A stretch of 49,870 nt of DNA. Source: Chloroflexota bacterium (GTDB lineage Bacteria > Chloroflexota > Dehalococcoidia > SZUA-161 > SpSt-899). Positions 1-49,870 of the stretch are shown here, one piece after another. A program made the position numbers and the translations under genes. Position 1 is the stretch's first letter. Every line of letters begins with the position of its first letter. Below the pieces are notes generated by a model that saw nothing but the letters and a program-made list of their open reading frames with translations, made no database searches and was not told where the DNA came from. The DNA is taken from contig JABMQN010000016.1 in NCBI GenBank assembly GCA_013203045.1, positions 1-49,870 of the forward strand. The letters run 5' to 3'.

Positions 1-146
1 TGACGTAACTTAGCGCCGGTCTTGGGAGATTTCTGCTCCAGGGCCTCGACGAAACTCGGGGTAACGGAAAGAATAACCGCTTCCATTATGGAGCAGAAAA
101 ATGAAACGCCAAGCGCAAGAAGTAAATAGAAAATCAGCAAAAACAT
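1..146 (-). CDS. CNNM/DUF21-domain (hemolysin/CorC-like) membrane protein, N-terminus only, runs off the window edge
   Basis: Reverse-strand translation from ATG at 146: MFLLIFYLLLALGVSFFCSIMEAVILSVTPSFVEALEQKSPKTGAKLR, resembling the DUF21 N-terminus (MEA..LS.TPS.VEAL). Confidence 0.7.
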   Translation of the reverse strand, partial: MFLLIFYLLLALGVSFFCSIMEAVILSVTPSFVEALEQKSPKTGAKLR

Positions 147-550
147 GGTATATTGCAGACCTTAGTTAAGTCAACATCGTTCATCGATCTCAGGCTGACA
201 CTGGTACTGGCCTCAAGGTGATTGCATAAGAGTCTTTGCGGTACCCCAATTTTGCATTACATTATAGCAGATAATTCCCATTTAGTGCTAATCTCAGTCT
301 CTTTGCCTCGTGCCGCATTTTTTAAACTCCCAACAATTTATCGCGCTCATACTTTCCCCCTTATTTGGCCGAGAAGTAAAGTGCCTTGTAGAAAAGTAAG
401 ACCTTTGGTGTAAGAGGGATAGCTTGAATTTTTCGTTGGGGTAAACACCACATTTTTCATGTATGGTATCACGCATAGCCCTGAGAAAATGATCTGTCTC
501 CGGCTTCGTAAGTCGTCAGAGATGTTCCGGTTTGCTATAATCACCATATT

Positions 551-1333
551 ATGGAAGAAGACCTGGGAACATTTGATGCTTTTTACAGCATTGTAGCCAA
601 ACTGCGTTCTCCTGATGGATGCCCCTGGGATCGCAAGCAAACCCATGAATCGCTTAAACCATATCTCATTGAAGAAGCCTATGAGACTCTTCAGACGCTT
701 GATGACGGGGATACGAACAAACTGTGCGAAGAGTTGGGCGACCTTCTGCTTCAGATTGGTCTGCATGCCCGGATTGCTGAGGAGTCAGGCGAATTCGAAA
801 TGGCTGATGTTTTGCGTCTTATAAATGAAAAGCTGATTCGAAGGCATCCGCACGTTTTCGGAAATGTTGAGGTTGCCGATGAAAATGAAGTGATGGTCAA
901 TTGGGAGGAAATTAAGCGCGCTGAAGGGAAGATTGAGAAATCGCTTCTGGAAGGAATTCCCCATAACATTCCTTCCCTGGCTTACAGTCAGATAATTCAG
1001 CAGCGTGCTGCCCGTGTTGGATTTGACTGGAATGAAATCGATGGTGTGATGGACAAAGTGAGCGAGGAACTGGAAGAGATAAAAAACGCTGAGAATCATC
1101 AACAGAAAGTATGCGAGTTTGGCGACTTGATCTTCGCGCTCTCGAATGCCGCTCGGTGGATGGATATAGAACTGGAAAGTGCTCTGCGGCAGGCTAACGA
1201 ACGTTTCAGGGAGCGTTTCATGTATATGGAGGAGACAAGTAATAAACGCGGTATTTCGATGAACGGACTCTCCATTGAGGAACTTGATATATTGTGGGAA
1301 GAGGCCAAGCGACAGACTGAAAGAGGGAATTAA
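551..1333 (+). CDS. mazG: MazG family nucleoside triphosphate pyrophosphohydrolase
   Basis: LRSPDGCPWDRKQTHESLKPYLIEEAYE...EELGDLLLQIGLHARIAEE motifs. Confidence 0.95.
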   Translation: MEEDLGTFDAFYSIVAKLRSPDGCPWDRKQTHESLKPYLIEEAYETLQTLDDGDTNKLCEELGDLLLQIGLHARIAEESGEFEMADVLRLINEKLIRRHPHVFGNVEVADENEVMVNWEEIKRAEGKIEKSLLEGIPHNIPSLAYSQIIQQRAARVGFDWNEIDGVMDKVSEELEEIKNAENHQQKVCEFGDLIFALSNAARWMDIELESALRQANERFRERFMYMEETSNKRGISMNGLSIEELDILWEEAKRQTERGN

Positions 1334-1334
1334 T

Positions 1335-1742
1335 ATGTTCAAAAAGGTCCATGTCTTTCGTGTCAAACCAGAACAGGAAGTAATAGGAGAGGTCGGTAAC
1401 TATTGCCGACAGTCCGGTATTAGCTCTGGCGTGGTGATCGGGCTTATAGGGTCGGTTGAAAGTGCTAAACTCAATTTTCTCAAGGAATTACCGGGGAAGT
1501 ATGAAACAGAAACTTATGACGGACCTCTGGAGATAGTATGTGCGCAGGGTTCCATTGCACTAAAAGAGGACGAACTTATCGTGCACATTCACATTCAACT
1601 TTCCTCTCAGGGGTTTTCTCGTGGTGGGCATCTGGTGGAAGCGCAAGTGTTCTCCACTGCGGAAGTAGTCATCGGAGAGCTGGATTATCAACTCCACCGA
1701 TACACGGATGAATATACTGGCCTGAACGAACTACAGTCCTGA
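1335..1742 (+). CDS. PPC/DUF296 domain protein (PCC-domain, DNA-binding-like)
   Basis: MFKKVHVFRVKPEQEVIGEVGNYCRQSGISSGVVIGLIGSVESAKL...HIHIQLS..G...GGHL; ATG at 1335 just after mazG; ORF track start 1275 overlaps mazG. Confidence 0.75.
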   Translation: MFKKVHVFRVKPEQEVIGEVGNYCRQSGISSGVVIGLIGSVESAKLNFLKELPGKYETETYDGPLEIVCAQGSIALKEDELIVHIHIQLSSQGFSRGGHLVEAQVFSTAEVVIGELDYQLHRYTDEYTGLNELQS

Positions 1743-1763
1743 ACAAATAGAGGATTTTCACAA

Positions 1764-2360
1764 ATGCACTCAGTTGTTGATCAGTTGTTCCTTGAACTGA
1801 CTGAAGGGAAGACCGACCGAGAGGCGCGAATAAGTATTTTTGAGAAGATCAGAGATATTCCCTATGCTATAGTCCCCAGGCTAATCAGTGCCGAGAATTA
1901 CCTCGATATATTGAAGATAGGTAAGGGTTCATGTACTCCAAAACATCTTCTTTTAGCTGCACTTTATGAGAAACTCGGATTAACTGTTTTGTTAGCTGTA
2001 TATCCTTTCAAGTGGGCGGATGTTGAGATAGAGTTTCCCTCCCGTCTTAAAAAGCAGGCAGATTCCCTTCCCGATGACTATCACCTTGCCTGTAAAGTGG
2101 AAATTGGTGGGAAACTGGTGCTGGTTGATGCCACGGTTGATTTGCCTTTAAGGATTCTGGGATTGCCGGTGAATAGAGATTGGGATGGGGTAATCGATAT
2201 GCTAATGCCGGTCAATCCGTCCGGTGATGAACAGTTATTTCATCCCTCTGAAGCAGAGTATATAAATAATGTCTTTATTGATGAAGCTCATCTTGCGTTC
2301 TTTGATGAGCTTAATTATTGGCTTGTTGAGGTGAGGAAAACCCTCTCTTGCCCAGAATGA
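1764..2360 (+). CDS. Transglutaminase-like domain protein
   Basis: GSCTPKHLLLAALYEKLGL...HLACKVEIGGKLVLVDATVD, consistent with the Cys-His-Asp transglutaminase-like core. Confidence 0.6.
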   Translation: MHSVVDQLFLELTEGKTDREARISIFEKIRDIPYAIVPRLISAENYLDILKIGKGSCTPKHLLLAALYEKLGLTVLLAVYPFKWADVEIEFPSRLKKQADSLPDDYHLACKVEIGGKLVLVDATVDLPLRILGLPVNRDWDGVIDMLMPVNPSGDEQLFHPSEAEYINNVFIDEAHLAFFDELNYWLVEVRKTLSCPE

Positions 2361-2571
2361 GCCTGCTTATTACCACTGTCTAGCAAAGGTCCTCTAATAC
2401 TTCGTACACTATTTTGTTACCCGATCGTTGCTGAATGATTTGGGTGTTACCCCCACGATAACTTGTATGTCTTCATAATTGAGCAAGGCTAAACGAGAGG
2501 TTATCCTAGGCCTATAGACTTGGGGAAAGTCCGGTCTTATATTGCCCAATTACTGATTGGGGGTTTATTGA

Positions 2572-3564
2572 ATGGGAACGACTAAAGGAAAAAAGTATAA
2601 AAAAATAGCGGTCCTTACCAGTGGTGGAGATGCCCCCGGTATGAATGCCTGTATCCGTGCCGTGACGCGAGGTGCCATGGACCGGGGTGCCGAAGTGCTG
2701 GGAATTAAGCGTGGCTATACAGGTCTTTTTACCAAGAATTTTATAGAACTGAATAGCCGTACGGTGGCGAATACTATCCAGCGGGGCGGCACTATTCTGG
2801 AGAGTTCCCGATGCGAAGAGATGAGGACGCCAGAGGGTCGGAAAATAGCGGCCGGTATATTGCAGGACCTGGGGGTTGATGGCTTGGTTGTTATCGGGGG
2901 AAATGGTTCCTATCGCGGAGCAGCAGCGTTATCAAAGGAAACAAAAACAAGGGTTGTAGGTATTCCCGGGACTATCGATAACGATATTTATGGAACTGAT
3001 TATACTGTTGGCTTTGATACTGCTATTAATACTGCTCTTGAGGCCATTGATCGTATACGAGATACAGCAGATGCTTTCGAGAGAGTTTTCTTTATTGAGG
3101 TAATGGGGAGGAAATCCGGATTTATAGCGCTGGAAGTTGGGATTGCTGGCGGGGCGGAAGAAATACTGATCCCGGAGATCCATATCGAACCGGAACAATT
3201 AGCCATGACTTTGAAACAAAGCTTTGACAAAGGCAAGAGGAGCAGTATTGTGGTCATCGCTGAGGGCAATGAATCGGGCCACACTATTCAAATCGCCCAA
3301 TATATTCAATACCGGCTTAACCTGGACTGCCGGGTCTGCGTGCTAGGGCATTTGCAACGAGGCGGCACACCAACAGCCAGAGACCGAGTGTTGGGCAGCA
3401 GGCTTGGTACGGCGGCTGTAGAGGGTTTGTTTAACGGAAAAAACGGACATGCTGTGGGTGAAGTAGGTGGAGAGATAGTATTCACTTCATTGATTGAATC
3501 GGCGGAAAACACAAAATCACTGGACGTTCTCTCACTGGATGCAAAAAGGGTGCTATCGCTCTAG
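2572..3564 (+). CDS. pfkA: ATP-dependent 6-phosphofructokinase
   Basis: LTSGGDAPGMNACIRAV, GGNGSYRGA, GIPGTIDNDIYGTDYTVGFDTA, LQRGGTPTARDRVLG motifs. Confidence 0.95.
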   Translation: MGTTKGKKYKKIAVLTSGGDAPGMNACIRAVTRGAMDRGAEVLGIKRGYTGLFTKNFIELNSRTVANTIQRGGTILESSRCEEMRTPEGRKIAAGILQDLGVDGLVVIGGNGSYRGAAALSKETKTRVVGIPGTIDNDIYGTDYTVGFDTAINTALEAIDRIRDTADAFERVFFIEVMGRKSGFIALEVGIAGGAEEILIPEIHIEPEQLAMTLKQSFDKGKRSSIVVIAEGNESGHTIQIAQYIQYRLNLDCRVCVLGHLQRGGTPTARDRVLGSRLGTAAVEGLFNGKNGHAVGEVGGEIVFTSLIESAENTKSLDVLSLDAKRVLSL

Positions 3565-3607
3565 AAGATTATATGAAGGATTGGATGACATAAGCGGGAG
3601 AAGATAA

Positions 3608-4657
3608 ATGATGAGAGATCTCACGATAGGCAAAACGCGAGGATTACAGCAGCTTTCAAATTCTAATGGGATTTTTACTATTTGCTCTCTTGACCATCGA
3701 AGATCACTGAGAAAGATGATGGGCAATGGAAATGCCTGGAATATTACTTATGAAACAATGGTAGATTTTAAACTCGATTTGTGTGAAGCACTGGCATCGC
3801 ATTCAAGCGGCGTTTTGCTTGATCCGATTTATGGTGCCAGCCAGGCAATTGCTGCCAATGTGATTCCTGGCGAAACTGGTCTTATGATGAGTTTGGAAAC
3901 TCCCGATAGTGATGTTTACGGTAATGATGGAAATAATGCTGAGGAACTTGTTGACTGGACTATTGACAAAGTGAAGACTATCGGTGCATCGGGGGTGAAA
4001 TTTCCCTTATACTACCGACCTGACCTGCCCAATATTGCTTCGGATCAATTGAATACCGTAACCAGATCTGCCTATGAATGTAAGAAGGCTGACCTTGCCC
4101 TGTTCCTTGGTCCCAAGAATTACATTGTGAAAGAACTGGAAAGAGATAATTGGGAATATGCCCGTAAGAAACCGGACCTTGCCATAGATACAGTTCATCA
4201 ACTTTCCAAGCTGCCCATCGATGTGCTTAAGGTTGAGTTCCCTGTAGAAATGGCCTATGAACAAGATGGGAATCGGATGCTTGATATTTGTCAGCAGTTA
4301 AATGCAGCGTCGTCGGTTCCCTGGGTACTGCTTAGTGGTGGAGTTAGTTTTGAAATATTTTGCCAGCAGTTGGAGATAGCCTGCAAGGCAGGAGCTTCAG
4401 GATTCCTAGCAGGACGTGCTCTATGGCAGGAAGCGGCAAATATGCCTAATCGTGACAGGTTCAAATTCCTGGAGAAAGTTGCTGTGGATAGAATGAAACA
4501 ACTTTCAGAGATGGCTAATACTTATGCGAAGCCATGGTACAGTAAGTTTGAGACGTGCAATAACTACCTTTACCCAGATCTCAGTATGGAGTGGGAACAG
4601 GATTGTCAGTCTCAGGAATCGATCACGACCAGGCAAACCCCGATGCTACATAATTGA
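3608..4657 (+). CDS. Tagatose 1,6-diphosphate aldolase-like class I aldolase (LacD family)
   Basis: GLQQLSNSNGIFTICSLDHRRSLRKMM...VKFPLYYRPD...VLKVEFPVE...LSGGVSFEIFCQQLEIACKAGASGFLAGRALWQEA. Confidence 0.8.
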   Translation: MMRDLTIGKTRGLQQLSNSNGIFTICSLDHRRSLRKMMGNGNAWNITYETMVDFKLDLCEALASHSSGVLLDPIYGASQAIAANVIPGETGLMMSLETPDSDVYGNDGNNAEELVDWTIDKVKTIGASGVKFPLYYRPDLPNIASDQLNTVTRSAYECKKADLALFLGPKNYIVKELERDNWEYARKKPDLAIDTVHQLSKLPIDVLKVEFPVEMAYEQDGNRMLDICQQLNAASSVPWVLLSGGVSFEIFCQQLEIACKAGASGFLAGRALWQEAANMPNRDRFKFLEKVAVDRMKQLSEMANTYAKPWYSKFETCNNYLYPDLSMEWEQDCQSQESITTRQTPMLHN

Positions 4658-4697
4658 ATTTGGACATTAGTGTTGTGTCAATCATGATTTGACGCCT

Positions 4698-4780
4698 TGT
4701 CATTCTGAGGGAGTCCGACCAGGGCGACCGAAGAATCTCCCCGGTTGACAGTGAGATTCTTCGCTTTGCTCAGAATGACA
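4698..4780. repeat. Intergenic imperfect palindrome, 'TGTCATTCTGAG..GAAGAATCTC..GAGATTCTTC..CTCAGAATGACA' family
   Basis: 4698-4709 pairs with 4769-4780, and 4730-4739 pairs with 4753-4762; second copy at 14827-14904. Confidence 0.85.
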
Positions 4781-4799
4781 TTTCAAATGTGACATGACA

Positions 4800-6281
4800 C
4801 TAGCCTTTTATGACCCCGATCGGTCTGGCTTTTAAAACCTTGCGTGATATCCCGGCTCCATCAGCCACATTGACCACTTCTGCTACATCTTTGTATGCTG
4901 CGGAAGCCTCCTCTACCAGAGATGCTCTGTTTGCCACTTTAAACACTATTCCCTTTGCATGAAGTTTATCGGTGATATCGGAAGCAGAGAATTCCCTTTT
5001 GGCTGCAGAACGGCTTCTAATTCTTCCCGCACCGTGACAGGTAGAACCGAAAGTCTCCTCCATAGCGCACTCCGTTCCCACCGCTACGTAAGAATAACGG
5101 CCCATATCGCCCGGGATGAGTACCGGCTGGCCGATACCTTTGTAAGCATTTGGCACATCCGTATGACCGGCAGGAAAGGCCCGTGTCGCCCCTTTGCGAT
5201 GCACGCATACGGATAGCTTCTTGCCGTCCACTTTGTGTTCTTCTATCTTGGCAATATTGTGAGCAACATCGTAGATGAGCCGCAGGCCAAGTTCCCGGGG
5301 ACTCTGGCCGAAGATGTTGGATAGCGTTTGCCTGGTCCAATGTGTGATGCACTGGCGGTTTGCCCAGGCGTAGTTCGCGGCGCAAGCCATAGCTGCCAGA
5401 TATGCCTGTCCTTCCGGGGAGCGAACGGGGGCGCAAGCGAGTTGACGATCAGGCAATTCGATATCGTATTTTTTTACAGCCATGCCCATGGTTTTAAGGT
5501 AATCATCGCAGACCTGATAGCCGAATCCTCGCGATCCGGTATGAATAAGAATTAGTATTTGGCCTGTTTGTTCTACACCAAAAGCTCTGGCCGCTGCTTG
5601 TTCGTAAATCTCGTCTACTACCTGAATTTCTAAAAAGTGGTTTCCGGAACCGAGCGTACCCAACTGGGGAAGACCACGCTTTTTAGCTTTTTCACTAACT
5701 TGCTCCGGATCCGCACCTTTCAGGCAGCCATTATCTTCGATAAAGTCAAGGTCTTCCTTATCCCCGAACCCTTCCTCAACTGCCCATCTGGCACCGTTAC
5801 GCAGGACTTTATTTAATTGATTGCCTTTGAGTCTGATTCTCCCTTCAGAACCAACTCCTGAGGGGATGTTTACAAACAACTGTGCGATTATATCTTCTAT
5901 TTTGGGTTTAATGTCCTTTTCAGTCAGATTCGAAGCTACAAGCCGAACACCGCAGTTGATATCAAATCCAACACCGCCGGGTGAAACTACTCCATCACTG
6001 ACTCTGGTAGCGGCAACTCCTCCAATGGGGAATCCGTAACCCCAGTGGATATCCGGCATGGCCATTGATTTGCCGATAATCCCTGGCAGAAAAGCAACAT
6101 TGGCAACTTGTTCTGGCGACTTATCTTCACCAATTTGATTGAGCATGTTTTCGTCAGCGTATATTAGTCCGGGCACTCGCATACCGGGCTTAAAATCCAT
6201 ATCGATTTCCCAACGGAAATTATCGATTCTTTTAAGTGAATCGTTCCAGCGTGAGGTCATTTGAGGGTTACCTTCAGACAT
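4800..6281 (-). CDS. rtcB: RNA-splicing ligase RtcB
   Basis: VAFLPGIIGKSMAMPDIHWGYGFPIGGVAA, GGVGFDINCGVRL, GTLGSGNHFLEIQ, HTGSRGFGYQV, HNIAKIEEH motifs. Confidence 0.95.
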   Translation of the reverse strand: MSEGNPQMTSRWNDSLKRIDNFRWEIDMDFKPGMRVPGLIYADENMLNQIGEDKSPEQVANVAFLPGIIGKSMAMPDIHWGYGFPIGGVAATRVSDGVVSPGGVGFDINCGVRLVASNLTEKDIKPKIEDIIAQLFVNIPSGVGSEGRIRLKGNQLNKVLRNGARWAVEEGFGDKEDLDFIEDNGCLKGADPEQVSEKAKKRGLPQLGTLGSGNHFLEIQVVDEIYEQAAARAFGVEQTGQILILIHTGSRGFGYQVCDDYLKTMGMAVKKYDIELPDRQLACAPVRSPEGQAYLAAMACAANYAWANRQCITHWTRQTLSNIFGQSPRELGLRLIYDVAHNIAKIEEHKVDGKKLSVCVHRKGATRAFPAGHTDVPNAYKGIGQPVLIPGDMGRYSYVAVGTECAMEETFGSTCHGAGRIRSRSAAKREFSASDITDKLHAKGIVFKVANRASLVEEASAAYKDVAEVVNVADGAGISRKVLKARPIGVIKG

Positions 6282-6687
6282 CCAGGATTATGTGCGCTCT
6301 GAATCCGTCTTCTTCTCTGAGTTTGAGCATGTGGTAGGTAGCGGCTTTGACTTGTGTTTTGAGGTTGTGGCGAGCCGGGTCAACTTGTTCGCCGTAGACA
6401 ATGGCATTTAGCTGTTCCTTGCCCAGGTGGATTATCTCAAATCTGCTGAAGATGAGGTTTTCTGCATCGAAGAGATAAAGCAATTCATTGAGCCATGTAA
6501 CCAATAGCTCTTCCTGATCAGGAGCTTCGACGGTGATCTCCTGACTATCCACCTCCACTACCATGTCGAGATCAGCAATCAGGCTGAACATACCATGGGC
6601 GGCGTTTATGAATACGTCCCTGACGCTATCACCGCGAGCTATAATTCCTACATCAGCAGTATGATCGATGATCTCATATTCTATCAT
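6274..6687 (-). CDS. Archease
   Basis: MIEYEIIDHTADVGIIARGDSVRDVFINAAHGMFSL...TWLNELLYLFDAENLIFSRFEI...VKAATYHML; overlaps rtcB start. Confidence 0.95.
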   Translation of the reverse strand: MIEYEIIDHTADVGIIARGDSVRDVFINAAHGMFSLIADLDMVVEVDSQEITVEAPDQEELLVTWLNELLYLFDAENLIFSRFEIIHLGKEQLNAIVYGEQVDPARHNLKTQVKAATYHMLKLREEDGFRAHIILDV

Positions 6688-6718
6688 GGCAGATGCATTA
6701 TACCAGATAATTTAAAAA

Positions 6719-7228
6719 ATGAAAGAGGCCATTATTCGTGATATGATTGAATCTGTGAAATCGATATTTATCGCGGATGCCAATGTAGGCAAACTGGCCA
6801 AAAGGCTGAGGATGCTGGGATTCGATACGCTTTTTGTAAGTGGAATTGATGATAATGAACTGATACGAATAGCACTGAATGAGGGGAGAATTATTCTGAC
6901 AAAAGATAGGGGTATACTGCATCGCAGGATTGTTTCAATTGGAAAGGTACGGGCTCTTTTGATCGAGTCCGATAAGATAAGAGAACAGATCAGTCAGGTG
7001 GTCCGGACATTGGGTTTAGGCCCGGACTTCGATACATTTTCTCTCTGTATGGAATGCAATGAACCTCTAGAGCACAGGGAAAAAGAAGAAGTTCATGAGC
7101 TAGTGCCTCCATATGTGAGGAAAACCCAGGACCAGTACATGCAGTGTCCGCGTTGCGAGCGCATTTACTGGAGAGGAACGCATTGGGAAAAGATGTCTAA
7201 AGAGCTTGAGGGCCTATCTACTGGCTAA
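6719..7228 (+). CDS. Mut7-C RNase-like domain protein
   Basis: FIADANVGKLAKRLRMLGFDTLFV...ILTKDRGIL...CMECNEPL...CPRCERIYWRGTHWEKM (PIN-like plus zinc ribbon). Confidence 0.9.
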   Translation: MKEAIIRDMIESVKSIFIADANVGKLAKRLRMLGFDTLFVSGIDDNELIRIALNEGRIILTKDRGILHRRIVSIGKVRALLIESDKIREQISQVVRTLGLGPDFDTFSLCMECNEPLEHREKEEVHELVPPYVRKTQDQYMQCPRCERIYWRGTHWEKMSKELEGLSTG

Positions 7229-7281
7229 CATACGTGATCAGGGCAATCGAATCTTGAATGTGTATAGGCTGGAAGATGGAT

Positions 7282-7357
7282 ATGTCATTCCGGCCGCCGA
7301 GCCGGAATCCATTGCCCTTCTACCCCTCTGGATTCTGACTTTCGCCAGAATGACATG
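7282..7357. repeat. Intergenic imperfect palindrome (ATGTCATTC...GAATGACAT)
   Basis: Terminal inverted repeats 7282-7290 / 7349-7357 with CCGGAATCC and GGATTCTG interior blocks. Confidence 0.7.
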
Positions 7358-7466
7358 TTTGGATACCTTCATCTTACGCAAAGTCCCGGACGGTCAATTA
7401 GATGCGATTGCCCTGCATACGTCGGTGAGTGGTGTTCAGCAAACCTGGCTTTTGTGATAGAATCGA

Positions 7467-8309
7467 GTGAGTAATACGATGAAGAAAGCTGGCATACTTT
7501 TTAACGCGAGAATTGCAGCAGCCAAAAGCTTTGCTCCGATGCTACAGGAGAATCTGGAAAAAGAAGGTATATCGATCTGGAGTTGCGCCGCCTCGGATGA
7601 GGCTAGAGCCAGGGCAAAACTCTCTGGAACCAAAATAATCCTTAGTCTAGGTGGCGATGGCACGATGTTGCGAGTGGCACGTCTGGCTGCACAGGAGGGT
7701 ATTCCCATTCTGGGGATAAACATGGGTAATCTCGGTTTTACAACCGAACTCACTGCGGACGGAGCATTGGAGAGAATTCCTAATTTTTTAACTGGAGAGG
7801 GATGGATTGATGAACGGGCAATGCTTCAGGTAGAACTGCCACTGCATGGGGATTCTTCAACATATCATGCGTTAAACGATGTGGTTGTTGCTCGTGGTTC
7901 GACTGTTAGGGTAATAAAAGTAAGGGCGGCCGTTAGTGGACAGCCAATGACAACATATAGAGCTGATGGCGTTATTGTGGCAACTGCAACTGGAAGTACC
8001 GGATATTCACTGGCTGCCGGTGGCCCCATTTTGTTCCCGAACGCAAAAGAGTTTTTACTTACACCGATATCACCGCATTTAGGATTAAGTGCCGCACTGG
8101 TCCTTTCTCCTGATGCTGTTGTTGAGCTTGATGTGCAAACGGCTCATGAAGCTAGAGTAAGCATTGATGGACAAGTAGAATTGCCATTGAGAAGTGTGGA
8201 TACAATAAGGGTGACGCGGAGTCCTTACACAACAAAGCTATTGAGAATTCAGCCGCAATCGTTTTTCTACCAAACCTTGTTGGAGAGGTTGGGTGGCAAA
8301 GGGGGATAA
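7467..8309 (+). CDS. nadK: NAD(+)/NADH kinase
   Basis: LSLGGDGTMLRVARLAAQEGIPILGINMGNLGFTTEL; ADGVIVATATGSTGYSLAAGGPIL; ATG at 7479 is an alternative start. Confidence 0.95.
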   Translation: MSNTMKKAGILFNARIAAAKSFAPMLQENLEKEGISIWSCAASDEARARAKLSGTKIILSLGGDGTMLRVARLAAQEGIPILGINMGNLGFTTELTADGALERIPNFLTGEGWIDERAMLQVELPLHGDSSTYHALNDVVVARGSTVRVIKVRAAVSGQPMTTYRADGVIVATATGSTGYSLAAGGPILFPNAKEFLLTPISPHLGLSAALVLSPDAVVELDVQTAHEARVSIDGQVELPLRSVDTIRVTRSPYTTKLLRIQPQSFFYQTLLERLGGKGG

Positions 8310-8312
8310 CCA

Positions 8313-8789
8313 ATGAAAGCTGAAAAAGCAAGAATCGATGATGTACCTCGGATACATAAACTGGTCAATAGCTTTGGTTCACAAGGACTAATGTTACCAC
8401 GCCCTTTGAGCGAAATTTATGAGAATATGAGAGATTTCTATGTTGTTCGGGAAGATGGCGAAGTGGTTGGTTGCGGAGCACTTCATATCTGTTGGGAGGA
8501 CCTTCTGGAAGTCAAATCGGTCGCTGTTCTTGAGGGTAATCAAGGCAAAGGGGTTGGTTCTATTCTGGTGAATGCGTGCCTTGAGGAAGCGAAAAGTCTG
8601 GATGTGGCGGAAGTCTTCGTGTTGACGTATGAACCGGATTTCTTTGTAAGGTTTGGATTTAAACAAATTGATCTTATGGATCTGCCCAGAAAAGTGTGGG
8701 GAGAGTGCCAGAGGTGTCCCAAATATCCGGATTGTGATGAGAATGCAATGGTATTGAAATTGAAACCTCAATCGAAGGCAAAATGGTGA
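8313..8789 (+). CDS. GNAT N-acetyltransferase, short ArgA-type (N-acetylglutamate synthase-like)
   Basis: MKAEKARIDDVPRIHKLVNSF..QGLMLPRPLSEIYENMRDFYVVREDGEVVGCGALH...GNQGKGVGSILVN...CQRCPKYPDCDENAMV. Confidence 0.85.
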   Translation: MKAEKARIDDVPRIHKLVNSFGSQGLMLPRPLSEIYENMRDFYVVREDGEVVGCGALHICWEDLLEVKSVAVLEGNQGKGVGSILVNACLEEAKSLDVAEVFVLTYEPDFFVRFGFKQIDLMDLPRKVWGECQRCPKYPDCDENAMVLKLKPQSKAKW

Positions 8790-9313
8790 TGGCTATCGAA
8801 GAAATACTGGCCAGCAAAAAACCTTACGAAGGCCGAATACTTAATCTGCGTGTCGATACGGTGATGAAGCCATCGGGTACGGTGACGACGCGTGAAATAG
8901 TGGAGCATACAGATTCTGTTGTTGTCGTTGCTGTGGATGGGGAGGCCAATGTCTTGTTGGTTCGACAATATCGTAGTGCTTTAGGCAAAGTGCTTGTTGA
9001 GTTGCCGGCAGGCAAGACTGAGCCAAATGAACATCACTTGCAGACAGCCCATCGTGAACTACAAGAGGAAACCGGATATGCTGCTAAAGACATGGAAGAA
9101 CTCGGCGGTTTCTATGCCGGTCCGGGATACTCGACTGAATATTTGCACCTTTATCATGCATCTGATTTGGCATTGACCAAGGAACAACCTCATCCCGACG
9201 AGATAATGGATGTATTTCGCGTTCCACTATCAGACATCCCGGCAATGATCGAGAAGGGTGATATCTGCGATGCCAAGAGTGTAGCGGGGTTGCTGCGGGT
9301 AATACATAAGTAA
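8783..9313 (+). CDS. NUDIX hydrolase (ADP-ribose pyrophosphatase-like)
   Basis: NUDIX box GKTEPNEHHLQTAHRELQEETGY. Confidence 0.92.
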   Translation: MVMAIEEILASKKPYEGRILNLRVDTVMKPSGTVTTREIVEHTDSVVVVAVDGEANVLLVRQYRSALGKVLVELPAGKTEPNEHHLQTAHRELQEETGYAAKDMEELGGFYAGPGYSTEYLHLYHASDLALTKEQPHPDEIMDVFRVPLSDIPAMIEKGDICDAKSVAGLLRVIHK

Positions 9314-9607
9314 CAACCAAGATCCTCTGAATGTAAGCCCCATAGACACTTGGTCCCTGCAAATAATTAGTATTCTCTGGGCCCGTCTTTCACCATTTGA
9401 AGATACTTATACAATGAATTGAGTGATTGATCAATCATCTGTCCGATAAGCATGGGGGCATACCCTTAGCGCAAAATACGAGCGTACCCTCTTCCCATCA
9501 AGAATCAAGCTCATTATATTCAGAACTGTTTGTTGTCTAGTTACACCGAATACAGAATGCGTCAACTAACCATACATCAAACAAAACAACAATTTTAGGA
9601 GGGGAAG

Positions 9608-10018
9608 ATGAAAAAGATCGTTGTAATGGTGGGACTGGTCCTGGTGCTGGCGTTGGCTGGTGTTGTGGGGTGTGGTGGTGATGGTGGTGACACATTAAGT
9701 CCCGAGGACACTTGTAGGAAGAGCTTGGAAGCACTGGGGAACGAAGATTATGATAAGAGTTTCAGCTATTGGGTCAAAGACGAAGAAACCATGAAGGATG
9801 TTGAAAGAGCAAAAACCATGCTCAAAGATGCATCTATTGAAGTTTCTAATATAGAAACTACTTTGATATCTGAAAGCTCAGATGAAGCGGTGGTAAAAGT
9901 TACCTATGATATGGAGATGGATTGGATGGGAGAGGTGGACAAGTATAGTGAGGAAGATACCATGAATTTAGTTAAAGTAGACGGCAAGTGGTTAATTGAG
10001 TCAAATGAGGGAGACTAA
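9608..10018 (+). CDS. Small lipoprotein with DUF4878-like domain
   Basis: MKKIVVMVGLVLVLALAGVVGCGG lipobox signal peptide; RBS aggagggg upstream; 'DDGKWLI'-like ending VKVDGKWLIESN. Confidence 0.65.
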   Translation: MKKIVVMVGLVLVLALAGVVGCGGDGGDTLSPEDTCRKSLEALGNEDYDKSFSYWVKDEETMKDVERAKTMLKDASIEVSNIETTLISESSDEAVVKVTYDMEMDWMGEVDKYSEEDTMNLVKVDGKWLIESNEGD

Positions 10019-10161
10019 TAGCTATTGTATTACTGTGAAAACTAGATACTATCCGTAGATTGAGAGAGGATTGGCCGGTATAAGAAGGATTTCCATGGGT
10101 CGTGGATTTTGACTATCGCCATCGTTTCGCTGTGTCAATCTAAACGAACAGAGGGTTTGTA

Positions 10162-11229
10162 ATGAGAAAGAATGTTGCGCTAATGGGTATGGTTTTAATA
10201 CTTGCATTGGTTGGTGTTGTAGGGTGTGGTGGTAACGATGAAGATACACCAGCGGCAAGTGGATTCGATCAATACCGAACAGATATGCTTGAACTTGCTG
10301 ACAAATTGGAGTCATGCGCGGGCTGCAGCCAAACATTTACCCATCCATTCACACAAGAATCCCTAGAAAGAAGAATAGAGGGACTTGTTGATGGCAAATG
10401 TTTATACATTGAAGAAATGCCAAATGGTGGCAGAATGGAGTGCAGTTATTCTCCAGAACAAAGAAAGGCAGTTGCTCGATATTACAGAGAGTTAATGGAT
10501 CAATATTCCCGGGAACTAGCTGATAAAGGCGAAACTATATTGGAATTCGATGATGATAATCCTATGAACACATACCTGAATGATGGAACCTGTGTTGTTC
10601 TTGGATACGATTGGTCACAAACTGAATACGACCTACCCACACTAACCCCAATAATTTTACCTCCAATGACGCTAACACCTCTCCCAAATGCAGGGCTGGA
10701 AAGTGTGACCATCGAGGCCAAAGCGGCTATACGGGGTGGAGGAGGCGTTTCTGGTGGTAGGTCATACTCTAATCCCATAGAGGTAGTGCTTAGTTTTACC
10801 GGCGAGGCGGCTGCCAGAGCACTTCGACATGGTTCACTTCAGATTACGACAGCTGAACATGACAGGGGGGATTTTGAACTACTTGGCACAATAGGATCTA
10901 TTTGGGAATTTGAAGTCATTGATCATGCTAAAGTCGATTTTCGTACCGAAGAACCGAAGCATCCTGAAGATGGCTTTAATGTGGAAATGGATTTTTTTCC
11001 AGTCGAGGGAGCTACCAAAATAACAACTCTTAAAGGTATGATAACCATACAGAGTATTGATTTATCCCAAGTCATCACAATAGTAAATCTGGATTCCTTG
11101 CTAAGCACTTCCAAAACCCGGCTTGAAGCCCCCATAATGAACTACCCCGCGGCAGAGCAGCGGGGTATCAATTCGGAATTTTGTATTTATCGCGGCAAGC
11201 CGCGGGGAATTTACCCGGCGATCGATTAA
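10162..11229 (+). CDS. Hypothetical lipoprotein
   Basis: MRKNVALMGMVLILALVGVVGCGG lipobox, leader similar to the 9608 ORF; the C-terminal ~29 codons lie in a palindromic repeat. Confidence 0.6.
   Translation: MRKNVALMGMVLILALVGVVGCGGNDEDTPAASGFDQYRTDMLELADKLESCAGCSQTFTHPFTQESLERRIEGLVDGKCLYIEEMPNGGRMECSYSPEQRKAVARYYRELMDQYSRELADKGETILEFDDDNPMNTYLNDGTCVVLGYDWSQTEYDLPTLTPIILPPMTLTPLPNAGLESVTIEAKAAIRGGGGVSGGRSYSNPIEVVLSFTGEAAARALRHGSLQITTAEHDRGDFELLGTIGSIWEFEVIDHAKVDFRTEEPKHPEDGFNVEMDFFPVEGATKITTLKGMITIQSIDLSQVITIVNLDSLLSTSKTRLEAPIMNYPAAEQRGINSEFCIYRGKPRGIYPAID
11143..11218. repeat. GC-rich palindromic repeat overlapping the 3' end of the lipoprotein ORF
   Basis: TACCCCG(11143-11149)/CGGGGTA(11161-11167); CCCCGCGG(11145-11152)/CCGCGGGG(11200-11207). 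Confidence 0.7.
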
Positions 11230-11403
11230 AACAGAGAGCCAGCTTAGAATTCATTTCACACCCGTTGCAGTGGGGCGACCTGCTTTTTAACATGAAAAAA
11301 GTGGAGGATGGAATAATAGGCTGCTAAAAGGGGTATCGGATGAATTCAGGATGTTATCATACCATTCCTGCGAAGGCAGGAATCTATTTCGTGGAATGCC
11401 AGA

Positions 11404-11445
11404 AAAAGAAAAGTCCCCGTTTAAAACGGAGGCTTTTTCAGTAAC
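11404..11445 (-). terminator. Putative intrinsic terminator downstream of fumarase beta
   Basis: On the minus strand: GCCTCCGTTTTAAACGGGGAC hairpin followed by a T-rich tract. Confidence 0.5.
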
Positions 11446-11461
11446 GTAAGGCTAAATAGTT

Positions 11462-12016
11462 TTAGTCAACAGTAATCTTGTATTTCGCCTTCCCCTCTTC
11501 GTAAAGATCGCCGCCGTGGATATCATTAATCACCGTTACTGGCAGATCTTCAACTTCGAGTTTCCTAAGTGCTTCAGCGCCGAGATCATCATAAGCCACA
11601 ACTTCAGCACTTTTGATACATTTTGAGATAAGCGCCCCGGCACCACCGATAGCTGCCATGTAGACAGCTTTGTGCTTTTTCATAGCGTCTTTGACTTCCG
11701 GTAAACGTAATCCTTTACCTATCATTGCCCTGAGGCCTACTTCCATTAGACGTGGTGCATAGGCGTCCATGCGACCGCTGGTGGTTGGTCCTGCCGCACC
11801 GATGACTTCACCGGGTTTAGCCGGGGAAGGTCCCATGTAATAGATTGTCTGGCCCTCAATATCGAACGGGAGTTTTTCATCTTTGTCGAGCGCTTCCACC
11901 ATTCGCTTGTGAGCCGCGTCACGAGCCGTGTAGATAATACCGCTTAAAAGAACCTGATCCCCTGCTTTGAGATCTTCAATTATTTCCATATCAATGGGTG
12001 AAGTTATTTTTTGCAT
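11462..12016 (-). CDS. Class I fumarate hydratase, beta subunit (Fe-S hydro-lyase C-terminal type)
   Basis: GDQVLLSGIIYTARDAAHKRM...YYMGPSPAKPGEVIGAAGPTTSGRMDAYAPRLMEVGLRAMIGKG. Confidence 0.93.
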   Translation of the reverse strand: MQKITSPIDMEIIEDLKAGDQVLLSGIIYTARDAAHKRMVEALDKDEKLPFDIEGQTIYYMGPSPAKPGEVIGAAGPTTSGRMDAYAPRLMEVGLRAMIGKGLRLPEVKDAMKKHKAVYMAAIGGAGALISKCIKSAEVVAYDDLGAEALRKLEVEDLPVTVINDIHGGDLYEEGKAKYKITVD

Positions 12017-12033
12017 AACATCCTCCAGATAAA

Positions 12034-12093
12034 CCGTTCGTGGTGAGCCTGTCGAACCATGAACCGATCCTTCGACAAGCTCAGGATGAACGG
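12034..12093. repeat. Intergenic palindrome (CCGTTCGTGGTGAGCCTGTCGAA...TTCGACAAGCTCAGGATGAACGG)
   Basis: Inverted complementary halves; related sequence at 25709-25776. Confidence 0.8.
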
Positions 12094-12103
12094 GGTTAGG
12101 GTC

Positions 12104-13777
12104 TTATCTTATATTCCCAACATAATGTGAACTATGCTGCCGATCCCTGACCTTCTTTTCGATATAATTGGGTAGCAACATCGGGGAGACCACCTCTGTC
12201 TCGATGCCTGCTTCTTCGACTTCCTTGTTGTAAGCATTAACATGCGCCAGGCTCATCTTGCCATCCTGAGCTTTTTCTTTTGCATAAATGGCAGCATTGG
12301 CTCCGGCGATCCTGCCGAAGACAAGGATATCGAGAAGGGAATTCCCCATGAGTCGGTTCTCACCATGAATACCGCCGCCAACTTCACCGGCCATGAACAG
12401 GCCGGGAATGTCCGTCTCACCGGTTTCCTTGAATTCTACCCCACCATTCTGATAGTGGAGAGTAGGATAAACAATCATTGGTTCTTTTGAAATATCAATG
12501 CCATGCCGACCGAACTGCTTGCATTTTCCCGGGAATTCGCGCTTGATATAACCTTCACCGTAAATAAGCTCCAGCATGGGCGAATCCAGCCAGATACCCC
12601 AACCGCCGGTTGGCCTCGGCACTGCCTTGCCGCGCTCGTTGGCTTCTTTGATATAAGCGGCGGCTTCCACATCACGGGGTTCTCGCTCATAAACAAACTG
12701 TTCCCCGTCAACATTGAGTACATGAGATCCGGCGGCCCTGAATTTCTCGGTGATCAGCAATCCTTCCAGCTGTTCAGGGAAAACGCATCCGGTGGGATGG
12801 TATTGCAGAGTGTGAAGGAATTTCAACTTTAGGCCGGCACGATAGGTCATAACAATTCCGTCGGCTGTGGCGCCGTAGTGATTGGTGGTCACGAAATTCT
12901 GGATGTGCAGCCTGCCGGAACCTCCTGTTGCCACGATCGTGGCTTTGGCTCTGATAATGGAATATTCCTCCGTTTCCATGTTGTAGATGAGAGCACCGGC
13001 ACACTGACCATTCTCATTGAGTATCAATTCAATTACAGGTGAGAACTCAAGTACGGTTATGTCCTCTTCGCGGTTTCGGGCCTCATCACGGACGACTCGC
13101 ATTATCTCCGCGCCGGTGATATCTCCAGCAAAATGCAATCGACTGCGGCAGAATCCGGCGGCAGGGAGAGTATCCATGGTACCATCGGGTTTTTTCCAGA
13201 ACATCATTCCTAAGTTTTCCAGCCAGTGGAGAACGTCCGGGGCATCATTAACCAGTCGATAAGCAAGTTCGGGAACATTCGAAAAATGGCCGCCGCCCAA
13301 GGTATCGATGTAGTGATATCCAGGTGAATCCTTCCACAGTTTATCGGCTGCCTGAATACCACCTTCTGCCATCATGGTGTTGGCATCACCATGGCGCAGC
13401 TTGGTAGTCAATATAACCTTGGCGCCGTTCTCCTGTGCCAGCAGGGCGGCTGAGGTTCCGGCTCCTCCGCCACCGATCACCAGAACATCGGTTTCGTAGT
13501 CGATCTGCGAGAGATCGACTTTATCGGGATCTACCCGACTCTTGGATTCCAGCAGGTCGGCAAACTCATGAGCCACAGCATAGCCCTGACTGGGACCTAC
13601 CTTTAGTTCCCGCCGAGTTCCAGGAATACAGTCAGGATGATGCGCTTCCAGCAGAGTGGCTCTTTCATCCAGAGTCATAGCTGGAATTTCGATTCCCGCC
13701 TTCTTTTTTTCAACCCTGTCCGGCCGGGTTTCTTCTATCTTTTTGATCAGATTCTTTAAGCTTTCTGGATATCCCAT
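12104..13777 (-). CDS. Fumarate reductase/succinate dehydrogenase flavoprotein subunit (soluble, TfrA/FrdA-like)
   Basis: VLVIGGGGAGTSAALLAQENGAKVIL; QYHPTGCVFPEQLEGLLITEKFRAAGSHVLN; HYQNGGVEF; GLFMAGEVGGGIHGENRLMGNSLLDILVFGRIAG. Confidence 0.92.
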   Translation of the reverse strand: MGYPESLKNLIKKIEETRPDRVEKKKAGIEIPAMTLDERATLLEAHHPDCIPGTRRELKVGPSQGYAVAHEFADLLESKSRVDPDKVDLSQIDYETDVLVIGGGGAGTSAALLAQENGAKVILTTKLRHGDANTMMAEGGIQAADKLWKDSPGYHYIDTLGGGHFSNVPELAYRLVNDAPDVLHWLENLGMMFWKKPDGTMDTLPAAGFCRSRLHFAGDITGAEIMRVVRDEARNREEDITVLEFSPVIELILNENGQCAGALIYNMETEEYSIIRAKATIVATGGSGRLHIQNFVTTNHYGATADGIVMTYRAGLKLKFLHTLQYHPTGCVFPEQLEGLLITEKFRAAGSHVLNVDGEQFVYEREPRDVEAAAYIKEANERGKAVPRPTGGWGIWLDSPMLELIYGEGYIKREFPGKCKQFGRHGIDISKEPMIVYPTLHYQNGGVEFKETGETDIPGLFMAGEVGGGIHGENRLMGNSLLDILVFGRIAGANAAIYAKEKAQDGKMSLAHVNAYNKEVEEAGIETEVVSPMLLPNYIEKKVRDRQHSSHYVGNIR

Positions 13778-13876
13778 TGCTATCTCCTAACCCGGACAAG
13801 CCCCCCTCCGCATGCGCTTTGGCGGTAGCACCCGGAACCAAAATGTATTAATCGCTATATTTGAGCTTTTCCATTA

Positions 13877-13988
13877 ACCACGAAGTACACGAAAAGCACG
13901 AAGAATTGAATGTAAGAGTGTTCCAATCTACAATGCAATCCTGTAGAGACGTCCCGGCGGGGCGTCTCTACTTCGTGATCTTCGTGGT
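13877..13988. repeat. Nested palindromic intergenic element
   Basis: Outer ACCACGAAGTACACGAA / CTTCGTGATCTTCGTGGT; inner GTAGAGACG(13943-13951)/CGTCTCTAC(13963-13971). Confidence 0.75.
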
Positions 13989-14043
13989 CGATATGTTTTT
14001 GCCATTTTGCGCAAGACTTGAGATTTTAGGGCCTAATTCTGAA

Positions 14044-14793
14044 CTATCTCAGGAATTCCTCGATCAGCCATTTGGCATCTTTTGGTTTCCAGTCATCCCC
14101 GGCAGTTTCTGGTTCAATTTCTCGCTCGATATATTCTTTCTTAATCTCTTCGGTGCTCATACTCATTAGTTGATTGAGCATGGCGTCGAACTTGCCTTCT
14201 CGTACTGCCTGAGCTGCTTCGGCATTATGTTTAGCCTTTGGTGCGAGCTTCCCGCCATAGATTCTGCGGGCCAGTTGCATTATATGGAACTGGGGAGCCT
14301 CGGCGAAACAACGGCTGGTGCAAAGACCGCACTGAATACAATCGAACGCTTCGAAAGCTGCCTTTTCGATATCACCACGTTTGATATATGCGATAACATC
14401 CATCACCGGGACATCCATGGGGCATATCTTGCTGCAGGCGTTGCAGGCTACGCATCGGAAGAGTTCCGGGTACAGCTTGTAAATGTCCTCCGGTACACCT
14501 TCCAATTCTGCATAATTCGAGGGTACGTGATTGGCCGGGAAAAATGGTAGTTGGGTAAGATACATATCCGGCTCAGCGGCGGTTTGACAGGCGAGGGCAC
14601 TGTATATTTTATAGTCGCCCGGTTTCCTGTAAATGGTCCCACAGGCACCACAGATACCGCCTCGGCAACCGCACCCCCGAATGTATTGATATCCGGCATA
14701 TTCCATCGCTTTCATGATGGTAAGTCCCTCAGGAACTTCGTATCGTTTACCCATGATATATATGGGGATCATTTTGGTCTCGGTTGCTTCCAT
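14044..14793 (-). CDS. Fumarate reductase/succinate dehydrogenase iron-sulfur subunit (2Fe-2S plus 4Fe-4S)
   Basis: GCGCRGGICGACGTIYR (2Fe-2S), CVACNACSKICPMDVPV and CIQCGLCTSRC clusters. Confidence 0.85.
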   Translation of the reverse strand: MEATETKMIPIYIMGKRYEVPEGLTIMKAMEYAGYQYIRGCGCRGGICGACGTIYRKPGDYKIYSALACQTAAEPDMYLTQLPFFPANHVPSNYAELEGVPEDIYKLYPELFRCVACNACSKICPMDVPVMDVIAYIKRGDIEKAAFEAFDCIQCGLCTSRCFAEAPQFHIMQLARRIYGGKLAPKAKHNAEAAQAVREGKFDAMLNQLMSMSTEEIKKEYIEREIEPETAGDDWKPKDAKWLIEEFLR

Positions 14794-14826
14794 AATTCAG
14801 GCCTCCGTTGGGTTCATTGTTTTCGG

Positions 14827-14904
14827 TGTCATTCTGAGTGAAGCGAAGAATCTCCCTATCCACAACTTGAGATTCTTCAGTCGCAACGCTACTTCAGAAT
14901 GACA
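14827..14904. repeat. Second copy of the TGTCATTCTGAG/GAAGAATCTC palindrome family
   Basis: TGTCATTCTGAG 14827-14838, GAAGAATCTC 14845-14854, GAGATTCTTC 14869-14878, TCAGAATGACA 14894-14904. Confidence 0.85.
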
Positions 14905-14914
14905 TTCAAGGGTT

Positions 14915-15796
14915 TTATTCTGCCGCTGTACATGCGGCCAGCAATCCTTTACTTTCCAGAAAAGATCGTGCATCTGCCGGATTCTTTTCGCACTGGTGCA
15001 GATGAGGATCAACACCCAGAGCAAGAGCCAGAAGCTGGGTAAAGTAAATTATGGGCATTCTCAATTCACCCAGTTCCTTTTGATTCTCTCTAAGATTACA
15101 TTCACACAAAGGGCAGCTGACGGCTATCATTTCTGCACCACTTTCTTTGGCTGAGGAAAGTATCTCTCTGGTTCGATTAATCACGATTTCCGGATTGGCT
15201 ACAGCCTGATACGAACCGCAGCAGGTGGTCATATCTGGGAAGTCTACTGGTGTAGCACCAAGGGCCGTTATGAGATCGTTCAGCGCTTCGAGTTTGTTCG
15301 GCGGTTCAATGGCCGCTTCTTTGGGACGGTGAAGAGTGCATCCGTAGTACGCTGCTACCTTCAGGTCTTTAAGCGGATTCTGGACTTTGCCTTCGATCTG
15401 GTCCCAACCGACTTCATCTCGCAACACCTCCAGAAGGTGGACTACATTAATGTTCCCTGTATAATCCTCTTCCTCATCCATGAATGTGTTGAGCGTGTCC
15501 AGTTTGTCTGAGTTTTCCTTCACCAGCAGACTGGCTCGCTTTAACGTGTTGAAACAGAATGAACATACCGTTACGAGTTTATCGCCCCCCTGTTCCTGTG
15601 CCCGAATGAGGTTGCGAACCGGTGCGATCTGATGCATCAGGTCATCATCTGCAAAAGAAAAGACGGTTCCGCAGCAATTCCATCGGGGCAATTCCTCGAG
15701 TTCAACATCCAATGCCTCCATGGCCGCAACGGTGGACAAATCGAGATCCTGGGCTTTGGTCTTCAATGTGCATCCTGGAAGATAACTCAATTTCAT
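14915..15796 (-). CDS. HdrB-like protein with two CCG cysteine-rich domains
   Basis: PGCTLKTK..WNCCGTV..CSFCFNTL and YGCTLHRPK..TTCCGSYQ..CPLCECNL, two complete CCG motifs. Confidence 0.88.
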   Translation of the reverse strand: MKLSYLPGCTLKTKAQDLDLSTVAAMEALDVELEELPRWNCCGTVFSFADDDLMHQIAPVRNLIRAQEQGGDKLVTVCSFCFNTLKRASLLVKENSDKLDTLNTFMDEEEDYTGNINVVHLLEVLRDEVGWDQIEGKVQNPLKDLKVAAYYGCTLHRPKEAAIEPPNKLEALNDLITALGATPVDFPDMTTCCGSYQAVANPEIVINRTREILSSAKESGAEMIAVSCPLCECNLRENQKELGELRMPIIYFTQLLALALGVDPHLHQCEKNPADARSFLESKGLLAACTAAE

Positions 15797-15806
15797 GTCT
15801 CGTCCC

Positions 15807-16220
15807 TCAAGCGGTGTGCTTCCTGAAACTGCTAATCAGGGCTATCTGAGGCAGTTTCGCAATAGTCTCTTCGGATAACTCACGCGGATTTACATAATCG
15901 ATATTTTCTCTTAAAGAAAGGAGCCGGACAGCTTCCATCACTTTGGCGATATCAATACCCCTCGGGCAGAGAGCTGTACAACTGAGGCAAGAGGCGCAGA
16001 CCCAGGGGAGTTTCGATTGTAAAACATCTTGTTCCATCCCTAATTGGGCTCGCCTCATCAGTTGTCTTGGGAGAATATCTGATTCAGCGAAGTTGGGGCA
16101 GGCTCCCGAACATGTCCCGCACTGATAGCATAGACCAATGTTTTGCCCGCTAATCTCCTTAACCTTACGAATGAAATCTGTTTTTTTGGGGTTGATCTTC
16201 TTCATAATACTAACCTTCAA
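15807..16220 (-). CDS. HdrC-like 4Fe-4S protein
   Basis: GLCYQCGTCSGACPNF and CASCLSCTALCPRGIDIAKVMEAVR. Confidence 0.88.
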   Translation of the reverse strand: MKVSIMKKINPKKTDFIRKVKEISGQNIGLCYQCGTCSGACPNFAESDILPRQLMRRAQLGMEQDVLQSKLPWVCASCLSCTALCPRGIDIAKVMEAVRLLSLRENIDYVNPRELSEETIAKLPQIALISSFRKHTA

Positions 16221-16328
16221 TCATAATGAAACAAATCCCCAACCTCACCTGGATTCCGGATCCCACCTTCGCCTTCTGGCTCTGGCGGACAGGCAAGCCC
16301 GGAATGATATATAACCAACTATCAACTA

Positions 16329-17192
16329 CTATAATACAGCTTCTTTGTGGCGAGCGCTGTGACATTGTATGTTTACCGCTACTGGCATACTGGCGATATG
16401 GGCTGGATATGTCTCTACGTGAACTGCCAGTGCAGTTGTGTTTCCTCCGAATCCCTGCGGTCCGGTTCCGAGGGCATTGACTCGCTTGAGTAATTCAGCT
16501 TCCAGATCAGCGACCTCGGGATCAGGATTTGGCTTTCCGACTTCGCGAAGCAATGATCGTTTCGCAATCAAAGCTGTCTGTTCGATAGTTCCACCAATAC
16601 CTACTCCAACAATAATCGGTGGACAGGGGTTGCTGCCAGCTTCTTCCACGACACTTACCACATAGTCGATGACTCCCTGTTTTCCTTGGGCTGGCTTGAG
16701 AACAGTTACTCGACTCATATTCTCACTGCCGCCACCTTTGGGCGCGACCGTAACTTTGAGCTGATCGCCCGGAACGATGCGTGTGTGGATGACTGCAGGT
16801 GTATTGTCTTTGGTGTTGACCCTTGCTGAGAAGGGTTGCGTGACCACCGATTTTCTTAGGTAACCCTCTTCGTATCCTTTTCTGATACCATCCTCGATTG
16901 CGGTGTAAAGATCGCCTCCGGTAACGTGTACATCCTGGCCGAGGTCGATAAAGATTACCGCCAGTCCGGTGTCCTGGCAGAGCGGAATGCGTTCTGTAGC
17001 GGCAATTTCAGCGTTTTGAAGAATCTGATCCAGTACCTGTTTAGCGACGTCAGATGTATCGTTATCCCTGCCTTTTTTCAGCGCTGCGATCACATCCTCG
17101 CCAAGATAGAAATTGGCTTCCTGACACATTCGGGCTACTTCTTGTGTGATTTTTGCTGTTTCAATTTCTCTCATGCTATGCTCCTGTTGCAT
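16329..17192 (-). CDS. Class I fumarate hydratase, alpha subunit
   Basis: AEIAATERIPLCQDTGLAVIFIDLGQDVHVTGG; NTPAVIHTRIVPGD; GGGSENMS; NPCPPIIVGVGIGGT; GTGPQGFGGNTTALAVHVE. MREIETAKI (17174) may be the true start. Confidence 0.93.
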   Translation of the reverse strand: MQQEHSMREIETAKITQEVARMCQEANFYLGEDVIAALKKGRDNDTSDVAKQVLDQILQNAEIAATERIPLCQDTGLAVIFIDLGQDVHVTGGDLYTAIEDGIRKGYEEGYLRKSVVTQPFSARVNTKDNTPAVIHTRIVPGDQLKVTVAPKGGGSENMSRVTVLKPAQGKQGVIDYVVSVVEEAGSNPCPPIIVGVGIGGTIEQTALIAKRSLLREVGKPNPDPEVADLEAELLKRVNALGTGPQGFGGNTTALAVHVETYPAHIASMPVAVNIQCHSARHKEAVL

Positions 17193-17258
17193 GAATAAGG
17201 GCCTGTTATCCGTTTATTGGATATCAGGCCCATAAATGATGGCTAGACTTTTTGAACC

Positions 17259-18185
17259 TTAGATACCCATGATCGGAAGCAAGCTTCGTACCGCTTCAGC
17301 GGATTTCTTTAAGCCGGCATCCTCATCAGGGCTGAGTTTGAGTTCTATGATCTGCTCGATTCCATCTTTACCGAGTTTGCACGGTATACCAGCGTACACT
17401 CCACTAATGCCGTATTCACCTTCAAGTAAAACTGAACAGGGTAGTATTTTTTTCTTATCGAGAAGGATCGCTTCAACCATTTGAGCTGACGCTACGCCCG
17501 GGGCATAGAAAGCGCTGCCGGTCTTGAGAAGATTGACGATCTCTGCGCCACCATTCACGGTGCGCTGTACCATCTCATCGATCTTGTCTTTTGGGATGAG
17601 ATCGGTGATGGGAACGCCACCAACGGTGCAAAGACTGATCACCGGTACCATGGTATCTCCGTGTCCACCTAGTACACATGTGAACACATCTGTCACTGAG
17701 ACATTCAATTCCTGAGATATGAAGGTCCGAAACCTGGCATTATCCAGAACTCCTGATTGGCCGAAAACCCTGTGTTTGGGGAACTTGCTCACATGAAGTG
17801 CCATCTGGCACATGGCATCAAGAGGATTACACACCACAACGATGATGCAATTCGGTGAGTGCTTTACTACATTCTCGGTAACACCCTCTACGATCTTAGA
17901 ATTGGTTTGGATTAAGTCATCACGGCTCATGCCGGGTTTACGGGCGATCCCGGAAGTGATGACCACAATATCCGAATTAGCGGTTTCCTCATAGCCATTT
18001 GTCCCGATAACATTGACGTCCACTCCGAGAACGGGGGTGGCTTCCAGCATGTCGAGGCCTTTGCCTTGAGGTAATCCTTCAACGATGTCTACTAAAACCA
18101 CATCGGCGATTCCCATCTCGGCAATCCTGAACGCACAGGTTGCCCCCACGTTTCCCGCTCCGATGACTGATACTTTGCTGCGCAT
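17259..18185 (-). CDS. mdh: Malate dehydrogenase (LDH-like type)
   Basis: [72 protein letters not shown]. Confidence 0.95.
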
Positions 18186-18270
18186 TGTTCAACTCCTAAT
18201 TATTATGGATTGCGGAAACCTTGTTTCCGCTTTTATGGCGCAAGTTCAACTTGCGCACTCCAAATATTAC

Positions 18271-20235
18271 CTATGGTTTGATTACCGCTAGAACATCATC
18301 CCTGGCTACACTAGAACCCGGGCCGAAATTAACAGCTGCGATAGTACCTGCAACAGGGGCTGTTAGGGTATTTTGCATTTTCATTGCCTCGAGAATAACC
18401 ACTGCGTCACCTGCTTTGACCATGTCCCCTTCCTTCACTTCATAGCGGATAATCATTCCGGGCATGGGTGCAACCACTTTCTTTCCATCTACACCAGCTG
18501 GTGCAGGTGCGGGTTCAGCTTTCGGTTTTGCTGAGGGTGCGGCAGGAGCCGCTGCCCGTGCGGGAGCTGCTATCGTCATGGCCGGAGTCTCACCGACCGC
18601 TTCAACATCAACTTGATAATAATCATCATCAACATATACATTAAAAGTTCTGACGCCCGGCCCCTTTTCTGGTGACTCGACCTTTTCGGTGAGTTTGCCT
18701 GCTTTTGCTTTGGCGATCAGTTCATCTTCGGCCTCTATATCTTCCATGGTCTTGGGAGCGGCTGGTGGCTGCCAGTCGCTGGGGATTGATTTATCGATTC
18801 CATATTTGTATTTCAAAAAACGTGCGCCAGTGGTTGGGAACATGGCATAGAGGATCACATCCTGCTCATTCTTGGCGAACTCCCTGGATTCTTCCCTGGC
18901 ATCCTGCATTTCAGGCTCAAGTTCATCTGCGGCTCTGCACGTAATTGGCTTTTCGCCACGTTCATACCCTTTGAGGATTTTCTTTTGGATTTTCGGGTCG
19001 ATCGGTACGGGTGATTTGCCGTAAAGGCCGTAACAGTAATCCTTGGTCTCTTTAGCGATCATTTTGTATCGTCCGGCGAGAACGTTTTGAACTGCCTGAA
19101 CACCGATTAGCTGGCTGGTTGGGGTTACCAGTGGCGGGCAACCAAGTTCATCGCGGGTTCTGGCGGTTTCTGCTTGAACATCGGCAATTTTGTCCAATGC
19201 ATTGGCTTGTTTAAGTTGAGAAACCAAATTACTCCACATTCCACCCGGTATCTGATGAACAAGCACGCCTGCATCAATGGCTGACATGGTGGAAGTATCC
19301 AGGAAATCCCGATATTTTGGTGCGATTTCCTCCAGTTTTTGGGCTGCTTTCAATATCTGCTCAATATCCAGGCCTGTATCTCTATCGGTGCCATAGAGAG
19401 TTACCACTATCGGTTCGATGGCCGGCTGGGATGTACGCAGGGCAAATGGAGAAATGGCTGTATCGATAATATCCACACCGGCTTCGATGGCTTTAAGATA
19501 GGACATTGATGCTTGGCCGCTGGTGTAATGAGTGTGAAGTTCGATTGGAATCTTCAGAGCTTTTTTGAGCGCAGTTATCAACTCGAACGCATCATAAGGT
19601 GAAATGAGACCGGCCTGGTCTTTAATACAGATCGAATCAGCTCCCATATCCTGCAGAATACGAGCCTTATTGACATAGTAATCCATATTATATACCGGGC
19701 CGCCCATTCTTGGCTGGGTGAGGGAATAACAAACTGTTCCCTGGAAATGCTTGCCACATTTCTTGACCGCTTTACCGGCGCGCTCCATATTCCGCTCATC
19801 ATTCACCGCATCAAAAACGCGGAAAATATCGATACCAACTTCAGCGGCCTGCTCAACAAATGCATCGACTACATCATCGTTGTGATTCCGATAAGCGACC
19901 ACATTCTGGCCACGAAGTAGCATTTGGAATGGAGTTTTCGGCATCAGTTTTTTCAGAATCCGGGGTCTTTCCCAAGGGTCCTCCCCTAAATAGCGATGGG
20001 GCACGTCAAAGGTAGCTCCGCCCCATATCTCAACAGCATGAAAATTACATTTACTGATATCTTCAGCTATGTACTCGATATCTTCGGTGCGCATTCGGGT
20101 GGCCAGGAGGGATTGATGCCCATCGCGCAAGGTGGTATCGGTTATTTTAACCGGATTTTTTGCTTTAGGTCGTTTCTTAACCTTGTCCGTTGTTAAATCT
20201 CTGGCAAGAATTGGTCCGTCTTTGATTCCTTTCAT
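18271..20235 (-). CDS. Pyruvate carboxylase subunit B / oxaloacetate decarboxylase alpha-type carboxyltransferase with biotinyl domain
   Basis: ITDTTLRDGHQSLLATRMRTEDI, GADSICIKDQAGLISPYDAFELI, C-terminal VILEAMKMQNTLTAPVAG biotin-attachment motif. Confidence 0.93.
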   Translation of the reverse strand: MKGIKDGPILARDLTTDKVKKRPKAKNPVKITDTTLRDGHQSLLATRMRTEDIEYIAEDISKCNFHAVEIWGGATFDVPHRYLGEDPWERPRILKKLMPKTPFQMLLRGQNVVAYRNHNDDVVDAFVEQAAEVGIDIFRVFDAVNDERNMERAGKAVKKCGKHFQGTVCYSLTQPRMGGPVYNMDYYVNKARILQDMGADSICIKDQAGLISPYDAFELITALKKALKIPIELHTHYTSGQASMSYLKAIEAGVDIIDTAISPFALRTSQPAIEPIVVTLYGTDRDTGLDIEQILKAAQKLEEIAPKYRDFLDTSTMSAIDAGVLVHQIPGGMWSNLVSQLKQANALDKIADVQAETARTRDELGCPPLVTPTSQLIGVQAVQNVLAGRYKMIAKETKDYCYGLYGKSPVPIDPKIQKKILKGYERGEKPITCRAADELEPEMQDAREESREFAKNEQDVILYAMFPTTGARFLKYKYGIDKSIPSDWQPPAAPKTMEDIEAEDELIAKAKAGKLTEKVESPEKGPGVRTFNVYVDDDYYQVDVEAVGETPAMTIAAPARAAAPAAPSAKPKAEPAPAPAGVDGKKVVAPMPGMIIRYEVKEGDMVKAGDAVVILEAMKMQNTLTAPVAGTIAAVNFGPGSSVARDDVLAVIKP

Positions 20236-20253
20236 TGATCTCCTTCCTATCGA

Positions 20254-20439
20254 TTACCGCAAAGGAACGATGCGTCGCTGCCATAAGCTGGACATCTGCA
20301 TGATCTCCTGCCGTCCGGAGGATTGCCACATACTCACTGTTGATGTAGGCCTTTGCATGGGAGCAGTAACAATCGCCTCTTCTTCGAGATAAGCGTTTAC
20401 GGCTGCCATTACTACTGCTACTTTTTTCTTCTCTGGCAT
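20254..20439 (-). CDS. Small carboxylase-associated subunit (OadG/epsilon-like C-terminal fragment type)
   Basis: 61 aa MPEKKKVAVVMAAVNAYLEEEA...TSTVSMWQSSGRQEIMQMSSLWQRR between the two carboxylase genes; SxWxxxGRQEIM-type motif. Confidence 0.6.
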   Translation of the reverse strand: MPEKKKVAVVMAAVNAYLEEEAIVTAPMQRPTSTVSMWQSSGRQEIMQMSSLWQRRIVPLR

Positions 20440-20464
20440 TTTATCTATCCTCTATCCCCATAGC

Positions 20465-22093
20465 TTATACCGGGATGTTCCCGTGTTTCTTGGGTGGCCT
20501 GACTTCTCGCTTGGTGGAGAGTGTGTCAAATGCATTGATTATAGCGGTACGAGTGTCCTTGGGTTGAATTACTTCATCGACCAGACCGCGTGATGCGGCG
20601 ATATATGGATTGCACAGGGCTTCCTGATACTCACTGATCTTTTCCTTCTTGAAAGCCTGTGGGTTCTCAGCTTTTTTAAGGTCTTTTCCATAAAGGATAG
20701 GAATTGCTCCTTGAGCACCCATAACTGCGATTTCGGCAGTAGGCCAGGCAAATGTCATATCGGCGCCGAGTGCTTTGCTGCACATTGCCAGATATGAACC
20801 ACCATAGTCTTTTCGAGTAATCAGTGTAACCTTGGGAACTGTGGCTTCCGAATAACACCACAGGATTTTGGCTCCATGCCGAATAATACCGGACCATTCC
20901 TGATCAGTGCCGGGAAGATACCCAGGTACATCAGCGATGGTCAGCATAGGAATATTGAAAGCGTCACAGAATCGAACAAAACGCGTAAGTTTATCAGAAG
21001 CATCTACGTCCAGACAGCCAGCGAGGAACATAGGCTGGTTAGCGATGATTCCTACAGATCGGCCGTCGAAGCGGGCAAAGCAAGTAATAAGGTTTTTGGC
21101 GAAATAGTAATGAGGTTCCAGAATTACGCCATCGTCCACGATCGCTTCGATAATCTTCCTCATATCATAGACCTGCATGGCGATATCCGGAATGATGGTA
21201 TCGAGTTCTGCAACAGTTCGGTTGGGATCATCATTAGTTGGAATAAAAGGGGGGTCATCCATATTGTTATCAGGTAAGTAACTCAGGAGAGCCTTTATCT
21301 GTTCGATAGCTTCGGCATCACTATCACATGCGAAATTACATACACCGCTTTTGGTTGAATGTGTCATGGCGCCACCCAGTTCCTCCTGGGTTATCTCTTC
21401 ACCGGTGACTTCCTTTATGACTGCCGGGCCGGTAATGAACATATAGCTGGTTTTCTTGACCATGAAGATCCAGTCGGTCATAGCTGGGGAATATACTGCT
21501 CCACCCGCACTTGGCCCCATAATAGCTGATATCTGAGGAATAACACCGGAAGCACATGCATTACGGAAGAAGATATCGCCATACCCGGAGAGGGCATCAA
21601 CACCTTCTTGAATGCGAGCTCCGCCTGAATCATTGAACCCGACAAGAGGGCAACCGATCTTCATTGCCAGGTCCATGACCTTGCATATTTTTTTGGCGTG
21701 CATTTCACCCAGTGTGCCGCCAGTTGCAGTGAAATCCTGAGAGTAGGCACACACCTTACGACCGTTTACGGTTCCATGTCCGGTGACAACGCCTTCACCA
21801 GGCACGAAGGTTTTATCCATTCCAAATAGTGTTGCCCGATGACGAACAAACATGTCAGTCTCGCGAAAACTGCCGGGATCGAAAAGAAGCTCTAGCCGTT
21901 CTCTAGCTGTCAGTTTGCCTGAATCGTGATGTTTTTTTATGCGATCAGGCCCTCCCATGGCCAGTTCTTTTTCTTTTCTTTGATTTAAGTCATCCAATCG
22001 GTCTGAAACGTATCCCACCAGATATCCTCCTGTGATGTGAGCATTTTTGCACGAGTTCATGACTATTCTAAGCCAAATGGAGTTCAAACGCAA
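20465..22093 (-). CDS. Acyl-CoA (propionyl/methylmalonyl-CoA) carboxylase beta subunit, carboxyltransferase
   Basis: GKLTARERLELLFDPGSF; GFNDSGGARIQEGVDALSGYGDIFFRN; IMGPSAGGAVYSPAMTDWIFMV; ITRKDYGGSYLAMCSK. The true start may be downstream of 22093. Confidence 0.93.
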   Translation of the reverse strand: MRLNSIWLRIVMNSCKNAHITGGYLVGYVSDRLDDLNQRKEKELAMGGPDRIKKHHDSGKLTARERLELLFDPGSFRETDMFVRHRATLFGMDKTFVPGEGVVTGHGTVNGRKVCAYSQDFTATGGTLGEMHAKKICKVMDLAMKIGCPLVGFNDSGGARIQEGVDALSGYGDIFFRNACASGVIPQISAIMGPSAGGAVYSPAMTDWIFMVKKTSYMFITGPAVIKEVTGEEITQEELGGAMTHSTKSGVCNFACDSDAEAIEQIKALLSYLPDNNMDDPPFIPTNDDPNRTVAELDTIIPDIAMQVYDMRKIIEAIVDDGVILEPHYYFAKNLITCFARFDGRSVGIIANQPMFLAGCLDVDASDKLTRFVRFCDAFNIPMLTIADVPGYLPGTDQEWSGIIRHGAKILWCYSEATVPKVTLITRKDYGGSYLAMCSKALGADMTFAWPTAEIAVMGAQGAIPILYGKDLKKAENPQAFKKEKISEYQEALCNPYIAASRGLVDEVIQPKDTRTAIINAFDTLSTKREVRPPKKHGNIPV

Positions 22094-22136
22094 GGAACAA
22101 TGGTGCTTTTTGCGACTATTTTTTGATCAATGATGG

Positions 22137-22142
22137 TATAAT
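22137..22142 (+). promoter_or_regulatory. Possible -10 element (TATAAT) in the mutL/carboxylase divergent intergenic region
   Basis: ATGGTATAATACACC; no well-spaced -35 recognised. Confidence 0.3.
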
Positions 22143-22245
22143 ACACCAAATTTAGACTCTGCTTATTCAAAGTGATGTTCTTGACTTTTGTGAAGAACCT
22201 TATCGTTTTGCTAAAATAGAGCAACAATTAGCGAGAAATATAAAA

Positions 22246-23943
22246 TTGGCTATACAAATATTATCACCCCTGGTTGTTTCCAAGATTGCGGCGGGCGAAG
22301 TCGTGGAAAGACCAGCCTCAGTGTTGAAAGAACTCGTAGAAAACTCACTGGATGCCGGAGCCAATCATATTTCCGTTGAGGTTTCCGGAGGGGGAATACA
22401 GTTAATTCGTGTTATTGATAATGGTAGTGGTATTCCTGAGGATGAACTGGAAATCGCTTTTGAGAGGCATGCCACCAGTAAGATAACGTCTGAAAGTGAT
22501 ATTGAAGGTATCTTAAGCCTGGGTTTCCGAGGTGAAGCTCTGCCAACGATCGCTTCGGTTGCTGATGTCTCAATGCTAACAAGATATCGAGATGAAGTAG
22601 CTGGGACATCTGTCATATTAGAAAATGGGACTATTAAAAATAAGAAAAGGCAGGGATGTCCACAAGGGACAACAGTGACTGTACGGAACTTGTTCGAGAA
22701 TGTTCCGGCTCGGCTGAAGTTTCTAAAATCTATTGCCACAGAGAACAGCCATATAAGTCAGTTGGTGACTCAATACAGTATGGCTTTTCCGGAGGTGAAG
22801 TTCAGTCTTCTAATGAACGAGCGTATCACATTACGTACACCGGGAAATGGTGATTTGAGGGATGCTCTTGTTGAGGTTTATGGTCTGGAAACTGCACAGT
22901 CGATGTTGGAGATAACCACAAACGAAGGTGGCGTCAGTGGATTCATCAGTCCATCATCCGTGAGTCGCTCTAATCGAAACTACTTGAGCTTTTTCGTCAA
23001 TCGTCGTTGGATTCAAAATAGGATGATTTCATATGCTACTGAAGAGGCTTATCAGGGCATGTTGATGACGGGAAAGCATCCGATAGTGGTTCTCAATATC
23101 GCGCTGCCGTCGGGGGATATTGATGTCAATGTTCATCCCACTAAACGGGAAATAAAATTCCGCAATGAACGTGATGTTTTTCTAGCAGTGCAAAAAGCCG
23201 TGAGGGAGACCCTGGTGGGTTATACCCCAATTCCAAATATGAGGGTCAGTACACCTCTTTTTACGAGTCCTCAACTCACGACCATTCCGATGCCCATCAA
23301 AGAAAACATGGGGCCATCTTCAAGTGGTACATTGCTTGCTAGAGAATCGTGCCAGATTGAAACAACAACGCAATTACCGATTCTCCGGCTGATCGGTCAG
23401 TTGCGGAACACTTATATAATTACAGAAGGCCCCGACGGAATGTATCTGATTGACCAGCATGCGGCTCACGAAAGAGTTCTATTCGAAAAGATAAAAGAGC
23501 AGCAGGCAAAGCAATCGGTGGAAGTGCAGGGATTGCTGGAACCGATAACGATTGATGTCACTGCTCAGCGAGAGGATTTCCTAAGATCGCAAGGCGAAGT
23601 TCTTAGCGAAGCCGGTTTTACCTTGGATCGGTTTGGGGAACGAACGTATCTATTGCGTGCAGTGCCGGCGGTGCTGCATAGGCAAAACATTCCTCAAGTG
23701 TTAGCAGAGATAATTGATTCACTGGGGGAATTACAAAGTAGCGACTGGCGGGAACGGATTGTGGTTTCGCTTGCATGCCACGGAGCGATCAGGGCAGGTC
23801 AGACATTGAATATTCAAGAGATGGAGGAACTGATGCATCAACTTGAAGAAACAGCGTTACCTCGCACTTGCCCCCACGGTAGACCAACAATGATACAATT
23901 CAGCGTCTCCCAACTCGAAAGCGAATTTGGGAGACGAGGGTAG
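22246..23943 (+). CDS. mutL: DNA mismatch repair endonuclease MutL
   Basis: KIAAGEVVERPASVLKELVENSLDAGA; GFRGEALPTIASV; C-terminal DQHAAHERVLFEKI, ACHGAIRAG, CPHGRPTMI; TTG start. Confidence 0.95.
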   Translation: MAIQILSPLVVSKIAAGEVVERPASVLKELVENSLDAGANHISVEVSGGGIQLIRVIDNGSGIPEDELEIAFERHATSKITSESDIEGILSLGFRGEALPTIASVADVSMLTRYRDEVAGTSVILENGTIKNKKRQGCPQGTTVTVRNLFENVPARLKFLKSIATENSHISQLVTQYSMAFPEVKFSLLMNERITLRTPGNGDLRDALVEVYGLETAQSMLEITTNEGGVSGFISPSSVSRSNRNYLSFFVNRRWIQNRMISYATEEAYQGMLMTGKHPIVVLNIALPSGDIDVNVHPTKREIKFRNERDVFLAVQKAVRETLVGYTPIPNMRVSTPLFTSPQLTTIPMPIKENMGPSSSGTLLARESCQIETTTQLPILRLIGQLRNTYIITEGPDGMYLIDQHAAHERVLFEKIKEQQAKQSVEVQGLLEPITIDVTAQREDFLRSQGEVLSEAGFTLDRFGERTYLLRAVPAVLHRQNIPQVLAEIIDSLGELQSSDWRERIVVSLACHGAIRAGQTLNIQEMEELMHQLEETALPRTCPHGRPTMIQFSVSQLESEFGRRG

Positions 23944-23968
23944 GGGCGGGTTTCAAACCCGCCCCTAC
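23940..23968. terminator. Near-perfect palindrome between convergent mutL and acsE-like genes, possible bidirectional terminator
   Basis: GTAGGGGCGGGTTT-C-AAACCCGCCCCTAC; contains the mutL TAG stop (23941-23943). Confidence 0.6.
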
Positions 23969-23976
23969 AACGTTTT

Positions 23977-24915
23977 CTATAGATTCAGGAATCCAGCGGC
24001 ATAAAGTGTCTGGTTAAGTAGAATCTTGGCCGTCTTCATGACAGCGACCTGCTCCGGATCACTCTGATCAACGATGCTGAAATCGAATTCCTCAAGCATC
24101 ATGTTTTCAGCGGCATCATACAATGCAAGATAAAGTTTATTAAGTGGGGTGGAATCGTCCCGGGTGTTAACAACTTTAAGGGTTTTTTGAAGATCGGTAT
24201 CAAAAGCATCGGCGATGGGCCAGTCCATTCCTCCGCCGGCCAGCATAGCAGCATATACTCGATTCAAAATCGGGCGAACTTCTTCTGGGCATGCATTGGA
24301 AACGTTGGAAAGTCCGCAGGTGGTCAGGAACGGCGGATCGTTCAACTGTTTCATGACCTGACAGGCCTTTACTACTTCAGGAGCATGGGATTGCGTGCCA
24401 GCTACTGTCATGGCCAGCGGATCAAAGATGATGTTCTCCATTGGTAAACCGTATTCCATCGCTGCCATCATCAGATCCGTAGCTGCGATTTCAGCGCGTT
24501 CATCGGCGGTTGCAGGAAGACCAGTGGCGCGAAGTGTGAGGCAGATAAGATAAGCATCATGTTCTGCTGCCATAGGCATGAGAACCTTCATTCGCTCTGG
24601 ATTGGCATTAGTGGAATTGATGATAGGTTTCGGATCTTTCGGGAGCATCTTTAGGCCAGCCTCAATAGCTGCTGCATTGGTGGTGTCGAGACAAATACCT
24701 GTAGGCGCGCTAACAACTTCCATTACGGTCTCAACCATCCACTGCATTACCTCGACACCGTCCTTCTTCCGGGGCCCGATGTTCAGGTCTATGTACTTGG
24801 CTCCGCCAGCAACCTGTTTCTTCGCTAACTCCTGAATAAAAGTCTTATCGCGGTTTTCAACGGATTCCCTGATTTCTTTGGAGATAATATGAATACTTTC
24901 TCCGATGATTTCCAT
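23977..24915 (-). CDS. acsE: Methyltetrahydrofolate:corrinoid/iron-sulfur protein methyltransferase (AcsE-like)
   Basis: MEIIGESIHIISKEIRESVENRD...GAKYIDLNIGPRKKDGVEVMQWMVE...NSTNANPERM...DPLAMTVAGTQSHAPEVVKACQVMKQ...CGLSNVSNACPEE. Confidence 0.9.
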   Translation of the reverse strand: MEIIGESIHIISKEIRESVENRDKTFIQELAKKQVAGGAKYIDLNIGPRKKDGVEVMQWMVETVMEVVSAPTGICLDTTNAAAIEAGLKMLPKDPKPIINSTNANPERMKVLMPMAAEHDAYLICLTLRATGLPATADERAEIAATDLMMAAMEYGLPMENIIFDPLAMTVAGTQSHAPEVVKACQVMKQLNDPPFLTTCGLSNVSNACPEEVRPILNRVYAAMLAGGGMDWPIADAFDTDLQKTLKVVNTRDDSTPLNKLYLALYDAAENMMLEEFDFSIVDQSDPEQVAVMKTAKILLNQTLYAAGFLNL

Positions 24916-24925
24916 TTTTTCCTCC

Positions 24926-25684
24926 TTATTTAAGTCCCAATTTATTTATTATATCCTTGATACTCACCTGAAGCGGTGAGTCAGAAGGCAGAGTAATGGA
25001 GGGTTCTCCCTTAATCTCGATAGCAGCCAGGTTGGGATCTGCAGGAATGCTTACTAGCAAATCAAGATCGTTTTCTTTGACCGATGCTTCTATCTCCGCT
25101 GGAAGTTCATCAACTACCCGATTAACGATCAGCCAGATTTGGCTCACATGAGTTCTGATTTCCTTCATGAGCGGCTTCATTCTACCGGCGGCAATAACGC
25201 CTCGAATAGTTGGGTCAGTTACCACTAACAAGATGTCAATGTCTCTGGTTGTCTGGCGGCTGACGTGCTCCATTCCGGCTTCACAATCGATGACTACATA
25301 ATCGTAGTTCTTACCCAGTCTGTCGATGGAAGTGCGAAGCATACTGTTGGCTGCACAATAGCATCCTGGGCCCTCAGGTCTACCCATGGCGATAAGATCG
25401 ATCTTTTCCGATTCGACCAGCGATTCCATTATCTTCATCTCGATATAATCGGGCTTGGCAACACTATCATCGTAGGCGCCACTCTTCACGGCAATTGCCA
25501 TCTCTTCCCGTACTTGCCCGATTGTATCTTCCAAAGGCATTCCCAGCGCCAAGTTCAAATTGGTGCTGGGATCAGCATCGACAGCCAAAACGGTTCCCTT
25601 CTCAGATAATTGGTTTATGAGTAAAGCAGCTATAGTGGTCTTACCGGTGCCGCCCTTTCCTGCAGTTACAATTGTGGTTCCCAA
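24926..25684 (-). CDS. CooC/AcsF-like nickel-insertion (CODH maturation) ATPase
   Basis: TIVTAGKGGTGKTTIAALLINQLSEKGTVLAVDADPSTNLNLALGM; MGRPEGPGCYCAANSMLR; YVVIDCEAGMEHVSRQTTRDID. Confidence 0.9.
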   Translation of the reverse strand: MGTTIVTAGKGGTGKTTIAALLINQLSEKGTVLAVDADPSTNLNLALGMPLEDTIGQVREEMAIAVKSGAYDDSVAKPDYIEMKIMESLVESEKIDLIAMGRPEGPGCYCAANSMLRTSIDRLGKNYDYVVIDCEAGMEHVSRQTTRDIDILLVVTDPTIRGVIAAGRMKPLMKEIRTHVSQIWLIVNRVVDELPAEIEASVKENDLDLLVSIPADPNLAAIEIKGEPSITLPSDSPLQVSIKDIINKLGLK

Positions 25685-25708
25685 TTTGTTTGCCTTCCTT
25701 AACAGATT

Positions 25709-25776
25709 CGCTCTTCGACAAGCTCAGAGTGATCGGGGGAAAAGAATTCGTTTGTGCTGAGCCTGTCGAAGCACAA
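25709..25776. repeat. Intergenic palindrome related to 12034-12093 (CTTCGACAAGCTCAGAGTGATCGG...GTGCTGAGCCTGTCGAAG)
   Basis: CTTCGACAAGCTCAG / CTGAGCCTGTCGAAG complementary halves. Confidence 0.75.
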
Positions 25777-25779
25777 ATT

Positions 25780-26568
25780 CTATTTCCCTTTAAACTCAGG
25801 TTTCCGCTTTTCCAGAATTGCCTTTATACCTTCTTTGGCATCTTCGGTTGCCATACTGAGGCAAGTGGCTCTTACTTCGGCTTCCAACAGCGAGGCCATG
25901 TCCATAGTCATCCCCTGATATATAGTGGCCTTGGCCATGCCGATAGCCTTCGAAGGGCCTTTGGCCAGGCGAAGCGCCATTTGTTTTGCTGTGCTTTCGA
26001 GTTGATCTGCGGGTACCACTTGATTAATGAGCCCGATTCTCTCAGCCTCAGTGGCGTCAATCGTTTTACCAGTAAAGATCAACTCGCAGGCCCGGGCGGT
26101 GCCAACCAAACGTGTTAGCAGGTACACTCCGCCAGTATCCGGGTGCAACCCAAGACTCATGAAGGCCTGGCTAAAAGTGGCATTTTGGGCCGCAATTATA
26201 ATATCACAACCGAGGGCAAGATTACATCCGGCTCCGATTGCAGGCCCATTGACAGCGGCAATCCATGGTTTGGGCATGTTTCTCATCCCGGAAATGATTA
26301 TGGCGCCTTGCTTGCTGGTGGCCATCAATTCTACCGGGTTCTCCATCGATGAAGAAAGGAGATCACCTATGTCACCTCCGGCACAGAAAGCACGGCCGGC
26401 GCCGGTGAGTAATACTGAGCGAACTTCATCATCCTGCGCAACTTCATCGATCACGTTGATCAAATCAGTAACCAGTTCGGGGCAGATAGCATTGAGTTTA
26501 TCTGGGCGATTCAGCGTTATTGTGGCCACCCCGTTTTCTTTTTCCGGGGTGAGGGTCGTGTAGCTCAT
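25780..26568 (-). CDS. Enoyl-CoA hydratase/isomerase family (crotonase)
   Basis: MSYTTLTPEKENGVATITLNRPDKLNAICPELV; LLTGAGRAFCAGGDIG; KPWIAAVNGPAIGAGCNLALGCD; ATG at 26568 preferred over the 26625 ORF start. Confidence 0.93.
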   Translation of the reverse strand: MSYTTLTPEKENGVATITLNRPDKLNAICPELVTDLINVIDEVAQDDEVRSVLLTGAGRAFCAGGDIGDLLSSSMENPVELMATSKQGAIIISGMRNMPKPWIAAVNGPAIGAGCNLALGCDIIIAAQNATFSQAFMSLGLHPDTGGVYLLTRLVGTARACELIFTGKTIDATEAERIGLINQVVPADQLESTAKQMALRLAKGPSKAIGMAKATIYQGMTMDMASLLEAEVRATCLSMATEDAKEGIKAILEKRKPEFKGK

Positions 26569-27230
26569 GTGTTTTCCTTTGCCACCAATGCTCCCACCGG
26601 GCAAATGGAAACACACTCCATGCACTGATTGCAGTTGGACTGACCAATGGGCTGGCCGGCAAATGAGGTTACCATTCGATCGAATCCGCGATATGCGAAT
26701 CCAATAGCTCCTATTCCAAGTTCATGACATTTCCAGACGCACTTTCCGCAAAGCACACACTTGTTCGGGTCGTAAATGAAGATAGGACTACTATCGTCAA
26801 TTGGGAGTTCTTTGAGGAGTTTTCGATATCGTTTAGTGTTAAGCTTAACTCCCAGATGCTTTGCTGCTTTTTGAAGTTCGCAGGAATTGTTGGCAGCACA
26901 GTGACCGCAATCTACAGGATGACTGGCCAGAAGCAGCTCCAGGGCGGTTCGAGCCAATGATTGCGATTCGGTTCCCTTAGTATTCACCACCATCCCCTCT
27001 GTGATCGGTTCCGTACAGGCAGTGACTGGCATTGGCTTGCCTTCAACTTCGACGAAACAAAGTCGGCATGATGCAGCGGGATCGGTCCTTTCACGGATCG
27101 CACAAAGATTTGGTATGTAAATATCATTATCCAAAGCTGCCCAGAGTATACTCTGGCCCTCCGGAGCGGTAACCTTTTTGTTATCGATTGTCAGAGTTAT
27201 ACTACTCATGGTCATTTCCACAGCTTGCAA
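26565..27230 (-). CDS. NuoG/HydA N-terminal-like iron-sulfur protein (2Fe-2S, HC3 4Fe-4S, 2x4Fe-4S), no catalytic domain
   Basis: CAIRERTDPAASCRLCFVEVEG, SHPVDCGHCAANNSCELQ, CVLCGKCVWKC, CNQCMECVSICPVGAL then stop. Confidence 0.88.
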   Translation of the reverse strand: MQAVEMTMSSITLTIDNKKVTAPEGQSILWAALDNDIYIPNLCAIRERTDPAASCRLCFVEVEGKPMPVTACTEPITEGMVVNTKGTESQSLARTALELLLASHPVDCGHCAANNSCELQKAAKHLGVKLNTKRYRKLLKELPIDDSSPIFIYDPNKCVLCGKCVWKCHELGIGAIGFAYRGFDRMVTSFAGQPIGQSNCNQCMECVSICPVGALVAKENT

Positions 27231-27509
27231 TCAACCGGGAAATTGCATCCGACTGCGGCGGAGTCTTTCCACCTCCGCTGTATTTGTTTTAATCACCATG
27301 CCCTCAGCAACAGGTTCAGCACAGGCATTTGCTATGTTCCCATTAAGTTCAATATAACAAAGCTTGCAGCCTTTAACGGGAGGGTCAGCCCCAGCTTCAA
27401 AGCAGGCATAAGGGATGTGAATCCCGGCATTTAGCGCCGCTTCCAGTATTTTCACGCCGAGGTGAGCTTGCATTCGAGTGTCATTGATAGTGATAGAAAC
27501 AGTGCTCAT
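27231..27509 (-). CDS. Short 2Fe-2S ferredoxin domain protein
   Basis: VSITINDTRMQAHLGVKILEAALNAGIHIPYACFEAGADPPVKGCKLCYIELNGNIANACAEPV; N-terminus like the 27230 and 32473 proteins. Confidence 0.8.
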   Translation of the reverse strand: MSTVSITINDTRMQAHLGVKILEAALNAGIHIPYACFEAGADPPVKGCKLCYIELNGNIANACAEPVAEGMVIKTNTAEVERLRRSRMQFPG

Positions 27510-29431
27510 TTCTTCTCCATTGGCGGCATAGCTTCCGGAAGTTCACTCAAAGGCGAAATCCTGGTTATGGCGTTGTATTGTGGAGGGCAGGCCTCTACAC
27601 AGGTATTGCACTTAACGCACTTATCCTGATCAATGACTTTTATTCCTGTTTTCCCCTGATAAATGGCTTCAACCGTGCAAGTACCAACACAAGCATCACA
27701 AGATCGCTGGCATTTCTCAGGGAGAATATAGTACGCCATCAGGTTGTAACACCTGCGGGCCGGACAGTGCTTGTCATGAATATGTGCTTCGTATTCATCA
27801 CGGAAGTACCGAAGGGTTGTCAGTACGGGATTGGGCGCTGTTTTTCCCAGATTGCAGAGTGACCCTGCCTTGATATCATGTGCTAGCTGTTCAAGTGTAA
27901 CGAGGTCTTCGAGTTTGGCCTCACCTTTGGTAATATCGTCGAGCATGTTAAGCATCTGCTTCGTTCCGAGTCTGCACACAGTGCACTTTCCACAGGACTC
28001 ATTCTGGGTAAATTCAAGGAAGTACCGGGCTACATCGACCATGCAATCATCTTCATTCAGGATAACCATGCCACCTGAACCCATCATGGCCCCAGCATCT
28101 CTAAGAGAGTCGAAATCGATAGGAAGATCGAGAGCTGATTCCGGAAGGCATCCTCCGGAAGGTCCACCGATCTGTACAGCTTTGAACTGTCTGCCTTCAG
28201 GAATACCGCCACCGATCTCGAAGATGACATCACGCAATGTTGTACCCATTGGAACTTCCGTCAAACCAGTGTTTGTTATCTTGCCGGCAAGGGCGAATAC
28301 GGTGGTGCCTTTTGTCGCATTAAGCCCAATTCCCGAAAACCAGTCTGCCCCACGATCAATTATACGAGGTACTGAAGCCAGAGTCTTTACATTGTTGATG
28401 ATGGTTGGTTTGCCGTGCAGCCCGTTGACTGCCGGAAACGGAGGGCGATGATGAGGCATGCCCGCCCTGCCTTCAATTGAAGCGATGAGTGCGGTCTCTT
28501 CGCCGCAAACAAATGCCCCTGAACCTTGAAAAACAGAGATGTCAAAGCTGAAATTGCTACCCACAATATTATCGCCAAGCAGGTTTGACTGCCGGGCTTG
28601 TTCAATTGCTTTGGTTACGCGTTGCACCGCCAGAGGATACTCGGCTCGAATGTAGACATATCCTTCTTGGGTACCTGCGGCATATGCAGCGATGACGATT
28701 CCTTCGATGAGCGAATGCGGATCGCTTTCAAGTATGGCTCGATCCATGAAGGCCCCGGGATCCCCCTCATCGGCATTACATATTATATATTTGTAATCGC
28801 TTTCTGAATCACGGCATATTTGCCATTTTGCCCCAGTCGAAAAACCTGCCCCACCCCTTCCCCGGAGGCCGGATTTCTTGATTTCTTCAACAACGTTCTC
28901 AGGTTGCATCTGCAATGATTTGGCCAGAGCCCCGTATCCGCCTGTTGCAATGTAATGATCAATATTATCGGGATCGATCCGACCGCAGTTCTCCAAAATA
29001 ATGTAGTGTTCATATGTAGAACGAGGAAGGTCATTCATCGAAGGGAGAAGTTCATTGGTTTCCATGGCTCCGAGTAGGAATTCAAGAGAAGGATCTTCCC
29101 CGAAGACATAGTCACGTACCAATAATTGAGCGATTTCCGGAGTTACGTAGCCATATAAGAGAGGCGGATATTCCCCGCCGGGTTTGGCGATTATAACCAG
29201 AGGTTCTGCATAGCAATGTCCTATGCAACCAACCTCCAACACGGGAATATCCTGATGATCATCTCCCAGAGTTTTCCGAATAGATTCCAATACATCAAGG
29301 GCACCGGCGGCCCTGCCGCAAGTTGCAGTTCCTACCATAATGACTGGTTTATCTCCCTGTATCAGATCAGTCCAACGAGACTGGGAGGTCTCTTTGAGTT
29401 GCTGATATGCAGAAGCTATTTCGGAACTCAC
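27506..29431 (-). CDS. NuoF/HydB-like NADH-binding flavoprotein with N-terminal thioredoxin-like 2Fe-2S domain and C-terminal 2x4Fe-4S
   Basis: SGLRGRGGAGFSTGAKWQ; CNADEGDPGAFMDRAILE; GAFVCGEETALIASIEG; ESCGKCTVCRLGTKQML; C-terminal CQRSCDACVGTC / CVKCNTCVEACPP. Confidence 0.93.
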   Translation of the reverse strand: MSSEIASAYQQLKETSQSRWTDLIQGDKPVIMVGTATCGRAAGALDVLESIRKTLGDDHQDIPVLEVGCIGHCYAEPLVIIAKPGGEYPPLLYGYVTPEIAQLLVRDYVFGEDPSLEFLLGAMETNELLPSMNDLPRSTYEHYIILENCGRIDPDNIDHYIATGGYGALAKSLQMQPENVVEEIKKSGLRGRGGAGFSTGAKWQICRDSESDYKYIICNADEGDPGAFMDRAILESDPHSLIEGIVIAAYAAGTQEGYVYIRAEYPLAVQRVTKAIEQARQSNLLGDNIVGSNFSFDISVFQGSGAFVCGEETALIASIEGRAGMPHHRPPFPAVNGLHGKPTIINNVKTLASVPRIIDRGADWFSGIGLNATKGTTVFALAGKITNTGLTEVPMGTTLRDVIFEIGGGIPEGRQFKAVQIGGPSGGCLPESALDLPIDFDSLRDAGAMMGSGGMVILNEDDCMVDVARYFLEFTQNESCGKCTVCRLGTKQMLNMLDDITKGEAKLEDLVTLEQLAHDIKAGSLCNLGKTAPNPVLTTLRYFRDEYEAHIHDKHCPARRCYNLMAYYILPEKCQRSCDACVGTCTVEAIYQGKTGIKVIDQDKCVKCNTCVEACPPQYNAITRISPLSELPEAMPPMEKK

Positions 29432-29952
29432 GAACTCTGAGACTCCTTTTTTCGTTCAATCTGGTACCCAAGAAGAATACCATCTACTCTGGTGGGACTT
29501 ATCTTGCCCTGAACTTCCTCATCGATCACTGTCACCGGGGCCATAGCGCAGCATCCAACACAGGCAACGGTATCAAGATCGAATTCGCGGTCAGGTGTTG
29601 TTTGCCGTTTATCGATACCCAAACGACGTTTCCATGCATCCATGATGACGGTACCACCACCGACATGACAGGCAGTACCCATGCATACTCGAATCGAGTG
29701 TTTGCCCGGTGGATTCAGTCGAAATTGATTGTAGAACGTTACAACGCTGTAGACGTCAATATCTGGTATATCCAAGAATTCAGCTATTCCCAGCATGGCT
29801 TCGTGAGGGAGATATCCAATCCTGTTCTGGGCTTCTTGTAGAATGGGGATGAGATTAGACCTTTCTTTGGAGAATGTGGAGTTGATATTGCTAAGGAATA
29901 GGGACACTTTCCCCATTTCCTCTTTGGTGATTTCCGGTGGGAAGTCAGTCAA
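29428..29952 (-). CDS. NuoE/HydC-like 2Fe-2S subunit
   Basis: LIPILQEAQNRIGYLPHEAMLGIAEFLDIP..VYSVVTFYNQFRLNPPGKHSIRVCMGTACHVGGG...CVGCCAMAPVTVI. Confidence 0.92.
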   Translation of the reverse strand: MTDFPPEITKEEMGKVSLFLSNINSTFSKERSNLIPILQEAQNRIGYLPHEAMLGIAEFLDIPDIDVYSVVTFYNQFRLNPPGKHSIRVCMGTACHVGGGTVIMDAWKRRLGIDKRQTTPDREFDLDTVACVGCCAMAPVTVIDEEVQGKISPTRVDGILLGYQIERKKESQSS

Positions 29953-29984
29953 ATCTTCGACCTCTGTGATGCTCTATGCAAACT

Positions 29985-30012
29985 ATAGGGGCAGGTTCCA
30001 ACCTGCCCCTAT
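29985..30012. terminator. Palindrome between NuoE-like gene and response regulator
   Basis: ATAGGGGCAGGTT-CC-AACCTGCCCCTAT. Confidence 0.5.
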
Positions 30013-30053
30013 TATGGTCCTTTCGATAAAAGTTACAAGAGAATTGAAGAGTA

Positions 30054-30437
30054 TTACAGCAGTTCCTCAACGCGTTTAAGCAATTCATCCGGTTTAACCG
30101 GTTTCTCGATATAGTCCTCGGCTTCAAGCGTCATGCCCTTGGAGGCCGGAATATTTGTTTCGCCTTTGCGCTCCGCATAACTGGTTAGCATTATGATTGG
30201 AATTTCGCTGAGCTGAGGATCTTTCTTTAGCTGCTCTGCAGCAGTGAAACCATCTTTTACGGGCATTATGACGTCAAGGATTATCAAATCCGGGTTCTCT
30301 TCTCTGGCTTTTCGAATTCCTTCCTCACCTTCAGTAGCCGTTATAACCTCATACTTGGTTCGGAGGACGATCGATGTAGCTTCAACGAGATCGGGATCGT
30401 CATCCACTAGTAGTATCTTGGCTTGTTTGTCTGTCAT
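30054..30437 (-). CDS. Single-domain response regulator (receiver only)
   Basis: KILLVDDDPDLVEA...DLIILDVIMPVKDGFTA...IIMLTSYAE...YIEKPVKPDELL. Confidence 0.93.
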   Translation of the reverse strand: MTDKQAKILLVDDDPDLVEATSIVLRTKYEVITATEGEEGIRKAREENPDLIILDVIMPVKDGFTAAEQLKKDPQLSEIPIIMLTSYAERKGETNIPASKGMTLEAEDYIEKPVKPDELLKRVEELL

Positions 30438-30490
30438 TTGATCACTCCTTATTACAAATGGTGAGCTAAACTATTTCAACGCCTCACTTA

Positions 30491-30883
30491 TTAACTGAGA
30501 AGTTTTCCGACCCTTTCAAGCATTGCTGCAGGTGAAAATGGCTTCTCTATATAATCATCCACCGCCAATTTAGTTCCCGTTTCCTGTTCAAACTGAGTGC
30601 GGCTGGACTCTTCTCTCACTGACGTCAGGATGAGTATTCTGATGTCATTCAACTCAGGTTTATTGGGATCCTTAAGTTGTTTGTATACAGAGAATCCTCC
30701 CATCCCTGGCATAATTAAATCCAGGATTACCAAATCAGGCTTATCCTGTTTGATCAAATCAAGACCTTCTTTACCATATCGAGCGGTAGTGACTTGATAT
30801 TCCTGTGAGTCAAGAACTATATACAGTGCCTCACGTATATCCGGATCATCATCGATGATTAGCACCTTGTTTTTTTGGGACAA
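30491..30883 (-). CDS. Single-domain response regulator (receiver only)
   Basis: KVLIIDDDPDIREALYIVL...DLVILDLIMPGMGGFSVYKQL...ILTSVREESS...DYIEKPFSPAAMLERV. Confidence 0.93.
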   Translation of the reverse strand: MSQKNKVLIIDDDPDIREALYIVLDSQEYQVTTARYGKEGLDLIKQDKPDLVILDLIMPGMGGFSVYKQLKDPNKPELNDIRILILTSVREESSRTQFEQETGTKLAVDDYIEKPFSPAAMLERVGKLLS

Positions 30884-30977
30884 ATATTCTCCTCCGATAG
30901 CCCCAACGGCTATTATTATACTAATAGTTGAAGCCGCAAGTCCAGTCGTTCTTGGTAATCGTTATATCAGGATTTAG

Positions 30978-32258
30978 TTATTGGGTTTCAGCGGGTAATG
31001 AAAATGTGAATTTGCATCCGCAGAGTGTTTCGGGGCAAGGGCTTTTCGCTTCTATTTGGCCTCCGTGGGCTTCAATGATTCTCTTAACAATCGGCAAGCC
31101 CAATCCTGATCCGGGAGCTTCTACATTCGTAGCGCGATAGAAGTCCTCAAAAATGTGAGGAAGATCTTCTGCTGGAATACCAATCCCATCATCTTGCACT
31201 TCACCGATGATTTCGCCATTCTTTGATAGTAGTTGCAGATTCACAGTTCCACCCTCGGCAGTAAACTTTATAGCATTACTTAGCAGGTTAGTTAGTGCCT
31301 GCTGCAATCGAAGAGAGGAACCATGAATAGGAGGAAGATCAGGTGGAATATCAACTATAAGTTGTATCTCTTTTTGTTCTGCCAGACGATCTATGTCTTC
31401 CAGCAACTCATCGGTGATCTCATTCAGCGATACTTGCTCCATTTCGTTGACAATTTGCCCGGTTTCAATACGTGAGATATCCAAGAGGTCACTGATGAAT
31501 TCCAGTAGCCCATCTAACCTGGCACTGCTTTTTTCGATCATTGACTGGTGTTTTTCGTTGAGTTCGCCAGTATATCCCCCCAGCATCACACCGAAATAAG
31601 TTTGTATGGCAGCAATGGGAGCTTTCAGATCATGGGCTACCATGGAGATAAAAGCGAGAAGTTTATCTTTTGCCTCTTCTACCTTTGCCAGGTCCTCCTG
31701 GCTTTGTTCAAGTTGTGCCATTTTCTCCTGCAGGCGCTTCTCGTAGTATTGTTCTTGTGACTCGTATTCGCGTGCCTTTCTTAGGGAAATTGCTCCCAAG
31801 GCGGCAACGAGGTTCAAGAATTCAATATCGTCGGTAGTAAAATCACGCGGTTCGCTGGTATATACTCGTAAAATACCAATGACTTCTTCGCGGAGGACCA
31901 TGGGCATCGAGAGGATTGAAGCTATTCCTTCTTCTTTTGCCTGGGCTTTGTACTGAATTCGAGGATCTGTGGTTGCGTCGAAGACGATTATCGGATTGCC
32001 CTTAAGCGCCTCATCGGTTATGGGGTCGATCGTTACCGAACCTTTTCGGATATATGAATTGCTTAGTCCGTATGCTACGGTGTGTACTAGCCGTTTGCGA
32101 TCTTGTGAAAGCAACATCAGGGAGCAACCTTTTATACCAATTACTTTAGCTGTACTTCGTACAATTCCATTGAGCACATCTTTGGTTGATGTGCTGGAGT
32201 CCACTTCCGTGGCAATCTGATACAGCGCTTTGTAGTAATCTAGAGGTTTGCTTCTCAT
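30978..32258 (-). CDS. Cytoplasmic GAF-domain sensor histidine kinase
   Basis: GAF region; HisKA MVAHDLKAPIAAIQTY; N-box LLSNAIKFTAEGG; G-box DDGIGIPAEDLPHIFEDFYRA, GSGLGLPIVKRIIEAHGG; no obvious TM segments. Confidence 0.92.
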   Translation of the reverse strand: MRSKPLDYYKALYQIATEVDSSTSTKDVLNGIVRSTAKVIGIKGCSLMLLSQDRKRLVHTVAYGLSNSYIRKGSVTIDPITDEALKGNPIIVFDATTDPRIQYKAQAKEEGIASILSMPMVLREEVIGILRVYTSEPRDFTTDDIEFLNLVAALGAISLRKAREYESQEQYYEKRLQEKMAQLEQSQEDLAKVEEAKDKLLAFISMVAHDLKAPIAAIQTYFGVMLGGYTGELNEKHQSMIEKSSARLDGLLEFISDLLDISRIETGQIVNEMEQVSLNEITDELLEDIDRLAEQKEIQLIVDIPPDLPPIHGSSLRLQQALTNLLSNAIKFTAEGGTVNLQLLSKNGEIIGEVQDDGIGIPAEDLPHIFEDFYRATNVEAPGSGLGLPIVKRIIEAHGGQIEAKSPCPETLCGCKFTFSLPAETQ

Positions 32259-32472
32259 TGATACTACCCTGATATTGGCACAATTATGACAATCCATCTT
32301 TTGGAAGTCAAGTATTGTGAGATTTATCTACAAACGAATACCTATTGGTTTGTGGATTTTATAATGTTGACAAGTCCTGTGGTTTGGTGTAACCTAGTCA
32401 CTAATTACTCAGGGCGATGCAAGAATAAGAATCCGTTTTGTCCACATAATCCTCGGCAAAGGAGATTCACAG

Positions 32473-34872
32473 TTGCAGGCTGTCACTATTACTCTAAATG
32501 GGGTTGAAGTAAGCGGCCATCCTGGAATGACCATCCTTGACCTGGCCCGTGAATCAGGCACTCACATTCCAACTCTATGCCATGATCCTCATCTTAAACC
32601 ATACGGTGCTTGCCGTATATGCATCGTAGAGGACGAACGTAACGGTGCTCTTTTAGCATCCTGTGTTGCTCCTATAGCACCGGGGATGGTGATTAATACC
32701 AAATCAGAAAAGGTTCTGGAGAGCCGTAAAACAATTGTTAAACTAATGCTCGCCAGTCATCCTGATACGTGCATGGTATGCGATAAAGGCAACCGTTGCC
32801 AGTTGCGTCAAATAGCTACTGATCTTGGGATTGGACTAATTGACTTGCAGAGAATTCCACACCCTGCAGTGATTCAGGAATTGAACCCGTTTATAGAGCG
32901 TGACCTCAGTAAATGTATCATGTGTGCCAAGTGTATCCGGGCGGATCAGGAATTAGTGGTTCAAGGTGCTATCGATTTCATAGATCGAGGCTTTGCCTCT
33001 CATCCGGCGACATTGGGAGATTTGCCACTTGAAAAATCTGTTTGTATGTTCTGCGGTACGTGTGTTTCCATTTGCCCCACTGGTGCCCTTTCTGAAACGA
33101 AAAGGGTTTTGAGCGGAACTGCGACAAAGGTAGTATCCACGGTTTGCTCTTTCTGTGGATGCGGGTGCAATATTAATCTTGAGGTTAGTGGCGATCGCAT
33201 AGTAAGAGCGCGACCGAAGGAAGAAAACTCACCTAATGGTATTACACTTTGTGCCAGAGGTACCTTTGGGTTTGATTATGTGCATAGTTCAGAAAGACTT
33301 ACTCAGCCTCTGATAAAGGTAGATGGTGAGTTTCAACCAGTTTCCTGGGAAGAGGCAATCAGCGCAGTTGCTCAGGGGTTTGACCAGACAAAAGGTGCCA
33401 ATGGAGCGGATAGTCTAGCGGTTTACGGATCATCGAAGTGTACGAATGAAGAAAACTATGTTTTGCAGAAGTTTGCTCGTGGTGTATTGGGCACGAATAA
33501 CATAGACAACGGTGGCAGCCTTTATGATTTTGCAACAAGAACGGGACTCGAGGGGTGTTTGCGTTTTCCGACCAGTACCAATCCGATTGACGATATTGAA
33601 CAATCGCAAGTAATCATGCTCATCGGGGCTGATCCTGTGATATCGAACCCGATTGTTGGGTACGCTATTAAACGGGCTGCAAAATACAACAACACAAAAC
33701 TGATCCTTATCAATCCCGCAGAAACCGATCTTGGTCTGTTTACGAACTTATGGTTACGTCCAGGCATAGACACTGACGATGTTCTAATCAACGGAATAAT
33801 AAAGGCAGTTTTTGATCAGGACCTGACCAACAAGGAATTTGCTACTGAGAAAACAGAGAACTTCGATACCATTTCGAAATCAATAGAGAAATATACACCG
33901 GAGCATGTTCGGGAAATTACCGATATCCCTGCCGAGGAAACTCTAAACGCGGCTCGGCTTTTCGCCGAAGCAAATAGTGCTACGATCATCGTTGGAACGG
34001 GAATAACACAAAGTCCTGTCGGCTCCAGAAGCATTCGTGCTCTGGCTAATCTGAGTTTGGTAACCGGAAACATTGGGAAGGGTGGCGGAGGGCTTTTATT
34101 GTTGCGAAGAGAAAACAATGCCCAGGGCGCAACTGATATGGGGTGTGTTCCCGATTTGTTGCCCGGTTACCAGAAAGTTCAAGGGAATTCCGGATTATCA
34201 GTCATTGAAATGATCGAGCAGGCGAAGTCGGGAAAAATTAAGGCAATGTACATTGTAGGGGAGAACCCCGTTGCGAATTTCCCAGATGAATCGAAGATAA
34301 CAGAAGCTCTTTCGTCCTTGGATTTTCTGGTTGTACAAGACCTATTCTTTACAGAGACGGCAAAACTGGCAAACATTGTTTTACCAGCAGCAAGTTTTGC
34401 AGAGAAGGATGGTACTTTCACCAATTTCGAACGCAGAGTTCAGCGCGTCAGGCAAGCTGTTGATCCGATAGGAGGTAGCTTACCGGATTGGCAGATTATA
34501 CAGAAAATAGCAGATGAGATGGGATCTGATATGAAATACGCCTCAGCAGAAGAGATCATGGCAGAGATAGGTGAAACGGTTCACATATATCGTGGAATTA
34601 ATTATGAAGAAATTGAATCCGGGGGAGTGTATTGGCCCAAGTCGGAAACTGATAGAGCCGGTACCAGACGCTTTTATGAAGATAGATTTCCTCGCGGGTA
34701 CGGAAGGCTTTCGGCAGAGGAATCTCAAATTTCAGCAGAAAGGGCTGAGAGTCAACTAACGATAAAACATCCATCAGGCAAAACACTCTATAGGTTCGGG
34801 AATGGAACTCGGAGTTCAAAATCGGCAAGGCTGGGTGCTATGACTCCGGAGACCTCTGAGGTTACAACTTAA
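32473..34872 (+). CDS. FdhA/NuoG-like molybdopterin oxidoreductase-family protein with N-terminal Fe-S domains; no Sec/Cys at the expected Mo-ligand position
   Basis: 2Fe-2S CHDPHLKPYGACRICIVE; SHPDTCMVCDKGNRCQLR; CIMCAKCIRAD; CMFCGTCVSICPTGAL; CSFCGCGCN; ENNAQGATDMGCVPDLLPGYQ; TTG start. Confidence 0.9.
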   Translation: MQAVTITLNGVEVSGHPGMTILDLARESGTHIPTLCHDPHLKPYGACRICIVEDERNGALLASCVAPIAPGMVINTKSEKVLESRKTIVKLMLASHPDTCMVCDKGNRCQLRQIATDLGIGLIDLQRIPHPAVIQELNPFIERDLSKCIMCAKCIRADQELVVQGAIDFIDRGFASHPATLGDLPLEKSVCMFCGTCVSICPTGALSETKRVLSGTATKVVSTVCSFCGCGCNINLEVSGDRIVRARPKEENSPNGITLCARGTFGFDYVHSSERLTQPLIKVDGEFQPVSWEEAISAVAQGFDQTKGANGADSLAVYGSSKCTNEENYVLQKFARGVLGTNNIDNGGSLYDFATRTGLEGCLRFPTSTNPIDDIEQSQVIMLIGADPVISNPIVGYAIKRAAKYNNTKLILINPAETDLGLFTNLWLRPGIDTDDVLINGIIKAVFDQDLTNKEFATEKTENFDTISKSIEKYTPEHVREITDIPAEETLNAARLFAEANSATIIVGTGITQSPVGSRSIRALANLSLVTGNIGKGGGGLLLLRRENNAQGATDMGCVPDLLPGYQKVQGNSGLSVIEMIEQAKSGKIKAMYIVGENPVANFPDESKITEALSSLDFLVVQDLFFTETAKLANIVLPAASFAEKDGTFTNFERRVQRVRQAVDPIGGSLPDWQIIQKIADEMGSDMKYASAEEIMAEIGETVHIYRGINYEEIESGGVYWPKSETDRAGTRRFYEDRFPRGYGRLSAEESQISAERAESQLTIKHPSGKTLYRFGNGTRSSKSARLGAMTPETSEVTT

Positions 34873-34924
34873 CAAAATATTGCGAGAGAAACGGTAGTTG
34901 AACACTGAAGACGGGGTTTCGATT

Positions 34925-35410
34925 ATGAGCAATAACATAAATCCACCAGAAGTTGATCTGACTGTACTTGATGAGATAATTGAAAAATATAAAGGACAGC
35001 GTTGGTCACTTATCCCATTGTTGCAAGAAGTCCAGGAGAAGTTAGGATATATTCCACCTGAGGCGATTAAACAGATAGCAGATGGATTGGATATCTTTCC
35101 CAGCCAGGTTCAGGGCGTGATCAGCTTCTATACCGGTCTCTATACAACTCCACGAGGGAAAAATATAGTCAAAGTATGCAGAGGTACAGCCTGTCATGTG
35201 CGTGGCGGGAAAACGATATTGAAACTGGTTAAGCAGAACCTTGACCTTGAAGAAGGCGAAACATCACCGGATTTCGAATACACATTGGAAACTGTCGCCT
35301 GTATTGGTGTTTGTGCAATTGCACCCAATATGGTGATTAACAATGATAACTACGGTCAACTGAATCCAAAGAAAGTGACGCAGATATTTAGCTCTAGAGA
35401 TCAGAAATAG
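34925..35410 (+). CDS. NuoE-like 2Fe-2S subunit (second copy)
   Basis: LIPLLQEVQEKLGYIPPEAIKQIADGLDIFPSQVQGVISFYTGLYTTPRGKNIVKVCRGTACHVRGG...CIGVCAIAPNMVI; ATG 34925 preferred over 34898. Confidence 0.92.
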   Translation: MSNNINPPEVDLTVLDEIIEKYKGQRWSLIPLLQEVQEKLGYIPPEAIKQIADGLDIFPSQVQGVISFYTGLYTTPRGKNIVKVCRGTACHVRGGKTILKLVKQNLDLEEGETSPDFEYTLETVACIGVCAIAPNMVINNDNYGQLNPKKVTQIFSSRDQK

Positions 35411-35420
35411 AGGTTAATTT

Positions 35421-38400
35421 ATGAGCAAACCTCAATATACCGTTCTCGTTTGTAGAGGCACCGGGTGCGTTTCCGGAGGCGGAGATGCAGCTTACGAAGC
35501 TCTGAAAGCTGAAGTTGAGCGGCAGGGCGTTAAAAATGCCGTTATTGATTTTACCGGTTGTCATGGCTTCTGCCAGCAGGGTCCCAATGTAGTTATTGAG
35601 CCGGATGGCATTTTCTATACCATGGTTCAGCCAGAAGATGCCGAAGAAATCGTTGCTTCGCATTTCAAGGAAGGTAAGCCGGTCGAAAGGCTCTTCTACA
35701 TTGATCCGGTAAGTGGTAAGCCTGTTCCCCTTTACTCCCAAATCAATTTCTATGCCAAGCAGCAGCGGGTGGTTCTACGCAATTGCGGACGTATAAATCC
35801 GGAAAAAATCGAAGATTATGTGGAATGTGGTGGCTATCGGGCACTCAGAAAAGTACTGGCAACGATGACCCCGGAAGATGTGATCGCCGAGATAAAGACA
35901 TCTGGTTTGAGAGGACGTGGTGGTGCCGGGGCACCCACGGCTATGAAATGGCAGTTTTGTCACGATGCGCCGGGACCCACGAAATATGTTATCTGCAACG
36001 CTGATGAAGGCGATCCGGGTGCGTTTATGGATAGGTCCATTTTGGAGGCCGATCCCCACGCGATGCTGGAGGGGCTAACAATCTGTGGTTTTGCCACAGG
36101 AGCTAGTACTGGATATGTCTACGTTCGAGAAGAATATCCACTGGCAGTGAGCCGGGTGAAAATCGCACTGGACCAAAGCAGAAATAAGGGATTCTTGGGG
36201 AAAGATATCCTGGGCTCAGGATTTGATTTCGATATCATTATTATGGAAGGTGCAGGGGCCTTCGTATGTGGTGAGGAAACGGCATTAATGGCATCAATCG
36301 AGGGCAGGCGCGGCATGCCTCGACCGCGGCCTCCTTTCCCGGCCACTTCCGGTCTGGATGGAAAACCTTCCAATATCAACAATGTTAAGACTCTATGCGC
36401 TATCGCGGCGATTATTGATAATGGAGCGGAGTGGTTTGCAGGTATTGGCACCGAAAAAAGCACCGGTACGGCTGTCTTTGCTATAACCGGTAAAATAGCA
36501 AATAGTGGGCTTGTTGAGGTCCCGATGGGCACTCCGCTGAGGGATATCATTTTCGATATAGGGGGTGGTATTCCCCGCGAAAAGGAGTTCAAAGCCGTTC
36601 AAACGGGTGGGCCTTCCGGAGGTTGCATCCCGGCCCGTTTTCTGGATAGACCGGTGGACTATGATTCCCTGGCACAATTGGGTTCGATTATGGGTTCTGG
36701 CGGAATGGTGGTTCTCGACGAGAACACTTGCATGGTCGAAATCGCGCGCTATTTCCTGAGTTTCACTCAAGATGAGTCGTGTGGCAAATGTACGCCCTGC
36801 AGGCTGGGCACCCGTCAGATGCTGGAAATCCTCACCCGAATAACTCAGGGCAAAGGAGAAGAAGCTGATCTTGATAAACTACTCGACATTGCAAAAGTAG
36901 TGAAAACCTGTTCTTTATGTGGACTGGGGCAGACGTGTCCCAATCCTATTTTAACTACCATAAATTACTTCAAAGATGAATATGAGGCTCACATAAAGGA
37001 GCACAAGTGTCCGGCTGCTGTCTGTGATGCCCTGATGATCTCACCATGTCAGCATACTTGTCCGGTGGGAATCAATATTCCCAAGTATGTTGCAGCTATC
37101 GCTGAAGGGGATTATCAAAAATCAATTGATGTGATTCGTGAGAGGAATCCCTTCCCCTCAATTTGCGGTCGTATCTGCCATCATCCGTGTGAAGTCCGGT
37201 GCCGTCGTGGTGAATTGGATGAGTCGGTTGCTATTCGTTCATTAAAACGTTTTGCTGCTGATTGGTATTTTAAAAATGCTACTACAGATCCGGAACCGTT
37301 TCCTCGAACTCAGAAGGAAAAAGTGGCCATCGTTGGTGGCGGTCCTACCGGTCTTGCTTGCAGTTATTTCTTGGCCTCGATGGGATACGAGGCAACTGTT
37401 TTTGAAGCGCTTCCGCTCGGTGGTGGAATGCTTTCCGTTGCTATCCCGGCTTTTCGTCTTCCTGCAGAGGTTATACAGAAGGACATTGATTATATCGCTA
37501 AGAAAGGCGTAGAAATAAGGTACAATACACCGATAAATACAAATTACACTATTGATCATCTCAAAAACGAAGGATATAATGCTGTGTTCATTGCAGCCGG
37601 CGCTCAAAGGAGCCAGCGCGTAGGTATCCCCGGTGAAGTTGAAGGGATTGAAGGACTCTATTATGGGCTTCAGTTTTTAAGGGATGCCAAGATTGGTCGA
37701 CCTATAAAGGTCGGGAAGAAGGTCGCAGTTATAGGAGGCGGGAATGTAGCTCTGGATACTGCCCGAAGCGCGCTTCGTATGGGTGCCGAAGATGTAAATC
37801 TCTACTATCGCCGATCACGAAATGAGATGCCGGTGACCGAGGTGGAATACGACGAGGCCATAGCTGAGGGAATCAAGATGCATTTTCTGACCAGTCCAAC
37901 CCGCATCGTTAACGAGGGATGGCAGGTGTCTGGGTTGCAGTGTATTAAAATGGAACTTGGCGAACCGGATGACAGTGGTCGGCGGCGTCCAGTACCGATT
38001 GAAGGTTCAGATTCATTCATCGAAGCGGATACAGTGGTTGCCGCCGTTGGCCAGGCAGCTGACATGTCCTTCCTTCCGGCTGATAGTGCATTGGAGCGTA
38101 CTCGGTGGGAAACGTTGAGTGTTGATAGTAATACCCTGGCGACCAATATCCCCGGAGTCTTTGGCGGTGGCGATTTCGTAACAGGTCCGGGTATGGTTAT
38201 CGAAGCTATCGCTGCCGGACGCAGGGGAGCGATGGCAATTGAAAAATATTTCACAAAAGATGATACTCCGGTACGAATGTATGATCTAAGGAGTGAGATT
38301 TTCCGTGAAGCAGTGCCGGAAGAAGAAGCGGTAGAGGAGTGGAAGGCAGAGCCTCGAAGTGAAATGCCGATCCTTTCGCCGGAAGAACGAAGGACAAGTT

Positions 38401-38483
38401 TCAACGAAATAGAGCTTGGCTTTTCAGAAGAGAGAGCGCAGTTTGAAGCGAAACGGTGCCTGCGGTGTGACCTGGAAACGTAA
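35421..38483 (+). CDS. NuoF-GltD fusion: NADH-binding flavoprotein fused to a glutamate synthase small-chain/NfnB-like FAD-NAD(P) domain
   Basis: N-terminal thioredoxin-like 2Fe-2S, SGLRGRGGAGAPTAMKWQ, GAFVCGEETALMASIEG, ESCGKCTPCRLGTRQM; then CGRICHHPCEVRCRRG, VAIVGGGPTGLACSYFLASMGY, VAVIGGGNVALDTARSALRMGA in one 1020-aa ORF. Confidence 0.93.
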   Translation: MSKPQYTVLVCRGTGCVSGGGDAAYEALKAEVERQGVKNAVIDFTGCHGFCQQGPNVVIEPDGIFYTMVQPEDAEEIVASHFKEGKPVERLFYIDPVSGKPVPLYSQINFYAKQQRVVLRNCGRINPEKIEDYVECGGYRALRKVLATMTPEDVIAEIKTSGLRGRGGAGAPTAMKWQFCHDAPGPTKYVICNADEGDPGAFMDRSILEADPHAMLEGLTICGFATGASTGYVYVREEYPLAVSRVKIALDQSRNKGFLGKDILGSGFDFDIIIMEGAGAFVCGEETALMASIEGRRGMPRPRPPFPATSGLDGKPSNINNVKTLCAIAAIIDNGAEWFAGIGTEKSTGTAVFAITGKIANSGLVEVPMGTPLRDIIFDIGGGIPREKEFKAVQTGGPSGGCIPARFLDRPVDYDSLAQLGSIMGSGGMVVLDENTCMVEIARYFLSFTQDESCGKCTPCRLGTRQMLEILTRITQGKGEEADLDKLLDIAKVVKTCSLCGLGQTCPNPILTTINYFKDEYEAHIKEHKCPAAVCDALMISPCQHTCPVGINIPKYVAAIAEGDYQKSIDVIRERNPFPSICGRICHHPCEVRCRRGELDESVAIRSLKRFAADWYFKNATTDPEPFPRTQKEKVAIVGGGPTGLACSYFLASMGYEATVFEALPLGGGMLSVAIPAFRLPAEVIQKDIDYIAKKGVEIRYNTPINTNYTIDHLKNEGYNAVFIAAGAQRSQRVGIPGEVEGIEGLYYGLQFLRDAKIGRPIKVGKKVAVIGGGNVALDTARSALRMGAEDVNLYYRRSRNEMPVTEVEYDEAIAEGIKMHFLTSPTRIVNEGWQVSGLQCIKMELGEPDDSGRRRPVPIEGSDSFIEADTVVAAVGQAADMSFLPADSALERTRWETLSVDSNTLATNIPGVFGGGDFVTGPGMVIEAIAAGRRGAMAIEKYFTKDDTPVRMYDLRSEIFREAVPEEEAVEEWKAEPRSEMPILSPEERRTSFNEIELGFSEERAQFEAKRCLRCDLET

Positions 38484-38488
38484 AAGTA

Positions 38489-38508
38489 GCCACAGAGGCA
38501 CCGAGAAA
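38489..38508. repeat. Left inverted repeat bracketing the GxxExxY gene
   Basis: GCCACAGAGGCACCGAGAAA; 17/20 identical to the reverse complement of 38903-38922. Confidence 0.75.
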
Positions 38509-38515
38509 AATAGTT

Positions 38516-38902
38516 GTGAATCGAACCGATTCAGGTTTATTGGGCCAAGTTACTGAAAGTATCATTGGATGTGCCATTGAAGTACATCGAAACTTGGGGC
38601 CGGGACTATTGGGATCGATTTATGAAAGTGCACTGTGTTATGAATTAAATGCGAATAACATACCTTTTGAGAGACAAGTTCAAGTACCTGTGATTTATAA
38701 AGGACAAAAACTGGGAGAGCATAGGCATGATATACTGGTCGAAAACCAGGTTATAGTGGAGTTGAAAGCGGTAGACAGAATGGATCCGATATTTGAAGCT
38801 CAACTCCTTTCATATTCGAGAGTAACAGGTAAAAAAGTGGGACTATTGATCAATTTCAATGTACCGGTATTGAAGAGGGGAATAAAAAGAATGATTCTCT
38901 AA
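38516..38902 (+). CDS. GxxExxY protein (PD-(D/E)XK nuclease-like family)
   Basis: GPGLLGSIYESALCYEL (GxxExxY core), HDILVENQVIVELKA (D..ExK-like); GTG start. Confidence 0.92.
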   Translation: MNRTDSGLLGQVTESIIGCAIEVHRNLGPGLLGSIYESALCYELNANNIPFERQVQVPVIYKGQKLGEHRHDILVENQVIVELKAVDRMDPIFEAQLLSYSRVTGKKVGLLINFNVPVLKRGIKRMIL

Positions 38903-38922
38903 TTTCTCTGTGTCTCAGTGGC
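38903..38922. repeat. Right inverted repeat bracketing the GxxExxY gene
   Basis: TTTCTCTGTGTCTCAGTGGC, pairs with 38489-38508. Confidence 0.75.
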
Positions 38923-38945
38923 AATGTATCGCACGGGAGGAGAGG

Positions 38946-39590
38946 ATGAAATCGATTACCAAGCAGAAGGACTTTGAAGCTGTTAAGGAAATTTTAGAGC
39001 CGTTTGACCGGATTTTCATATTTGGATGCGGAACATGCACTACCATGACCCACACCGGTGGTGTCGAAGAAGTTGCCGAAATGTGTGGGAAACTTCAGGA
39101 ATTAGGAAAGCTGGTCACTGGTTCAACCGTTGTCCCCACAGCTTGCGATGAAGTTACAGAGGAAATCATGAAGCAGCATGGCCAGGCTATTGAGAACGCT
39201 ACGGCCATCCTGGTGATGTCATGTGCTCTGGGTGTGCAGAAAATAGCATCATATATTGAAAAACCCGTTATTCCTGCAGTGGATACCCTATTCATCGGAG
39301 TGGAAGATACCCCCGGCACTTTCAAGGAAGCATGCGATCAGTGTGGACAATGCATTATTGGCGAAACTGCTGGTATTTGTCCCATTACAGCTTGTCATAA
39401 AGGGCTGGTGAATGGCCCGTGTGGTGGAACAAGCAATGGGAAGTGTGAAGTCGATAAAGAGCGGGACTGTGCTTTTACCCTGATATATAATCGGCTGAAA
39501 ATTCAGGGCAGACTGGACCTGATGAAGAAATATCACGAACCCAAGAATTACCACGTGGAACCGCGACCGAAAGTGATCAAAGTCTCGTGA
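38946..39590 (+). CDS. metV: Methylenetetrahydrofolate reductase C-terminal/zinc-binding accessory protein MetV
   Basis: MKSITKQKDFEAVKEILEPFDRIFIFGCGTCTTMTHTGGVEEVAEM...CDQCGQCIIGETAGICPITACHKGLVNGPCGGTSNGKCEVDKERDCAF. Confidence 0.92.
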   Translation: MKSITKQKDFEAVKEILEPFDRIFIFGCGTCTTMTHTGGVEEVAEMCGKLQELGKLVTGSTVVPTACDEVTEEIMKQHGQAIENATAILVMSCALGVQKIASYIEKPVIPAVDTLFIGVEDTPGTFKEACDQCGQCIIGETAGICPITACHKGLVNGPCGGTSNGKCEVDKERDCAFTLIYNRLKIQGRLDLMKKYHEPKNYHVEPRPKVIKVS

Positions 39591-39698
39591 TGCAGGGGCA
39601 CATTTCAATGCGCCCTCATGGACATGCTGGAATTGGCGTATTAAGTTGACAATTCCAGCGTGCATGTAGAATCTTGCAAAGGCAAGAGGAGAGAAACT

Positions 39699-40592
39699 AT
39701 GGCAAAAAGCTCTTTCAAAGAAGCGCTAGAGTCCGGCAAATTCGTAATCACCAGTGAGATTGGCCCTCCCAAGGGAACCAACATAGAGCCGATGTTGCAT
39801 CATATTGATCTCCTGAAGGATATCGTTGATGGCATAAATGTCACTGATCACCAGAGCTCAGTGATGCGTTTTCCGTCGATCGGCGGTTGCCTGGCTATTA
39901 AAGAGCGCGGTGGGGAACCAATTCTACAGATGACTTGCCGTGACAGAAACCGCATGGCGCTTCAGGCCGATCTTCTTTATGCCTACACAAGAGGGATTCG
40001 AAACGTTTTATGTCTCACTGGCGATGCTGTGCCAGTTGGGGATCATCCAACAGCCAAAGGTGTTTTTGATCTCGATTCTTCCCAGCTTTTACAGACAATC
40101 AGATTGCTGGAGTCAGGAAAAGACATGGGAGGGAATGATCTGAATGGGTCACCGGAGTTCTGCGCTGGGGCCATTGTTACACCGGAAGCAAATCCCATCG
40201 AACCGCAGTTAGCTAAATTTGAAAAGAAGATTGAAGCAGGTGCTGAGTTTATTCAGACCCAGGCGATTTACGATCTGGAAAATTTCGCCAAGTTCATGGA
40301 GTATGCTCGGCAGTTCAATGTCAAGATCATGGCCGGGATAGTTTTGCTGGTTTCAGCTAGGATGGCTAAATTCATGAATAACAATGTGCCAGGTATTTTC
40401 GTTCCCGACCATCTGATCGATGAACTAGCTGCCGCTCCCAAAGGAGAGGCCCTTAACACAGGTATTCGGATCGCCGGCAGGATGGTAAAGCAGCTTAAAG
40501 AACAAAACCTATGCGACGGTGTACACATTATGGCAATTGGAAAAGAAGAGGTTGTGCCGGATATTTTAGCGGCAGCCGGTATTCAAAAATAG
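39699..40592 (+). CDS. metF: Methylenetetrahydrofolate reductase
   Basis: KFVITSEIGPPKGTNIEPMLHHIDLLKDIVDGINVTDHQSSVMRFPSI; GIRNVLCLTGDAVPVGDHP; AEFIQTQAIYDLENFAKFM. Confidence 0.93.
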   Translation: MAKSSFKEALESGKFVITSEIGPPKGTNIEPMLHHIDLLKDIVDGINVTDHQSSVMRFPSIGGCLAIKERGGEPILQMTCRDRNRMALQADLLYAYTRGIRNVLCLTGDAVPVGDHPTAKGVFDLDSSQLLQTIRLLESGKDMGGNDLNGSPEFCAGAIVTPEANPIEPQLAKFEKKIEAGAEFIQTQAIYDLENFAKFMEYARQFNVKIMAGIVLLVSARMAKFMNNNVPGIFVPDHLIDELAAAPKGEALNTGIRIAGRMVKQLKEQNLCDGVHIMAIGKEEVVPDILAAAGIQK

Positions 40593-40618
40593 CAAATAGA
40601 TTTACATAAAATCCGTAG

Positions 40619-40646
40619 AGGGCGCGATTTATCGCGCCCTTTTTTA
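40619..40646 (+). terminator. Rho-independent terminator after metF
   Basis: AGGGCGCGA TTTA TCGCGCCCT followed by TTTTTAT. Confidence 0.85.
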
Positions 40647-40729
40647 TATCATTTGATATTTGGCTCCGTTTGTGTTTTATTATTCTTGGTTTAGTAATTG
40701 AGTTCAGTAAATTGTAGGAGGATTTGACA

Positions 40730-41488
40730 ATGGATAAAATGGATGGAAAAGTTGCCCTGGTTACGGGAGCAAGTTCGGGAATTGGAAGAGATACAGCCAT
40801 ACTGTTTGCCAAAGAAGGAGCAAAGGTGGTGGTTTCAGATGTCGCTGTTGAGGGTGGTGAAGAAACCGTCAAAATGATAAAAGATGCCGGTGGGGATGCG
40901 ATATTCGTGAAAGCCGATATATCCAATGCAGCGGAAGTGGAAGCGATGATAAATAAAACCGTCGAGACCTATGGAAGTGTGGATTGTGCTGCAAATAACG
41001 CAGGTGTGGAAGTAATGCCCACTCCGACTGCCGATTGCACTGAAGAAGACTTTGATCTGGCAATAAGAGTTAACCTAAAAGGAACCTTTCTGTGCATGAA
41101 GTATGAGATTCAACAGATGCTAAAACAAGGTGGTGGGGCCATCGTCAATACGTCTTCAATGGCCGGGATGGTTGGGGTAGCAGCCATGCCGGCTTATGTA
41201 GCCAGCAAGCATGGGATAATAGGCTTAACAAGAACAGCTGCGTTAGACTATGGAACTGCAGGCATACGAGTAAATGCGGTATGCCCGGGAGCAACACGTA
41301 CACCGATGATCGAGCAGGTCATCTCAGCCATGCCGGAATTGGGCCAGCAAATGAATGAGAATCACCCTATTGGAAGGATTGCTGAGCCACCAGAAATAGC
41401 AGCCTCAATTGTATGGTTATGTTCGGATGCAGCATCTTTTATTACCGGCCATCCCATGGCTGTGGATGGCGGCCTGCTGGCTAAATAG
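40730..41488 (+). CDS. SDR-family oxidoreductase
   Basis: VALVTGASSGIGRDTAILFAKEGAKVVVSDV; NNAGVE; SSMAGMVGVAAMPAYVASKHGIIGLTRTAALDYG; ITGHPMAVDGG; RBS taggagg. Confidence 0.95.
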   Translation: MDKMDGKVALVTGASSGIGRDTAILFAKEGAKVVVSDVAVEGGEETVKMIKDAGGDAIFVKADISNAAEVEAMINKTVETYGSVDCAANNAGVEVMPTPTADCTEEDFDLAIRVNLKGTFLCMKYEIQQMLKQGGGAIVNTSSMAGMVGVAAMPAYVASKHGIIGLTRTAALDYGTAGIRVNAVCPGATRTPMIEQVISAMPELGQQMNENHPIGRIAEPPEIAASIVWLCSDAASFITGHPMAVDGGLLAK

Positions 41489-41530
41489 GTGCGTGGTATG
41501 CCGTTCCCCTACAATGGGGATTTGAATTGG

Positions 41531-41554
41531 AGGGTGGGGTTAAAACCCCGCCCT
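41531..41554. terminator. Palindrome between convergent SDR and cyclophilin genes
   Basis: AGGGTGGGGTT-AA-AACCCCGCCCT (one G-T wobble). Confidence 0.5.
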
Positions 41555-42108
41555 TAATTTTTGCCAAGATTCGGGTGGGATTGATCTAGTTCAGTATCCC
41601 ATTTAGCAACTTGTTCATGGGTGAGTTTCTGCAAGTGGGAAAGGTCGCCTTCAATTGTCACTTTGTTAATGGAGTCGCCTTGTGCAATACTGTTAACTAC
41701 GTCTTGATCTTCCTTGCCAACAGCTTCTCCGAATACGGCATGGGCTCCATCCAGGTGGGGTGTTGGGCCGTGGGTAATAAAGAATTGGCTTCCATTAGTG
41801 CCAGGGCCCGCATTGGCCATTGAAAGTATGCCAGCTTTGTTATGCCGCAATTCAGATTCAAACTCGTCACCGAATTTGTATCCCGGACCACCAGTACCCG
41901 GCGTTCCTGAAGAACCGGGCCTGCTCAATGGGCATCCGCATTGGATCATAAAATCGTTAATAACTCTGTGGAAAACCAGACCGTCGTAAAAACCCCGCTG
42001 CGCCAGGTTAACAAAATTGGCTACAGTAAATGGAACTTCCTCGGCAAAGAGTTTCAGCTTAATAGGGCCTTTATCTGTTTCCATTGTGGCGATTATGTTC
42101 TCACTCAT
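41554..42108 (-). CDS. Peptidyl-prolyl cis-trans isomerase, cyclophilin type
   Basis: [69 protein letters not shown]. Confidence 0.95.
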
Positions 42109-42731
42109 TTCATCCCTCCTTTTTTAATCAGGTCTCTAATACCATTTTCAATGCTACTAAAATCCTGTTTTCGAAGCCATTCATGTTTGAATATACTTCC
42201 ACCGAAGGCGACTGCCGATGCTCCGCAGGAAAAGAACTCCCTTACATTATCGGGTTTGACGCCGCCACAGGCAAGAAGTTCGATATCTCCAAATGGGCCC
42301 TTAATCTCTTTTAAGTAATCCGGTCCAAAGGATTTGGCCGGGAATACCTTGACCATCGTGGCTCCTGCCTGCCATGCGTCGTATATTTCAAGTGGCGTCA
42401 GCGCTCCGGGGAATACGGGTATCGAGTTCTTCGCGCAGTGTTCCACAACATCGGGAACCAGTACAGGCGATACGATAAACGTTGCTCCGGCATCCAGGGC
42501 CTGATGTAAATCATCAATGGTCAGAACAGTTCCGGCACCCACGGTGAGCCTTCCATCAGCCGATTTCACCATTTGGCGAATCAGATCCGTAGCCGCTGGG
42601 GTATTCATGGCGATTTCTATTGTCTGAAGGCCAGAGGAGATCACAGTATCGGTTAAAGGTTCGATTATGTCAGGCTCCACACCTCGCAAAATTCCCATGA
42701 TGGGAAATTGTTTGAATCGATCAATATTCAC
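42105..42731 (-). CDS. eda: 2-dehydro-3-deoxyphosphogluconate (KDPG/KHG) aldolase
   Basis: [83 protein letters not shown]. Confidence 0.92.
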
Positions 42732-42749
42732 TTATATGGTTCCCTATAA

Positions 42750-43694
42750 TCAGGCAACATCGGTCAGACTTTCATAAAAATCGCGATAATTTTCTCGATT
42801 TTCGCTGGCACGCAGAGCCATGGCACCTCTGGGGTGTTCGTTTAACATCCCTGCAATAGCATAGGGAATGATGTAACCCCATTCAATTTCATTTCTAAGT
42901 GGGATGAACTCATTGGAGATCAAATCGAGAATGGGGCGAATATCAAATTTGGGATTCTTCAGGAAACCTATCAATAGCTCGAGGGGGCAGTTCCCCGCTC
43001 CGCGCCCAATCCCGAAAACCGTTGCATCCATATAGTTAGCGTCATGAATAATAGCTTCGATTGTATTGCCATACGCAAGCTGCTGGGGATTATGCCCGTG
43101 GAAGCCAATTTCCTTTGTCTTCAGGTGACTTTTGAAGCGTTTAACAAGCTCCTCGACAGATTCCTGATACAGTGCTCCAAAACTGTCAACGATATAGACC
43201 ACTGTCGCTTTGCTTTCTTCCTCGATCTGCTGTAGTGCTTCGTCAAGTTCCGTTCCCCTGTCACGAGAGATAGCCATAATGTTAATAGTGGCCTCGTAAC
43301 CTTTGTCAGCAAAATGATTTACCATATGTATCGCTTTATCGATATCTTTCACATATGCGGCTGTGCGAATCATGTCAACCGGACTATCTGAGGCCAAAAC
43401 GATATCATCGAGGTTTACTCGGCCAACGTCAACCATGACCGATATCTTGGTATTGGATTCTATCCCGTCAATCACCTTCCGGATTACATCGTCTTCACAG
43501 AATTTCCATGCACCATATTCTTCGGATGAAAAGAGTTCCTTTGAGTTTTTGTACCCTATCTCCATATAATCAAGGCCAGCCTTGGCGCATGCTTTGTATA
43601 CCTCACGGACAAAACGATGGTCAAAATCATGTTTGTTGATGAGGCCACCATCACGAACTGTGCAATCCAATATTTTAATCTTTTCCCTGTACAT
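42750..43694 (-). CDS. DRE-TIM metallolyase/HMGL-like aldolase catalytic domain protein
   Basis: IKILDCTVRDGGLINKHDFDHRFVREVYKACAKAGLDYMEIGYKNS; VDSFGALYQESVEELV; EIGFHGHNPQQLAYGNTIEAI; GIGRGAGNCPLELL. Confidence 0.85.
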   Translation of the reverse strand: MYREKIKILDCTVRDGGLINKHDFDHRFVREVYKACAKAGLDYMEIGYKNSKELFSSEEYGAWKFCEDDVIRKVIDGIESNTKISVMVDVGRVNLDDIVLASDSPVDMIRTAAYVKDIDKAIHMVNHFADKGYEATINIMAISRDRGTELDEALQQIEEESKATVVYIVDSFGALYQESVEELVKRFKSHLKTKEIGFHGHNPQQLAYGNTIEAIIHDANYMDATVFGIGRGAGNCPLELLIGFLKNPKFDIRPILDLISNEFIPLRNEIEWGYIIPYAIAGMLNEHPRGAMALRASENRENYRDFYESLTDVA

Positions 43695-43990
43695 AACAAA
43701 CCCCTTGCTAAATGGCGGTGTGCGATGCCGCTGATATTGCGCACGAATATAATAATACACTCTATCAGGAGAAAATTACAGGGCATCAGGCGGAAAATGC
43801 TGGTTGCTAGCTATAAATTGGGGCAGACTATATGAATTTCCCGGTGAGCAGTACGAAATAGCTATATGTTTTGTTACCGAAAATTTACCATATTTTCACC
43901 AAGCATTAATTAATTTTAACTTTAATGTTTACTTCCCCCTGATATTATATGTTTGCAGAGGAAAAGTTAAACTTTCGGGAGGAAGAAAAA

Positions 43991-44296
43991 ATGGCAGAAT
44001 TTGATCTTGTAAGATACCACGTACTGAGTTCGATACGTGCGTCAATAGCCGAAGCCAATGGATATGAAGAAGAATCCGAAAAAATGCGTGCGCAGGGCAA
44101 TTTGCGTTTAATGCTGATGTCTGAAGATGAACTTCGAGAACTTGCCCGCATGCTTTCATATTTACCCACAAGACCGGCAGAATCTGTTTATCAGGAACTT
44201 AAACAGGTTATTGCAGAACAGGAAAGCAAAGCTGGTGAGTGGATTGGCACTTTCGGAGTCACTCCGTTTGAAGTCAAGTCAAGTAAAGAAATTTAA
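43991..44296 (+). CDS. Small hypothetical protein
   Basis: MAEFDLVRYHVLSSIRASIAEANGYEEESEKMRAQGNLRLMLMSEDELRELARML...; SD-like gggagg upstream; followed by a strong hairpin. Confidence 0.5.
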   Translation: MAEFDLVRYHVLSSIRASIAEANGYEEESEKMRAQGNLRLMLMSEDELRELARMLSYLPTRPAESVYQELKQVIAEQESKAGEWIGTFGVTPFEVKSSKEI

Positions 44297-44324
44297 AACA
44301 GCCCTCCCAGGAACATATCTGTAT

Positions 44325-44358
44325 ACGGAAAGCCCTCGCGTAAGCGAGGGCTTTCCGT
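44325..44358 (+). terminator. Strong hairpin between convergent hypothetical genes
   Basis: ACGGAAAGCCCTCGC GTAA GCGAGGGCTTTCCGT: 15-bp perfect stem. Confidence 0.7.
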
Positions 44359-44380
44359 GTTATTGGGTTAAACGAACTGT

Positions 44381-45013
44381 TTAGGATTCGGGGGATTGAG
44401 TATTCATACTTTGTGAATACTCACGGAGCCAGCGATTGAGATCATCAAGCGCCGGAGGATATACATTGAATACTTCTATGTGTTGAGGGAATTGAGTCCG
44501 ATGGCCTTCTCTTATGAACAGCAACCCGATCTCTCCGTTTTTTAATGACTCATCTATCTTTCTCGATACATGCTCGTATCTCTTCGTACTTGTTTCCATA
44601 TGAAATTCAGCTATCTTTGTCCTGGCTTTGGGCCCCATGGCTACCATAAGACATCTTTCCCAATCAATGTTTTCCAGGGCCAGATCCGTATCTTCGACCA
44701 CCAAAAAGTCCGCGCCACTCATGGTTTTATCTTTGACGATCTGGCAGCTATTGGGATTCATTTGCTCAAGGATTTCCAATCCTTTTTCGCTGCCATCGAA
44801 AACCATTTCATGATATATATGAGATATTGACCCCAGCTTATTTTCCAGATTTGTCAACTGGGCTTTGATCTCATCCCAGCAACGGTTGTATTTTTCCATG
44901 AAATCCCCAGGGGCGTCTTTACCCGAAAACAGGAGAGGTACTACGATAAGCTTTCTAGCTCCTGTTAAACTATCTACCGAAGGTTTTTCCATTTTTCTAA
45001 GTTCTTCTGACAT
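44381..45013 (-). CDS. Hypothetical protein (210 aa)
   Basis: Long ORF in the thiL-tsaE-tsaB transcription unit; no family recognised. Confidence 0.7.
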   Translation of the reverse strand: MSEELRKMEKPSVDSLTGARKLIVVPLLFSGKDAPGDFMEKYNRCWDEIKAQLTNLENKLGSISHIYHEMVFDGSEKGLEILEQMNPNSCQIVKDKTMSGADFLVVEDTDLALENIDWERCLMVAMGPKARTKIAEFHMETSTKRYEHVSRKIDESLKNGEIGLLFIREGHRTQFPQHIEVFNVYPPALDDLNRWLREYSQSMNTQSPES

Positions 45014-45028
45014 ACAAAACCTCTTGTA

Positions 45029-45331
45029 CTAATTTTCGCCGGAATCCGAAGATTTTCGCTTCTTAAGCCAATCTTCAATTTCAGAGTTGACGTTGGCTTT
45101 TCCTACAAGGGACTCCATCAATTCATATACCTGGCCAAAAGTGCCAACAACATCCTGAGGTGTGGTGCCTGTGGTGACACAAGCCATAGTTAACTGACTC
45201 GCCATCAGCATCAGGTAAATCCTTTGCATCTCTCTAGCTTGTTTAGATGCTTCCTGTTGCATGTGGGTTGTGAGACACGCCATCAGTTCGGCTTCGTCCC
45301 CGACTTCATTTCCGCATATTGGACATCGCAT
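45029..45331 (-). CDS. Hypothetical protein with N-terminal C2H2-like zinc motif
   Basis: MRCPICGNEVGDEAELMACLTTHM; overlaps tsaB 3' end. Confidence 0.65.
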   Translation of the reverse strand: MRCPICGNEVGDEAELMACLTTHMQQEASKQAREMQRIYLMLMASQLTMACVTTGTTPQDVVGTFGQVYELMESLVGKANVNSEIEDWLKKRKSSDSGEN

Positions 45332-46013
45332 CGTGCTTCCTCCTTCTGGGTTTGGTAATCGAAGGTTTCTTCAAATAAAATGGTTGGATGGTGGAAGGAT
45401 CATCGAAATAACCTGCTTCTATTCTACACCAACCGAGTTCTGCAAGATAGCTTGCTCTGCTGAAGGGGCTTGATTCTTTAAAAACAACAATATCTCCTAG
45501 CTTTTTTTGAAGTTGGGCCAGTTGTTCTGGTTTAATCTCGCCGCAGAATACGTTTTGCTCTTTGACCGTAGAACATAGGTCATCGATAGTAGTAACGTAT
45601 TCAGCAAATGACTTTGTCCATTGTCCATCATCTTTGGTGAAAACAGCAGTAGCTATTTCGCCTCGTCCAGCTTGCAGGATAGGGCGAATAGGAAATCCGG
45701 CATCAGCATGAGCGTAGGCCGTAGTTTCAAGTGTTCCGATGCAGACTAGCGGAATACCGAGAGTGAATGCCAATCCTTTCGCAGTAGCCAGACCTACCCG
45801 AAGTCCGTTGAAGCTTCCTGGGCCTTTGGCAACCATTAGAGCTTCGATACGGTGAATATCCGTATCATTTTGCTCGAATAGATGAATCAAATGCGGAACG
45901 AGTTCAACCGTGTGATTTTGCCCTGCGTGCCAATAAACCTCTGCTTTTAGTTCTCCGTGATGTGAAAGAGCGATACTGGCATGGGCAGTTGAAGTGTCTA
46001 TTGCGAGTTCCAT
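45306..46013 (-). CDS. tsaB: tRNA threonylcarbamoyladenosine biosynthesis protein TsaB
   Basis: MELAIDTSTAHASIALSHHGEL...LMVAKGPGSFNGLRVGLATAKGLAFTLGIPL. Confidence 0.93.
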   Translation of the reverse strand: MELAIDTSTAHASIALSHHGELKAEVYWHAGQNHTVELVPHLIHLFEQNDTDIHRIEALMVAKGPGSFNGLRVGLATAKGLAFTLGIPLVCIGTLETTAYAHADAGFPIRPILQAGRGEIATAVFTKDDGQWTKSFAEYVTTIDDLCSTVKEQNVFCGEIKPEQLAQLQKKLGDIVVFKESSPFSRASYLAELGWCRIEAGYFDDPSTIQPFYLKKPSITKPRRRKHDAMSNMRK

Positions 46014-46510
46014 TTTTCTCTCATTTTATCGGTGATGTATTGATACCTATTGCCATTGGGTTCAAAGCGCAAACAGCGCTCATTTTCTGCCAGATGTTCA
46101 AAACTGATAAGCAGGTGTTCCTGTGGCAGCGAATCAAAAGCCTTGTCTGCCCATTCAATCACGCAAACACCTTCTTCCATCATATCATCTATTCCGAGTT
46201 CGGAAATTTCCTCAATGTTATCGAGTCGATAAAAATCAATGTGATATACTTTGAGTCTGCCATCGTATTCCTTCACCAATACAAATGATGGGCTAGAAGC
46301 ATATCCGTCAAAACCTGTTCCCCAGGCAAAGCCCTGAGTGAAACATGTTTTCCCCGCCCCAAGGTTTCCTATAAGGAATATCGAATCGCCAATTCTGGCT
46401 AATTTGCCCAAAGAGGAACCAACTTCTTGTGTCTGTTCCGGGCTATGGGTGGTGATTTCTAAATGTACTGTTCCCATGTCAAGAATGATTTCCGAAGTGT
46501 TCCCATCCAC
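45998..46510 (-). CDS. tsaE: tRNA threonylcarbamoyladenosine biosynthesis ATPase TsaE
   Basis: IFLIGNLGAGKTCFTQGFAWGTGFDGYASSPSFVLVKEYDGRLKVYHIDFYRL; 46477 (MGTVHLEIT) is an alternative start. Confidence 0.94.
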   Translation of the reverse strand: MDGNTSEIILDMGTVHLEITTHSPEQTQEVGSSLGKLARIGDSIFLIGNLGAGKTCFTQGFAWGTGFDGYASSPSFVLVKEYDGRLKVYHIDFYRLDNIEEISELGIDDMMEEGVCVIEWADKAFDSLPQEHLLISFEHLAENERCLRFEPNGNRYQYITDKMREKWNSQ

Positions 46511-47486
46511 CTTTGTTGAAGTCTATCTCTTTGCCATCTTCGCCAATAAGGGTAACTATACCTGGCTTCTCGCTTACGATCTCTCCAATGATTGTGACTG
46601 GTGTAGTAATATATTTGCGTATCTCTGTGATAGCATCATTTGAGGATGTAAAAAGTAGTTCGTAGTCTTCTCCTCCAGTGAGTGCGAATTCGGTGGCTTC
46701 TTTGGGGAAGGCGATAGAAGTGGCAGTGTGTATTGGAATGTCTTTTACATGTACTTTGGCTCCGACTTCGCTTGACTGGCAGATATGAGTAAGATCGGCG
46801 ATAAGTCCATCACTAATATCGATTGCAGATTTTACTCCGCATTCTGCCATTATCTGACCTTCAGCAACTCGCGGCCAGGGACGCAGGTGTGATTCACTGA
46901 GAATCGCTGAAATTTCAGAACCAAGCTTAACTTGACCTTGAAGCAATTTCAAACCTGATGCCGATGCGCCCAAATATCCAGTAACAGCAATTAGGTTACC
47001 AGCTATTGCACCTGACCTCAGGAGTATTTTATCCTTTTCTACATTACCTATTATAGTTGCGGTGATAGTTAGCAGAGACGACTCGCTGATATCGCCGCCT
47101 GCAATGCCCATACCAAGCTTGCTGGCGATTTGAGCCATACCTTTATACAATTCGATAACTTGTTCCACTTCTGTATCTGAAGGCAGTCCCAGTGAAATCA
47201 TAGCATAGGAAGGTATACCCCCCATTGCCGCTATATCGCTGATGTTTACTGCCAGAGCCTTCCATCCCAGATCATGCCAAGAGGTTATGTTCAGATCAAA
47301 ATGAATGTCCTGAACCAGAGTATCGGTGGTTCCGATCTGTGTAGAAGAATTGCTCTGCCAAACAGCTGCATCATCACCGATACCTATTATAAGATCGGGT
47401 TTGGAGTCAATACCTGCCCCGCTCTCATCGACTGTCTGCTTTATTACTTCGATTAGACTAAATTCACCCAAATCGGCAATCTTCAT
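46479..47486 (-). CDS. thiL: Thiamine-monophosphate kinase
   Basis: GEFSLIEVIKQ...IGIGDDAAVW; TTDTLVQDIHFDL; WKALAVNISDIAAMGGIPSYAMISLGLP; AIDISDGLIADLTHIC; LTGGEDYELLFT. Confidence 0.94.
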   Translation of the reverse strand: MKIADLGEFSLIEVIKQTVDESGAGIDSKPDLIIGIGDDAAVWQSNSSTQIGTTDTLVQDIHFDLNITSWHDLGWKALAVNISDIAAMGGIPSYAMISLGLPSDTEVEQVIELYKGMAQIASKLGMGIAGGDISESSLLTITATIIGNVEKDKILLRSGAIAGNLIAVTGYLGASASGLKLLQGQVKLGSEISAILSESHLRPWPRVAEGQIMAECGVKSAIDISDGLIADLTHICQSSEVGAKVHVKDIPIHTATSIAFPKEATEFALTGGEDYELLFTSSNDAITEIRKYITTPVTIIGEIVSEKPGIVTLIGEDGKEIDFNKGGWEHFGNHS

Positions 47487-47645
47487 CGATTAAAATTATA
47501 CTAGTTCGTATGATAGCTCACAACCTGTGTCGACTGCACTTATTCTAAACCTCTTTCCTGTTTCTTTCTCATATGGCATAATCGCTATCAGATAATTCAA
47601 ATATAAATCTCGGTAGCTTTAAACTGGATACTCAGGATCGCTAAC

Positions 47646-48332
47646 ATGGAAGCGGATAGAGACCTGGAATTGGAGCGGGCCAAACTCTTTCATAATCTGC
47701 GCCGGCGAATCAATGATGAGCGGGTGGTTGAGGCGATGGAGAGTATTCCGAGGGAAATATTCGTACCTTCTGCCAGCCGAAATATGGCATATGAGGACGT
47801 TCCTCTACCCATTGAAATGGGGCAAACCATTTCACAACCGTACATAGTAGCACTTATGACCGAGGCGCTTGAGATTGCTGGTAGGGAGAGGGTACTTGAG
47901 GTTGGAACAGGATGTGGGTATCAGGCAGCAATACTTGCCGAGTTGGCACAATGGGTGGTCAGTGTAGAAAGACATCAAAGGCTTATTGATATAGCCAGAC
48001 ATAACCTGAAAGCTCTGGGTTATAAGAATGTTGAAATCCATTTTGCGGGCGAAACTCTTGGATGGAAAGCGGGTGCTCCATACGATGGGATAATCGTGAC
48101 CGCTGGGGCGCCCAAAGTGCCTCAGGAACTAATCGATCAATTGTCTAACGGAGGTAGGTTGGTGATTCCCGTTGGATCAAGGTATGAGCAGCAGTTGCTG
48201 AAGTTGACCAAGCGAAACGGTGATACCATCAAACAGAATCTGGGGGGGTGCCGATTCGTTCCACTAATAGCGGAAGAGGCTTGGGATGACGCAGATCAGC
48301 AGTCACGGAGTAGATTTAGTGATCTATTTTAA
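47646..48332 (+). CDS. pcm: Protein-L-isoaspartate O-methyltransferase
   Basis: EIFVPSASRNMAYEDVPLPIEMGQTISQPYIVALMTEAL; VLEVGTGCGYQAAILAELAQWVVSVE; YDGIIVTAGAPKVPQ. Confidence 0.95.
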   Translation: MEADRDLELERAKLFHNLRRRINDERVVEAMESIPREIFVPSASRNMAYEDVPLPIEMGQTISQPYIVALMTEALEIAGRERVLEVGTGCGYQAAILAELAQWVVSVERHQRLIDIARHNLKALGYKNVEIHFAGETLGWKAGAPYDGIIVTAGAPKVPQELIDQLSNGGRLVIPVGSRYEQQLLKLTKRNGDTIKQNLGGCRFVPLIAEEAWDDADQQSRSRFSDLF

Positions 48333-49694
48333 AACAGTGCTCAGCGCTTGGAGTAAGGAAGAATCCTCTTCAGGAAGTACCGTGCGGAGATCAAGGATAA
48401 GTGAGCTACGTTCTATTCGGCACACTACGGGAAAAGGTTGTTTGCGAAGTTCTTGAGCCAAGTCTTGAACCTTTCTGTTGGCAGGAATCTTTATAACCAC
48501 GAGTCGGGTCGGTAGAGTGCTTCCTGGCAGGCTTCCCCCTCCCACAGTAGACTCCCCTGGCGCAGTTGTTGCCAGATTTCCAATTTGATCGGACCATTTT
48601 TGGGCTCGTTTTTCAATCTCGTTTAGTGGGGTGGCGATCATGCGCCAGACAGGGATTTTTTCTGTGGCTTCCCCTTTTAAATAATGGATCAATGTGGCTG
48701 AAAGGGCTGCCAATCTGGTTTTATCGATTCGTACCGCACGGGCTAAAGGATGCTTTTTAAGTTTGTCCATCAGGTGCTTTTGGCCGACAATTATGCCAGC
48801 TTGTGGCCCGCCAAGCAGTTTGTCTCCAGAAAACATGGCGAGTCCTGTTCCAACAGCAATGCTGTCTTGAGGGCGAGGCTCATTTCCTAATCCGTATTGC
48901 GTAGTATCCAGAAGACAACCGCTACCGAGGTCATCCAAAACAATCACACCGTACCACTCGCCTAACTTAACCATTTCTTCAATGTTGACTTCCTCTGTAA
49001 ATCCTATTACTTTAAAGTTACTTGAATGTACTCGTAAAAGAGCGGCTGTTTTCGGCGTGATGGCTTCTTCGTAGTCGGTAAGATATGTTTTGTTGGTGGT
49101 ACCCACTTCTACCAGCTTGGCGCCACTTTGCCGCATCACATCAGGAATGCGGAATTTACCTCCGATTTCGACTGCATGCCCTCTTGAGACTATAACCTCT
49201 TTTCGCTTGCATAGAGAACTGAGGGTCAGAAGTACAGCGGAGGCATTATTGTTGACCACCAATGCGTCCTCGGAACCGGTAAGTTGACATAATAATTGCT
49301 CCACATGAACATTGCGTGATCCTCTCTTACCGTTCTCAAGATCGATCTCAAGGTTGGTATAACCCTCAGAAACCGTCTTCATTGCAACTACAGCGTCAGC
49401 GCTCAAAGGGGACCTGCCCAGGTTGGTGTGAATAATAACGCCAGTAGCATTGATGACAGGCCGTGGGCCGACAGTGCTAAGCGACTCGATTTGAGAAGCA
49501 ATCTCTTCCGTGATATCTGCAAAAGAAGGGCAGGGATTACCTTGCGATAGGGAAACGCGAAGTCCTTCAAGGTACTGACGCGTCACATCGACTATCGTTT
49601 CATGCGAATATTGGTCGTTAAGGTCTTGGATACACTTGTCAGAAATGACCTTATCAACGCTAGGCAAACCACGGAAACTGCTTTTTGAATTCAT
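48324..49694 (-). CDS. selA: L-seryl-tRNA(Sec) selenium transferase
   Basis: RPVINATGVIIHTNLGRSPLSADAV; NNNASAVLLTLSSLCKRKEVIVSRGHAVEIGGKFRIPDVMRQSGAKLVEVGTTNKTYLTDYE; GDKLLGGPQAGIIVG. Confidence 0.95.
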   Translation of the reverse strand: MNSKSSFRGLPSVDKVISDKCIQDLNDQYSHETIVDVTRQYLEGLRVSLSQGNPCPSFADITEEIASQIESLSTVGPRPVINATGVIIHTNLGRSPLSADAVVAMKTVSEGYTNLEIDLENGKRGSRNVHVEQLLCQLTGSEDALVVNNNASAVLLTLSSLCKRKEVIVSRGHAVEIGGKFRIPDVMRQSGAKLVEVGTTNKTYLTDYEEAITPKTAALLRVHSSNFKVIGFTEEVNIEEMVKLGEWYGVIVLDDLGSGCLLDTTQYGLGNEPRPQDSIAVGTGLAMFSGDKLLGGPQAGIIVGQKHLMDKLKKHPLARAVRIDKTRLAALSATLIHYLKGEATEKIPVWRMIATPLNEIEKRAQKWSDQIGNLATTAPGESTVGGGSLPGSTLPTRLVVIKIPANRKVQDLAQELRKQPFPVVCRIERSSLILDLRTVLPEEDSSLLQALSTVLK

Positions 49695-49744
49695 ATGGTG
49701 GCATTGTACTGTATCAAGCCGATCGATTGCAACTTGACGAATTG

Positions 49745-49804
49745 AATCATCTAAAATGTAACCGAAGGGAAGGTTGTTAAATCATTTAAAAGGTAACCAA
49801 AGGG
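49745..49804. repeat. Two 25-bp direct repeats (AATCATYTAAAAKGTAACCRAAGGG), possible transposon end
   Basis: Copy 1 49745-49769, copy 2 49780-49804, 22/25 identical. Confidence 0.65.
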
Positions 49805-49870
49805 TAGAGAATGGAGCCGGCAACACGTTGACGCAAGGAGGGCCGGCTGATTGGAGAAGATGGATATGAA

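What the first reader, a model, noticed from the sequence alone, without database searches (positions are those of the whole stretch)
32473..40592. FdhA-like/NuoE/NuoF-GltD genes directly upstream of metV-metF: candidate multisubunit, possibly bifurcating methylene-THF reductase
Seen in sequence: one plus-strand run encodes an FdhA/NuoG-like Fe-S protein, a NuoE, a NuoF-GltD fusion, then MetV and MetF, ending at a clear terminator (40619-40646). Established: MetF usually works with partners in acetogens (MetV with Hdr/Mvh or RnfC-like proteins), and NuoEF-type flavoproteins are the core of HydABC/Bfu-type electron-bifurcating enzymes. Inference: the set could form a NAD(P)H/ferredoxin-coupled MTHFR complex, or a formate/CO2-linked complex co-regulated with the methyl branch. 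This partner combination is not one I recognise as characterised.
Basis: partly seen in the sequence, partly recalled or inferred. Interest (0 to 1): 0.8.

Follow-up and report, generated by a model that had tools for sequence, protein, structure and literature searches.

The report
NuoEF-linked (X-type) methylene-THF reductase cluster
[quoted passage not shown] the gene arrangement was briefly noted in print in 2021 but has never been tested, and its parts give clues to how it works.

Summary
The run is real: FdhA-like, NuoE, NuoF-GltD, metV and metF on the plus strand, closed by a terminator.

Synteny is strong. All five genes recur in order in 15 further Dehalococcoidia genomes and 3 deltaproteobacterial MAGs. 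The metV-linked NuoF-GltD proteins form one clade beside formate-dehydrogenase-linked ones. All 26 FdhA-like proteins of that clade lack the Sec/Cys-His catalytic pair; formate-dehydrogenase clusters keep it. NuoF-GltD cores elsewhere pair with hydrogenases. Simpler HoxU-NuoE-NuoF sets without GltD also precede metVF.

Best reading: a multisubunit methylene-THF reductase in which the dead FdhA is only an electron conduit. NuoF keeps the ligands of the Bfu bifurcation site, but GltD replaces the ferredoxin domain, so NADP(H) rather than ferredoxin is the likelier third carrier (inferred).

Prior art: Yi et al. 2021 (PMC8515935) named this arrangement 'X type' MTHFR, widespread in Desulfobacterales and Chloroflexi, possibly bifurcating, unstudied. 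The window is therefore a new member of a described, untested kind. Physical association and bifurcation remain unproven.

The parts
32473..34872 (+). FdhA/NuoG-like Fe-S subunit (799 aa): Fer2, His-Cys3, Fer4 pair, N7-type Fe4S4 and a degenerate molybdopterin domain; Sec/Cys-His pair replaced by Tyr351-Asp352; C-terminal ~85 aa missing relative to homologues
   Evidence: Pfam; active-site comparison; alignment A3
34898..35410 (+). NuoE / BfuC-like [2Fe-2S] thioredoxin-fold subunit with CRGTAC...CIGVC ligand motif
   Evidence: Pfam PF01257 3.8e-48; sequence
35421..38483 (+). NuoF-GltD fusion: residues 1-539 BfuB/HydB-like (FMN, B1, B2, B5 ligands), residues ~543-1018 StnC/NfnL-type GltD with two [4Fe-4S], FAD and NADPH-type RR motif; no ferredoxin domain
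   Evidence: model and fold search
38490..38921 (.). probable inserted cassette: imperfect inverted repeats 38490-38508 / 38903-38921 (16 of 19 matching) around the GxxExxY gene
   Evidence: match count and background 0 of 7053 positions at the same spacing
38516..38902 (+). GxxExxY / PD-(D/E)XK_3 gene, single copy in this genome, absent from all related clusters examined; not thought to be part of the enzyme
   Evidence: PF13366 1.3e-41, TIGR04256
38946..39590 (+). MetV (longest ORF from 38910; ATG at 38946 matches the homologues' start)
   Evidence: PF12225 2.5e-35
39699..40592 (+). MetF, methylene-THF reductase catalytic subunit (longest ORF from 39660)
   Evidence: PF02219 2e-43
40617..40642 (+). 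intrinsic terminator closing the run
30978..32297 (-). divergent GAF-HisKA-HATPase sensor kinase; related kinases lie next to several related clusters (possible regulator)

Best explanation
The five genes (not the GxxExxY insert) encode a multisubunit methylene-THF reductase of the kind called 'X type'. MetF reduces methylene-THF; MetV hands it electrons. NuoE and the NuoF half of NuoF-GltD oxidise or reduce NAD(H) at an FMN. The FdhA-like protein is a former formate dehydrogenase/NuoG subunit that has lost catalysis and now serves as a wire of Fe-S clusters from NuoEF to MetV. GltD, a second pyridine-nucleotide site (probably NADPH, FAD and two [4Fe-4S]), occupies the place of the ferredoxin-docking domain of Bfu enzymes. 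Because the ligands of the proposed bifurcation cluster B2 are intact, the most likely chemistry is reversible, near-equilibrium coupling: 2 NADH + methylene-THF + NADP+ = 2 NAD+ + methyl-THF + NADPH. Shown: gene content, conserved order, loss of the formate dehydrogenase site, cluster ligands, domain replacement. Inferred: one physical complex (about 0.7), bifurcation or confurcation (about 0.45), NADP(H) as third carrier (about 0.35).
For: Order FdhA-NuoE-NuoF-GltD-MetV-MetF complete in 15 further Dehalococcoidia genomes and in L074, L075, L085; every metV of this subfamily with upstream sequence follows GltD, with overlapping or near-abutting genes in several deltaproteobacterial loci. metV-linked NuoF-GltD form one clade (33 rows, SH-aLRT 100), sister to formate-dehydrogenase-linked ones. 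Catalytic pair absent in 26 of 26 FdhA-like proteins of that clade, present in at least one copy of all 12 formate-dehydrogenase-linked NuoF-GltD clusters read. The same core pairs with [FeFe] or [NiFe] hydrogenase elsewhere, so the neighbouring catalytic gene defines the partner. Twelve metVF sets have only HoxU-like, NuoE (where found) and a short NuoF, with no GltD, no Mo domain and no B2 ligands: the diaphorase has nothing but MetVF to feed. Diaphorase-linked MetV split from FlpD-linked MetV at support 100. B1, B2 (C437, T475, H524, C530, C535) and B5 ligands conserved. MetVF of C. ljungdahlii alone does not use NAD(P)H (PMC8760232). Genome has ACS (CdhC) and FTHFS matches. With E' from PMC9304861 and -200 mV for methylene-THF (PMC8515935), coupling with NADP+ is +3.9 kJ/mol and with ferredoxin +27 kJ/mol.
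Against: Gene order is not proof of a complex. Loss of the formate dehydrogenase site is one event in one clade, so its association with metVF is not many independent tests. StnC also carries an inactive FdhF domain without MetVF, so the dead FdhA fits a separate transhydrogenase too. In S. ovata stnABC lies just downstream of metVF yet was purified as a three-subunit complex (PMC7483475). One locus (L178) has a live formate dehydrogenase, a NuoF without GltD and metV together. Residues near the GltD nucleotide site vary (RR to LE) in some relatives. The NuoF-GltD model (pTM 0.51) does not fix the geometry between B2 and the GltD clusters.
Confidence: 0.6

Rival explanations
1. The first three genes encode a stand-alone, domain-shuffled Stn-like electron-bifurcating transhydrogenase, merely co-transcribed with metVF because both serve the methyl branch.
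For: GltD is closest among solved structures to the GltD part of StnC/Nfn-ABC, with the RCLxC segment moved to the C-terminus; StnC also holds an inactive FdhF-like domain (PMC10482914); in S. ovata stnABC lies immediately downstream of metVF (PMC7483475).
Against: No ferredoxin domain (B3/B4), which Bfu-type enzymes use for ferredoxin; the same NuoF-GltD core sits with formate dehydrogenases and hydrogenases, where GltD cannot be the only extra substrate site; metVF-linked sets without GltD exist; no metV-unlinked member of the clade was found apart from a contig end and a split gene.
Confidence: 0.22
2. A plain, non-bifurcating NAD(P)H:methylene-THF reductase complex: the B2 ligands are an inherited relic and GltD is an alternative NADPH entry. 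(This shares the physical complex with the best explanation and differs only in the chemistry.)
For: Short HoxU-NuoE-NuoF-MetV-MetF sets in the same class lack B2 and B5 ligands, so a simple NADH-driven version apparently suffices.
Against: B1 and B2 ligands and all eight GltD cluster cysteines are conserved across nearly the whole metVF-linked clade, which a relic would not predict.
Confidence: 0.25
3. A formate- or CO2-linked complex (formate dehydrogenase) co-regulated with metVF.
For: FdhA-like protein matches TIGR01591 with 552.8 bits (below its 666 cut-off) and known formate dehydrogenases; L178 shows a live formate dehydrogenase beside metV.
Against: Sec/Cys and His replaced in all 26 copies of the clade; the window copy also lacks the C-terminal domain; a separate selenocysteine formate dehydrogenase is encoded elsewhere in this genome (L066).
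Confidence: 0.03

Closest known systems
X-type MetFV methylene-THF reductase (Yi et al. 2021, PMC8515935)
   Same: NuoEFG homologues directly upstream of metFV; Desulfobacterales and Chloroflexi; bifurcation proposed; unstudied
   Different: That text does not mention the NuoF-GltD fusion, loss of the ferredoxin domain, the dead formate dehydrogenase site or the short HoxU/NuoE/NuoF form
Stn / Nfn-ABC transhydrogenase (8OH5, 9BOV, 9N5U; PMC10482914, PMC7483475)
   Same: NuoE, BfuB-type NuoF, GltD with permuted RCLxC, inactive FdhF-like domain; adjacent to metVF in S. ovata
   Different: Stn keeps GltD within the NuoG-like subunit and has extra C-terminal [4Fe-4S] sites on its NuoF; here GltD is fused to NuoF in place of those sites and NuoG/FdhA is separate
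Bfu family (HydABC-like bifurcating enzymes, PMC9304861)
   Same: FMN domain, B1, B2 (with diagnostic His) and B5 ligands in NuoF; BfuC-like NuoE; BfuA-like FdhA
   Different: B3/B4 ferredoxin domain (IPR017896), part of the BfuB definition, absent
HdrABC-MvhD-MetVF of Moorella and RnfC2-MetVF of Acetobacterium
   Same: MetVF with an extra NADH-oxidising module
   Different: Module is NuoEF/GltD/FdhA, not Hdr/MvhD or RnfC; MetV belongs to a separate lineage from FlpD-linked MetV

Membership tests
X-type MetFV MTHFR | NuoE, NuoF and NuoG homologues directly upstream of metV and metF | tested here: met
   conserved in relatives, (in the window itself the GxxExxY insert intervenes)
X-type MetFV MTHFR | MetFV in the phylogenetic group of Dethiosulfatarculus sandiegensis (group III) | not tested
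   reference sequence not fetched; window MetV groups with diaphorase-linked MetV including deltaproteobacterial ones and apart from FlpD-linked MetV
X-type MetFV MTHFR | one purified complex with methylene-THF reductase activity | not testable with these tools
   not shown for any member in the papers read
Bfu electron-bifurcating family | BfuB B1, B2 (Cys, Cys/Thr, His, Cys, Cys) and B5 ligands | tested here: met
   C454/457/460/500; C437, T475, H524, C530, C535; C11/16/47/51
Bfu electron-bifurcating family | C-terminal ferredoxin domain with B3/B4 (IPR017896) in BfuB | tested here: not met
   no Fer4 match in the NuoF half; GltD begins at 543
Bfu electron-bifurcating family | BfuA homologue carrying A1/A2 clusters | tested here: met
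   FdhA-like N-terminal cysteines conserved; one position (158) is Asp in the window and in the deltaproteobacterial copies
Stn transhydrogenase | GltD fused into the NuoG-like subunit (StnC) | tested here: not met
   GltD is fused to NuoF
NAD-dependent formate dehydrogenase | Sec/Cys followed by His at the molybdenum site | tested here: not met
   Tyr351-Asp352 in the window; absent in all 26 copies of the clade
Electron-bifurcating enzyme (function) | obligate coupling of two acceptors or donors | not testable with these tools
   needs enzymology

The most novel reading that the evidence does not exclude
A bifurcating methylene-THF reductase whose ferredoxin outlet has been swapped for an NADP(H) site by gene fusion, so that NADH drives methylene-THF and NADP+ reduction together (or NADPH plus methyl-THF confurcate onto NAD+ in reverse); it arose when a NuoF-GltD formate dehydrogenase lost its own catalysis and took MetVF as a replaceable catalytic head, as other NuoF-GltD cores took hydrogenases.
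Probability: 0.3. Interest if true: 0.8.

Novelty: new member of a known kind. Interest (0 to 1): 0.55.

Why it matters
The electron donor of methylene-THF reductase decides whether the Wood-Ljungdahl pathway pays in many anaerobes, and the second acceptor in the Moorella-type enzyme is still unknown. This widespread but untested form offers, within one class, a version with bifurcation-site ligands and a plain version without them, plus a ready hypothesis for the third carrier (NADP). It also extends the Bfu logic (one redox core, exchangeable catalytic partners) to a core without a ferredoxin domain.

Tried and rejected
Formate dehydrogenase function: rejected on the active site. Classical Bfu with ferredoxin domain: defining domain absent. 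GxxExxY as a subunit: present only in the window. The FdhA-like structure model was too poor to use (pLDDT 60.2). The NuoF-GltD model gave folds of both halves (BfuB and NfnL/StnC) but no usable inter-domain geometry. Fused genes joining MetV to a redox subunit were looked for; none was found that could not be read as separate genes. Sigma-70-like promoter matches equalled shuffled expectation and are not used.
Full report
What is there. The window (49.9 kb, on contig C209 of a 3.97 Mb, 277-contig assembly) holds a plus-strand run: FdhA/NuoG-like 32473-34872, NuoE 34898-35410, NuoF-GltD 35421-38483, GxxExxY 38516-38902, MetV (ATG 38946) to 39590, MetF (ATG 39699) to 40592, then a strong terminator at 40617-40642. 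It is a single-copy, probably inserted cassette with imperfect inverted repeats (16 of 19 bases; no position sampled in the window reached 15 at the same spacing) and is absent from all related clusters examined. The closest named matches in the genome collection are Dehalococcoidia MAGs (75-79% identity over the NuoF part), so I place the source in class Dehalococcoidia (Chloroflexota). ACS (CdhC) and FTHFS matches lie elsewhere in the genome, consistent with a Wood-Ljungdahl methyl branch.

Conservation. Of 60 relatives, 23 have a NuoF-GltD match at E <= 1e-250. In the ones resembling the window, the order FdhA-NuoE-NuoF-GltD-MetV-MetF is kept. A class-wide search with MetV (85 of 245 genomes positive) and retrieval of neighbourhoods showed that every metV of the window's subfamily with sequence upstream follows GltD; the only others are contigs that end there. 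All five genes are seen complete in 15 further Dehalococcoidia genomes and in three deltaproteobacterial/Desulfobacterales MAGs (L074, L075, L085). In several of the deltaproteobacterial loci the NuoF-GltD and metV frames overlap or nearly abut.

What the redox subunits are. NuoF residues 7-539 align end to end with BfuB/HydB subunits (748 bits to the NiFe-HydB 7T2R). The B1 ligands (C454, C457, C460, C500), the B2 ligands (C437, T475, H524, C530, C535) and the B5 ligands (C11, C16, C47, C51) are present; B1 and B2 in nearly all fusions read, B5 in most. The B2 histidine is reported to be conserved in virtually all Bfu enzymes and missing in homologues that do not bifurcate (PMC9304861). The alignment to solved BfuB chains stops near residue 540-570, where their ferredoxin domain with clusters B3 and B4 would begin; here a GltD domain follows. 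That GltD is closest among solved structures to the GltD part of Nfn-ABC/StnC, and shares the segment RCLxC moved to the C-terminus. An AlphaFold model matches BfuB with one half and NfnL/StnC-GltD with the other.

The FdhA-like subunit keeps every N-terminal Fe-S ligand except one Cys-to-Asp change at 158, shared with the deltaproteobacterial copies aligned. Its molybdopterin domain has lost the catalytic pair: D-N-G-G-S-L-Y-D where formate dehydrogenases have D-H-C-A-R-L-U/C-H. All 26 copies in the metVF-linked group lack it (four of these sit on contigs that end before metV and are placed by gene order and similarity). The 12 formate-dehydrogenase-linked NuoF-GltD clusters each keep at least one copy with it. 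The window copy also lacks the C-terminal ~85 residues.

Evolution. In a tree of 94 NuoF-GltD proteins the metV-linked ones form one clade of 33 rows (support 100), of which one row is a contig end and one a split gene; its sister group is formate-dehydrogenase-linked. Other NuoF-GltD clades sit with [FeFe] hydrogenase (Fe_hyd_lg_C confirmed for L086) or [NiFe] hydrogenase (NiFeSe_Hases confirmed for L059). In the NiFe sets of this class the Mo domain likewise lacks the catalytic pair. So the core is a reusable module, and when a separate catalytic head is adjacent the FdhA/NuoG domain is inactive. L079 is a second, separate link between NuoF-GltD and metV, with a 225-residue HoxU-like protein in place of FdhA. 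Twelve loci have a still simpler set, HoxU-like plus a short NuoF (NuoE found in most) plus metV and in most cases metF, without GltD and without B2 ligands. The MetV tree separates diaphorase-linked from FlpD/Hdr-linked MetV with support 100, and this genome has further metV loci of the FlpD kind.

How it probably works. MetVF by itself does not accept NAD(P)H in C. ljungdahlii (PMC8760232). The conserved diaphorase is the natural donor, with the dead FdhA as wire. The existence of GltD-free metVF sets argues that the diaphorase-MetVF link, not transhydrogenation, is the common core. The intact B2 site argues for bifurcation in the window's version; the swap of the ferredoxin domain for GltD argues for NADP(H) as the third carrier. 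With physiological potentials from PMC9304861 and -200 mV for methylene-THF (PMC8515935), 2 NADH to methylene-THF plus NADP+ is near equilibrium (+3.9 kJ/mol), whereas with ferredoxin it is +27 kJ/mol. These are inferences; complex formation, cofactor content and coupling have not been measured.

Known or new. Yi et al. 2021 (PMC8515935) reported NuoEFG homologues upstream of metFV in Dethiosulfatarculus sandiegensis, existing 'widely in Desulfobacterales and Chloroflexi', called it X type and speculated on bifurcation. Kremp et al. 2020 (PMC7483475) had stnABC directly downstream of metVF in S. ovata. The window is thus a new member of a described but untested kind. The fusion with loss of the ferredoxin domain, the clade-wide loss of the formate dehydrogenase site, the exchangeable partners and the short non-B2 form were not found in the papers read; the library holds open-licence papers only, so this is not proof of priority.

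Noticed in passing
window 23977-29952, minus strand: A second Bfu-type module: NuoE, NuoF with its C-terminal Fer4 domain intact and a 221-aa BfuA-like protein, followed by an enoyl-CoA hydratase-family gene, a CooC/ParA-like ATPase and a pterin-binding methyltransferase; its third substrate is unclear.
   Followed up: partly
window 38490-38921: GxxExxY gene framed by imperfect inverted repeats (CCACAGAGGCACCGAGAAA / TTTCTCTGTGTCTCAGTGG), looking like a mobile cassette inserted inside the operon.
   Followed up: partly
L176, L177, L179-L182, L184-L188, L078: Short HoxU-NuoE-NuoF-MetV-MetF sets lacking GltD and B2 ligands: a candidate plain NADH-dependent methylene-THF reductase complex.
   Followed up: partly
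L056, L059, L060, L062, L086-L130 (several): NuoF-GltD fusions paired with [NiFe] Hox-type or [FeFe] hydrogenases in many phyla, possibly related to the poorly understood 'glutamate synthase-linked' hydrogenases of HydDB.
   Followed up: partly
L071 (G000:C105), L073 (G000:C133), L066 (G000:C86): Three more metV loci in the same genome; two carry metF with a GltD-Fer4-FlpD fusion protein, the third has an FlpD-like match upstream of metV.
   Followed up: partly
window FdhA-like residue 158: Asp replaces one Cys ligand of an N-terminal [4Fe-4S] cluster here and in deltaproteobacterial copies, Cys in the other Dehalococcoidia copies aligned.
   Followed up: no
L074, L076, L080 (residues matching window 797-798 of NuoF-GltD): The RR pair expected to contact NADPH varies (LE in some relatives), hinting at a change of nucleotide preference.
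   Followed up: no
L074 5887-6762 and equivalents in L075, L077, L085: An extra divergent MetF-family gene (about 31% identity) lies directly upstream of the FdhA-like gene in the deltaproteobacterial clusters.
   Followed up: no
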